From NCBI GenBank assembly GCA_034670405.1, contig JAXDDX010000035.1, positions 1,145,001-1,209,000 of the forward strand: a stretch of DNA of 64,000 bases. Reading direction: 5' to 3'. Position numbers and translations under genes: made by a program. The DNA is from Hoplostethus atlanticus. Lineage: Eukaryota; Chordata; Actinopteri; Trachichthyiformes; Trachichthyidae. The notes beneath the pieces were generated by a model that searched no databases, was not told the DNA's origin, and saw only the letters and a list, made by a program, of their open reading frames with translations. Positions 1 to 64,000 of the stretch are shown one piece after another. The number at the start of each line of letters is the position of its first letter. Position 1 is the first letter of the stretch.

Positions 1-515
1 TTTATACTAGCGATTCCCTTTCCCTATCTTGCCTCTCCCGCTGGAGGGGCTTCTGAGCTCCACTTACTACTGTAAGCCTGCCTGTCGTCGTCTGGTCCTG
101 CCAACCTGCCCTGGTGTTGCTCACTCATACACACTCACAATTTTAGTCTCATGTTTTTTTAATTGAGATCTGTTTGTTCTTCCGTGTTTTTAATTGTATT
201 TTTTGTGTGTTTTTGTTTGCTTCATAAATAAATGTGACTGAGACAGAGAAATGGGTGCACATTTAATTCAGCAGGGGTAAGAGTATACATTTGTGGATGT
301 GTCTTCTAACTCGTCTTTTTTTAAACCTTCAGTTTTTCCCATCGTGGCTGAACGGGTATGGCCGCTGCCAGGCTTTTCACTGAAGGGCTGTGTTCGAATG
401 AGATGGTTTGGCGAGGAGGAGAAAATGATGAAGCGTGTCAGAACAGGACTGATATTTGCAAGCCTCACATTTTTCCTGCTGCTATAGAGACCTCTGTCTG
501 TCTGTCTGTTTGGAC

Positions 516-632
516 TAAGCACACACACACACACACACACATAAACACACGGACTCACTCGTACACTCATGCACTCACTCGCTCTCTTACTCACACTCAC
601 TCACAGGCACACACACACACACACACACATAT
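516..632. repeat. (CA)n microsatellites with degenerate CACTCA spacer
   Basis: Two CA runs (about 520-541 and 608-630) are separated by a degenerate ACTCACT-rich spacer. They generate spurious open frames in both directions. Confidence 0.9.
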
Positions 633-1448
633 GATCATAGAGGAGAAGCATCAGATACTAAAATCTATGTTAGCGTCATAAAATGTCCGTCAACATTTTC
701 TGTCTCTGCTGTATTGTGTGTAAATGTATTCTAAGATAACATATAACATCTACCCACTAGATGTTATTGTGCACATGTGTCAAATACAGATACCATATGT
801 GTCATCCATATGCAGAAGAAATAAAATTGCCACAAAAAAAATCCAAGACGGTTGTGTTTTGCTAGATGTGAGTCAGTTGTCAAATTGTTATGAAACACCA
901 CCAAGAGCATGTTACTAGATATGCAGTGTCTTACACGTGCACGCACACACACACACACGAAACAGGCACTCTCATGCCCCATCTACATCATGCAGATGGA
1001 AGTGTTTTACTAACCCGTCCCTGCTGGTATCTCAAAGTAATATTTCCCAACGCTGTGACAAATGCACCAGGAACACCTCGACGCTGAGCGCCCCTCAACC
1101 CTCTTAGATACTTACCCATTCCCGATAAGGCGAACAACAGAGGGATGCACTCATGTGGAAAGGCTTTACATAAAAGCAGTTTCCCTTATCGCCCGTAGTT
1201 GTGACATCCCATGTTTGAGCGTTCTTCGGTATCTTACACATATGTGTCAATTCTACAGACTCCTGTGTACGTAGCGGTGTCAACGACTGCAGAGCGCCGC
1301 TGTTTGTTTTGGGGGGTTTTAACAGAATGCCTGGATAAGCGAGACACCTCTGTTGCTCACCAAACAATAACAGGCAGTGTACAGCAATTCTCTGAGTGTA
1401 AACATGCTGAGATAAGAGCTTTATCGCCCTCATATCACTGACATCTGG

Positions 1449-1452
<4 letters not shown>

Positions 1453-1496
<44 letters not shown>
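1453..1496. repeat. (TC)n microsatellite
   Basis: About 22 uninterrupted TC units. Confidence 0.95.
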
Positions 1497-1499
<3 letters not shown>

Positions 1500-1730
1500 C
1501 TCCCCTTTCCCTCCACATTCATGTCTTATCCCTCTGTATGTGTTTTTTTTATTCTTTTTTTTTAGTTCTGATCTGCCGGTTTGTCCAGGATTCGTTGCAT
1601 CAGCAGAACCGTTGTCTGTTTAGCTTCTTCTTCTGTTTTTTTTTTTGTTTGTTTTTTACCCCAGATAGGCAGGTGCATGGCAGTGTGCACACAAATACAT
1701 GCACAAGCACGTAAAGACACACTCATCACC

Positions 1731-1755
1731 GCACACACACACACACACACACACA
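1731..1755. repeat. (CA)n microsatellite
   Basis: About 12 CA units. Confidence 0.9.
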
Positions 1756-2365
1756 TGCATACACTTAGATAGTCCAGACAAAAACATAAACACCGGCATA
1801 CAGAAAAACAGATCTGGGCCGAAAAAGGAATTCATACTTTTTTTTGTGAAGTGCTTATTTTGTGGATCTTATTTTGCAAGCGATCTCTCCAGTTCTAGAC
1901 CTGTTCAAATATCTGAAAAGATAAAACAAGCAACATCTCAGCTAGTTCAAACATTTCAGATCGTATTCAAATGTATGTTTGCCTGGGTTGAACGCAAACA
2001 TGCACATTACACAAGACAGCCTGGAGACATCAATTCCTTTTGGTGGCAATCCCACATCCAGCCATCAGCACGTTCTCCTCTTCCTCGATCCAATATGGCT
2101 TGTATTGTTTTTTCTACAGTATGGGTAAGCCTGTTTAACGCTCTGACCAGGCTATTTCACGCTGCCATACTAATACTACCCATGCAAACCATCTCTTTGA
2201 CGTTTAATGGTATTTGTCAGGAGGACGGCCTCCACTCTGCAATCAATTAACAATAAACATTTATAATCAATGTGTCAAATCATTGACATTTTATTTCACA
2301 TCACCAAATCCATCTGCAATCTTTAAGAGGTTACAACGTGTGTAATGTCCTAGAAAATGTGATAC

Positions 2366-2370
<5 letters not shown>

Positions 2371-2427
<57 letters not shown>

Positions 2428-2428
2428 T
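2371..2428. repeat. (TC)n-(TG)n compound microsatellite
   Basis: About 22 TC units pass directly into a short TG run. An A17-type homopolymer follows at about 2,500-2,517. Confidence 0.95.
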
Positions 2429-3614
2429 GTTTAAAGAGGAGGTACGCCAATCTGACAGGTGGGCACTGACACCTTTCGTCACCACCTTTCCTCTTTATGA
2501 AAAAAAAAAAAAAAAAACAGCAGCGTAGCCGGATGCCGCAGTAGGTACTGTAAACATTGCTCCCTTTCTCTCCCTCTCTCCCACACAATAGAGTCCAACA
2601 TAACCGCGTTGTGCAAGTGGCTATGGCTGCCATAAGACCCAACGCAGGCTGGGTGACTTGCTGGGCAGGAGGAGATGAGGGGAAGGAGGAAGGGAGAAAA
2701 CTGTGATTCACTCATTTGTGACTGATTCATTGAAATTGTGAAATCAAATGGACATTACAGGAATCATTTGTACTTATTGGGCAAATGCTTATATACTTTT
2801 TTTTTCTCATTGTGAATTAAGTTGTAAATTCTAACATATATTGCCTTCACCGATAGCACTTTTTGGGCTTCCGTGTTTTCCTTATCCAGTAGCATTGGGG
2901 ATGTCAAACTACTATTCTTACTAGTACCAGTAGTATAGCCTTGCAAGTACGGCCTGTCCCTGTGAGATGAGCGCATCTCCCTCTCTACACTATCCTGCAC
3001 CACTGCAAACAAGTCTGGACAGCTTTGTATCTCATCCCCCTTCGGATAAACACAGGCAGGAAATGAATGTGGTTTTACAATGATTCACTCCATACTGGAA
3101 GCATTTGCTGTCAAAGAAATCCATTCAACTCAGCTTTGGCTTCACATGTTTACTATTTTCTCTTGCTTTGGCAGATATGTATCTTTTCATTTGGCATTTG
3201 ACTTTTTCCTATTTCTCTAACGCACCTTACCAGGGGAGATATTTGTTCAGTTTTGCGTTCTGGCATGAATAGTTGTATCTGACTTATACAGAGTTTCTAC
3301 AGTAGTTTTCAGAAGTGGATCGTTTGGTGGAAATGACATGAAAATGAAGTATCTCTCTCTCTCTCTCTTTCTCGCTCACTCTCTTTCATACTTGTCTTTC
3401 TCTCCCTCCTCCGCAGTCCACATTTCTGCATGTTTCTCTTCTGCTATGCTATCTTTATTAGTGGAAAGCCAAAGTGCCTGAGGCCAGAGCTTTAACCATG
3501 CAGTACAGCTGGTTAGGGACTGTCGGACGGAGTAATGAGCTTTACCTTTAGCTGAACCATAAAGGCTGGTGCCTGCCTATGGGCATTCCTGCTCTGAAGG
3601 CTGCTCTGAAGTGT

Positions 3615-3616
<2 letters not shown>

Positions 3617-3647
<31 letters not shown>
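3617..3647. repeat. (AC)n microsatellite
   Basis: About 15 AC units. Confidence 0.95.
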
Positions 3648-3649
<2 letters not shown>

Positions 3650-4491
3650 CTCCCATCTCCCTAGTTGTAGGCACTCTCATTCTCCTATTTTCAATGTTTC
3701 CCCTCGTGCAGTCGAAGACAACAAGGCTCCTTGCAGATTTCTTGAACTACTTAAGTTAAAAGTCGCAGTCCTAGTCAAATTCTCTTGAGCGGGGTGTTGC
3801 AAGAAACCACATGAGATAAACCACAGTATGATGTGGGTTTCTTATGATGATCTTCTTATTTGTATGGGATGGCTTGATTTGAGCTTCACTTTGCAAAATC
3901 TTTCCATTCAAAGGTGATGATACACTTTGATGTGCAATATTGGATGGGGATTGGTAAATGCGACCTAGTCTACAGATGAAGAGTGTCAGTTTGCTAACTC
4001 TAGGAGAGATAATGCAATTGTATCCAAGTATTGAAATTGACTGACTGAAATTAGTACTGAAATTGACTCGGTATAGTCCATTTTGGAACCAAACCCTTCC
4101 ATTGGGGCTGTAGCGTTCATTCAAAATATCCAGTGTTTCACCACCATAAGACTTCCTGTCACTGAAAACACAATAATAGGGGTAAACCACTGCCATGTGA
4201 TCTAGAAGACAACTGGCCTGCACCACCCATTTATGGGATGACTCACCGCACCATAGCCATGACCAGCAGCACAGCCACAAAGATTTGATTCTTCACAGAG
4301 GTCAATGACAGGCAATTTCAAGGTGTCATTACATAATAGCATAGCATTTTCCAGCATAGGATCTCAATGAGGTGTTGATAAATGATGACATACGGGAGTA
4401 ATTATTTTCATTGTTAACTTGATCCAGTAAACACTTTGAAAACAATAATGTGCATTTTGCTATTTTTCTCATTATTTTTCTTATTTTTTTT

Positions 4492-4537
4492 AATTATTAT
4501 TATTATTGTTGTTGTTGTTGTTGTTAATATAATAATA

Positions 4538-4573
<36 letters not shown>
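4492..4573. repeat. (ATT)n-(GTT)n-(AAT)n compound trinucleotide repeat
   Basis: ATT units switch to GTT units, then to AAT units. The ATT and AAT blocks are complementary and could fold into a hairpin. Confidence 0.95.
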
Positions 4574-4575
<2 letters not shown>

Positions 4576-5951
4576 GTTAGACTGGTTTAATTTTATATTA
4601 AACAAACAAAACGTTTTAAGGTTAAAACCCTGCTTTTTTATATCCTACACGCCAATATCTTTCCTTTAGTATTTCATGGGCATGAATTGGCAGTTGACAC
4701 AGCCAAGCCATCCCATGATGCATTGTAAGAGCAGCACTGAACATGGCAGCAGGTGGTTTCTGAGGGACTCTTACCCCATAACCCTTTAGCACTCCTCCTA
4801 ATGCGATGTGATCATTACTGTGCGCTTTAAGCTCCACTGTAGCCAATGCTAGTCACTATAGTGCCATTCAGTTGGCTTGGGAATCAGCCATGTGTTGGGC
4901 AATGATGAGGGACTGAGGAAGAGTGAGACATAGACAGATCAATAATCCTTCCTAATCCGTAATCCCATTATTAACAATGTCAACAATAGGTGACAAATGT
5001 TGCTTTTCTACAAAATCCATCTTCTGTCTATCGATCTGTGAACACTGAACTTTAAATACTCTTATTTGTACTAATGCTTTTGAGAAAGCCACACCTGAGC
5101 AGTCCTGGATATCAAATGTGGAACTACTGAGTGTGTAATCTCTTGCAGCAGGGCCCACATGCCCATCATTGCTGAATATGGCAAACCAGTACAATATACT
5201 GAATGTAAATTACAGTGCATTTTGTGTTTACAGGCCTGTTTGTTGACCAAACAGCTTGTTCCAATTACTGTGTTCTGGCCTAGGTGAACAAGACTTGCTT
5301 GTATGTTTGTTAGAAGGGGGAGACGACAGATGCTTTTCATTAGGTAGATGCGCGGCGTCGACCATCCTGTGTAATTTATCTGTTTTTGTGTCGAGCTAAA
5401 TAAGAAAGAAGAAGGGGGCCCTTGCTGGTGGTGAAGGGGGAGGGAGACTTCTGGGAAGTAATAGGAATGGAGAGAACGGCGGGGATCTTTATTTTGTTCC
5501 TCTAGCGGAGGCTGGAAGAGGCTAGCAAAGAGAACGCAAGTTCCCTGAGAAACCTAGACATCTGTTGTCTGTGAGAAAGGAGTGGAGGGGAGCGCATGGA
5601 TTGAGGCCTCCCTATAGTCCTGTCCACACTGGCAGCGGCTCACACTGCTCACTAATTGGTAGTATGCGTGAGCACGGGAAGGAGGGGTGTCTGGGTGGCG
5701 AGCCAAAGAGGAAGGAAGACAGGCCACCACATTCCCACAGGATGAGGAAAATGAGGGAAAAAAATACATAACAAAAAAGAACAGGAGTCGTGGATGTTTT
5801 CCCTGCTCTCCATCCCCTCTTCCCTACCTCCTTCCACCCCTCCTTCCCTCTGTTCCCCCGTCCAGCCCCAGACTCCAGACTAGCCTCATCCTTGTAATTT
5901 AGATTAATTTCTTCCACATTGTCCTCAGGGATTAGACAGAACACCCCCCCA

Positions 5952-5987
5952 CCACACACACACACACACACACACATACACACACCC
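5952..5987. repeat. (CA)n microsatellite
   Basis: About 12 CA units followed by an interrupted CA run, next to a C-rich tract. Confidence 0.9.
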
Positions 5988-6696
5988 CACTCACCCCCAC
6001 CATTGTTGTTTAATGCTCTCATTACTAAACTAAGTTTCCCTCACAGCAACTGCCCCCGCCCCCCCCCCCTCACCACCACCCCACCAGACACACACACATA
6101 AACACAAAACTCACTTCACATTGTTGATTTAGCTGTCCATCTTTTTTGTCCTGTCCCTTCGTGCCATAGAATACATGGCTATACTGGGGTTATGACATCT
6201 TGTCAATTTAAAAAGTACAAAACTTTATGTATAAAGGTTCAACATTCAACATTCACACTTTTAATTTATGAGTAAAGGCATCAGTATCAAAATACAAAAT
6301 GATTATTATTGTACTGTGTGTAACTGAACTGAGCCCTGAGTTATACATCAGAAACTACTGTAGCCAGGATGACTTGTGACTTGTGACATGGGATGTTGAG
6401 ACCATGGTACAACTCATAAAGTGGTTTCAGTGGTTGGGAGCTGCAAGCAGCGATTAGTCTTACTGCAAATGAGCCTTAATGTACAACAGATTTGAAGGCA
6501 GTTGTTGAAGGGAAGTGGTTGGACTGAGAGGAAGGGGTGAAAGTAAGCGCTAAATATCTGGGAACATGTCGAGCATAAAGGCTATGACTATGTGACTTAA
6601 GTCAATAGATATATAAAAGTCAATTAATATTTTAAAGCTCCTGTACCCTACTTAGTCTCCATGAGTCATTATGACACACTGATGTACAACTCTGGT

Positions 6697-6720
6697 GTCT
6701 CTCTCTCTCTCTCTCTCTCT
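6697..6720. repeat. (TC)n microsatellite
   Basis: Twelve TC units. Confidence 0.9.
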
Positions 6721-9100
6721 GAGCACTGATAGGTTGAAGAGAGATTGAGCAGTCATTCTGAACTGCCGTCGGGTTGGCACTGAAAGTTGTAAATAAAACA
6801 TCGACTTAAACTGATATGGGATTTAAAAACAAATGTTAATAAAACATTTATTGAGTTATTTTGGCACTTTCGTCTTTCCTCTTTGACTAACAGCCCCGCG
6901 TCACGTGACTTGCTGCGTGACCTACATAGAAAGGTCATTCAGTCAAGAGCTGGCATCAAATAAGACTACAGTTCAGTGAATCCAGAGTTGACAAGTAGCC
7001 CTGGGCATCCTAATGAGATCAAAAGATTAGAAGATATTAGCACGTCAGATATGATCTCTGAAAATAAAGGAAGTAGATGAGCTTTTGTTTAAAAAAAAAA
7101 TGCAAAAGGTATCAGGTAAGCTGAACAAGTCGGCGCTTGCTTCCTATTTTTCCCAGCTTCATCAGGTGTGGCAGAGGTGAGTTACTCACACAGTCACACG
7201 GGGGAAAAGAGGAAACTGTAGGTGATCAGTTATCACGTAAAGACATAGTAAGAATCAAGACGTATGAATTAGGTGGATCACAGTCTGATTACCAGAATAC
7301 ATACTATTACTGGTAGAAGGATTTGGCTGTTTGATTGGTACTCAGGTTTCTGTCCTCATTGTGAGTACACCTGGTTTACCTTGACTGACAGCTCAAGAAA
7401 ATAGCTTAAAGAAATAACTCTGCAAATCCTCCATTGTTTGAAACACGTCATTTTGGGGAAATCTACATGACATCACCCAAACTCCTAATGGACGGTAAGC
7501 CTTAACTTGGACGTAATTGGGATATATAATTGAGACAATGTGAATCTACAGCAACCTGGCTCCAAGGGATCTTCTCTGCAGACAGTAAGGTTGAGGAAAG
7601 TAAACGGGACAGTCGTCGGTGTATAGCTCACGGCTACAACAAAGCCTTGTAATGTGACACACTGACAAACAGTGTGACAAAGAGAGCGAGGGAGTGACAG
7701 AGAGAAGGGACAGGGTAAATAACCACCCAATCAATGCCTCAGAGGCACGGAAGTTATGTCTCAACCATGTTCGCGGTCATCAAAGGCACTCAGAATCCTT
7801 CTCCTCTGTCTCCTTCCCTCCTTCCCCCCTCTGCTCCTTTTCTTCCACCACCTCCTCCTCCTCCTCCTATTATCTCTATCTCAGGGCCCGGTGTAGGAGC
7901 TAATAGGAGTAACTGAAGGCAGTTAAAGCCAACCGCTGCTAGGGCAGTAAGCCACTGGGTAGACAGGTCTGGTTAAACAGGTTCTGAGGGGAGAGGCTGA
8001 TACTTGTTTAACTGCTAGGTATGACAGACTGCTGCAGATGCCTCTCTGGCACACTGAGGTAAAGGTCCTTGTAGCATGGCCCTGTCAAGTGTTGACTTTA
8101 CCCACTAATATCCATGGCATATGTGGACAATAGCATTTAACAGTAATATGAATAGTTTGACATCAGTGGCAGATTCCATTAAACTAAGGGCTTTGAAAAT
8201 TTTCTTTGGTTAGAAATAGTAGAGTGTATCTCTTCATTTGAGTGACATAAGCATGACAAAGCAGTGACTGAATGTGCATTCAAAATGATTTTCCACGTAT
8301 GCAATATATTGCACAACTATATGACAAATCTGTATCAATCAGTGCTGCTGGTGATTCTGTGTTCCAGAAAGGCATCTCTACACTGCTGAAACACATAGTC
8401 CAAGACAGGCCGCATGACTCAGCAGGGACTGGCTGAGCAAGTGATGGTTAAGCAACCTCGCTCAACGCGTTAATTCCTTCTGCGCTTTCGTATCGCTTTT
8501 TTCTCACAGACATCAAAGGGACTGTCCTCTGCAGTTGTGAAACTTGCGGCGCCGTGTTTCCATGTCACTCAGCTGAAATTAAAGCTAAAAGGGGAAGAAC
8601 TCATCAGAAGGGAATACACCTGCTTCAAAGACAAGCACAGGGAATGCCGAGGAATGAGGGAATTTCAGTGGATGAACAATTTAAAATGCAAACTACAGCG
8701 AGGCTTATGGAGAAAGGGGGCTAAGTGATAGGCTGCAGGTACACTATATATGTTCCAATAAGTTAAAACATAAACAAGCCGTTTTTCTGCTCTCAGCTGT
8801 GCACATCTTTGCTTATCACATGATGTGTTTTTGCAGCTTCCTCATTCACCGAGCCACACAGGCCTATTTGTGAAGCAAAGTGAGAGCAGATAATGATGGC
8901 CACTGTTCCCATTAGTTTGGGGATTTTTCTTTGCTGTTTATTAATAGGAAGATCTTCAGACACATGATTTGACCATTATCTGTGAAACACTGCTCAAAAG
9001 GAGGTTACAGAACACTAGGGATAACAAACTCTGTGTGTGTGTGTGTGTTTTGTGTGTAGCCTAGGCAATATTGTTGAGTCACTGAATCAGGGTTGAGTCT

Positions 9101-9111
9101 TTTATTTTATT
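9101..9111 (-). terminator. Candidate tfap2c polyadenylation signals
   Basis: Two overlapping AATAAA hexamers on the minus strand (TTTATT on the plus strand) lie about 1.45 kb past the tfap2c stop codon. That fits a long 3' untranslated region. Another hexamer lies inside the foldback element near 9,457, so the true end is uncertain. Confidence 0.3.
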
Positions 9112-9370
9112 TTTTCTTGAAACTTTCAAACATTTTTTTTTTTACACATTTTCAAAAAGTATATCATACCCACTTCCTAACCTCTACTTGATAAAAAACT
9201 AACCCATTTATAAAAGTTCAACACATCATAAAAAGTTAAACCATACACCAGAATGATACCATTATTTACATAAGCCCATTAAATTACAACATAAATTAGA
9301 AAATATTTACATCCAGGACAAGACACTGGATAAAATTCTATGTTTGGAATTCAATGTCTAATTAGTACGC

Positions 9371-9524
9371 AAGAGGATTAGGGCCACATGTGAAAAATTG
9401 AATTGAGTTCTGAGTTTAAAGTCAGAATTCTGAGATTAAAGTGAGAATTCTGACTTTATTCTCAGAATTCTGACTTTAATCTCAGAACTCAAATAAAATT
9501 TTCGCATGTGGCCCTAATCCTCTT
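9371..9524. mobile_element. 154-bp foldback MITE in the putative tfap2c 3' UTR
   Basis: The left end AAGAGGATTAGGGCCACATG is matched by its reverse complement at the right end. The interior is also a near-perfect inverted repeat built from GAATTCTGA and TTAAAGT modules, so the whole unit folds on itself. No transposase is present and I see no clear target duplication. It is probably a short non-autonomous DNA transposon of unassigned superfamily. Confidence 0.75.
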
Positions 9525-10550
9525 CCGTGAATTAGAAACATTTTTAAAGAAAGAAATATATACATTTACACACACACTCTCACAACATACACTCTCATGG
9601 GACTGGATTGGCTGGTAGGTTGATATCAACACAGGGTTCTTTAGTACTAAGGAGGAGGAACACTAACATGGTCACAAAAGCAATGTCTTATAGCCTACCA
9701 GTTCTTACAGATAAAGCAACAATGGAAGCATTGCTATGCCTGTAATCCATATGAACACTGAAAAGGCTTCTATTATAAACTTTAAAGTCTCTGGGAAACC
9801 AATAATCATCTTTTCTCATTCAGGCCTACATAAGATTTGAATCAAGTCCCATGAACAAAGCACAATAACACTGGACCCATTTTGAAGTGGTTGTGAAAAT
9901 CAAGCACAAAAAAATAAAGAAAACTGATTTTCTTCTTTCTCTTTCCCATATAAAAAGTGTCTTTTGGAAGTCCATTGGGATCTGAGCACCGCGGAAGAGA
10001 CACAGGAAATCAGCGGATTTGCCTCCAGACAGAGTAGCGAGGGGGGGGAGGCTGAGAGGAATTCACAGCCACAGCAACTCATCTTGAAATGATGTCCTCT
10101 AGGAAGAAAAAAAAACAAAGTCTGCTCTCTGTTCTCTTCCTTCTCTTGCCAACAGAGTGCAGGTCCTATGGTTGCAGCATCGGCACATTGGCCTCTGTAT
10201 GGTATTGTACAGTGTCATGTGGTATGCTATGCCGTGTTATATGCCCTGGTAGGTTGGGCTCCCACCAAGACCAGTCAATGGGCATTCACCATAGATGCCA
10301 ACACAGACTGATTTCTCACTGAATGCAGACGATGCTGGTGGAACAGAGCAGTGGCAAGTTCTTAGAAATCCTCAACTTCTCAAAGAATACGATGTAAATT
10401 CAACAGTGTGAGAACACACACACAAAAGAAAATCAGTTCTCATAGATCAAAATGACAATACTAAATAGTGATTTCAAAAAAGTCCAAAAAGGGTAGACGG
10501 GATAAGGGATAGAGTGATTCTCAAGTTCATATGGATTCTCCTTTGAATTC

Positions 10551-13500
10551 TCATTTCCTGTGCTTCTCCATTTTGTCCACAGATTTGCTTCCACTGTCTG
10601 AGGATCCCTGGGTATCGCTGCCAGAGCTCAGGTACATCTTGTCCACTTGTTTGAGTGCCTCGTTCAGGTAGTTCTGAAGCGAGGTCATGGCGGCGCAAAT
10701 GGCCGGGGAGCCGAATCCATGGGTGATGAGGCTGAAGTGAGTCAGGCAGCCTTGGATTCCAGGCTCCAGGATGGGCGCCGGCCGAGAGTTCCCCAGAGGT
10801 GAGCGGTCCTGAGTGAGCAGGTCAGTGAACTCCTTACAGATTTGCCTGAAAGGAGGAAACAGGCAAACCAGAAATGGTGTTAGAAGCAGTTTCTCAAATG
10901 AACTCCATCTATTGATTGAATTCATTGCGGTTCGAGAAGATGTTTGATGTTTGATGTAAGTTGATGTTTGAAACATCTCTAGGTATATCAAGCATTTCAA
11001 AACTTCTACACACATCCTACTCTGCTAGAGGTGCCTTTTTATAATGAGAGCTAACCATCCAGAGAGGAGTTTGGACACTTACTTGGCGGCGAGGAGCATG
11101 TTCTTGCGAGAGTTGACCTCATTGCGCTCCACATGCGGCCTGCCCAGGTACTCAGCAATTGCCTTTGCAGGGAACTCTGTCTCACATACGTAGCCAAAGT
11201 CTCTTGCTAAATGAACAGCTTCACCTATTGAAAAAAAAAGAAGAAAAGAATTAAACACAAAGTGAAAGGTAGACAACCCGTAATGCTTTTGTGACCAAAG
11301 GCAAAGACACAACCAGCGGCCACCAAAACCAGGAATGTTCGTGAAGTCCAAGACAACATTGAGGTGAACACTTTACTGTGTGGTCCCAAACCACCCATGC
11401 TACACGAAGCAGTCGAGTAATTTGGATTTAGGAGGCTGTGTATTAATGAATAAAATAAGATTATTATACAGACAGTAATGGATGGTGAGCAGTGTCCTGG
11501 CCGGACCGCCAACCTCATCAATGTATCAGAATACAACATTACAGCAGCAACCCATGTAGGAGCCGATATGTGCAGGCGGCAAGTCACGCCGAGTGAAGCA
11601 GTTGAGCAACACAGAATAATCAGCTGTGCTCAGTTTTCTAGCTCGGGGGAGGAAGAGATACTGAGATGAATATATTCCCATCTTTAGGGTGACTTGCATG
11701 GTCATAATGGGCTTATGGATAAATGCTAGCAGAGAGAGCCCATGGCATCGACCGCACCACTTATTGATAGACACGCACATCACTTGAGGATGCGGGCGGC
11801 TATTCAGAAGCACAAGCTTTAAGGTCAGCTGGCCCTCCTGGCAAGCCGTACACAAGATAACAAGCCTTAATTCAGCTTTGAAGGTCTCTAAATAACACAA
11901 GCCTCCAGTCATTCTTCTGCACAGAACCATCAGCCCATTTAGAAAAAATTAGGGGTGTAGAGAGCAAGAGAGGAAAAATATTCTACCTTAGCCTGGGGCC
12001 AGGTACACGTGATTAAAGTCATATTGCAAATGCGGTGATGCGTCATTGTCTGCCGAGGTATTACTGATGAAGCTGTTTTAGCATCGGAGGCATTAAAAGG
12101 GGAGGGTTTAGAAATCTTGTGTGCATTTAAAAAAAAAAAATGGGAACGTCTGAAATAAATTCCAGGTCCTTGAAACAGATGCATGAAGATCTGTGGCCAT
12201 TTTACAAGATGTACACACTTCATGGAGAAATGTATCCAAGTGAGATTGTAGACAGTAAGTCCAACTCTTTTGGGGTCGGTGTATTTTAGTTGTGCTTGTG
12301 GGTACAATATAATACAGCATAATACCACAGCTATGACAGCAGCAATAGAATGCATGAAAAACATATTTCAGTGCCTATTGTGTTGCTCCTTTGGTCTTTA
12401 ACTGATACGTGATAACCTTAAAATGTCACAGATTGAGTAACAAAGGATTATGTCATGTTATGTTATGCTTTGATAGTCAAAGACAGAGGGCCACCACTCT
12501 GGCTTCAGAAATCAGCTCAATCGCGGTGACTTCCGCCTAGTCTCTCTCAGCCATGCCTTTCTCCACCCTTCGTTTTAGCGTTGTACCAGGACAGGACAAA
12601 GGTCTGGCAGGGAACTTGATCATTCTGGCAATGAGGCTTGACTCAAGACGCAGCAACTGTGTCCTTCCAAAAAAGTGTTAGGGGTGGTAAATGTTTTCTA
12701 GGTGGAATGTGCATGGCTTACGAGTCACTCACGCTTGTTTGTTTGTTTTTTAACTTTCCACAGAATGAATTGCACGGGCCTGACGTACTGCAAGCTCCAG
12801 TTGTGTTTTAACCACTACCTCTATAGCTAGCTTGCTGGCTGCATTGTTGTTGTTGTTGTTGCACCACAGCAAGGGGATTTTGAAAACGTAACACAAAGGA
12901 AGCGGAAAAGGAGGGAAATTCCAGAAGAATCTCGTTGGGACCACTGAATTTCAGTGGCCCCAATTAGGAGGCTATGCCAATTGCCCGCTTCCTGTAGGTC
13001 AGACTAACTTAAGCCAAAATGAAGGGAATCACCATGGGAACAAAAGAACAAGTACAGCTGCAACTGACTAGTGAATGAAACAAGGTTCTTACTAGGGTAT
13101 GACAAGAAACCTTTACCTTTATACACATATCTGTGGAGGAGATTCACATTCTCACGCTGCTACATATTTTAGCAGCATTCCAGCAACTGGTGAAAATAGC
13201 AATCACACCAGAGAAGGTGCTATGCACCACTGAGTGACATGTTGTACCTTCTACTAGTGCAGTGAGTAGAGTGACGTTAGCTGCCTTCCTCCTTCCAGCA
13301 GGCAGGTTGAGTCCAATCTTATCCAGCTTTTCTCTCAGAGAACGACCACCATTCTTTGACTTGGCTCTGCAGAGGAAGAAAAATAAAATATATATATATA
13401 TTAAGCTTTTTATATAGTCATTTAGACACAGATTATTCAACATATTATCCACACTATGATAAAGTTTGTGGGAAGAGTTGATGGGGAATACAAAATCCAT

Positions 13501-16334
13501 AGTATTACCACTGTTAGTATTATCTTCTCTGTGATTCTGTTTTTGCACATTTTGGCCATGAGTCAGGAGGACAAAAGAGATGTATATTATTTATGATGAC
13601 TCTACCACTGTGTGCTATCACACTCCACTTTCAATCAAACTCCAGAGTTTGCAGTGCTAAGAAATAGCCTGTCAGAGGAGGCTGCACCCAGAGCACTCAT
13701 CCCTGAAGAAGGGCTCATCATACACTTTTGAAAACAAATAAATCAAACGCAAACAGGCTGTGATACCACTCCTGACCTAATAAACACTGATGCAATTGAT
13801 GCTTCCACACAAAGGGCATAGCAGAGGAACCACACATACACACGGTCCCAGAAACACTCAAATTCCCCACTTGCCATAGCCGACTCAGTTTTCCGCATGA
13901 CTGACGGGCAAGCGCTCCCTCTCCATGGTGGGTGAGAGAGGCAGCGTCTTTAGGGAGGCATGTGTATATGACTGCCCCCACCCCTTCTTCCCTTTCTCCC
14001 CCTCTCCCTCTGTCAACTACCCCCGACCCCCATTGCTATATGACCTACTTAAAAGTGTCTCTGATTGTATATGTGTGTGTGTGTGTGTGTGTGTGCGTAC
14101 ATGTCAGCATTAACGCAGGCACATGGGAAGTGGCAAACGTGCACTCCGACAACAAAATGCAGACAGGCGAGGTCTGGTCAGGGGTGTATAGTATCCAGGC
14201 CCTCAACAGACTGCCATACTAACATATGTGCCATAAGATCAACTGCCAACACACTATGACCCCTGACACACACACGCACACACACATAATACAGTGCATA
14301 TACACACAATGCACAAAAACACACACACACAATGCCTTGTGTCTTTCAGATTGGTGCTAACTGTGTTGATGTAAGCAGTCCTCAGAGGAAGCAAAGAACC
14401 AAAATTGCAGACCACACAAAGAATGTCACGAACCTTACACAGTAAAACTGATGAGCCAGAGCAACTGAGCCAAACTATGCTTTTAGAAAAACCTCTTTCC
14501 CATGGGATGCTGAGTTTTAGACTGGACTTCAGCGCTACAATGCATAATGCCTCAGTTTGATTATCATAACACAGGCATAAACTACCAGGGTCATTCATTA
14601 TTTTTGGGTCGATTAGTCTTGGTTTCTGTGAATCAATACCCATTGTCTTTTCTGTAATACGTCCACTGAAATAGTGCGCAAAATAAAAACTTCTTGCAGA
14701 CTTGGGTGAGAAATAAAAAGAAGCATTTATTACTTAAAACTCTGATGAAGGCATGTGCTAAAATGCATTGGTTTGAATTAATAAATGCTTCTTTTTACCT
14801 GCAAGAACTTTGTGCATATTTTCATATCTTTCCCACCTTGGTGTTTATAGCGAAGTAGCGCCCATCAATTATATATTAGAGACATACATTTTTCTAAATA
14901 GCAACAAGAGTTGAACAGCAGTGATATCAGTCCCCCCTGCTGTCATTTTGAGTGAGTTTGAGCTCTGACCTGCGCAGAACCCCCCCCAGGAGAGAGGCGT
15001 TGAGGCACTCCGGGGGTGACAGACGTCGCTGCACCTCGGCCACAGTGACCTTGTACTTGGAGGTGGAGCTCAGCAAGGAGAGGCGACCAGGTACGGAGCA
15101 GAACACCTCTGTGGGGTTGGATACCATTCCCAGCAGGGACTCTTTCTGGAAGGGAAGACCCAGCGCGTTGCCTTTGGGCAGAGTGACGGGGCCTGGAGGG
15201 CGAAGCAAAAAAAAAAAAACAGAGGATGAGAATAAGTTGAAAAGTGATAAAGGAAAAGAAAAAAGATGTGATGTGTCACATTACAATGGCTCAATAGTAT
15301 CAATATATCATCTCTTCTCAGTGCAACATGGAATCTGTGCTTTTTTTGTACCATAAACACAACATAGTGTGTGTATGCAGCTCTGCACTGCTGAGTAAAA
15401 TCAAAAATGTCTGCTACATATTGTATACTAAGCCCAATGTCTGCTGTACAAAACTATACCAGAAACAACTTTTGAAATATCATGGTTTCACAACATAAGA
15501 TGCCTGAGGTTTAAACAGCTAGAATTCCCTCATTCGACACACCATCCACAAACAAGAACACACATACAGCCTGCCCCTCATCTAATCCACAGATACTCCT
15601 TAGCGCCTTGTACAGTACTGGGTCTCAGTGGCTTTGGAGATTCTACAATGTTTTTTTTATGTTTAGCTGGTCTTAACATTGGAGGTAAGATTCAAATTTT
15701 GAAACCCCCCTCCCAGAAAGCACTGACAAGGTCATCGGACAAACAAACATTACAGCACACTACAAGACATAGCTATCGTTATCCTCACCCGCAAGAATGC
15801 CCCCCTGATAATAAGTCCTCTGTAAGCGATCAAGGTTCCTGCCACCTCGCAGTCCTAATACTGAGACAAAAATCACAGAGTCACATGAGGATTTAAGGTT
15901 CCTCTGGGGCACATGGCTGGGAATAACATGCCATTGTTTACAAGTAGAAACCCAGATTGCCCCTTGATCATGGGAACAATATAATGAGCCATCTCTGTTT
16001 TCCGTAACAAATGAGGACTGGTTTGTTTATTGCACCATGCAAGTTGCTTTCTGCCTATAATTATGCATCGTAATATTGTCACCATGTTTGCTACTATGCA
16101 TTCGAAAAAGTCACTTTGTCTTCATTGTAAAACATCCCATAAATGTCATCTAAATAACTACATATTTGTGACAATTGTAAATTGGTCAGGCATGATAATG
16201 GCAAAGTAAAGCAATTTTGATAACTTGCAAAATGAATAGTAAACCTGAACATCTTCATATCATTACATAGCACAGTATATTTATATACATTTGATTTATA
16301 TAATGCAATTGAATTTCCTTCTGGGATAAAGCAC

Positions 16335-16418
<84 letters not shown>

Positions 16419-18957
16419 GCTTTATATAAGGATATGGTTCTAAGCTGTAGATAAATGTTGCTCAAGCTAATCTTGCTCTGACTCAAAGTCTGCTTAAGGA
16501 AGACCTGATGACAAAACACAGCAGGAATAAGTTCTCATTCAAAACAATTCATGTCCCAACAAATTTCGCCACACCCCACCAAGAGCTGGTTCTGCCGAGT
16601 CAACCACAGCTTAAAGATCAACTCATAATTTCCTGTGAACGTGAACTAAAAAGAGCCACGAGTGCCATCGTAACCGGCCTAAAGATTATCCAAAGCTCGC
16701 CCTTCTCTCACAGTCAACACAGAGGTTGTAAGATTGCTCAACTTCCATGTCTTGTCAGCTAGCCTGCCATTTTTTGAAAGGGATCTTTTTTCCCCACCGG
16801 GCATCCATTCAAGCACCTTCAGCACTAGAATAGACTAAGGATCATAGCAAGCTTAGTTAAGTGCATCTCATGGCTATGAGGATTATCATTGTATGCAGTG
16901 CAAGTACAAATACAAGACTCCTCCTTTGCTGTGCTCTCTGATTGAATGTTCTGACATGCCACCTTACAAATAATTGTTATGACATTTCCAAGTATGTAGA
17001 TAATGGAAAATATGGTTCTTGCAGTAAGTTTCCAGCACCTGCCAGTAATTACTGTATCTTTATTTGATACTTGTTGCACAAAGGCCTTCACATGAACCCC
17101 AGGCAGCACTTTCCCCATTTCCCCCCCTTAAAATGAACAGAACTGCATTACAGTTGCAATAACTGTTATATTATTCATAAATATGAAATAAACTCACCCT
17201 TTTTGATGACTGTTTGATCTGCCATTATAATACTGTGGTCATCTACATGCTGATAAAAAAGAGAACAGAAGTAACAGTGAGCAATTATATGCTTTCTGTT
17301 TGCAGATGTATGATTTAAAAACACAAATCATAAGAACATAGCTAATTCTATAAATTACTGCAGGAAGCTTTGTGAGAGACAAAATATTATGCTTTGTGTA
17401 AAAAAAAAAAAGGCAACCGATCAGCAACCAAAGTCTTTCTCTTTCTCAAGCACACACACTCTCTCTCTACAAACACACACAATAATGAAAAATCACTACA
17501 ATATTCCTAGAATATTCCTATGGGGACTTATAGTGTGTCTGTGGTACTCGGTAGTGAGTATATAGCGACCTTTTAGTACTTAATGGTATATATTTTTTAT
17601 CTCCTATGGTAATAGTATAATATCCTTCTAAAATTTCTCATCGGATTACTTGAGTTCTCTTTAGTAAGGGCACACACACACACACACACACACACATTGC
17701 TTCAGTGACATTCAAACACGTTTGCTGAATGAGAATTTCAATCAAAGCCACTCACTTGAACGTCTTCTAATCCGTGGCCCATTTCATGCATCCCCATATT
17801 ATCACCAATGACCGACGACTCTATGCTGTGGACGTGGGGGGGCAGCAGTTCCGGTCGACGGAACCCTTCCCTCCTCACCCCCGACGACACTCCCTCCAGG
17901 CCCAGGATCTGACTCGCCAGTCCGCTCCTCCCGTGAGCTCCGAGCCCGTCCTGGCCCTGCCGACCGGGCCACGACTGCTGCTGGTTCGACGACGGAGACT
18001 GGTGTATGGAGTTGATGTTGAAAGGGTCGCTGAGGTGGGAATAGGGGTCACTGGACTGCGGGTATGAGATGGGCTGGTAGGGAGGTGGGAAGTACGGAGG
18101 CTGGAAGTCCGAGCTGGCCGAGTGTGAGAGAGAGGGAGACGGGCTGTAGAGGTGTTGACTGACCGCTGGCAGGTGAGGCAGCCTGGGGTTCCCATTGCTG
18201 TTGCCGTCGTGCCTTTCCTGAGGACAGAAGAGACATCGGCAGTTGATAAGGATGACAAGAAGACGTCAGGTTTGTCGTGGTGACATTTGTCCCCTTAAGA
18301 GAATCAAGTGTCAGCCATATGCCCTGTGATATACCCTGAAGAATGCGTTAATGGAGGGAACTGAATAAATTGTTTTATTTTCTATTTTAATTTCGGAAAT
18401 TAGAGTCCCTAGTCATTACGCATTTAAAGGAAGGCTACATTGTTACGGTGGAGGCTATGTACCTAAATTCACTGTAATCACATTGGAAGTGGGTTCAAAC
18501 ATGAGTCAAATTTAAAGCAATAAATCAGTCTAATTTTTGTGAAAGGAATGAGCGTAAAATGTCCAGTAATAAGACAATAAACTAATAATAATACAGTATT
18601 ATTATTCGCTGTTGGAATAATAATTATACAGGGGAAAATCTGGAAATTGCGCCTTGCTGGACTATTTCATCTCTTTTTCAAAAGTGACCTTTTTAGCTCC
18701 TCTTACTACCGCAACAAAGATCTGTCGGCTATAAGAATCCACAATATGTTGGATGTTTGATGACTCCCTATTTATTGCCTGCCCGTTTTTCGTTGGGCAT
18801 ATGAAAAAAAAATCCTTTCTTTATATGCTTGTCATGAATTTCAAATTGTTGTTCGATGTCACTCAAAGACACACACTTCTCTCCTTTTCGTGGCTCTGTC
18901 CAAACTCACCTCACAGTCATCCTCATACTTCACGTTGTCTGCTAGCTTCCACAACAT
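10551..18957 (-). CDS. tfap2c: Transcription factor AP-2 gamma (seven coding exons)
   Basis: This is a sequence-specific nuclear transcription factor of the AP-2 family, which acts in neural crest, epidermis and germ cells. Coding exons, in transcript order, are 18957-18910, 18217-17756, 17249-17198, 15192-14970, 13366-13248, 11224-11083 and 10845-10551. All have GT/AG borders and consistent phases, giving 446 residues (about 450 in mammals). The start [16 protein letters not shown] is typical of the family, and its VKYE is the SUMO consensus around K10. Exon 2 encodes the proline/glutamine-rich activation region with PPYFPPPY. Exons 4-7 encode the basic and helix-span-helix DNA-binding and dimerisation region ([40 protein letters not shown]). 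The C-terminus DKMEKHRK resembles TFAP2C more than TFAP2A, B or E. Linkage to rtf2 and gcnt7 supports that choice. The family is certain; the paralogue is about 85% sure. Confidence 0.93.
14072..14095. repeat. (TG)n microsatellite in tfap2c intron 4
   Basis: About 12 TG units. Shorter interrupted CA runs follow at about 14,265-14,330. Confidence 0.9.
16335..16418. repeat. (CTAT)n-(CTGT)n tetranucleotide repeat in tfap2c intron 3
   Basis: About 11 CTAT units pass directly into about 9 CTGT units, consistent with a transition spreading through one array. Confidence 0.95.
17495..17640. repeat. Dispersed AT-rich repeat, copy 1 (tfap2c intron 2)
   Basis: The order of short motifs (ATATTCCTA, GGGACTTATAGTGTGT, GTACTC.GTAGTGAGT, then TAGTACTTAATGG) recurs in the same orientation at 21,560-21,765. 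This is an old interspersed repeat of unknown class with no coding sequence. Confidence 0.6.
17671..17696. repeat. (CA)n microsatellite
   Basis: Thirteen CA units, within 60 bp of the tfap2c exon 2 donor site. Confidence 0.9.
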
Positions 18958-19620
18958 AGTTTCTGGCAGAGAAAAATCTCTCAGTAAAAAAAAAACCCAC
19001 AACAAAAAGGAATGATTTTCGCCTTCGAGTTAATCCAGGTATGAAATAAAGCGCTTCCTGGAAATCATGAATCGCCCTCTTCTTCTTCTTCAGCTGAAAC
19101 ACGCGGCCGCGAAGCAAAGTTGTGGATGATGGACGTGGCGCGCTGACCGACTGACTTGACTATCCGACCACAGATATAAGTCTACACAGCAACTATGAGA
19201 GAAAATAGTAGTTGTCAAGCAATATCTCCCCCCTCTCCACTCGATGCGGTATGTACTTCTGTTATGGAAGTAGGCGAAAGCGTTGCATATAAGAAACTTG
19301 ACTCCCTCTCATGGACAAAGTAGTGATGTTCACTCCTATGATGAACCCTATAGTGCAAGCATGAGTACTGTACTATATCTGCACAGGCACTTGGAGTGGG
19401 CGTTGCCTTTCTGGTGGCGTCATCGAATAGGAAAATACAAACCTTGCTGATTGGTTATTGACGGAATAACGGTCCAATCAAATGTATGTCCGTCTGTACA
19501 GCACATGGGTTGTATTTAAAACACAACGACTATACGTTTCGTGCCAACCAGTGAGTGAAACTTTTCACCGCCCAGGCCGAGTTTGTTTCACGGTGTTCGT
19601 TTAATTTATCTCCCTCTCCA
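18958..19620 (-). promoter_or_regulatory. tfap2c 5' UTR and probable promoter region
   Basis: This lies directly upstream of the tfap2c start codon. It has a locally GC/CpG-richer part (about 19,095-19,145), a CCAAT box readable on the minus strand (ATTGG, 19450-19454) and one on the plus strand (CCAAT, 19474-19478). A TATTTAAAA motif lies near 19,513 on the plus strand. I cannot place the transcription start. The opposed CCAAT boxes leave room for a divergent transcript. Confidence 0.4.
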
Positions 19621-20204
19621 AAGCGTCAAATTCCTCGTCAGTAACTTGAACACGGCGTTTTGAACTTTGTGGGGCGGCACCTGTAGGGTCTCTGGTTCAG
19701 GATCAGGTACATTACATTTGTTATCTAGCCATTTTGTAATGATTATTGGAGGGAAACAATTGAAAGTTATTACTCTCAAATTCCTCCATTTCGTTCAGAC
19801 GTTAAGGAAACTAGTGATTTTGACGTGTCCTTGAGTGTCTGATATCTCTGCAACTGACAGAAAGTAAACAACGCTATTTTTGCAGTGAAGGGTTGCTAGG
19901 TTACGAGTACCACTGTCATGAGATTTTTTGACGCTCCTCCTGGCCAATCACATTGCTCGGTCGGAACTGTTGCAGAATTTTGATTCTACTACTATTGGGC
20001 AGCAGAAAAGAAGAGACATGACAAGCATAATGATAAATCAAAATAAATGTCTGAGTTCTTTAAATGACCACAGCCTTTTAATGCTACTACTTAACGAAGT
20101 CAGAGGGTATATTAATGTCTTATTTACAAAATGTACACTAAATTAAAATGTCTAATTAGGCCTAGTGATAATAACACGGACCACAATTATAAGCATAATA
20201 TTAT

Positions 20205-20260
20205 TAATAGAGATTATTATTATTTTGATTATTATTATTATTGTTATTATTATCATTATT

Positions 20261-20293
<33 letters not shown>

Positions 20294-20294
20294 A
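20205..20294. repeat. (ATT)n-(GTT)n trinucleotide repeat
   Basis: Interrupted ATT units are followed by about ten GTT units, the same compound type as at 4,492-4,573. Confidence 0.9.
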
Positions 20295-21559
20295 GTATTA
20301 CAATTATTAGTGGTAGAAGTAGCAGCGGTAGTGGTGGTGGTATAGTGGTAGTAATATTTGTATTTGTATTTTCTATTAGTAGTATTAGTATGTTGTTTTT
20401 TTCTGTGCTGTTATCGCTTTAAATGACTTGAAATTCCTGTACGGTGTGTTCACCAACAGGCCTAGCGACTCTAAAGGATTGAGCCTAGTTCTGAACCTAC
20501 AATGAGCAAGATTTCAACACCGCGAAGCTCTCCGATTTTAAAGCCAAACCATAATAATTATTTAAGACTCATTCAAATCAATCCATGACATTTGCAAAGA
20601 TGTCAACGCTTCACGGAGGTGGTTTAGTGCTTTCAAACCGCAATAAGCCTGCGGGCTTAGCAGCATCTTTCTTTCAGAAACCACTAAAGCTCAAGAGATC
20701 TCAACAAGAATCCCTTTCTTACCTTCATTAACATTTTTGGTGGAGCTTCACAATGTCCAAAACAAGGCTGCTTTGAAGCTTTCATATGCATGAAACTCCA
20801 AAGTGGAGACAAAAGGAGTGATTTCTATAATAAAAAGATACCTACCTGTCCATGTTTATGTTTGTTTTATTTTTTTCTTATCGAAAACTTTTCAAATTAA
20901 GCAGCTGTTACAACACCTTCTTCCTAAATAGAAAGACAACCCCAAACACCAGCGAGGTTAGGCCTATATGTTAATTATTTTTAACCGATTTCATTAATTG
21001 GTTTCTATAATTTGCTTGATAATCTGTGTGTCAAATTATAATTCGTGAGATTAATGAGCAGACCAAGGCTTTTTTTTTTTTTTAGGATAACAGCCTCGTC
21101 CATCCAGCCAAGCTGTGATCATCGGCTCTGCATGGGAACAACAGGACGTGGGCGACAGGATTATCTTGGCGTGTTGGTCCCTGGCTTGTTGTGATGTGAA
21201 GCAGAAGTGAAATGCTCACTAATTAAATGATCTTTAACGTTGGAATAGACACAGAGCAGATTTAAACGAAGTTAGGCAGGCTTGGCGGACGGTGATGTTT
21301 TGAACAAGCTGGACGCACATTTCAATGACAATCAATGGCAATGATGTCAGGTTTAAGGATTAAATGGATCCATGCCGAGTCGAATTAAAATATATTAGTC
21401 AACTATTACTTATACTATTAGTGATGTTTTAAACGATTGGCTACTGTCTAATATGAGTGCGGAAACGGCACTAAAACAGAAGTATTCACAATAGGCTACA
21501 CAACTGAAAATGCGATTTTTGTTTTACTCACATTGTATAACAACGACCTCCCAAAGAAA

Positions 21560-21765
21560 AAAGCACTATAATACTCCGATAATATTGTTATAGGGACTTA
21601 AAGTGTGTTTGTAGTACTCATTAGTGAGTTTATAGTTACCTTATCGTACTTTATGGCATTTTAATCATCAATGGTATCCCTATAATATTCCTGTAAGGAC
21701 TTATAGTTTTGCTGTGATATTTTTATAATAGACTATTCTTCTAATATAAGTTATAATATTACTGC
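21560..21765. repeat. Dispersed AT-rich repeat, copy 2
   Basis: Direct-orientation relative of 17,495-17,640, sharing GGGACTTAAAGTGTGT, GTACTCATTAGTGAGT and the following TATAGTTACCTTAT block. A weaker relative may lie at 58,960-59,060. Confidence 0.55.
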
Positions 21766-24479
21766 ATTTCTGTTTCGTAAGAGTCATAAAGATAGAGACC
21801 TGTGATTCTTAATGATAGCCTATTTACGATTAATAAAACAGCTGCAGAGCTGCGTTGGCCATATCTTTGCGACTTACTGGGTTTTCAGTCAGTAGCTTCA
21901 AAGGAAACTATTGGAAGCCGTCGTACTGACAATAATCACATGCTATTCAATGGCGAATACGACGCAGAGCGATTAGAAACAGGTGCTCCGGGTTGGAAAG
22001 TAATAAAAGATCCCTAGGAGCGCCACCAAAAGTGATAATTATGATGAACGTATTTCTGCACCTATATAACTGGAAAATACACGCATGAACTCACCCTCCA
22101 GTCTATCCTCTCCAGTACAGACATCTGAAAGGCTCCAGTAGCAGTAATTCCAGCGAGACGCAGCGAGTGAGTGAAACCATGAGAGGTCTACATTGCTGAC
22201 TTCACCTGGTGTTCGTACAGTGCGCATGCGCCATGCTGTGTAATACACCTGAGTGAGGTAATACAAAAAAGTCCATCTGCCTCTAGTTGCTCGATGACAT
22301 CTGACATTTATTGTATTGTATAATGGAATACCCATATTAAAATGGATTAGGAAAATAAATCAGAGCATACAAACCTATTTTAATGACAGAAAATTACACC
22401 ATTCCATTTGAAAAGAACAGAAACACACATTTTCTGACTCACATTATTATGACAAGTAAAACCAAAATGCATAACTGAGGTATCACCCAAGTTTATAGGC
22501 ATTTCGTTTGTAATACATTGTTCATCGTTGCGTAACGTTATTGTTGAAGACAAAATAGTCATAGAGTCTAATAAGGGTTAAAACAACACTGAGAAATTTT
22601 AAAGTGAGGTAATCCCACCCTCAAAGCCACATTGCCCCAGGCTGACCGAAAGAATCTGCTTTCAAAAGCCACTGAAGCTTTTTAGGCCTAAAATGGCTGT
22701 TGTTATCTGATCTCCCAAATACTTCAGCTTAAACTAATGAACAGATCAAAGTGTCTTTGTCGTGTGTTTCAGAATGCAGCGTACATATTGTGTTTTGAGA
22801 AAATCAAAAGATTAATTAAATCATCTAGTTGTCGAATGATCAGAACAAATATGAAATAGCTGCGCGCGTCTCACAAATATGGAAACTCGAAATTAGAAAT
22901 GATTAATCTTAGTTTCCATCTCCAAACATTTCTCCCTCTTTTATTTATAAAACATAGGACGAAACATATACGAAAACTGATGGTGAGCTGGTAGTTTATG
23001 TTTAGAACTGCCCCCACCCCCGAAGACATTAAATAAGTAGCTAAAATGTGATAATGTATTTATGTGACGCAGGTCCATTTTCATTTTATAGCCAATAGGG
23101 GATAAATGAAAAAAATTATGAAAAAACAACCTTTTCACATGTCTCTCACTGGATCTTCAAACACATCTGCTGTACTGCAGTTAAAACATGAATACACCTT
23201 TGACAGTTATACAGTCTATTTATTAAAATATACATTTGGATGGTATATTTGCACGTGTATCAAAGGTTCGATTAAAGAATGCAATTATGCTCCAAATCCT
23301 GTTGTTTGTTCTTGTAGTGCTACAGAGTACACCACCACAGTTGCTCCATCATTTATTGTTAGATCTACTGACACCAATCATCCTCTTAAAATCATAAATG
23401 TATCTTGGTGTTCCCACAATTCTGGGTTCATTAGGGCTGACCAACTATGAACCTACAGTCATTCATAAAGAAATCACGATGAGACCCTGCAAATTGGAAA
23501 ATTCTGTAATACTGAAATATACGAAATAAAACCCATTTAGAAAATGCTTTTTCTTTTTGATTTGATCTCCCCCTGGACACAGAAGGTTCTAAATAAAACC
23601 AAACTGATAATTGCTAGTAAAGGTCAGAAATAAATGGCTGCTTCTCCCAGGACAAACTGAAAAACTTAATGACCTACGATTATATGGTTGAGTCTTCTTA
23701 TTGATGCACCATTCCTTAGCAAAACACAGTCTTGGGTAATTCAATAAGTGGTGAAATATGTGCAGAGAAAACAACAGTGAAACATGACAGACTAGGCATC
23801 TGGATGAAGACAAGGGGATTCAGTGTTTATTTCAATCTTTAGCCACGGTGATTGGATTATTTATGTTATAACTTTCATTTAATGACGACCAGGCAGCTCT
23901 CCCTTGCACTTTCTTTTTTTACTGAGGGCAAATAGGACGCCTATGCTGCCACCTTCTGGCTGGATCATTACATTACTCCAGAAGCCCGACTCTTCTGTAA
24001 CTGTCTCTTCTTCTTGACTTAGACAACGATATATGTCATTCTGTATCTCAGGTCTTATTTCATTGTATGATTAAAAATAATATTTCAGCTCTACACAGTA
24101 AAGGTTCCGGATAGATGAGGTTAGAGGCTTTCAATAGTAGCCAGAAGTTGCCATTTCGATCCCATATGTTGCAGGGTGGAGGCCAGATGTGTGGCAGGAA
24201 CAGGATGGTGGCCTGTTCCACATCTATGGTGTGGACGCTGCCAACTAGGTGCTCTTGTTCCAGAAACGCATCGGCGCCAGGGGCAATGCGCTACAGACTC
24301 TACATTCTTGCAGAGTTTTCCTTTTCCTTTTTGTTATTAGTATAGATAATTTTAACTGTTATGGCACTTACCTGCCCATGCACCACTGTGTACATTAACT
24401 TTACATTATAAGTGGAATAGACAATAAGGGAAATGTATCAACTATTTAAGTAAACTCAATATGTTTGAATAAAAAACTC

Positions 24480-24485
24480 TTTATT
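24480..24485 (-). terminator. Candidate rtf2 polyadenylation signal
   Basis: A minus-strand AATAAA about 1.0 kb beyond the rtf2 stop codon. No cDNA evidence is available, so use is uncertain. Confidence 0.3.
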
Positions 24486-25326
24486 TTGTTAGTTACAAGT
24501 GGGACCTGTAGCTAGAAAAAGAAAATCTCACAAACACACCCATTCAAAAACACAAATTATGCATGAATCTTCTCTAACAAGACTATTTGTGTGATAAGAG
24601 TGTATAGACAACATAATATGATCATCATTAATAAAACTTAGATTTCATTGACCATCACATACTGGAAGCCAAAGTAACCAGTTCTAACTTTTTTAATTCT
24701 GATGTTTGCAAGACAAATTGTGGATGAAAAATGACTTGAGAGGCCCCTGCTGAAACCAGAAAAAAGAAAAAATATGGGCCAAGCTCATACTCATACATGA
24801 AAAAACAAGAATCTACATTATGCATCAATAACAGACAATGCTATGCATCAATGAGCAAAGGTTACAAGTAACCAAGGGTGATGCAATTACAGTAGGACCT
24901 GTTTAGAAGAACTTTCATGTTCCATTCACTGGGTGGATAGTGAATTTGTGTTATATGTGTTATATGAGCCGTGACCACTTGAGAGTCCTTTTGTGATCGC
25001 TTCAAATGAATCCCTTATGAAACTGAGATATACACCCTCACCACTAGGAAGCAGCAGAAACAGCAGAAACAGTTGGAACAGAGATATTTATGGTATCTAG
25101 CCAAATCCCAAACCACTCCCTAGCAACAATTCTCAAAGCAATTGTGATTGAGAGCGTGGAGATCCAGGGAAATATGTGTGGGAGGTATTAGGTAACAAAA
25201 CAAAGACTCTACCGAGCTTGGGGAGTTATTAACAAAATGCTCACAGCATGTAAACACTGGGCTACTGGGGGCCGAGGGAATAATTTTGGATTGGGTCCAC
25301 ACATTGGTGACGTAGATATTAGAAGT

Positions 25327-25359
<33 letters not shown>
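25327..25359. repeat. (TG)n microsatellite in the rtf2 3' UTR region
   Basis: About 16 TG units, about 130 bp beyond the rtf2 stop codon. Confidence 0.9.
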
Positions 25360-25485
25360 ACAGGGGGATAGAACTAGGTATTTACCAACATTGGGTCAGA
25401 TTAATCTTGCATTTCTTCTGTTACCTAAAACACGTTTTGAGCAATCTCAAAATAAAACTTTGGTTGTGTGCTGGGTGCATAGTTA

Positions 25486-28400
25486 CTAGAAGTGATATGG
25501 GGTGTGGGTAACCCAGTTGGATGTCTGCTCTTTAGTGCGCTTGGCGGAGCTGTGGGTGGTGAACAGGGATTTGAAGGTCTCTGACCGCTCGTCCATGTTC
25601 TGGATGGACCTCTTGGTAGCAGAGGCTGTTGAAGACTTGGCCCCTTTAGAGGAGCTAGAGGATCCAGAGGGTCCGGCCACAGCTGGGGGGGTAAAATGAC
25701 ACAGGCAACAAATACAGTGTGATTATTGATCATTACTATGGCTACATTATGATCTATAATGAACAAAATATGTTGTCTGGGTTGTAGTATAACTGAAGAT
25801 ATTGTTGGAAAATTACAGTTTGAAGACCAACAGGCTGAATGAGCAGTTATAGTTTGCCTAAATCATGTGTTTGAGGACAAAACACAGCCCAGACCAGGAC
25901 CAGGACACTTCCATAATGCTTGACTGTCGGGATTTGTCTCGCAGTGGACTGATGGGGGCCAAATTTTTTTGATATGACTGATGTGCACTCACTACTCTGA
26001 CGTCTCCATAGATTGCAGCATAGTGTTTTCCTTTCATCTCCATGGTAACACCAAACTGACCAGGTTTCTCATCGTTATTTATGGGAGTGCCACACAAACG
26101 CCTCCCAAAAGATCTGACCTTTAATTGGTTAACTTCATACCCAATTATTTACCCGCCCATGCAGCACTAACTCCCTTTACATTATTTTCCTTTTATGACG
26201 TGCACAATTTCCTCTTAGAAATCATTAAAATCATTGCATGGTAAAAACTCAAAATGTCCATAATTCCACAAGAGGTTCACAAACTTTCAATCATGACTAC
26301 ATTTGTTTATCTATATTTATCAGAGTAAGGCATGGTTAGCTACCTGACTCGCTGTTATCACTGCCATTGCTGCCATTTTGTGCTGAGCCCGTCTCTGCTA
26401 GGTCCACTTGTGAAGAACTTTCGTTACCTATGGGGGGAAAAAACAATATTCATAACATGATTACGAAAGAGGACATAAGTTAATTTCATGTTTTGTTCAA
26501 ACAAACAGCATGAATTCTTGCTTTAGAATAATGAATGTTTATCAGCATTAACAAACTAAGAGTTTGTAAATAATGATGAATTAAATAACAATATTAAGTT
26601 ACTGTATATTATAAATATGTGCAACTCTGAAGTACATGATTTAGTAATGACATTAGTTAAAATCTGATTCAGTGCAGAATACTATTTCTAGTACATTATT
26701 TTTGGATCATTACCTAATATTAATGTACATCATTTGTAAAAATATGTAGGTCTAACTTATACATGCATTGTTTGTTGATCATGAACACATAATGGTTCAA
26801 TTATTTATGAATGTTAAAATGTTGCACTGTACTCATGTTTTACTCAAGTATGTTAAATAATTTAAATAATTGTTAAACATATGTTGTACGGTTTGTACAG
26901 GTTTTAAAATAGTAAAAATAATTGCAATTAAGTTTATGGGTTTCTAAAGAAGGGGATGCAAGTCTAACTACATGTATTAACTAGGCGATGTACAAAAGAC
27001 ATAGCTTAGGGCTTAGTACAGGAAAACCTGTGTGAAGGAAGGAAATGCAATCAGAAAAAAAGGACAGCAAATACATAGCCAGGCGCAAGCAGCAAGATGT
27101 GCTATGGCAGTTGCTCAAACAAAGCAATGACAGTGGTTGAACTGGCCGCAACTGAGAGTAAACGAATAGAAACCACTTCTTCAGCTACTAGGAAAGAAGA
27201 TTCTAAAATTGTCTTTGTCGGTGAGAAAGAGCAGATTGGGAAAGAAGCAGTTGTAGGCAGGAAAACACAGGGCAACACAACTAGGGGAGCTAGGGACGGG
27301 GAAATGTCAGACAAACAACTTTTAATCCCACGAGAAACAGCGAGCACTAGTTTAAGAGTGGACTTAGTACTATGGTCGGCCACGTTGCGGACTGTTTACT
27401 TTGTGGAGCTTACAGTGCCATGGGAAGATGCAGTCGACGAAACATATGAAAGAAAGAAGCTTAGGTATAGCAGCAGAGGTATAGCAGCAGAGGCAGAGCA
27501 GCGAGGTAGGGTACGGCCCGTCGAGGTCAGATGTTGAGGGTTTGTGACAATGCCGGCTACCGGCATTTACTATTCTATTTCTTTTACTATTTCAGGGAGG
27601 GAAATGGTTGCACTTGGCCTTTTATTGTGTCATTGAACCCTGTGATGAGGTGTACAAATAAACGTCTGGTGTTTCTCAGCCAACGCCTTGTTAACTGGTG
27701 AGGGGAGAGCATTGTGCTGCAAGTAGCACGGCAGTGCTGAACAGGAAACCACACCAAAGCAGTCTGAGGACACAAAAAACTTAGGTGTCCTTGTGGTCAA
27801 GGATTCACACACATTCACACACTCAGCTACTCGACGTTGAGAAAGATGACAAAACCACAATAAGCAGAAGACATAATGGACAGACTGTGAAATCACTACT
27901 CTATTTTTTACCAGTAACTATTGACGCAGTCAATAGGTCACATAGATCATCAACTTGTGACACTAAAATGTGATTTTTTTTTTATCGATGTCATAACAGT
28001 AGGAAATGCCTGCTTATTTTCAATGTATACTATATATAGGTATATATATATATACCTATATATAGTAGAATTCAGAGGTCTTGTTAGGTAGAGAGCTATT
28101 AGTTACTGCTAATTAAATAAAACAGATGACTAAGTCAAGTCAATTCCTTTAATTGAAGATTGTATAATTAAACTCCAATTCATAATATTGTTGATTATAG
28201 TCTCAATTATTTAATTGCAGATTGCATATAAGACCCTGTTTATGGTTAAAAGTGTGGGAAAACCATTTCCTGAATGGAGTGAGTTTAAAGTAGATGATCC
28301 CCCGCTGTGATTTGATCGAATACACAGCGGTGCAGTTGAAGTTCAAGCTTTGAAGGACTTTGACTTTTGATGTTCTTTAATAGACCAGCTCACTTAAAAA

Positions 28401-31400
28401 GCCAAAATGAAAACAAAAAAACACAAACCATGCTCATAGAAAACAAACGTATAAATATTCCCTTATAGAAACCATGCACAAACGCGCGCAAAAAATAAAT
28501 AAACAAAGCATACAACATCATTCTTTAGAGAATAAAACATATATTCCACCCTAGGACCAAGGACCTGTAGGACCTGTACCCCTCACCTTGTTCCTGCGGG
28601 TCAACCAAATGGCCAGCTTGGCCTGACCAAAAATTCTGCAACACACTCACTGCTTTTTTTTTCCCGCAAAGAACACGAGGCCCAAGAACAAAACTCAAGC
28701 TTTGAATGAACCAGCTACTGTGTTACTGCACATTCAAAGCACTATTCAAATGAAGAAGGATTTATGTTGGTTGCTTGGTTTTGTTTATGAAAAGGCTAAA
28801 CACATTTGTTATAACATTAAGCCAGATGCGTCACCCAGGCATGACACACATGTCCAACACCTACCTTTTACATCTGATGGTTTGGACACAGCTTCAGCAA
28901 CCTTGCTCTTCTTTGATTTCTAAAAAAAAAGGGACAAAAAAGGTTTAAAAAACAAGCACATACCAAGTCACTGATGAGAAATGTGCCATACAAACAACCA
29001 ATCACTTAATCATCATGGAACAAAACCCACCTTGGCTTTGGCCTTGGCCCGCTTCTCTTCCATCTTCTCTTTCAGCTTCTCAACTTCCTCTTTGGTGCCA
29101 TTGAGCACAATGACATCTTCATATCGGAACGCGTCCCCACACTAAAGCAAAGACAAGACGACATCCAGTTCAGAGCTATTAACCTGCACCTTGAAAAGAG
29201 TACAAAAAGAATCCAACTACAATCCAGTGTCAAAGCAATACAAATTCAGGCGTAATGGGTCTGGATGAGCAAGTGAACACTTAATGTTTGCTACTACACT
29301 GTAAAAAAATATTTACTCAGTATTATTGCAACATTTTTCTGCCAAAATAATTGTAAGTATAAATGTGATTGTTGTAAAATTGTTTAACTGTTAGTAAAAA
29401 AAAAAAAGTTGGTTTGAATTGACTATTGAATTAAAATAGGCAACAAAATGAAATTATGTTGATTTAATTTTAATAAGTGCAACTACTATTGTTAAAACTA
29501 ATCAATGATGATAAAAACATATAACTTAAACTAAACACCACCAGGAAATAATTTCAATTATTCAACAAGGCATTTGCTCACAAACATACACCACAGCCAA
29601 CATGTTCTAGCCAGGATCTTTGTATACATCAGCAAACAGACTGGGGATGTACACTAGTACAACACTCCTGAGTGACCGTGCTGTCCACACAACTTTAATT
29701 GTGTCCTTTGCTTGGTCAGTGGAATTTTTCTCAGGCAAAAAAGATCATCTCATCAAGTAATAAATCAACCAAGGAAACAAGGAGGGGGTGTCTGTTTCAG
29801 TTTATACTCCTACTTTGACTAGTAAAACAGTGATTTGCTTACTAGGGCTGATGGAAAACTTTCCACATTGTTTGTGAGGCATCTGTGGCAGACAATAGTA
29901 AAATTAGACAAGGAATTTTCCTACTCAAATAATTGACCTAAATGATTTTTCAGTTTTCCGGTTGGGGTTGGCCTCCGTCAGGGCTGCGCCTTATCACCAA
30001 TCCTGTTTGTGATCTTCATGGACAGGATATCGAGGCGTAGCCATGTGGGGAGAGGGTTGCAGTACGGTGGGCTAGGGATCACATCACTGCTTTTTGCAGA
30101 TGATGTGGTCCTGATGGCACCATCGGTCTGTGACCTCCAGCACTCACTGGATAGGTTCGCAGCTGAGTGCGAAGCGGCTGGGATGAGGATCAGCACCTCC
30201 AAGTCGGAGGCCATGGTTCTCAGCAGGAAACCGGTGGACTGCCCACTCCGGGTAGGGAATGAGTCCTTAACCCAAGTGAAGGAGTTTAAGTATCTGGGGG
30301 TCTTGTTCACGAGTGAGGGGACTATAGAGCGGGAGATTGGCCGGAGAATCGGAGCAGCAGGAGCGGTTTTGAGGTTACTCTACCGCACTGTCGTGACGAA
30401 GAGAGAGCTGAGCCAGAAGGCGAAGCTCTCGATCTACCGGTCAATCTTTGTCCCGACCCTAACCTATGGTCATGAGGGATGGGTCATGACCGAAAGAACG
30501 AGATCCAGGATACAAGCGGCTGAAATGAGTTTCCTCAGGAGGGTGGCTGGCGTCTCCCTTAGAGATAAGGTGAGAAGTTCAGTCATCCGGGAGAGACTCA
30601 GAGTAGAGCCGCTGCTCCTTTGCGTCGAAAGGAGTCAGTTGAGGTGGTTCGGGCATCTGGTCAGGATGCCTGCTCGGGCGCCTCCCTAGAGAGGTGTTCC
30701 AGGCATGTCCAACGGGGAGGAGGCCCCGGGGCAGACCAAGGACCAGGTGGCGTGATTACATCTACGCATTGGCCTTGGAACGTCTTGGGATCCCCAGGGC
30801 AGAGCTGGCGGATGTGGCCAGGGAAAGGGAAGTCTGGGGCTCTCTGCTGGAACTGTTGCCTCCGCGACCCGACCCCGGATAAGCGGATGAAGATGAAGAT
30901 GAAGAAGATGAAGATTTTTCAGTGTAATAACAATGGATACTATGGATACTTACTTCTTTTAAGTATGCCAGTTATGACAGATTCATATCCACATCACTCA
31001 TCTGTCAATATAACGTTTAAAAACAATTGACTTTATTTACATGAGGGCTGACGGCCATATTTGATTTACTCGTCTGTTGATGAGCAAGGACCATTTTCTC
31101 ATCAAATCGGTCATTTTTTCCTGAACAAAATAGCATTTCTAAGAAAAATGACTGTGTCAAACCAATATAGACATAGTTTCTAGTGCGCACATGCCTCATG
31201 CCAGCCTGTAGTGGATCTACATAAAAATGATAGGGTATGAGCAATAAGATAAATAATCTAGTTGTCCTATTTTGGGCAAGTTGTTTTTAATCTATTATAG
31301 TATCTTAGCAAAAATTTAGCCATCTGTGTCATACAATACAAGATAAGAGATAATCTATTCTGAGAAAATGGGTGTTTTGGACTTCCTCATAGATAGATGA

Positions 31401-32246
31401 AACGCTTGGTAACAAAGTTTGACTACTGCTAAAAAGACTTAGTCTTGGCTAAGCAAAAAATTGTGTCAGGGATAAGGCAGCTCTCTTGTGAGACCCCAAA
31501 GGAAACATTGTCAGTCTTTGAAAAAAGCAGCCATATATTCCTTGCTTTTCTCCTGGATAGGCGAATCTAGAGACACAAATCATTGCATCTTAGCTTCTTA
31601 ACTTAATAAAGCAATTAATATTTACATTAAACGCTCCAGTCCTTCACAAACAAGCACAACACACACACAAAAATGTCAAAGCAGTCAGTAACCAGCAGGG
31701 GATCTATTGTGTGCTCATAGTGCAGGCTCAGTGGGTGTGAACCCTGGCCATGTGCTCTGTTAACACAAGAGGGATAATCTCAGAAGCTGACCAGGCAGCA
31801 AACAAACTCTCCGGGTGCTGCTCTGAACAGCACTGCTGTTGCTATTACGACCAACGACACAGCCCGCCAGTGAGCTGAGCAGCTGATCATCAAGACAGTA
31901 AACCAGTCGACCGGAATCTTGTCTCAGCACTAAACCAGCCACTTGACAGGAGAGAGAGGGAGAGGGGGAAAGAGGAAGAGAGGGAGAGAGGGAGAGAGGG
32001 CGCACTCATTCGGGAGAGAGGGCGCACTCATTCGGGAGAGAGTGGATACTTCAGGCTCTGTACCTCTAATTCTGCTGAACGTCTGATGACTGAGAAGAGG
32101 ACAGACGATTGGTATTTAACAGTTTTGGATGGATACAGGGAAAGAGCTGAACATGGGGTGAAAGGTTGCGAGGAAAAGAAAAGGATAAAAAGGTAAAGCA
32201 ACAGCGAGTGGGACAATTTACCGAGGAGGAAACTGCTGGAGTGAGT

Positions 32247-32296
<50 letters not shown>

Positions 32297-35200
32297 CAGG
32301 TGTGTATGTGGGTGTAACTGCTGGTAATCATGCAGGGACAGCCTTTGTCTCATGGGGATACAGGAAGAGCGACATGAAAGAGCAATGCAACAAGAGGAGA
32401 AAACACACACACAAACGCTCAGTCTCAGTCGGGCACAGAAAACACAGCCTCCCAGACAACTCACTGCCAGAAACAACAACAGTGAGCCAGGCAACCAATA
32501 CGGCTGTGTCAAATCTAGCTAAAACATATGTCAGAGACCACTCTTGCTGCTGCTGCTGCTGCTGCTGCTGTTGCTACTGTGCTGGTGATGGCGCCAATGG
32601 ATGTGACTCTTAGTCTCTGTCTGTCTCTGGATGGTTTCTCGTAACACACTCTGGACTGTAGTTCAGATTACCACGGTCAGGACGGGGGCTAATGTTTAAC
32701 ATCCTCCTCTTCCACTGTAAGGACTACAGACTCAACCGCCATCAAGGTAACTGGCTAACCTTGCCCTGTCTTTGGCACTGTGTGTGTGTGTGTGTGTGCG
32801 TGCGTGCGTGTGTGTGTGTGTATTTACATGTGTTGCATTTATATAAGCTTTAGATAGTTGATATTGACAGTAAAAACGATGTGAAGGCTAGGTTGGGGGG
32901 TAGCTCGACATGAGATTTCATTACAAATCTACATATTTCCATGGCAGCTCCCGCGTGGATGTCCGTATCTCCAGTGCCGTTCTCAACCAACAACAGGGCT
33001 GCTACAGCAGGGGGACCGTGGGGAAAAGGCTGAGGTCTCTGAGGTGCCATTAAGAATAGTCCTCAGAGACATCCACAGCTGCTCTAAGGGGAATATCATT
33101 CAGCACTTTCACGCTGTATTGCCAACCTATAGCTATTGATACTGTGCTAGTCCCAATAGTCCAACTCCTTTTGCCGGCTTGGTGCATGTGCAGTCCAAGA
33201 GACAGCTTAGCTAGGTTCTGAACTGGATCAACAACCAAACGGAACATAAGGCTGTGTTGTAGGCCTATTTGTCTTCATGCTCCTAAATGAGCTTACAAGT
33301 GCAGTAGAACTTACAGGAGGTGGACAAAATAATGGAAACACTACATGAAAAAGGACTTACTAAATCACAATTTTAGAGGTGCACCAATAGTATCTGTCTC
33401 CTATTTTATTAATATTATCACTTGTGTTTATTTGGCTGAGGATTTTTACACAAATAACACAAATTACACAATTCAGTGCCTGTTTTTATCAAATGAAGCA
33501 CTTGTTCCTGAATGAATGAATGAATGAATTGAGTGATATTTGGGTCAGTACGCCTCTACACAATTTAAAAAGCATCTATGCAGGCAAGTGATATTAAGCT
33601 GAATGCCAGTTTGCAGTATGTGTCAGCTTTGAAAGAGGAAGCAACATGAGGCAACTAACAGAGTTGTTGCGAGGCCAAATAGTTGCCCACATTGCAGGTG
33701 CATCGGTCATCAGTCACATTAGTAAATACCATAAAATGATTTAATGTGGCAAAGGGAACAGTGTTGAAAATCATGACAACATATGTCCAACATGGATAAA
33801 CAGCATTGGCAAAGACAGCGGTCACAATTAGAAGCTCACTGACAGACAGACACACAAACACTTCACAAGACAGTTGATAAATACCACAAAACTATGGCCT
33901 CAGAGAATGTTGCTTCATGAGGTTCCCATATTCCAACATGATAATGCCCCCATACACACTGCTTCATGAACTTAAACATCTTTCAAGGTCTTTGTTGCTA
34001 CGTGCAAATAAAAGCATTTTATCTGCAAGTTAGACTGCCCAAAAATGGTTGGGACCAGCATCAATGTATTTCTGCTAGGGTATTGGTGTCACTGCATGGA
34101 GCAACAACAAGTTAGAAAGGCTATGACTGAATTAATACATTTAATTATAATTTAATTAATACGGCTTAATATAGGCCTAATAAATTTAAGACTTAATCAA
34201 TATAATAACTAGGTAGCACTTCACATTGCAGTACACCAATTACAGGGTAATAACTGTGTATTTACATAGAAAGTATCATAATAACAAGGAAATATTTGTA
34301 ATTATAATCACTTAGTTAAATGATGGTAAGTACAGGTTCTCTGTATAGTTGCCAACATTACACTGTAATAATAGTATAATAACAGTAGTACATTGTTGTA
34401 GCAAGTTGTGCAAACATTTTGGTATGATTACTAGGTAATACCTGGGAAAAAAAATCACCCGTCCTTTCCGTCTCTCTTAAATGGAACTTCCATATTCTAT
34501 ATCAGTAGAAAGATGAGGTTATTACATTATTACCCAATGCCTACTGTGAAAGTACTAGATAATAAACATGTCTAATAATAAACAGAAGTACAGATATTGA
34601 TGCATTCTTTTTATTTATTTGCTGTTTGTTGTGATTCCACAAATGTTGTACCACGCCACTATACATACAGTATGTTACTGCCACAGCTACAGTGGAATCA
34701 GCCTATAGCTAGCTAATATTAGGGGGTGGGGTGGGCTTTAATTCATAGTAGCAAATGTGTCCCACCCAATGTCAAACTCACTCAAACGCCCCTTGGTAAA
34801 GAGGAAGTTACCACATATATCTAGTGTGAAAGTACTAGATAATGCCAAGTAAAGTCACGCTTGACACCTTAATATTACACAGCTTTTATTCTACAGTTAC
34901 TTGATTACTTGGTTCAATAATTAGTATCAAGCCTGATATGGACAGATATACCTGAATGGACAGGTAAGTGATTGCTACCTAGTAATTATCCCATAATGTT
35001 TGCACAACTTGCTATTGTAGTACTGTTATAATGCTATTATTACAGCATAATATTGCTAATCTTAATCTTAATATTGCTGATTTTAAGAAAAAGACTGCAG
35101 TTTTAGGGTAGATTAGCATAGCATTACTACCCTCCATATACTTAAACAGTCCACAATCAAATGCAAAGGACCCCGGCCATGCATCCAGTGTGACATCTCA

Positions 35201-38200
35201 TCGCCGTGCATCTCTGTAACAGCTGCTTACACCAATTTTCCCACACCAATTCATTTTGGCAGCTTGTTCCTATTCTTTTTTTTGTTCCTATGCTCCTAAC
35301 TAGTTTATAGTAACTGGATTGTTCTAGTCTCAATGGGTTTTTTTTGCCATGTTTCACAAAGAAGATTCAGAGACCATGTGTTGCCATTTCCCGTAATTAT
35401 GCTCAGTGCCTCAGATAATGCAGTTCTCAAAGAGACTGAATTTGACTAAACCACACATACTAAACCACACATCTTGAGCTGAAAACTGTCTTCAACAATT
35501 AGTGCCTAACCTACATATTTAACCTAATTTAGCATCCCTCATGGGTCCGGGAACCTTCTGCTAACTGTTAAAAAGACACTCCACCATTTTTCAACCTTAT
35601 CTCCATCAATCAGTCCTCACTAGTACATGCTATTAGATGGTACTGTTTTTGTCTACTCGTTCTGTGTCTCGGGGAAAAGCGGTTTGAAACAACAACAAAA
35701 AAAATAAAAAATCGGCCCAAAATCTATTTTCAAACTCATGTAAACTACAGGCTCTCTTTTCCTGGATTCACGTCTCCACCTCGAGGGGCGGTAAGCAGAT
35801 GATAGCATTAGCAGCAGAAATTACTATAATTGTAATCTGTAGCTAGCCAATTTGCTAACTTACCTGCTCTATCGGTTACATTTCTCTGGCGGCCGAGTAA
35901 CCACTCCACTCGGTTCACCTCCATTGGTGCTTCGTCCGGGAAATATGGTGAAAATAGTGCCAGGTTTTAATTTTCTAATGAGCATCTTCTATGGGGATAT
36001 GGTGAATGCTCGGTCCCCCCCTGTCCTTCTGTCCCGCAACTATTACAGTTGGGCACCACACACCAAGATGGCATATTCCAAAATGTGAAAATACGAGAAA
36101 AAAGTTTGTCACAAAAGTTAGCCCACTAATATAGTCCCCGCCACGGTAGTTGTTCCCCATCGAGAAGCAGACCTAAGTAGACACGCACAACACCACCAGC
36201 TGAGTGTGTGTGTGTGGGGGGGGCTAAGGGGCAGTGTCTTGGTGTGGGGATTGGTTCTCAGAACCCAGTATTGTAGGATCTGTTGGAGAAGCTCTATAAG
36301 CAGAAAAATAGCATTTTCTTTTTCAATATTGGGTTTAGTTGACTGATTTTTGCTTCTAATCATCAAGACAACACATTCCGTTGATATAACATCCACATGA
36401 ATGATGGTGGTGTGTTCCTTTAAGCAATCTAGATGTCTTTCCTGCAGGAGGTTAAACTGTGGCAGTGTTGTCTGCATACAGAGAAGCGGGACTATTATGC
36501 TCCAGCTCGAAGGGACCAAGTGCAGCTTCCTGGTGTGCCTGGGGATCAGTATTGTGGTCTGTTCAGTTATTTACCTGAGGGCCAGGATGCCAACAGAGCC
36601 CCTGCACCAGGTAGGGTCTCTCAGTTGCAGGCCCTTCTCCACTAAATGTAGAGCGTTTCTGTCCAGTGCTGAGGATGGAGTAGAATGGCACCGCCGTGAC
36701 TGTCAGGTATGTTTTTTTTAGTGTTTCCTCGTTGCATTCATGTTTTTTTGTATAGTACAGTGGAGCCTCATTTATTAGAACCCATTGGGAAAGGAGGTCA
36801 CTCAGGAGAACGAAGTACTCACTGAATACTCACGTACTGAAATGTATTAAAATTCTAGATCAATTTTTTTTAAATAAATAAATAAAAAATGCAAGTTGAA
36901 CAAATCAACAAATGACCATTATGCATCATCGACAGAATATGTTTTCACATTTCCACATATTATGTTCATTATGACTGTTGATTCAGAAGGCTAGGGTTCA
37001 AATAAACAAGGTTCTACTGTAGTGACCTACAAAACACAAATATGTCTAAATGAAGAAACAATGGCCAATTAATCAAACCAATCAATCATTCTACCAAATC
37101 AATTAGCTAACGTGTTTGAGACTGACCTTGATATGAAGTACTACACAAAAAGGTGTGAGCAAAGAAAGTGGCTGAAAACCAAACGTGAAATCAATAGAAG
37201 GGCCACTTCTTGTTGGATCAAGGTAATTTCTTTTGGTACTATTTTTGATGCTGTAGTCATGGAAACGAGCACAGTGCATGAGACACAGATGTTTGGAATG
37301 TGGAGCATGGCTGCCATCAGAATGTCATGCGAAATGATGCCATGGCCATAGTAACACATGGTGTTCCTTGAGTCTCCTGCAATGAACCAATGCTGATATC
37401 CATGACAACATTATCTTAAGGTGTGCCAGTCAAATGACCATTCAAGAGTGCTAATTTGATTTAGGTATGGCCATTCTAATCATTCTAGTTCTATGGTGTA
37501 GCGAGTTTTTTTTCTTTGTCACCATCAGGTGGAAACGTATATTCTGAATCATCATCTGAACTGCTCCCATTTGACCAGCGACCTCCACTTCATAACAAGA
37601 CCTCTGAGTGACGAGGAGGAGAGCTACCCTTTAGCCTTTATTTTGACTGTTCACAAGGAGCTGGACCTTCTTCTACGCTTACTGAGGGCAATTTACACCC
37701 CACAGAATGTCTACTGCATTCATGTGGATGCCAAGTCTACGTGGAAATACCGAGAGGCCGTACAGAAGCTGGTCAGCTGCCTCCCCAATGCCTTCCTCTC
37801 CAGCCGCAGCGAGACAGTGGCATATGCTGGGTTTTCCCGCCTCCAGGCAGATGTGAACTGCATGAAGGACCTAGCAAGGTCCAAGGTAGGATGGAGGAAG
37901 GTGGTGAATCTGTGTGGACAGGACTTTCCTGTCAAGAGCAACCTGGAGCTGGTGCGTTACATGCAGAGCAAAGAGTGGAGGGACAGGAACATGACCCCTG
38001 GGATCAAGCAGCCTGTGGCCATGAGTCACAGGACACAGCTCCAGCACAGGGAGATCATGGGGTCATATGTACTCCCAAAGGGGTGGGGAATGAAGAAGGG
38101 TCCTCCTCCACACAGTCTGCAAGTGTATTTTGGAACAGCCTACTATGCTCTAACGAGGGACTTCGTAAACTTTGTCCTTGAGAGCCAAGTGGCCCATGAC

Positions 38201-41200
38201 CTATTGGAGTGGTCCAAAGACACCTTCAGTCCAGATGAGCACTACTGGGTGACACTCAATCACATCAAAGGTAGACTATTAGACTATTAGATAGATTGCA
38301 TACACTGACTGGTGACTATTTCCTACTAGTGCGGACTTGACCTTTTTGCTAGCATTTGGAACATAAATCCTAGTATATGGGATGTATTAATCAACTAGAT
38401 GATCTCCACATATAGATTATCTCCTTAAAAAAGAAGAGTACTAAAATACAGTCAAAGGGACTGTCTGTACTCACCTATAACATAGGTAATGATTGTGTTT
38501 TGGTATGATTACTAGTGTTAGCCTTAAAGCAGCAAAAAATACATGTTTTGCGAGTTAAAAACTTTGTAGCCGCACGTGACCGCTACACAGATGCAATCAG
38601 AGCTTCTTGACCCATCAACCAAGTCGCTCGCTGTATTACAGCGATTGTTACACTGAAGCTATAAATCACCTTTACAGATTCATGTGAGAAATGTCCTGTT
38701 TTTTTCCTGGTTTGCTTACAATTGTGTTTGGCAAGAGGATCTCTATGTGCTTTTGCATTACAGGAAAAAAGAGAAATGTCTAATATTAGTTTAGGTAACA
38801 CACAAATGATTCTTTCTGTTTGCTTATGTGGTCCAAGAAGCTCCAGGGAGCCACATAGACGGAGGTTGGGCTGGAGAGATCCGCGCAATCAAATGGAGGG
38901 ATCAAGAGGGACCAGTACACAATGGTTGCAAAGGTACTGTATAATATAATATGTAATAGTCATTGTCATATGAATGTCATTACAGCAGCTATAATCTGTT
39001 ATATCATTTATAACATACACTGTTTGCCTCATGTTATGTGGCCTTTTGTAGTTCAAGATGTGATTTTTACACATCAAACACACTACTATAATACGCAAAC
39101 TAGTATGTTCTAAACCTTACCTCATCCCTTGTCTCTGCCCTACACCAGAAAGATTGTCTGCTCCTTACGCTTTGTCTTGGTTATGTTTGGCTCTTTGGCT
39201 CCAGACAGGCTTACAGACTGATTACCGACTAAGGCAACTTAAGATTTACCCAACAGACGATGATAGGAGGATTGACATTTATCTGATCTGGGGTCCTCTC
39301 TCGTGAGTTTAATATCTCTTTTAAATGACCTTTTACAGAACATTTAAAAGACAGATTACACTCATGAGGGAAGACAAAACAAATCATATATGACTGAAAA
39401 AACAAAACATGTTTGTTGTCTTAGGAAAGAACAAGCTGTCTGGATCCAGTCTTAATCGGCCTAAATCGCACTGGGGCTGCAATACAGAGGAGCGTTCTAT
39501 CCCCTGCATTTGAGATTGCTTTGATTCGCCCTCTTTGCCCACATGAGATTCTGGTGTTGGGTATGGACACTGGTGGGAAATCTCCACCAACAAGAGGTTT
39601 CCAAAATACAAACCATCTCCTAAACAGGAGTGAGCGCTCCGTAAAGAGAAAGACTCACCAACATAAAAATGAGCGGTTTACTGACTGATATTACACAATA
39701 TCTGATGGAATTCCCTATATCTTCATGAAGTCACAGTACACCATGTTAAAAGTGCCCTCTGACTGGATATCATGTAGTACTCTGTTCACAGGTAGATGGA
39801 TGAAAAAATGTTCTTCATAAATGCATCCTGATGGAGGGGTTCAATTTTTTTCTGTCTGTCAAATGCAATGGCCAGGTTAGCTGCTGTACACACGGTCTGC
39901 TGTCCTTATTTGTTGTTATTAATTGCAAATTGTCAGGCAAAAGTGCGATTCATCAAGGGATTTTTGTGTGTAACAACAGAATTGGGGGTCTGCACATTTC
40001 CTGAAACTGACTTTGGATTTTATTACTTCTCTCTTACTGAATTTCTTGAGAACAAATTCAAGAGTGACTAATGTCTAATATATTCCTGCATGGTCAAAAC
40101 TGTTTCATTTCCCAGGCCGTTACGTAAGAGACATCTGTATCTATGGGGCGGAAGACCTGCCGTGGATCATCAACAGCAACAGTATGTTTGCCAACAAGTT
40201 CGAGAGCAATACCTTCCCTGAGGCGTTGGACTGTCTGGAGCAGTGGCACAGGGACAAGGTGCTGAGGCAGGCAACTGTGCCCATAGAGCCATCGTGGCTG
40301 CTGGCTACACCGGGCAACACCGGGCCACACAGCAACAGCAGCTATTTCAACAACAGTGCTGAAGCCTGAAATCACTGTCGGTTTCAACACCAAAAGACAT
40401 GATTATTTGCACTTTTTCATAGCTGTGAATGTAGAAAATGCAACCAGGTAAAGACCAAACTGAGAATGATATGATGATACACCAAACTGTGCTGGACTGC
40501 TATTGTTAATTGAAGTGATTTGTCTATCTTTGAAACTGTAAGGAGGCTGTTCTTTTTACTAATCAGAGGATGGTTGGTGTCATATACGTCACTTTGGAAT
40601 GTTGCTAGAATTTCTCAGACTTGAGTAATGCTTTAGTCGAGTCTCAAAAGGTCATCTTTGAGATTTTGAAAACTACATGGTTAGGTGAGTAAGGAGAGCC
40701 ACAAAGCTGGAACGGTGACAGTGAGGCTATATGTAGGCTTCCGATGTTTTCATTCCTGTTTTAATGAGGGAATAAATCTTATTTCAGTTTGCTGAGATGA
40801 CAATGAAAAGATAAACATTGGGTTCTGCAGAGTATTTGCTGGTTCTTGGCTCAATTCCAAACTTGCTGGCACAACCACAAGAAAATAATGTAAAATGCTG
40901 CTTGATGGTCAATTCAGACAGAGGAATGAAATTTGTTTGGCTGAATAAGACTGGGCTACTTAATCCTACAAACCACCTGGGAAACTAAGTGAAGAACTGT
41001 GGTGAAAAAAAAAGGTTGAATGGAGCACCATGAACAAAAGGTGCACAACAAATTCAGGTTGGACACGAACCATGGTTATAAATACAAAATTCGATCAGCA
41101 GCAGAAAAACATCCTGCTACCCAAGAAGGGGATATCAGTATCTATGCCCTAACAACAATCTAACATTTACATTCCTATGAAATCTGAGCTGATTACAAAG

Positions 41201-44200
41201 CAAGCAGGAGAACGTATTGACGTTTCCAGTTTGTCCTCAAATGCTCTGTGGCACAAATAGAGTATCACAAGGACATAGGGAAAGGGGTGGTGATGAAACC
41301 ATAATCGCACAAAAATACATGTAGCTACACTGCCCTTCCAAAACACACACAAACACACGTGCACACTTCTTGCGTCATGCTAGAGACTTGTTCTCTCCGT
41401 TTTCAACACAGTCACAAAGGCTGCAGCACACAGGGTTTTCTGCAATGGAGAGCTCATTGTATGTCATGTCTGATTGTATTGTTGATGCCTTCTTTGCTGC
41501 AGGTTTGCAGCCAATTCAGTCACGCTACAAGGATAAAGATGATAGTACACCATTAAGTTAATGGAATTAAGAATTAGCGAAGGCAAGCTCTGCACAGCAA
41601 GTTTGCTAACCTTATGTTCATGCTGCTGGAGAGAGTAACACACAGCAAGTCTAATTTTCGCAATTCCGTGCCTGGTCTTGTTTTTTGTTCCTGGTGGTTG
41701 CATCCTGCCTCTCCTCAACATTAGCAATGCCACTTAAAGATGGAAACACTGCAATATTTTGTTGAGATCAAGCCACAATTAAACGGTTCCACTGAAATGT
41801 AGAGTTCAATGAAATCATTATTTTATTTTGAGATATATTTATATTTCCAGATTTGTATCACAGGACAGTTTTAGCATTTTCAGTCCTGAGGAAACAGATT
41901 TCCATTTTCAAGACATTGTAAATCCAAGGATATCCGTAAAAGTGAGTTCCAAGCAGTGTTGCTGTTTTGCCATGATGCTGCATTTAACAAAACACAGGAT
42001 ATGATGCAACAATCCCTTGTGCCACATTCCAGGGAGAACATTTACACAAGGTAGAACTAGAACTATTAGAACTACTAGAACCAGTAGGGTGTGGGTGGAG
42101 GACATTTAAAAGAAAGTCTCTAAATAGTAATTTCAGATGGACAAGTAACCATCTCATTACCCAGGACCAGGCAAAGTTTTCCCATGATATTTTTTTCATG
42201 TTCCAACTGTTTTCCATGACTAAAATAAAACAATCTTTTAACCTCCAGGTTTTTCAGAATGCATGGGAACCCTGAGTTTCTCTCGCAGGCTTTCTTTACA
42301 TATTTGGCCAGAATGACAACACTGTGCAAAATTGGTTAAGGAAAAATTTGCAAGCAATCTTGTTGGGTTGATTGCACTCTACACAGGTAAACACAATACC
42401 TTTTCAACAAAGAGACATCTGTCTTAAAAAAGAAACCTAAATGTGTGGTATTAACTGAAAATTGGCACATGGTTGAACAGAAAGAGCCTGTCTAGTCAAG
42501 TGATTGATTCTTACATGACTGTATACTTAAAGCTGCACTAGGCCATTTTGCAAGTTAAGAATTCAAATCCCCCAAAATGATGTAATATCATGTCAGTAAA
42601 ATGTGCACTCTTGGAATGTAAATTTATTTTTCTCAGTGCCTGGTGGAAGTGGAGCTGGTGGTTTGGATTTCACTTTGATTTGGTACTTCCTGTTTCTGTG
42701 TGATTTCCCATCAGTGACTATACCTGACACCAGCCTAATAATGATAATAATTTGGGATCTCAGTTAGGGGACATGGGATGGTCTTTTCTGTTGCAGCAAC
42801 ACTTTGGGATTTAGGCTGATAATATGGATGCCTAGTGCAGCTTTAAAGAAAGTATTTAACGAGTAAACAATGCTTATCTGTCTTTGGCTATGTTATCCCA
42901 TTAAAGATCCATATTATGTTGGCCTAAGCCATTTTGTGTCCCCAATTACTAGGATAAATGCAAAATGGACAATAGAGGCTGGGGTTGTAAATTCAAGAAA
43001 AAGAAAAGGCTACAGTGATAATCATTCATGGCACTGGTCCATAGAAATAAGGAGACAAAGTCTATTTACTTTGTATTTACTAAACACCACTAGAGCTGAT
43101 TTCCACTTGATGAGTGAGTACTGCAACTTAGTTGCATATAGTAGTTTTCGGTTTTGTTTGGTGTATGAACTATATTCTCATAACAAAATCTGTTCACAAT
43201 TCACAGAGCCCATACTAAGCAATTAAAAAAAAAACCCAGATGAGCCTAAATTTCTTCGGCCATTAAGTCAGGCAACTGTGTGGTGCCTAATAAGCCTATC
43301 TGCACTAAAATCCTGCATGAGAGAGATTCAGTTTCCCACAAACAGCACAACAGCCCTGCTCATGATTTATGATTAGGCTCTATTTCTAGCAGAGTCAAAG
43401 AAGTGACCTGTGCTAAGCTGCTGCCAGTACCACAGAAACATCAACTGCCTGCTATCTCAAAATAGCCTATGCCTGGGGAACAACACCAGACCGGCCGTTG
43501 GGGCGGGGTTCTGCGGCCCAGTAGCAACTGTTCCGCGACCTGGTACCGGTCCGCGGCCCGGTGGTTGGGGACCCCTGCTATAGACAACACTGGATGAAAA
43601 AGTGTCACAAATGTGTGACACACAGTTTAGTTTATCTAGTGGACATTTTTCCCACTTTTGATAATGTCTGCGAAGTTAAAATAAGCATCCAGCAATATTT
43701 TTCAAATACAATTTACCAAAATTCAACATTAAAGATACAGCCAAATCTACAGCCTAGGATAACAAAGTACAGTATAGGATAACAAAATAACAAAATATCA
43801 GAAGAGGGCCCAATGGGGGTAGGCTGACTGCTTCCCATGGCACTTAAAGGCTTGCAGACTTTATTGAAACACCACAACCCAAATGGGAATCAGTGGTCTT
43901 CTCTCCCATGATTTTCCCACAGTGAGAAAAGTAATATTAGCAAAAACTCTAAACTCTAACTATTAAAAACTGAGGCAATAACTCTCTAGAGATGTTATGT
44001 GTTGAATTTTCTCATTAAAACCATGCAGTGGCATTACCTAATCTGCTTTGGAGTTCTTGTGCTAAATCCCCTGATGACTAAGAAACTCTTTTAGTAGACT
44101 AATAAGCTACACATCAAATGCAGCAAAGAGGGAAAATAATGAAATGTACTCACAGGACCCAGTTCACAGAGACTAAGGGACAAATAATGATATTTACAGA

Positions 44201-45947
44201 AACTCTAATTCAGGTTAGATTAATTCTGTCTTAAATCCAACATGTTACATATATCATATAAAGATCTCTGCCTAGCACCTCTATGGTGTCTCATTCTACA
44301 GTATTTACTTTACAGACTGTTGCAAATGTATGAGTCAAATAGAAAATATAAGCATTGCATCTGTATAGAAACTAACATGACAAGAAATGACAGGCAAGCT
44401 GCCCAGAGCTAACAGGAACAGTCCTAGTCCTGTTAACCTCATTTTTTTGACAACCATTTATAGTATTAGTCTGCATGCTGTGCTGTAGATACTTCAAATA
44501 GCATAAATGTTATGCTTTGTATTTCACTTAAAAAAACATTTGCTGGGTAGCTAGCAATATTTATTCCCCTAGTGCACACTTTCTGTTTATATTTCAAACC
44601 CGTCCATCGTGGCACTGACCAATGAGAGTGGAGGGTGAGGGCAGTGTCCACAAGAAACAGAGGTATATCATTCTCTTCTGCAATGAAAGACTGCCTACAG
44701 GAACACACTGACTACAGGAACTACCAGCCCTCTGTTGGGCATTAGAAAGGATGCAGTAGGTTTTGAACCCATGCGTATGGGAGCATAAGTACATTACATT
44801 ACACTTCAGACTTTTAACTGTTTTGGTTGCTCTTATCCAACAACCTATACTAAGTGCAAGAGTCAGATATCAGCCAGTAGTAGTTAATATGGGACGCCTC
44901 CTGTCAAAATTTGATGGATGACCTTTGACCCCATTTGATTGATTGACAGCTTGTCAAAGTTGACAGTTTTGATTGACAGCTTGTCAGTATTTGACAGGTT
45001 TGATGGATGACCTATTGACCTCCTTTTGATTGACAGCCTGTCAGTAATTTGTCAGCTTTGAATGATGCCCTGTGTGATGTGTCATGTTGTGACCTTTTAA
45101 TTATTTAATGATCCTAATGATGAGGTATTTCCGGGTGTGTGGGCGGAGGCGTCATTCATTTGTTGTTTTGATCCTGAACGGGGGTATTGACCACCCGTGG
45201 GGCATTGGGGGTTGTGTGACATCTGGATGGCTATGGGAAAGTGTTTTTGTTTTATACTCACTAACTGACCACATGGCAAACAAAGAACAATGGGGAAATC
45301 TGAGACCTTTTATTTATTTAATGATCCTAATGAGGAGGTATTCCCGAGGGTGTGGGTCGGAGGTGTCATTCATTTGTTGTTTTGATCCTGAACGGGGGTA
45401 TTGACCAACCGTGGTGCATAGGGGGTTGTGGGAACACCTGGAGGGCTATGGAATGTGTTTTAGTTTTATACTCAGTAGCTGACTGTTGTCAAACAAGGGG
45501 CAATGGGGATCTGTGTGTGACATCTGGAGTGCTATGGGAAAGTGTTTTTGTTTTATACTCATTAACTGACCACTTGTCAAACAATGGACAATGGGGAGCT
45601 GTATTTGTTTTATAATCCTTAAGGAAGTCTATTGATCTATGGCAAATGCGGTTCTTTGGGGTGTTTAACCCTGATTTGTTCTTTACTAAATAATGAAATT
45701 GTCCCTATGACTATCAATCTTTATATCGCTGTTGATATACGTATTGGGTATAGGAAGGCTATTTGGCCATGTTATAATATGACCAAATATATTAGGACAT
45801 CTAAATTAGACTAATATATAGAGCAGGGCTATATTTCAGCTGGACACAACCAACAACATAAGAATCTAATGTGAAAAGATAGCTACATTAAACAAGGTTT
45901 TGGTGTTTTATAATAATGATTTTGTCACATATGTGCGCGCACACACA

Positions 45948-45999
<52 letters not shown>

Positions 46000-48900
46000 C
46001 CGTCGATACGGCCGGCCATCAGAGCGAGTGTCTGATGATACCTTAGGACGTCCGGGGGGGTCTAAGTCTGGATTGTGCGCAGGGCTGTGGGCGAGACATC
46101 AATCATTTGGTTTTACGATAGTAATTGAGGATTTTCTTTTTGATTTGGTGAAGATTAGGGGGGAAAAGCAACACATTTGAGGATCTTACAGAGGCCTCTA
46201 CAAGCCACGGTAAGTCCGTTGTATTCTATGCAGGTGTCTTATTAGATTGAGTTGCATTACCACGTATTTAAAACTATGTATCACCTATACATGATTGTCT
46301 ATGTTTTGTATCTATTTCTCTCTAGAATCACAAAATATATTAGATCAGACCAGGAACAGAAAATCTGATATCAGTGTGGGTACCGGTCGGACACGTATGG
46401 ACAAAGAAAATAAACACCCTAACAAAAGTAGGTTTTTATTCTACATTCGGGCGCATATTTTTAAAACCAGGATTCTTTCTAATGAATTGAACTTTCTAAT
46501 GAGTTGTACGTTTCATTTTTACTCCTGCATTTCTTAGGTCTTCTAGGAAAAAACAGCGCACCACTTAAAGAACGGTTTCCTCAAAACACCAGTAAGTATT
46601 TGATATAAATTAAAATTGAAATGAAAAAATAAACGGCAAATCTCATATTGTGTTCTTTCTTTTGTTTTTACTGAACATCAAGGCGAGGCGTTAAACAAGC
46701 TTGAACAATATGTGAATAACGTTTCAAAGTCGTCTGTTGAGGGAGAAGCTGAGACACAGGAGCCAAAGGCAAAACGCACAAGATCTGAAAACGGTATAGT
46801 ATTAACATCTGATACATCCTATATTTAAAACTATATTATCCCTTTTATAATAATCACCGACTAATGGACTATACCATCTAATGTGTCTTGTTTTTAGTAA
46901 GCGGTGAGGAGGAGACGAGCGCATCCGCGGGGATAGTTTTAAATCTTCAGTCGGACAGCTGGACTGATGAACTCTGGGATCGCTTTGACTTTGGGCTGAC
47001 ACAGATGTGCAGCGAAGAAAATTCCGTCCAAGACCCGGAAAACAGCGTCATACCGACACCGTCGTCATCTGCAAGGGTGAGCGATCGAGATGTCATTGTG
47101 TTGATCAAATCCGTGATTCGCAGCATAGAGGCATTATCCAAATCTAATTTAAAAAATAATGATGATTTTATGAGACAGCTCAACGAGTTTTCCCGAAAAT
47201 TTGATAGCATAGAACAAGCCATTAAGAGACAAAACTCGCTGATACGCGCATCACACACAGAGCTTCTTGCTGAGATAAGAACTCTTCGACAAAGTAGGAG
47301 ATTTTAGTAGTGCATATACCAACAGCGTGTCATCAGTGCTTTTTATGGGTTTATGTTTTGTTGGAGAGTACTTTAAGTGCAAATGTTTTTTTTTCTTTTT
47401 GCTGTTGTAAACCATGAAAAGATCGTACAAATCAGTGAACGGTCGTAGAAATGCAGAGAGAAGCCAGTATGACTTATCCACTAATGATGATGATGATGGT
47501 GAGGAGCAAGACTGTGGTCTTCAGGCTAGAAACCGGTTTGAGGATGACAGTGTAGATGATGACTTGCCGCAAGACTTTGATGAATTAGACACAGCCACAC
47601 AATGTAGCTTGTTGATAAAGTTGGTGCAGTATCGGACTAAAAAGTATAGTGAGATGTTTGATACACCCATCCTTTACAGCAAAGTACATGGAACAGGGCT
47701 TGATTTTGATGATGAGGAAGAGGAGGACGATGAGCAGCTATCAGCTGAGAGCATGGACTATTGTACAGTACACACCCCGAATCAGTCAGGACATGTTTTT
47801 GAGCATAATAGCTTATCCGGCCAAACACCGAATGTGGCTCAAGAGATGACAGGGGGGAGTGGACCTTTTCAAACACGAAATATCCCACGGTTTAATGCTG
47901 TGGAAGTTAGACAGCCGATAGATTTGAGAAGCATATCTCTTGATAATTTAGAAGTTCCAAATCTGATGAGACACAAGCTAACGGATGTGATAACGCACTG
48001 TACAGAGAATGCTCCTGCAGGCAGTCTGTTAAATGTAGTGTTGCGTGGTCCCTCTCTCGCTAGCGATGTTCAAACAGTTTTAAAATCTGACGATGACTAT
48101 AATGCAGACTTGTTTTTAGAGCAGATAGCACAGGTGATGCAGAGTAATGACACATCCATGACAGATGACGAATTAGAATTTGTCGTTACAGTCGCCCAGA
48201 ACAAAAGTGGTGGAGGATATCGTTTGAAATTAGGGGCCATACCTTATGATGAGATAATACGTAAGAAAAGACCTTGTCTTTACAGCCCTCAAAACATAGG
48301 TAACAATCTGTGCTTCTCCACGTGTATTGCTCACCATCTAAGCTCAATGCGTGCGATACAAGCGAACGATATCATTGCAGAAATAATGTATGAAGAGTTA
48401 GGGATTGTGGCTAGTACAAATGCCCGTGAGGAGATGGCTTATGCAGAGAAAATGCACAGAGAGTTGGGGCATACACCTGATCGAAAGATTGGCTTTTCTG
48501 ATGTCTCTAGATTCGAGAGGCATCTGAATGTGAAAATTCTAATATTCCACCACGTCCAATGAAGCAAAAAGCTGGAGTTGTATCAAACGAGCGACAAGCC
48601 CCACCCAGACACTATATGGTTGTATCTACACAATGAACACTACCACCTTATTGTGAATAAGACACGATTTTTCGGGGCAAAGTATCTCTGCGAATACTGT
48701 TACAAACCATGCAATTCAGTACTGGATCACAAATGTAAATTCCACTGTAACGTATGTCTAACAGGCTGTTACACACACCCAGGTCCAACGATAAAATGTG
48801 ACCAGTGTAGCCGTATATGTAGATCAGAGCACTGTTATAAAACACATTGCCAATTTTCACAAACACATGGATTTACTCCGTGTAAACGTTCAAAATATTG

Positions 48901-51900
48901 CGACTTGTGCGGTAGATTATATGTGACCTGCTCTCACAGAATCAGTCACATTGACCCCAAAAGACATTTTGGGGTTTTCATATTACTTGAAAGAGGAGAA
49001 TTTAGGCTTTCCAATGAGACCAAAACTCCTACAAAAAATGAGAAAGTTATGTGGCATTATACAACGAGAGACACAAAAGTGTGGTTTTGAGAAAAAGGCC
49101 TTTAAAAAACCTTTCCATTATGACTCTGAACATTCCATTTCTGGGGGGCTGCCGCTTTGACATCTCACAAACAAATGCTGCTTGAGTGATTATTTTAAAT
49201 AACAGATATAACATTTAGGCATCTATGTAATGAGGAGAAATTGCTCTTTAAGGTTATATTACACACAGTACACTTACACTATTTATCCACTATTAATGAA
49301 TCTTTCAAAAGCACCTTGAAGACGTTGTGAAAAATCTGTGACTCCCCTCCCCAACCCCCCACAATTATGGTTACACATAATTCAATTGTGTAAAAAGAAA
49401 GACAAACATACTGATATACATTAAAGTGTTTATGTAAGCACATTCTTTATTTGTAAATATATGCTTAATGTATACAGTAGCCTATACAGTGTAGAAGATT
49501 TATACCAATCTATAGATTGGTATAAATGCCAAGTGCCAAAATATTAAACACATCAGATCCGGATGTCCCACCATAATCAATTTCAGATCCGGACGTCCCA
49601 CCAGAATAAACTTTATGCATTGTGTATACGCTGCTTACCCAAACTCTATCAAATCTCAAATCTATTGCACGCCCAACCGTCCTGGTAGGGGGATCCCTCT
49701 CTGAGTAGCTCTGAGTTTCCTTGTCCTCTGTTGAGGGTCTAAGGCTGGGGGATGTCGTGTACTAACCATTTATTGTTTTTACACGTTGGGCGCTGTGAAG
49801 CCCTTAGAGACTGGAACGGTGATTAAGGGCTATACAAATAAATGTGATTTGATTTTATTTAAACCCCAAAGTAATATTGCAAGAAAAGATATAACCATAT
49901 TACTGTTGGATATTAAACATTTCTAAACACATCCTCTGAACTTTTGACCCTCGAATATAGCTTACTTGCATTCTATTAATATTTTGATGTTACTGTGCAG
50001 ATGAGCGAAAGTCTTGCCATCACAGGACGCTGTGGTGAGCAGACTCAGACAGGTACAGGGATTCTCAGAATTGCGGGGCTAAAACCCCCGCCTGCACGAT
50101 TGTTCCATATCCTGTTCTGAAGAATCAGTTATGAAAGTTGTGTGTTCAACTCTATATAACCCCTGTGCAAGTGTGAATAAACTCAGAACCTTGCTGACAC
50201 GCAAATTGCTTGTTGTTGTCACTTTGTTCTCCGAGCGCTCGTGCTTGACAACCTTCGATCACGGGACAGAGACACAGGACGCAGAGCCAGTGCAGAGCCT
50301 CAAGAGTTTCCAACAATTACACATATCACTAATTAAATCCTTAAATTATTCAATAATTCATCTAGACATTCATCATCTCTGCATATGTGATCACCATCAA
50401 TAAAGTAAGAGGTCCTCTGGTGCATCCTTTCTTTTTGCTGCTTCCTTTGGAACAAGCCGTTTCTTTGGATCAGTTCATAGTGCTGCTGACAGGATCATGT
50501 GTTTCTCACCTAGGAAACAAAAAAACATCTTAGGCCTACATTCAATTTGTGACAATTAAAATAAATTAACAGAACTAATTTTGTCATTTCAGTGTGAGAC
50601 CACTCATCTGTAGTTAAATACAACTACAGGGTCCTGTTGACCAGCTAGCTAGCTAGAACTACTCAAAACATTACCTACAGTGTTCATTATTACTGAGAAC
50701 AAGGTTTAAATAAGATAAGATAAACACACTTGTGTTTACTAATGTTGGCTAGCTCTATGGGATACGTGGAAAAGTGCTTACCAGCAGTCACATCTCATCG
50801 CTCTCGTTTTTTCACCATAGAGAAGAGGATGTAGCAAGGCTTTCCCTGATGACATTTGCAGCCACACTTGAAGCTACGAGCCTTCTCGATATCCCCTCCA
50901 GATCCGTAGCTCACATATTCATCCCATTCATCCGACTCAAGGACGGCAGATATTGGGTCTGTTAAAAAAAGTGGCTCCATGTCAACATCTTCATCGTTGT
51001 CGGTGTCTGAAATGGGCCTGTCAGAGTCCGAAGTGTCGCCGGAGGTTTCACTGTTGTTGTCCGTTCCCGTGTCGTCCGAGCCGCTCTCCTCAGCCGTCTC
51101 TCGGTCAGATCTCGGTGCCAAAAAATAGTCGTCAATAAACTCTCGCCACCGATCGCCGGAATCCACAGACAACACTGGATTGCCGAGCGATTTCTTCTTC
51201 TTTCCGAGACGCCATTGAAAGTCTTGATGATTACGATACTAGCTTGCTAACTTGACAACCAACAGGTGCGGATGCAGCTGGCTAGTCGCTAAATGCCGCT
51301 GCCGCGATCAACTTCGCCAAATACCATATCTTGCTTTTATGCTTCAAAGTTAAATTTCCACTCCAAAATAGGAAATAATTCATACAGATTATCAAAGCCA
51401 AGATTTTGTTTTATTAAAATTAGTCAAAATACCAAAATGGTCAAAAATAGACTTTTGACATTAAAAGGCGTTTCTACGTAAATCAGCCATTGCGACTTCC
51501 GACTGATTCTGTGAGAGCACGTCACATATATTGTACCGAAAAACCCCAAAAAGGCCGCTGACGGTAGCGATATACCGCTCCACACATGCTCAGAGAGAAA
51601 GTGTAGACACTGCGACGCACCCGTCGTCGACGATCTTCACACATGCTACATCCAGCCTATCCCAGAGGAACGTCTAAAAACAAAATACATCTTCTATGAT
51701 TTTGAGACTCGCTATCATGATGGGAGACACGAGGCAAATTTTGCAGCTGCAATAACATTTGATGACAAGCCGTGGTGGGCCACCGGTCTCAATTGTGTCC
51801 ATAAGTTTGTCAGACAGTATAGATGTGAACGGTACAAAAACTACACATTTGTAGCACACAATGCCTCAGGATTCGACAACTACATTATGATGGAGTATTT

Positions 51901-54900
51901 TACAAGACAGGGCATTACACCTAAACTGGTCATGCGTGGAAGTAGGGTGATTCTGATGTACGACGATGCATTCAAACAGCGTTGGGTAGATTCTTTTAGC
52001 TTTCTCCCTATGCGATTGTCAAAAACACCCGCAGCGCTTGGTTTTGAGGATGTAGAAAAGGGGTATTTTCCCCACACGTTTAATACAAGAGCGAATGAAT
52101 CCTACATAGGCCCTTACCCAGACCCGTCCTATTATGGATACGAGAAGATGTCAGAGGGTGACAAAGACACATTCATGACCTGGTATAACACCGTCCGTCA
52201 TGAGATGTTTGATTTCCAGAAAGAACTTGAGCGCTATGGTGTCAACGATGTTGTTGTTTTACGAAAGGCATGTATGGTCTTTCGTGAAACAATCATTCGT
52301 TGTTCAGGTATAGATCCCCTCAGTCACACAACCCTGGCATCATGCTGTATGGCCATCTACAAAACAAAATTTTTACCGGAAGACACGTTAGCTCTCACAT
52401 ACGAGGGAGCATATGTCGCACAGCACAAGACCTATTCAAATGTCTCCATCCAGTGGCTTGAGTTTTTAGCAAACCATCACGGTATAGAGATTCAACACGC
52501 TCTCAATGCTGGAGAAAAGCAGTTTGGTCCTTTCTTTACAGACGGATATGACCCAAACACGCATACGGCCTACGAATTTGCAGGCTGTTTTTATCACGGA
52601 TGTGATCTTTGCTACAATCCGGCCCATAAAAATCCTGTCACATGGATCGAATTTGGTCACATGAAAAGAGAGTTTAGTGATAAAATCTCAGTCCTCAAAA
52701 AAGACTATGGTCTCTGCGTGGTAGTTATCTGGCAATGTGAATGGGAGAAACAGAAAAAGACAGACGGTGTTGTACAGAGGTTTATGGAAACCTACAAAGC
52801 CCCCACAAGGCTTAACCCGCGAGATGCTCTATTTGGCGGTCGAACAAATGCCTATAAACTACTACACAACACACAACCCCATGAAAAAATCAGGTACTAC
52901 GACTTCACATCTCTCTACCCCACAGTGCAGTCTCGCAAGCCATATCCTCTAGGACATCCACAGATTATCTTTAGAGATTTTGAGTCTATCGATAAGTATT
53001 TTGGTTTTGTCAAGTGTTCTGTACTACCCCCAAGAGGTCTGTATCACCCTGTGCTCCCATACAGATGTCATGGAAAATTGATGTTCCCGCTGTGTCAGAC
53101 ATGTGCGCAGGAGCTTAACCAGACATCTGAATGCTGGCACAGTAGTGAAGAGAGAACGATCTCAGGCACATGGGTGTCATTCGAGCTGCAAAAAGCTCTT
53201 GAAAAAGGATACAAAATAACGACCATTGATGAGGTATGGCATTTCCCCCAACAGTCAGACACTCTGTTTAAAGAATATGTGAAAACCTTTTTAAAGTGTA
53301 AGCAAGAGGCTTCAGGATACCCCAGCCATATAGACAATGTGCAGGCACAACAGCAGTACGTAAAGGATTACTACGACAGAGAGGGCATACAACTAGATCC
53401 TCAAAAAATCTGTGTTAATAAAGCGGTCAGAAGCTGTAACAAGCTCATTTTGAACAGCTTGTGGGGACGTTTTTCTCTACGTACGGACCTAGCTACCACC
53501 GAACTAGTAACTGACTCTGAACGATTCGTACAGTTCATGTTTAGCGACATATATGATGTACGTCAGTTTTGCTTCATCTCTGACACTGTGGCTCTGGTGC
53601 AGTGGCGCTACAAAACTAGCGAAGCCTCTAGAGCTAGAGATGTTAATGTGTTTGTAGGGGCAATGACCACCGCCCATGCTAGACTCATGCTGTACGAGCT
53701 TTTAGACAAATTACAAGAGAGGGTCTTATACTGTGACACCGATAGTATAATCTTTGTGTCACGTGATGGGGAATGGATTCCACCATTGGGGTCGTATTTG
53801 GGAGATTTGACAGATGAGATCAATGACGGGGAAATCTGTGGCTCCGAGCATGAAGATTATATTACCGATTACGTGTCATCAGGTCCTAAATGCTACGCCT
53901 ACTGCACACGTCAAAACAGAGTCGTGGTAAAATGTAAGGGTGTCACTCTAAACGCTAAAAACGCAGCAGTTGTCACGCGCCAGACGCTATGCAGACTGGT
54001 TGAAAACTTTGTGGCTAATCAGGCTATAGGGGAAGTAATAACTACAGAGATAGAGACGATTCAGCGAGATAAAAGAAAGCTACAGCTTAAAAACGCTACA
54101 GTAGTGAAACGGCTGCAGATGGTTTACAACAAGCGTAGGGCTTTTCCTGATTATACCACACTACCATATGGATACTAGAGTCATGTCTAGAGAGGCAGAG
54201 AGGTTTGATCATCGGCTACAGCATCCATTCAGTTTGGTTGTGGCAGGTCCTTCAAATAGTGGGAAAACATACTTTGTCAAGACTGTTGTTGAAAATGCAG
54301 AGAAACTCATTTCTGACAAGATTGACAATATTGTTTACATTTATTCATGTTGGCAGCCTCTGTACGATAATCTGTTGAAAATAAGGGACATAAACTTTGT
54401 GGAAGGCATACCAGCGTCTCTCTGCGACGACTCTCTCCTACCACCGCAAAAAAATAATTTGCTCATTATTGATGACTTGATGAATGATGCTAGCGGTAAT
54501 TTGGAAGTCCAGAATGTTTTTACAAAGTATGTACACCATAGAAACCTCAGCTGTATGTATCTAGTGCAGCACTTATTTATTCAGGGGAAATCCAGTAGGA
54601 CAATTAGCTTAAATACCAACTATCTTGTCTTATTTAAAAATCCTAGAGACAAATATCAGATCTGTCTACTGGCCAGACAAATGTTTCCCTATAAGACAAA
54701 GTATTTCTTAGAGGCATTTAATGACGCAACAAGCATCCCATACGGATACCTTCTTGTTGACTTTAAAGCCAAGACTTCTGATTCTCTAAGACTCAGAACG
54801 GATTTGTTGTCAGACCACCCGGTTGTCTACGTGCCAAAAAACAAGTGACCCGTCGAAAATGTCGTCATGCATTCATAGAAACAGAGACGGGCTAAAGTTA

Positions 54901-57900
54901 TTATATAAGGCTCCGCCTGCTATGAGGAAAGTTATTCTGACTACTGCCAGCGATGATTTTATCAACACACTATGCGAAATAGCCTTAAATGTGCTACAAG
55001 GGGCTATACCTTTAACAGAGACGCAGTATCAACGGTTGAAAAAACAAAAGAACGGACTCAGGCTGCTGGCCGATAAGAAGGTTCAAATTTTAAGAAAGAA
55101 GAGGTTGATTAAGCAGACTGGAGGCGGTTTTCTTTTGCCGTTGTTAGGTGCCGCATTACCCTTTATCACCAGTCTTATTTCAAGAGGTTGATGATATTGT
55201 CGACAGCATGGAACATACCCAAAAAATGTATCTGGTACCACAACATCAGCTCGATGCAATAAGACAACCCAGTGCTCGCGAATCTATTAGACAGACTGCC
55301 GAAAATGAACTGGATAAGGATATACTGAATGTCTTGGGGCTACCAGACACTGACTTGCATGAAAAAGCAAAGAAATATGCTTGTGTTCTACAGCGTTTCT
55401 TGACCATGGTTAGACAGGGTGACCAAGAAAAAGGAGGTCAATAGGTCATCCATCAAACCTGTCAAATACTGACAAGCTGTCAATCAAAACTGTCAACTTT
55501 GACAAGCTGTCAATCAATCAAATGGGGTCAAAGGTCATCCATCAAACTTTTTGACAGGAGGCGTCCCATATTAACTACTGCCAGTAGTCCCTAGTAATGT
55601 TGCATATACCAGTAAATGAAAAAGTACTGCGGTACAAGAGTTTGGAAGACGGCACTAGTCGACTAGTGCAACTAGACATTGCAGTAGTCGTGTGTGTGAC
55701 ATTGCGGGAAAAAACCCGGACTGAGTTTGCAATATGAGCCGCAGCAATCGTGTAGTGAGTCGAGAGCGGACCACTTTCTCGTTTTGTTCAGAGACTAGAC
55801 TTGAGACGTCTCAACGTCTAAACTCATTGACAAAGACGAGGTGAAATAAAAGTGAAATATGAGAAAGACGAGCCCCTAAACACAGCAGCACCGCTGTGCA
55901 AGCACTATTTAAAGTATCTCGCAAAGGGAGGCAACGCGTCAAACCTGGTCAAACATCTGTAGGAAAAACATCCACACCATTTCAAGGAATTTTCAACTTT
56001 TCAAAGACCGACAGGTGATTGTTGACTAGCTAACTCCCCTGTTATGTCCATGAAAGAAATACAGAGTGATCGAAAACGGTGTCCAGGTTTGAAATAAAGC
56101 ACAATTATGGCATTTGACAGTGTTTCCCTTTTTTTAGGAAAAGTATTGCGTATCGAAATTCATGACTGTATCGAAACAAAAATTTGGGTATCGTGAAAAC
56201 ACGATAAAATAAAGCAAATAAAGTTGAATTGAATTGAATTACCTTAAGGTCAGGCCAACAGACTATGGATCTGGAACTATGTCAACCCCAAACTGCATTA
56301 ATATCAAGGCTGGTTATTGACAGTGGATCTCTGTATGTGAACCAACCAAGCCAACAGGCATCAAAGTTAATCATTCACCACTGAGAACAAATATCTAAGA
56401 TAAATGGACAACACACCAGAGCACCAGAAGCACCAGAGCATTAAGAAGCAGAAAACCCTCCTCCCTGCCAAACACATCTCCAAAGATGGGCCAAAGATGG
56501 AGAATGAGCATGAACTGAGCTGCGGTAGGGTGACTGGGAGAGAGGGGGTGGATGATGATGATGATGATGTATTGCTCACCTTGTGACAGATTTCTGTCTT
56601 GACCTCCTTCAGGGCCCGGTCAGAGAAGACACAGCCACAACTCGGCAGGTAACAGAACCTGAGAATAGAAACATCACATAAAAACCCAAGCAAACTTTTT
56701 TTTCATCCTGGGATACAAATTTAACCTAGATTGTTTTGTGTGTACAACACTGTACAGTACACACAAGGAAAAGACAACACCTATGGCTCTGTATTCATGT
56801 GTGGTGCATTTTCTAGCATGGTTTTGATCAAAATAATGCCCTTAAAGTTTAATGCTGATGAGTGGTGGTTCCATGATTTCAATAATGACCTGCAATACAT
56901 ATCCATTTATGAACAGAATTGAATGTCATAAAAGCAGAAAAGCATCATCAACATTGGAAAATTGAACTTAAGGACACAACAGTCAGCTAGCAAACCATGT
57001 TATCGTAAATCAAGAGATCTTCTGCATTAGGATGTATGTGGCATTAGGCTATCCGGTGTGCCCAGTGCTGATCTTTATTCTGTATGAAGAACCTTCCTTT
57101 ATTCTTTCTTTCTGTTTATTCTACACTAATTTCTTCAGTTCAATAACAGCTTTTTTGAAATACTGTAGGGTTAAGGATGCATTCTTCACTTGTTACCTGT
57201 GTTTGCCGTTCATCTCCAGGCCCACCACAGGGCAAATGAACATGGCACAGTTCATATCCTCATAGCGGTCTCCCTTGGTGTTCCTCCTCTCTCCCTCCCA
57301 TTCTGGGTTATCAGTCAAGTTCAGCTCTGTGATATCCTAGGAGTAGAGGAATTAACAAAATAAAATGCATGGGCACGCATGCACACATACACACGCAAGC
57401 ATGCTCCCCTGTGCGTGTGCATACACAGCATTAACTATGTTTTAGCATTAGTGATACGCAAAACATCTTTTCAAAGAAGACCTGAAGCAATTAGTGTGTG
57501 TTTTGGGTGATTTCAAGAGCATCTGTTCCCACAAGTAAACAACAGTTTCAGTTCTAGCATACCTTCATCCCACGGATGTGTACTGCAACCTCAGTGTTGG
57601 GTCTCTCAGCGGTCTTGTCCAAAAGGTACTCGATGACTGCATCTTTGTTATAAAGCCTGAGATGTTGAAAACATGGTTCACTGTTTTGATAATGTCACAG
57701 CTTTGTTTTAATACCTTATCGGTTTGTAAGGTACATCCAACTGAGGTTCCCTCAGTGTCTTTTATCATTATTAAGTCATCCTGTTTGCATATGTGGTACT
57801 AGCCTTGATTTTTGCCTAACTGGTGATGAACAGAAAGAGGACTCTCACCTTCCCAGTTCACAGGTAACGATGGGGCGTCTGAGTTTCTCCTGGCTCAGAG

Positions 57901-58390
57901 CACAGTACTTCCATTTGGCGGCGAGCGCTGCATTTTTATCAACCTAGACACGTCAAAAGGCACATAGAAGCTTATAATGATCCATATATATAATAGCATT
58001 GTTAATTCCTTACACTTACTATGGCAATGGTAATGTTACGCAAAGCCGCAATTCTCTGTCGTTAGTCTAGCAGCTAAAGTTAGCTACCATACGCATAAGA
58101 TAACAACACAGACATTAAATCCATTAAGTGTCGATAGCTAACTTGTTACTACATTTGTTACAACATTGTCTGCCTAAAATCATTATTTAATGTGTGTCAC
58201 AGCTTTACGATTTAGAAGGAAAAGTGTAACGTGTTAGTCGGTTAGCTGGCTAAGTTAGCAAGCTACCGACAGCTTTCGACAATGTCGCCAACAATGATGA
58301 ATTTGGAAAACCATAATGCACCTTCTCGACTTTTTTGGGGCCTTTCACCAACTCGTGTCTTTTAGGAATAGTGCCACCATCGCATCCCAT
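25486..58390 (-). CDS. rtf2: Replication termination factor 2 (nine coding exons)
   Basis: RTF2 is a nuclear, fork-associated protein with a RING-like cysteine-rich fold; its removal from stalled forks is needed for restart in human cells. Coding exons, in transcript order, are 58390-58322, 57943-57849, 57656-57563, 57336-57197, 56658-56580, 29141-29031, 28919-28865, 26427-26344 and 25682-25486. Every border is GT/AG and phases close to 307 residues (about 306 in human). Diagnostic segments are the start MGCDGGTIPKRHELVKGPKK, then LRRPIVTCELGRLYNKDAVI, FICPVVGLEMNGKHRFCYLP and CGCVFSDRALKE. The C-terminus KSLFTTHSSAKR...WVTHTPYHF matches the conserved tail. Exons 6-9 encode a lysine-rich helix and a serine-rich linker. 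Intron 5 is about 27.4 kb and contains antisense gcnt7 and a Polinton-like element. The call is secure. Confidence 0.96.
27310..27560 (+). pseudogene. Retroelement-derived coding fragment (ELTVPWE type)
   Basis: An open frame at 27,097-27,537 contains LRVDLVLWSATLRTVYFVEL followed by TVPWEDAVDETYERKKLRY and PVEVRC, then a stop with GFV-like coding just beyond. This block recurs, from memory, at the end of retroelement-derived proteins in fish databases; I cannot name the family. Only the end of the gene is present, a stop interrupts it, and a tandem RYSSRGIAAEA-like duplication sits in the middle. It lies in rtf2 intron 7, antisense to the host gene. Confidence 0.5.
28028..28067. repeat. Perfect 40-bp AT-rich palindrome
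   Basis: The sequence equals its own reverse complement over 40 bases, with TACTATATATAGG arms around a TA run. It could extrude a cruciform. No coding potential. Confidence 0.9.
29955..30912 (+). mobile_element. 5'-truncated RTE/Rex3-like LINE with 11-bp target duplication
   Basis: A non-LTR retrotransposon 3' end of about 958 bp is flanked by direct repeats GATTTTTCAGT at 29944-29954 and 30913-30923. The frame 30009-30689 encodes the reverse-transcriptase YxDD-equivalent motif LLFADDVVLMAP, then KEFKYLGVLFTSEGTIEREI and LRWFGHLVRMP. After a frameshift near 30,680 the frame 30694-30882 continues with TGRRPRGRPRTRW and ends LLPPRPDPG. A very short 3' UTR and a (GATGAA)n tail follow, typical of the RTE clade including fish Rex3. 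The 5' part is missing, as expected for incomplete reverse transcription. It sits in rtf2 intron 5. Confidence 0.85.
32249..32290. repeat. (GT)n microsatellite
   Basis: Twenty-one GT units. Confidence 0.95.
32545..32570. repeat. (TGC)n trinucleotide repeat
   Basis: Eight to nine TGC units. An open frame reads them as poly-cysteine, which is not credible as a protein. Confidence 0.85.
32779..32820. repeat. (TG)n microsatellite with TGCG interruptions
   Basis: TG units are interrupted by three TGCG variants. Confidence 0.9.
34353..35058. repeat. Inverted repeat pair (foldback, arms about 85-90 bp)
   Basis: The segment 34353-34443 (with GCAAGTTGTGCAAACATT and GATTACTAGGTA) pairs with the reverse complement of 34974-35058 at roughly 80% identity. 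A direct repeat GTGAAAGTACTAGATAAT lies at about 34,542 and 34,830 between the arms. It is probably a decayed non-autonomous DNA transposon. Ends and target duplication are unclear. Confidence 0.5.
35572..36419. mobile_element. TTAA-flanked non-autonomous DNA transposon upstream of gcnt7
   Basis: TTAA occurs at 35568-35571 and 36420-36423. Just inside, AAAGACACTCCACCAT and the reverse complement of ATGGTGGTGTGTTCCT form an imperfect 16-bp inverted repeat. TTAA duplications are characteristic of piggyBac and Kolobok elements. No transposase is encoded. The right end lies 24 bp before a good splice acceptor (TGTCTTTCCTGCAG, ending 36,447) for the first gcnt7 coding exon, so part of that intron end may derive from the element. 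Confidence 0.55.
36497..40369 (+). CDS. gcnt7: Beta-1,6-N-acetylglucosaminyltransferase family 14 protein (GCNT7)
   Basis: This is a Golgi type II membrane glycosyltransferase of family GT14, relatives of which add branching N-acetylglucosamine to O-glycans; GCNT7's own substrate is not established. Coding exons are 36497-36706, 37529-38270, 38838-38933 and 40116-40369, all GT/AG with closing phases, giving 433 residues (430 in human). A short cytoplasmic tail is followed by a membrane segment at residues 9-27 (SFLVCLGISIVVCSVIYL). The catalytic domain carries LHFITRPLS, RAIYTPQNVYCIHVDAKS, VNLCGQDFP, VYFGTAYYALTR and SPDEHYW, whose glutamate (about residue 307) aligns with the GCNT1 catalytic base. 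The end has GCKG/RYVRDICIYG and VPIEPSW. The start is the first ATG in its exon. The gene lies wholly inside rtf2 intron 5 on the opposite strand, and intact frames suggest it is functional. Confidence 0.95.
40771..40776 (+). terminator. Candidate gcnt7 polyadenylation signal
   Basis: AATAAA about 400 bp after the gcnt7 stop codon, followed by a TTATTTCAGTTTG stretch. Use is inferred. Confidence 0.45.
42531..42842. mobile_element. 312-bp MITE with TTAA target duplication
   Basis: TTAA flanks both ends (42527-42530 and 42843-42846). The ends are perfect 13-bp inverted repeats, AGCTGCACTAGGC and GCCTAGTGCAGCT. No coding sequence. The TTAA duplication points to the piggyBac or Kolobok superfamilies. 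The perfect ends suggest a fairly recent insertion. Confidence 0.8.
43482..43577. mobile_element. hAT-like transposon terminal fragment
   Basis: Read on the minus strand, the right edge begins CAGGGGTCCCCAACCACCGG and continues through GGACCGGTACC. This resembles the terminal repeat of vertebrate hAT (Charlie-like) elements as I recall it. A partly symmetrical GGCCGTTGGGGCGGGG lies at the other side. It is short and non-coding, and boundaries are approximate. Confidence 0.4.
44879..45027. repeat. Left terminal inverted repeat of the Polinton-like element
   Basis: Near-identical to the reverse complement of 55429-55579; the one clear difference is a small indel near 44,909. It contains several TGACAG/TGTCA motifs (44944, 44961, 44974, 44992) and a TGACCTTTGACCC motif at 44919-44931. 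More TGACAG/TGTCAG copies follow just inside the repeat to about 45,056. Confidence 0.95.
45091..45610. repeat. About 213-bp tandem repeats, roughly 2.5 copies
   Basis: The unit starts GACCTTTTA(A/T)TTATTTAATG at 45091 and again at 45304. A partial third copy runs from about 45,512. Shared blocks are TTCATTTGTTGTTTTGATCC, TGAACGGGGGTATTGACCA and GTTTTATACTCA. Open frames crossing the units do not persist through all copies, so it is probably non-coding: a control, replication or packaging region, or a simple duplication. Confidence 0.85.
45935..45997. repeat. (CA)n microsatellite inside the element
   Basis: A GCGC-started CA array of about 60 bp just upstream of the first exon of the spliced gene. 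Some Z-DNA-forming potential. Confidence 0.9.
46397..47307 (+). CDS. Spliced coiled-coil protein of the Polinton-like element, function unknown
   Basis: I do not recognise this protein. Coding exons are 46397-46427, 46538-46591, 46683-46793 and 46898-47307. All three introns have GT/AG borders, all are phase 1, and the frame closes at 201 residues. A non-coding first exon probably ends at 46209 (CCACG|GTAAGT), joined to an acceptor at 46325. The start MDKENKHPNK is the first ATG in its exon. The middle is charged with a basic KAKRTRSEN patch that could be a nuclear localisation signal. An acidic/aromatic patch (SWTDELWDRFDFG) follows. The last 75 or so residues, from SDRDVIVLIKSVI to LLAEIRTLRQSRRF, are predicted helix with heptad-like spacing. 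It lies upstream of the polymerase on the same strand. The intact frame across four exons argues for coding, but the family is unknown. Confidence 0.7.
47414..48921 (+). pseudogene. Protein-primed DNA polymerase B, N-terminal part (interrupted)
   Basis: An open frame from ATG 47414 runs 382 codons to a TGA at 48560-48562. The same frame continues beyond it without a shift to the edge of a nested transposon at 48921. The first 80 residues are acidic. A block around VVLRGPSLASDVQTVL and residues near RKKRPCLYSPQNIGNNLCFS resemble the N-terminal region of adintovirus/Polinton polymerases. After the stop comes a cysteine/histidine-rich part (CEYCYKPC, CNVCLTGC, CDQCSRIC, CDLCG) typical of the zinc-binding region before the exonuclease domain. 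The single stop and the insertion make it a pseudogene. It is possible that the N-terminal 382 codons were once a separate product, but frame continuity argues against that. Confidence 0.75.
49675..49860 (+). mobile_element. LINE (L2/CR1-type) 3' tail fragment
   Basis: The block GTGAAGCCCTTAGAGACTGG ... GATTAAGGGCTATACAAATA ... TGTGATTTGATTTTATTT is the characteristic 3' end of fish LINEs that finish in short TGATT-type repeats. No coding part is present. It is nested within the 2.6-kb transposon. Confidence 0.6.
50000..50275 (+). mobile_element. LTR-like fragment (possible solo LTR)
   Basis: A TATA-type box (CTCTATATAACC, about 50,151), a nearby AATAAA (about 50,176) and a following U5-like stretch (TTGTTGTTGTCACTTTGTTCTCC) are spaced as in a retroviral LTR. 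No internal retroviral genes are adjacent. Ends and duplication are not clear. Confidence 0.35.
50795..51175 (-). pseudogene. First-exon remnant of a transposon-encoded acidic protein
   Basis: The minus-strand open frame encodes a 126-codon stretch. It has an aspartate/serine-rich region, PLFLTDPISAVLESDEWDEY and a cysteine cluster KCGCKCHQGKPC, then a stop close to a possible GT donor (near 50,785). The frame is open upstream of its first codon (KKKKSLGNP) and no ATG in frame was found nearby, so the start may be mutated. The layout recalls the N-terminal exon of a transposon-linked protein family in fish; I cannot name it. No downstream exons are visible. Confidence 0.4.
51531..54178 (+). 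pseudogene. Protein-primed DNA polymerase B, exonuclease and polymerase domains
   Basis: The frame is open from the edge of the nested transposon to the TAG at 54176-54178. The first ATG (51887, 763 codons) is internal to the domain, because coding clearly starts earlier. The sequence shows HTCSERKCRHC and HTCYIQP (zinc ligands), the Exo I motif YIFYDFETR (about 51,688), the Exo II region FVAHNASGFDNY, motif A YYDFTSLYPTVQ (Asp at about residue 339 from ATG 51887), motif B KLILNSLWGRFSL (about 523), motif C YCDTDSIIF (about 617) and a later GPKCYAY...KCKGVTL. These are the catalytic motifs of family B polymerases, and the arrangement is that of Polinton/adintovirus enzymes that prime from a terminal protein. 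All catalytic aspartates seen are present. It overlaps the ATPase start by 11 bp. It is not functional as a whole gene because the N-terminal part is separated and interrupted. Confidence 0.88.
54168..54848 (+). CDS. FtsK/HerA-type packaging ATPase of the Polinton-like element
   Basis: An intact 226-residue P-loop ATPase. The Walker A motif is GPSNSGKT at residues 27-34, preceded by HPFSLVVA. Walker B is LLIIDDLMND at residues 98-107. A later block (YLVQHLFIQGKSSRTISLNT) resembles the sensor region of viral genome-packaging ATPases. In related Polintons and adintoviruses this enzyme translocates the genome into the capsid. Its ATG lies inside the last codons of the polymerase (11-bp overlap), a compact viral arrangement. 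No capsid gene is present in this copy, so packaging could occur only with a helper. The frame has no stop or shift. Confidence 0.85.
   Translation: MDTRVMSREAERFDHRLQHPFSLVVAGPSNSGKTYFVKTVVENAEKLISDKIDNIVYIYSCWQPLYDNLLKIRDINFVEGIPASLCDDSLLPPQKNNLLIIDDLMNDASGNLEVQNVFTKYVHHRNLSCMYLVQHLFIQGKSSRTISLNTNYLVLFKNPRDKYQICLLARQMFPYKTKYFLEAFNDATSIPYGYLLVDFKAKTSDSLRLRTDLLSDHPVVYVPKNK
54859..55191 (+). CDS. Small basic pX-like (core/membrane-active) protein
   Basis: A 110-residue protein starting 10 bp after the ATPase stop. It has helical N-terminal and middle parts, a lysine/arginine-rich segment (KKVQILRKKRLIKQ, about residues 73-86) and a glycine-rich hydrophobic C-terminus (GGGFLLPLLGAALPFITSLI). 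In adintoviruses and related elements a protein of this shape sits beside the ATPase and is compared with adenovirus core protein X or VI-like membrane-active peptides. I choose ATG 54859; an in-frame non-ATG start at 54823 would overlap the ATPase and seems less likely. The function is inferred from context and composition. Confidence 0.65.
   Translation: MSSCIHRNRDGLKLLYKAPPAMRKVILTTASDDFINTLCEIALNVLQGAIPLTETQYQRLKKQKNGLRLLADKKVQILRKKRLIKQTGGGFLLPLLGAALPFITSLISRG
55208..55444 (+). CDS. Short ORF of Polinton-like element running into the right terminal repeat
   Basis: A 78-residue frame from ATG 55208. It begins near MEHTQKMYLVPQHQLD and has ESIRQTAENELDKDILNVL and KAKKYACVLQRFLTMV. A similar KM-LVP ... 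Y-LQRYL pattern recurs, from memory, in proteins following the pX-like gene in animal Polinton-type elements, where it often starts a longer protein. Here the last residues (EKGGQ) lie inside the terminal repeat that begins at 55,429. This suggests that downstream genes were deleted and the frame now ends by chance in the repeat. Function unknown. Confidence 0.55.
   Translation: MEHTQKMYLVPQHQLDAIRQPSARESIRQTAENELDKDILNVLGLPDTDLHEKAKKYACVLQRFLTMVRQGDQEKGGQ
55429..55579. repeat. Right terminal inverted repeat of the Polinton-like element
   Basis: Reverse complement of the left repeat, 2 bp longer. It contains GGGTCAAAGGTCA at 55525-55537 and TGTCA/TGACA motifs. The last base before the GCCAGT duplication is 55579. 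Confidence 0.95.
55590..56210 (+). mobile_element. Decayed hAT transposon with BED zinc-finger remnant
   Basis: Frame 55888-56011 reads APLCKHYLKYLAKGGNASNL, then VKHL, a stop, and EKHPHHFKEF. This is the C...H region of a BED zinc finger, as in hAT transposases. The surroundings (TATCGAAATTCATGACTG, GGGTATCGTGAAAACACG) look like a hAT end. The element is decayed and internally deleted. A separate SINE/LINE-type tail (AAGTTGAATTGAATTGAATT) follows at 56,220-56,240. The Polinton-like element inserted immediately to its left. Confidence 0.6.
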
Positions 58391-58730
58391 CTCGAAAGCT
58401 AATTAGTAACACTGTATTGATCAGTTATATAACAAGTTGAACAATGCTAGCTGATGAGCTCGAATCACAAGCAGGAAGTTGCAGGATTGTAAACAAACAA
58501 CGAGGGGTCTGAACAGCTCGCGGGACATGTGACTAATTTAATTGTCGCCCTCTAGTGGCTGTATGAACAAACCTTCAGGCCTCGGTGTATGTTCTAACAT
58601 CAGCCACAGTGTGGAAGCATCACTACAATTTTGAACACGAGCAAACAATACTACAGGCAAGGCAGAATTAGTTGAAAGTTATCAAAGAGATGATAAGGAA
58701 GTAAAGACCTCCCATGAAAAAATATCTATT

Positions 58731-58893
58731 ATTGTATTGTTTTGTATTGTTTTGTATTGTATTGTATTGTATTGTATTGTATTGTTGTTGTTTTTTGTAT
58801 TGTATTGTATTGTATTGTATTGTATTGTATTGTTTTGTATTGTTTTTGTTTTTTTGTATTGTATTGTATTGTATTGTATTGTACTGTATTGTG
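58731..58893. repeat. (TATTG)n pentanucleotide microsatellite
   Basis: About 160 bp of TATTG units with TTTTG interruptions. It gives long spurious frames on both strands. Confidence 0.95.
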
Positions 58894-61800
58894 CAGCCAT
58901 GCACTATTTTGTTCTAACAGAAGGTCATCCCCCTTGAGCAAATATTCCTAACAAGAATTGGTATAGTAATCCTATATTTTTTGGAAGCATACTATATAAA
59001 TATCACAGTATAACTTTAAGTCCTTGAGGGAATATTTTAGGACTGTTATAGTGATGTTTTGTTAGAGCTGTCATAGATGAAAAAGGTTGTCAAACAAAAG
59101 TCAATGTTTCCCACAAACTCTCTAAAGCTAATTGTAAGCGAAGCACTCAACACCACGGTAGCCATGCATGCAAACCTGAAAAAAAACAATTTAATACAAA
59201 TGACTTCACTCCTTTATTGACCACCCATCTATTAGGCCGTCTTCAGTCGACCAATACACAGAGAACTAGTAAGTGACATTAGCCTGGCTTTCAGGCCTAT
59301 TGTCAGAGTGGTCTAAAGATGAAAGTTTCCTTGGAAGATAGCTGCAATGAGTGCTAATGAGATCTGTTTCCTGTGCCTTGCAGGCTGCAGATTAGTTTAC
59401 CATCGACGGCCCTGTCCAAGAGCGACCATTAGTTTAGGGAATGGTACCTCGGTGGAGACATCTGTGGCGGCATGACTGATGCTCTGTGTGGAAAAATAAG
59501 ATGGAGCAAAACAGCCTTGGACTTCAATTGGGGTGAGAAAATAGGTTTCCAAGGTATTTATGGTCACCGTACACAGACAGCTGCGTCTGTGATATGCAAA
59601 ATGTTTAAAAAATGAACAAACATAAACATAAAAACATTTCTCCATTATGTCCGTTGGTTCGATTGGTTCTTCCTGTAATTTATAAATTGTGTTATGTGTC
59701 TTATTGAATTTCCCCCCTTTCTCACACAGAGCTAAATGTTTAGTATGGATTTTCATTAGAGGCATTGGAGTGATAGCTCTGTTAGCAAACTATCTTTGAG
59801 AGAGTGGAGCGCCCCAGGCTGATCATGCGAACCAACACCTCAGCAACAGACAATGCACAATGGCCATAGGACAAAAGGTGACTAGCAGAGTGGTGTCCTA
59901 TCCCGGTCTTGTTTTTTCATTTCCAAAACTGTATGAGCCGTGTAAGTGTGACAAATGTTTTACACATTAAATTATAATTGACCATTAATTTCATGTTTGT
60001 GCCCGATGCACCACAGTGAACTCCTTAGCGTTTGGAAAGTGACTCTTTGTTTGATGATATTTTGGCTCCTTTCGTACTCCTTCTTAAGTTCCAGATGTTA
60101 AAGGACGTATTGACGATGACGTAGACCGTGTGCTCTAATTTGATGGTAGTTGCAGGCATATCAGATGAACACGTAAAGATCTACAGCTCCTTTTTTTTAT
60201 AGGGTCCTCCCATTTCGGCATGCCAAAAACAATCCAAAGATCCCTCTGTAGCAGCAGCCTAATGGTTGTAAACTGGAGTGATCACTCAGACGATTGGTTA
60301 TTTCTTCTCATTTACCCCAACCATACATCACATTCCGCCTCATCGTAATGGAGACACGTGTGTTGCCGCAGCTGAATCATCATAGAGATACCCAGAAATG
60401 CAAGAACAAGATGAGGATGAAATAAAAAATTCACAATAAGATAAAATATTGTAAATCTATATGTGTTGGAGACATTTAGAAACTATTGCACATTGCAGAC
60501 TACATATTATGAGTGACAATTGAATATAATCTTAATCTGTTAGGAGGTAGCAAGAATAGTAAATAGTCTGTAGTTCATTAAATGTTCATCTGATATAGCT
60601 GAAAATACCTTCAAATTGAACCATAACCACATAGCTGAAGTAATTAAAGTACACAACCAGAATGTGTCACTACCAATACTGAGTCTCACTGTAGTGATCT
60701 CACTGTTATGGCCACCTTCCCCTTTTTTACAGCTGAATCTGAGTGTACAGAACTGAAATGCATCTTCCTCTTCTCTAAAGCTCCCTCTCCAATCTCTGAT
60801 TGACCCTCCTACCACAGATATCTTCCTGGCCTGCTGTGGTCCTACCCAGCACGGCTGATCCAAAGAAAACCCCAACCACCAGCACCCATCCAACCTCATG
60901 TTTATACTTCCATGATGAATCCAACCTGCCCAATCAGACTTCCACTGACTGGCCTTGAACTGAAACCGTATACATCTTAACCATCCCAGCCATCCGAGGC
61001 AGCCGGCGGAGGCCAAGGCAGCATTAATTGCACGGCTCGGCCCTGGTAGTGCACCGAGTCCAATGCATTTAGCGTTTCTAATTGGGAAGGAATTGCTGTG
61101 TTTACATTGGCACTGGCCGATAGAGCCGGACCCTTAGCCCTCCAGCCACCCGAGGTAAAGCCCTCTGATGGAGGAAACCCCAGGCTGCCTAGTCCCTGAA
61201 ACCTCTCTGCACAGAGCTGGAGAGAAAGTATAGAGCAGAGTGGGGAGATGGTGAGGAGGTGAATCACTGTTTTCTATCAGATTTTACCTTAAACCTGTAC
61301 TTACCAAGGGGATGACAATTTGTGCTATCTAGGGTGATGCCATCCTTCGAAGGGGCTCAATGATGAGCTTTTTTTTCCAAGGAGCAAAACATTTAGGAGC
61401 GCAGGGAGGACAGTTTAGAACATAGCATGTTAAAATAATAATGTTGACCCCTACTTTTCTAGTTAGCTTGAATTTACTTTAAGAGCATTACACTACGAAT
61501 AGAGTCCTGGAACATACTGTAGAAATCCTTGAATCCGTAGTTAATAAAGAGGCTGTTGGGAAGACCTCTTATGATTTTCTGAAAGAACTATGCTGGACCA
61601 TGCAGTGACACCATACTGTGTACAAGAAATCCCACATCAAGAACGTATTTTTACTTCAAGTTCTATCCTCGCCGCAACACATCCCTTTGATAAAAACGTC
61701 TGCTACTTGAAAGAACAACATTATTATTTGTGATCTTAACTTGTGATCTTAGGGGACTCGTTCAAATCCGACGCAAATGCATCGGGGCCACGTACAAGTT

Positions 61801-62540
61801 CATGTACCTAACATATAATGAGAAATCCAAAACGCTGGAAAAAGCATCTCACATCCAACGCGAAGACTGCAACTGGTTACCACACACACCAGTCGACCAC
61901 AATCATTTTCTCATTCCTTTTTCTGTTTGTCTTGAAAATGAAACTCGCATAGCTCAAATAGTGTCAGTAGGAAACACTGCCCACGACTAATTTTTTCTAT
62001 TCTCTTGGTCTGAAGAGTATCGGCGCGATTAACCAGCTCGATCCTGCAGACCTCACCTCTTCATTTTCGATAGCTTGTACCCTGACACACAGTCAACAGC
62101 ATACATACTGGAAAAGCGAGCTAAAGTTGGTTTTGTGTCTGCTGTTTAAAACATGGTGGTCAGTAAAGGCCCCCAAATAAAAAGGTAACGTATTATTTTA
62201 TGTGATTCAAAGTTGATGTGGAAACAATAACACACTGTAGATGAGTCAGCAGCAGGAAAATCAGGTTGAGTCGGTATATCACAGCTTCCAGCGTACGAGT
62301 GATGAAGAAAAACATGCCTCATATATTGCCATGATTCCTCCAGCAGACGACTGCAGGCCATTTCTCCTTGTTGCACCAGCCTGCTTGTGACAGTTTTAAT
62401 CTATCGACCGCGCTGAAGTGTACAGCTCAACAATTTATTTACCGCAAACTTCATAAAGTACTGGGACCTTTCTGTGAGCCCAGCCAAGCCCGAGATGATG
62501 ATGAAAGTGCGGGCCAGGACGCACACCCGCATGCATGTAA

Positions 62541-62541
<1 letters not shown>

Positions 62542-62571
<30 letters not shown>
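62542..62571. repeat. (AC)n microsatellite
   Basis: Fifteen AC units, with looser CA clusters to about 62,740. Confidence 0.9.
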
Positions 62572-62573
<2 letters not shown>

Positions 62574-62754
62574 TCCAACTGGACACACTTTCACCATCAG
62601 CCAGTTTCTGATTATCTTTTCCACTGTGGCAAACCAACACTTTCTGAACACACACAGACACAAACCCACTAACGTGTAAATGGATGCACACATAGCGCAC
62701 ACACCGTGTAGACAGACAGACAAACACACACACTGTATATACACATGACCCCGG

Positions 62755-63065
62755 GTTGCTCATTGAGTGGCCGCGACCAGGGAGGGAAAGTCTCCATACA
62801 TCAGTGCAGGGGTATATGAATGGAACAATTGCTGGTTCGCTGGCAGCAGAGACGCAGTCGCATCGCGTTAGCTTGACGGGATACCCGAAAGGTTCTGACA
62901 GCGTCCTGGCCGGGTTCGGGGTTGCCCGGGGTGATGGGGACATACCTGTGGCTGCCTTGTGTACTCTGTGGGCACATGGGAAAGACTAGCACACGTAGCA
63001 ACCCGAGGCCTGGCGGCTACGGTAGCGAAGGTTTCTGGCCGCCCCGTGCCAACCGCCGCTTCACC
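62755..63065. other. GC-rich, CpG-containing unique stretch
   Basis: This block is richer in G, C and CpG than its surroundings (for example GGCGGCTACGGTAGCGAAGG, GCCGCCCCGTGCCAACCGCC). Frames of 65-180 codons cross it, but none has a splice context or a domain I recognise. It may be a CpG-rich regulatory element, an unrecognised exon or an old repeat. Confidence 0.3.
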
Positions 63066-63711
63066 ATACACCTCAGTAATAATAAAACTTTATTCTCACT
63101 TTTTTTTGCTGTCTCTTTCTTTCTCTCACACTCTCTCTCTCACCCGCACACACACACACTCACATTACACAGACACGAGGGGAAACCATGGGTGATTCTA
63201 TATGCTGCTATGCCATGATGAGCTCAGTGCTAACTTTGAATAGGAGCCAAAAAGCCGCCGGGAGTGGAATTATTACTCCGAGTTTATTACTCTTATTCCA
63301 CGGTTTGGATACAGGGTGTTATTACTCTTTAATATGAAGACTGGGTTCGTTGAGTCACTTCTACCTCATTTTTTGACACATCCATCTACCTAGTATGTCG
63401 TGACGAACACAATGGCGGGCCGAAGTAGAGATACGGATGTGCTGAAAACCCTCGGCCTGCAGGCCCCGTGATGCAGTCCCCTCCTAGACCTCTCCAAGGG
63501 GTCTTTGGAAGAACACATGTTTTCCATAAGGGTCTTTTGCGTCTGTTCTTGCGTAAATGTTTAGCAGCGTCCCTTCTGGGAGCCGGGGCCTGTCTTTACA
63601 GTTGAGGCTAATCAGCTGTAAATTCTGTTTTAAAAAGGAAAAGGAAGGCATGGAAGGAGTTAATCCCCAAGGCTCACTGCACTCTCTCTCTCTCTCCCTC
63701 TCAGACTGCCT

Positions 63712-63713
<2 letters not shown>

Positions 63714-63769
<56 letters not shown>
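63714..63769. repeat. (CT)n-(CA)n compound microsatellite
   Basis: About 21 CT units followed by a short CA run. Confidence 0.95.
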
Positions 63770-64000
63770 TCCTCTTTCCTAAAAGTGAAAGGAGAGGATG
63801 ATGACAAAAAGAAAAGAGAGAAGAAAAGCTTGAGGCTTTGACAAATGATCTAATAAACGAGTCGGGAGATTACAGGCTGGGTGCCCGCCGGGAGAGGAAG
63901 TGGGGCAGTAAATATTTTTTAAAGGCTGTCAATAAATTTGCAGTGTTGAGTTGAGAGAAGTGTCCGGAGCCGGAGCCAAGAAGAGAGGGCTCCTGTGCTG

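What the first reader, a model, noticed from the sequence alone, without database searches (positions are those of the whole stretch)
44879..55579. A complete but reduced Polinton-like virus element with intact termini
Seen directly: inverted repeats of about 150 bp ending AG...CT, a 6-bp GCCAGT duplication, a protein-primed polymerase, a packaging-type ATPase and a pX-like protein. Known: Polintons/Mavericks and adintoviruses carry these plus an integrase, protease and capsid genes, and make 6-bp duplications. Here the latter genes are all absent although both ends are present. This implies mobilisation in trans and may represent a distinct short, non-autonomous lineage.
Basis: partly seen in the sequence, partly recalled or inferred. 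Interest (0 to 1): 0.9.

Follow-up and report, generated by a model that had tools for sequence, protein, structure and literature searches.

The report
Deleted Maverick virus that still moved
A fish chromosome carries a virus-like mobile element (a Maverick) that has lost its whole integration-and-capsid half, yet the same deleted form sits at a second place in the genome, so fuller relatives most likely moved it.

Summary
Window 44879-55579 has terminal inverted repeats (149/151 nt, no substitution, one 2-nt gap), AGTAGT...ACTACT ends and a 6-bp GCCAGT duplication. It has PolB, an A32-like ATPase and a PM protein; integrase, capsid and protease were sought and not found. It is a vertebrate Maverick (Polinton/adintovirus), not a separate PLV group. 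It is not intact: PolB has an in-frame stop and a 2,603-bp insert with its own inverted ends (net element about 8.1 kb), PZ is cut at residue 96 of 267, and the right repeat is a 151-nt stub of a roughly 380-bp one. Longer relatives in the same genome carry integrase-chromodomain, penton and capsid genes (15.1- and 15.75-kb copies with 6-bp duplications, capsid gene damaged there); the protease was read in others. The window copy lost that module (about 6.4-6.6 kb) across a 7-nt microhomology, AAAAGGA. The identical junction occurs exactly once more in 633 Mb (contig C176, different right flank), so the deletion derivative was most likely mobilised after it formed, with integrase supplied in trans. 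The 'short lineage' is tiny: two loci, one seen only at a contig edge. A new variant of a known kind, moderately interesting.

The parts
44873..44878 (.). target-site duplication GCCAGT, left copy
44879..45027 (+). left TIR, the part paired with the right TIR (149 nt); begins AGTAGT
   Evidence: One end of C559 matches the window's left end over 381 bp (44875-45255, 99%), so the family's TIR is longer
45088..45627 (+). left subterminal direct repeats (copies 57-301 nt apart)
   Evidence: families D1-D4
46888..47307 (+). accessory ORF, 139 aa, no Pfam match; matched in copy C456
47414..48922 (+). PolB N-terminal part, with an in-frame stop at 48560-48562
   Evidence: matched by fish PolB proteins of 1111-1334 aa; one stop in the aligned stretch
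48923..51525 (.). 2,603-bp insert inside PolB, with its own 25-nt terminal inverted repeats (GTGACSTGCTCTCACAGAATCAGTC) and a possible ATAT duplication; carries a 126-aa ORF on the minus strand (50795-51175)
   Evidence: copy C559 reads uninterrupted at this point
51526..54178 (+). PolB exonuclease/polymerase part (PF03175); frame open from 51515
54168..54848 (+). A32-like packaging ATPase, 226 aa
54823..55191 (+).
   Evidence: gene order as in PMC8097293 section 7
55148..55444 (+). PZ gene truncated by the deletion: residues 1-96 of the 267-aa PZ of C559, then reads into the right TIR
55429..55435 (+). deletion junction, 7-nt microhomology AAAAGGA shared by PZ and the inner TIR
55429..55579 (-). 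right TIR stub (151 nt), ends ACTACT
55580..55585 (.). target-site duplication GCCAGT, right copy

Best explanation
This is a non-autonomous deletion derivative of an endogenous vertebrate Maverick (Polinton/adintovirus). A genome with the usual two converging modules lost module 2 (integrase, penton, PW, major capsid, protease), the end of PZ and the inner part of the right TIR, about 6.4-6.6 kb in all. The loss was a single join across a 7-nt microhomology. Because both outer TIRs survived, the shortened molecule could still be recognised by the integrase (and perhaps replicated and packaged) of fuller relatives in the same genome, and it entered at least two sites. Shown: structure, missing genes, junction, microhomology, longer relatives carrying the missing genes, a second locus with the identical junction. 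Inferred: that the deletion arose during extrachromosomal replication or repair, that integrase came in trans, and that the PolB insert and stop came later.
For: TIRs and 6-bp TSD. Module 1 only. Longer family members: 35 of 144 ATPase rows are near full length (at least 216 of 226 aa, at least 96% identity) and 19 of 110 MCP rows are full length without stops. Integrase pieces are present in 10 of 10 right-arm pieces, all chosen next to earlier MCP hits, so this is no unbiased sample. rve (below its cut-off), chromodomain and adenain-type protease domains in C559. Window module-1 DNA is 97.2-99.3% identical to six pieces of five other copies. The junction pattern (32 nt, up to 3 mismatches) has exactly 2 places in the genome, C35 and C176, both exact, 0 for the reversed control. 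In the 101-bp search (40 of 183 candidates scored) 38 of 40 hits stop at the breakpoint. The C176 right flank does not match the window's right flank.
Against: Only the last 483 bp of the C176 copy are in the assembly; its left end and its own duplication were not found, and a search for another contig with its right flank did not complete. Nearer the contig edge that copy has several more differences from the window. Two loci are a small sample. The window's left and right TIRs differ by a small variant (right has an extra AG), so the history may include recombination between subfamilies. No empty site for the window insertion is present in the assembly. No expression or extrachromosomal evidence was available.
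Confidence: 0.78

Rival explanations
1. The deletion happened in place in one integrated full-length copy, and the second copy received the same junction by gene conversion or duplication, not by integration of a shortened genome.
For: TSDs would be kept in either case; dozens of near-identical copies give much material for conversion. The left end of the C176 copy is not seen.
Against: The C176 right flank differs at once outside the TIR, and BLAST of its first 3 kb against the window shows only the element and simple-sequence matches, so no duplication took the right flank along. Conversion would have to import a 6.4-kb deletion precisely.
Confidence: 0.15
2. It is an old, distinct short lineage of Polinton-like elements that never had module 2, with several copies in fish.
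For: Both ends are present and the gene set is coherent.
Against: PZ is cut in mid-gene exactly where the TIR begins, and 38 of 40 scored hits to the left side of the junction do not continue into the TIR. It is 97-99% identical to pieces of other copies, including C297 and C535, which carry module-2 genes. Only 2 sites have the junction.
Confidence: 0.03
3. It is simply a decaying remnant: an ordinary endogenous virus with a random deletion, with no mobility after the deletion.
For: Deletions occur elsewhere in this family: C405 lost most of the protease through the integrase at other breakpoints, C704 lost integrase and penton. The window PolB is broken twice.
Against: A second locus with the same junction.
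Confidence: 0.12

Closest known systems
Vertebrate Mavericks (Barreat and Katzourakis 2021, PMC8097293; abstract start, passages, and section 7 in full, seen)
   Same: (AGT)2//(ACT)2 ends, 6-bp TSD, TIR size range, order ppolb-atp-pm-pz on one strand; C559 carries int-mcp-pw-Mcp-pro on the other strand
   Different: Published intact elements are 12.7-24.6 kb with eight conserved genes (seven in Xenopus tropicalis); this copy is 10.7 kb (about 8.1 kb without the insert) and has only module 1, with PolB and PZ damaged
Adintoviruses (definition in PMC11071296, passages seen)
   Same: PolB 54% identical, over 79% of the query, to PolB-C of Pimephales minnow adintovirus; relatives here have integrase with chromodomain and capsid genes
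   Different: No hexon or integrase in this copy
Non-autonomous deletion derivatives of DNA transposons (recalled general knowledge)
   Same: Shared ends with gene-carrying relatives, internal loss, same junction at more than one locus
   Different: Keeps the replication half and loses the integration/virion half; the family is self-synthesising and virus-like, not cut-and-paste
Defective interfering or satellite genomes of protein-primed linear DNA viruses (recalled)
   Same: Both termini kept, capsid genes lost, short repeat at the join
   Different: No evidence here for packaging or interference

Membership tests
Vertebrate Maverick/Polinton | (AGT)2//(ACT)2 end motif and 6-bp TSD | tested here: met
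   definition
Vertebrate Maverick/Polinton | Terminal inverted repeats | tested here: met
Vertebrate Maverick/Polinton | Module 1: ppolb, atp, pm, pz | tested here: met
   all four present, but PolB is interrupted and PZ truncated; pm and pz named by gene order
Vertebrate Maverick/Polinton | Module 2: int, mcp, pw, Mcp, pro | tested here: not met
   not found in this copy; present in relatives. It is therefore filed as a derivative of the family, not as an intact member
Adintovirus | PolB with N-terminal OTU-like domain | tested here: inconclusive
   N part aligns with the N part of fish PolBs; no OTU match in Pfam
Adintovirus | Hexon, and integrase with C-terminal chromodomain | tested here: not met
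   not found in the window copy; rve and Chromo domains and MCP present in C559
Non-autonomous mobile derivative | Ends shared with gene-carrying relatives in the same genome | tested here: met
   40 of 248 candidates scored, TIR at 95-100%; 6-bp TSD read by eye from printed flanks for 7 of 8 two-ended elements (window, the others; C559 did not match)
Non-autonomous mobile derivative | Same internal deletion at more than one integration site | tested here: met
   two sites; only the right flank is known for the second
Defective interfering / satellite genome | Extrachromosomal replication and packaging by a helper | not testable with these tools
   needs reads of extrachromosomal or particle-protected DNA

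The most novel reading that the evidence does not exclude
The short form is a satellite of its own family. A shortened genome born by template switching between two co-replicating Maverick subfamilies (left TIR of one haplotype, right TIR of another) was copied, and perhaps packaged, by fuller relatives, then integrated at new sites. It would be a natural record of complementation in trans, and so of helper-dependent genomes, in a virus group whose particles had not been observed (as stated in the abstract of PMC8097293).
Probability: 0.2. Interest if true: 0.65.

Novelty: new variant of a known kind. Interest (0 to 1): 0.45.

Why it matters
Mavericks are held to have evolved mainly by forming particles and reinfecting, because the virion genes of cyprinid-fish Mavericks are under purifying selection (PMC8097293 discussion, passage seen). 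A copy without integrase or capsid genes that nevertheless occupies two loci suggests that termini alone can be enough when helpers are present. A shared deletion junction is a simple genomic marker with which that can be tested in other genomes. Six phrases (non-autonomous, nonautonomous or defective, each with polinton or maverick) found 0 papers in the searched library. Wider term searches gave listings; passages of PMC6431247, PMC9004415 and PMC11071308 showed no such element. Subscription journals and repeat databases were not searched, so prior description there cannot be excluded.

Tried and rejected
Intron for the 2.6-kb gap in PolB: rejected, because copy C559 reads straight through that point and the gap has its own inverted repeats and a possible 4-bp duplication. 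Module 2 hidden in the ORF-poor stretches 45.6-46.9 or 49.1-51.5 kb: not found by tblastn. C559 as a clean parent: its two outer flanks do not share a 6-bp duplication, so C297 and C535 (matching duplications) serve as check; C559 serves to read the genes. Contig counts overstate insertions: several contigs share the same 8-nt outer flank and may be alternative haplotypes (C704/C553, C405/C835, C173/C439, C297/C536, C167/C562); this was not tested further, and C704 and C553 differ in how much MCP they keep. Empty site of the window insertion: none. Left end of the C176 copy by its expected duplication: none; 3 hits, each with 2 mismatches in the flank part. TIR 20-mer in IMG/VR: none. Solved structures by sequence for the PolB part: none. 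Promoter/terminator scan: uninformative. The other inverted repeats listed inside the insert were taken as chance.

Full report
What is there. The window lies at C35:1145001-1209000 of a 632.8-Mb genome held in 1161 contigs. The host is inferred to be a teleost: the named proteins closest to its PolB are from Acanthochromis and Sarotherodon, 65% and 63%. The species was not determined. Between 44879 and 55579 (10,701 bp) lies an element with inverted ends. The outer 149/151 nt have 149 identities, no mismatch and one 2-nt gap, and it is flanked by GCCAGT on both sides. It begins AGTAGT and ends ACTACT, the commonest end motif of vertebrate Mavericks, which also make 6-bp duplications (PMC8097293: section 7 read whole; passages).

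Genes. On the plus strand lie a 139-aa ORF, a PolB gene in pieces, an A32-like ATPase, a PM protein and the start of a PZ protein. The order ppolb-atp-pm-pz is module 1 of the published architecture. PolB is doubly broken. There is one in-frame stop in the N part, and 2,603 bp (48923-51525) interrupt it. The insert has inverted termini (pair I2) and an apparent ATAT duplication. Copy C559 reads uninterrupted at that point, so the insert is a later passenger, not an intron. Without it the element is about 8.1 kb. The C-terminal PolB part is open and matches PF03175 at E=5e-42. It is 54% identical, over 79% of the query, to the PolB-C of Pimephales minnow adintovirus. Sampled PolB-N stretches of other copies are partly damaged too: C559 changes frame, C297 has one stop, C535 has none in the part read.

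What is missing, and where it went. I read the right arm of one longer copy (C559) as two separate pieces. It carries, on the strand opposite to the ATPase, a 331-aa ORF, an integrase in two open frames (rve E=1.6e-6, below the curated cut-off; chromodomain E=8.9e-10), a penton-like protein, a PW-like protein, a 435-aa major capsid protein and an adenain-type protease (Peptidase_C5 E=5.3e-7), plus a 267-aa PZ on the ATPase strand. The names penton, PW and MCP rest on gene order and recall, and Pfam matched none of the three. The MCP has 814 relatives at E<=1e-10, of which the 120 best were listed, the named ones mostly from fish, reptiles and amphibians. Apart from PZ, none of these proteins matches the 64-kb window better than E=0.03. 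PZ matches at 99% but only for residues 1-96.

The junction. The window follows C559's PZ up to GACCAAGAAAAAGGA and then continues as the inner TIR, GGTCAATAGG. The seven bases AAAAGGA occur in both. The deletion removed about 6.40 kb relative to C559 and 6.58 kb relative to C297 (positions), including the inner part of the right TIR. One end of C559 matches the window's left end over 381 bp at 99%, so the family's TIR is longer than the 151-nt stub left on the right. This looks like microhomology-mediated joining or a template switch (inference).

Does the short form move? In a 101-bp search over the junction, 2 of 40 scored hits (183 candidates) span it: the window and C176:274-374. The other 38 stop at query base 66, the breakpoint. 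A pattern search of 32 nt with up to 3 mismatches over the genome finds exactly those two, both exact, with no hit for the reversed control. Outside the right TIR, C176 reads CACGCCCCCTC where the window reads GCCAGTAGTCC. BLAST of the first 3 kb of C176 against the window found only the element and simple-sequence matches. In the last 270 or so columns of the alignment I count 2 differences between the copies. Nearer the contig edge there are more, many of them single-base gaps, which may be edge errors. The same deletion therefore sits at two different loci, and integration of an already shortened genome is the simplest account. As it has no integrase, that function must have come in trans (inference). 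The weak point is that C176 starts inside the element, so its left end and duplication are unseen. Gene conversion is not excluded.

Helpers in the same genome. The TIR search scored 40 of 248 candidates: 40 places at 95-100% identity, 38 of them over all 154 nt and two (the window's right end and C176) over 149, plus 20 rows for partial or internal matches. ATPase: 144 match rows, 35 of them covering at least 216 of 226 residues at 96% or more, three of these with a stop. MCP: 110 rows, 19 full length and without stops (97 of 197 candidates scored). For 31 of the 35 ATPase places an MCP row, whole or partial, lies nearby. The four without are C35 (the window), C704, C405 and C556; C704 does hold an MCP remnant and C556 was not examined. 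In ten right-arm pieces, picked next to MCP hits and so not an unbiased sample, integrase was found in 10 of 10, and both integrase pieces end to end without stops in 6 of 10 (C535, C120, C359, C346, C333, C699). The two copies with verified 6-bp duplications and the best size, C297 and C535, have integrase and penton and MCP in two stretches with one stop each; their protease was not read. Contigs sharing outer flanks may be alternative haplotypes, so the numbers are not insertion counts. I make no statement on which copy, if any, is active.

Other forms. Of eight elements with both ends compared, seven have a 6-bp duplication: C35, C297, C535, C456, C216, C173 and C691 (flanks printed, compared by eye). 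C559 does not. Other deletions exist with other breakpoints: C405 lost most of the protease through the integrase and an inner part of PZ, and C704 lost integrase and penton. C216 (10.57 kb) shows no family gene and a single ORF of 90 aa or more (141 aa) in the 6.0 kb of interior pieces read. C456 (16.1 kb) has PolB-N split by more than 10 kb and no ATPase or MCP row. Thus reduced forms arise repeatedly; the window form is the only one for which I have evidence of a second locus, and I did not test the others for that.

Ends of different haplotype. The window's left TIR lacks an AG that its right TIR has. C176's right TIR has it too, and the window's right TIR is identical to C704's over the shared 151 nt. 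The short form may therefore be a join between two subfamilies. However, other verified elements with unequal ends exist (C173, C456, C691), so this is only suggestive. The lack of substitutions between the two TIRs suggests a young insertion; I give no date, because the rate would be recalled and the sample is 149 sites.

Judgement. What it works like: a non-autonomous, helper-dependent mobile element. What it is: a deletion derivative of a vertebrate Maverick, not an intact member, since module 2 was tested and not found.

Noticed in passing
window 48923-51525: Passenger insert with 25-nt inverted termini, possible ATAT duplication and a 126-aa ORF on the minus strand; no Pfam match. Its other copies were not counted.
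   Followed up: partly
L056-L058 (C216:8341-18911): A 10.57-kb element with the same TIRs and a GAGGCT duplication but no family genes in the pieces read: another kind of non-autonomous form.
   Followed up: partly
L031 (C405) and L062 (C704): Internal deletions in the same family at other breakpoints, both removing the integrase.
   Followed up: partly
L059 and L061 (C456:40012-56091): PolB N part split by over 10 kb of other DNA inside an element with an AACCAG duplication.
   Followed up: no
L009, L011 and L027 (C559): The two outer flanks of the 17.1-kb element do not share a 6-bp duplication, and its piece 17300-17800, where PolB would be expected, has no match in the window: other DNA is inserted, or the contig is rearranged.
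   Followed up: no
window 29946-30689: Open frame that looks like a non-LTR reverse transcriptase fragment (by eye, no search).
   Followed up: no
window 37502-38290: Open frame resembling a beta-1,6-N-acetylglucosaminyltransferase exon (by eye, no search).
   Followed up: no
window 9367-9528: Directly abutting 81-nt inverted repeat, 90% complementary.
   Followed up: no
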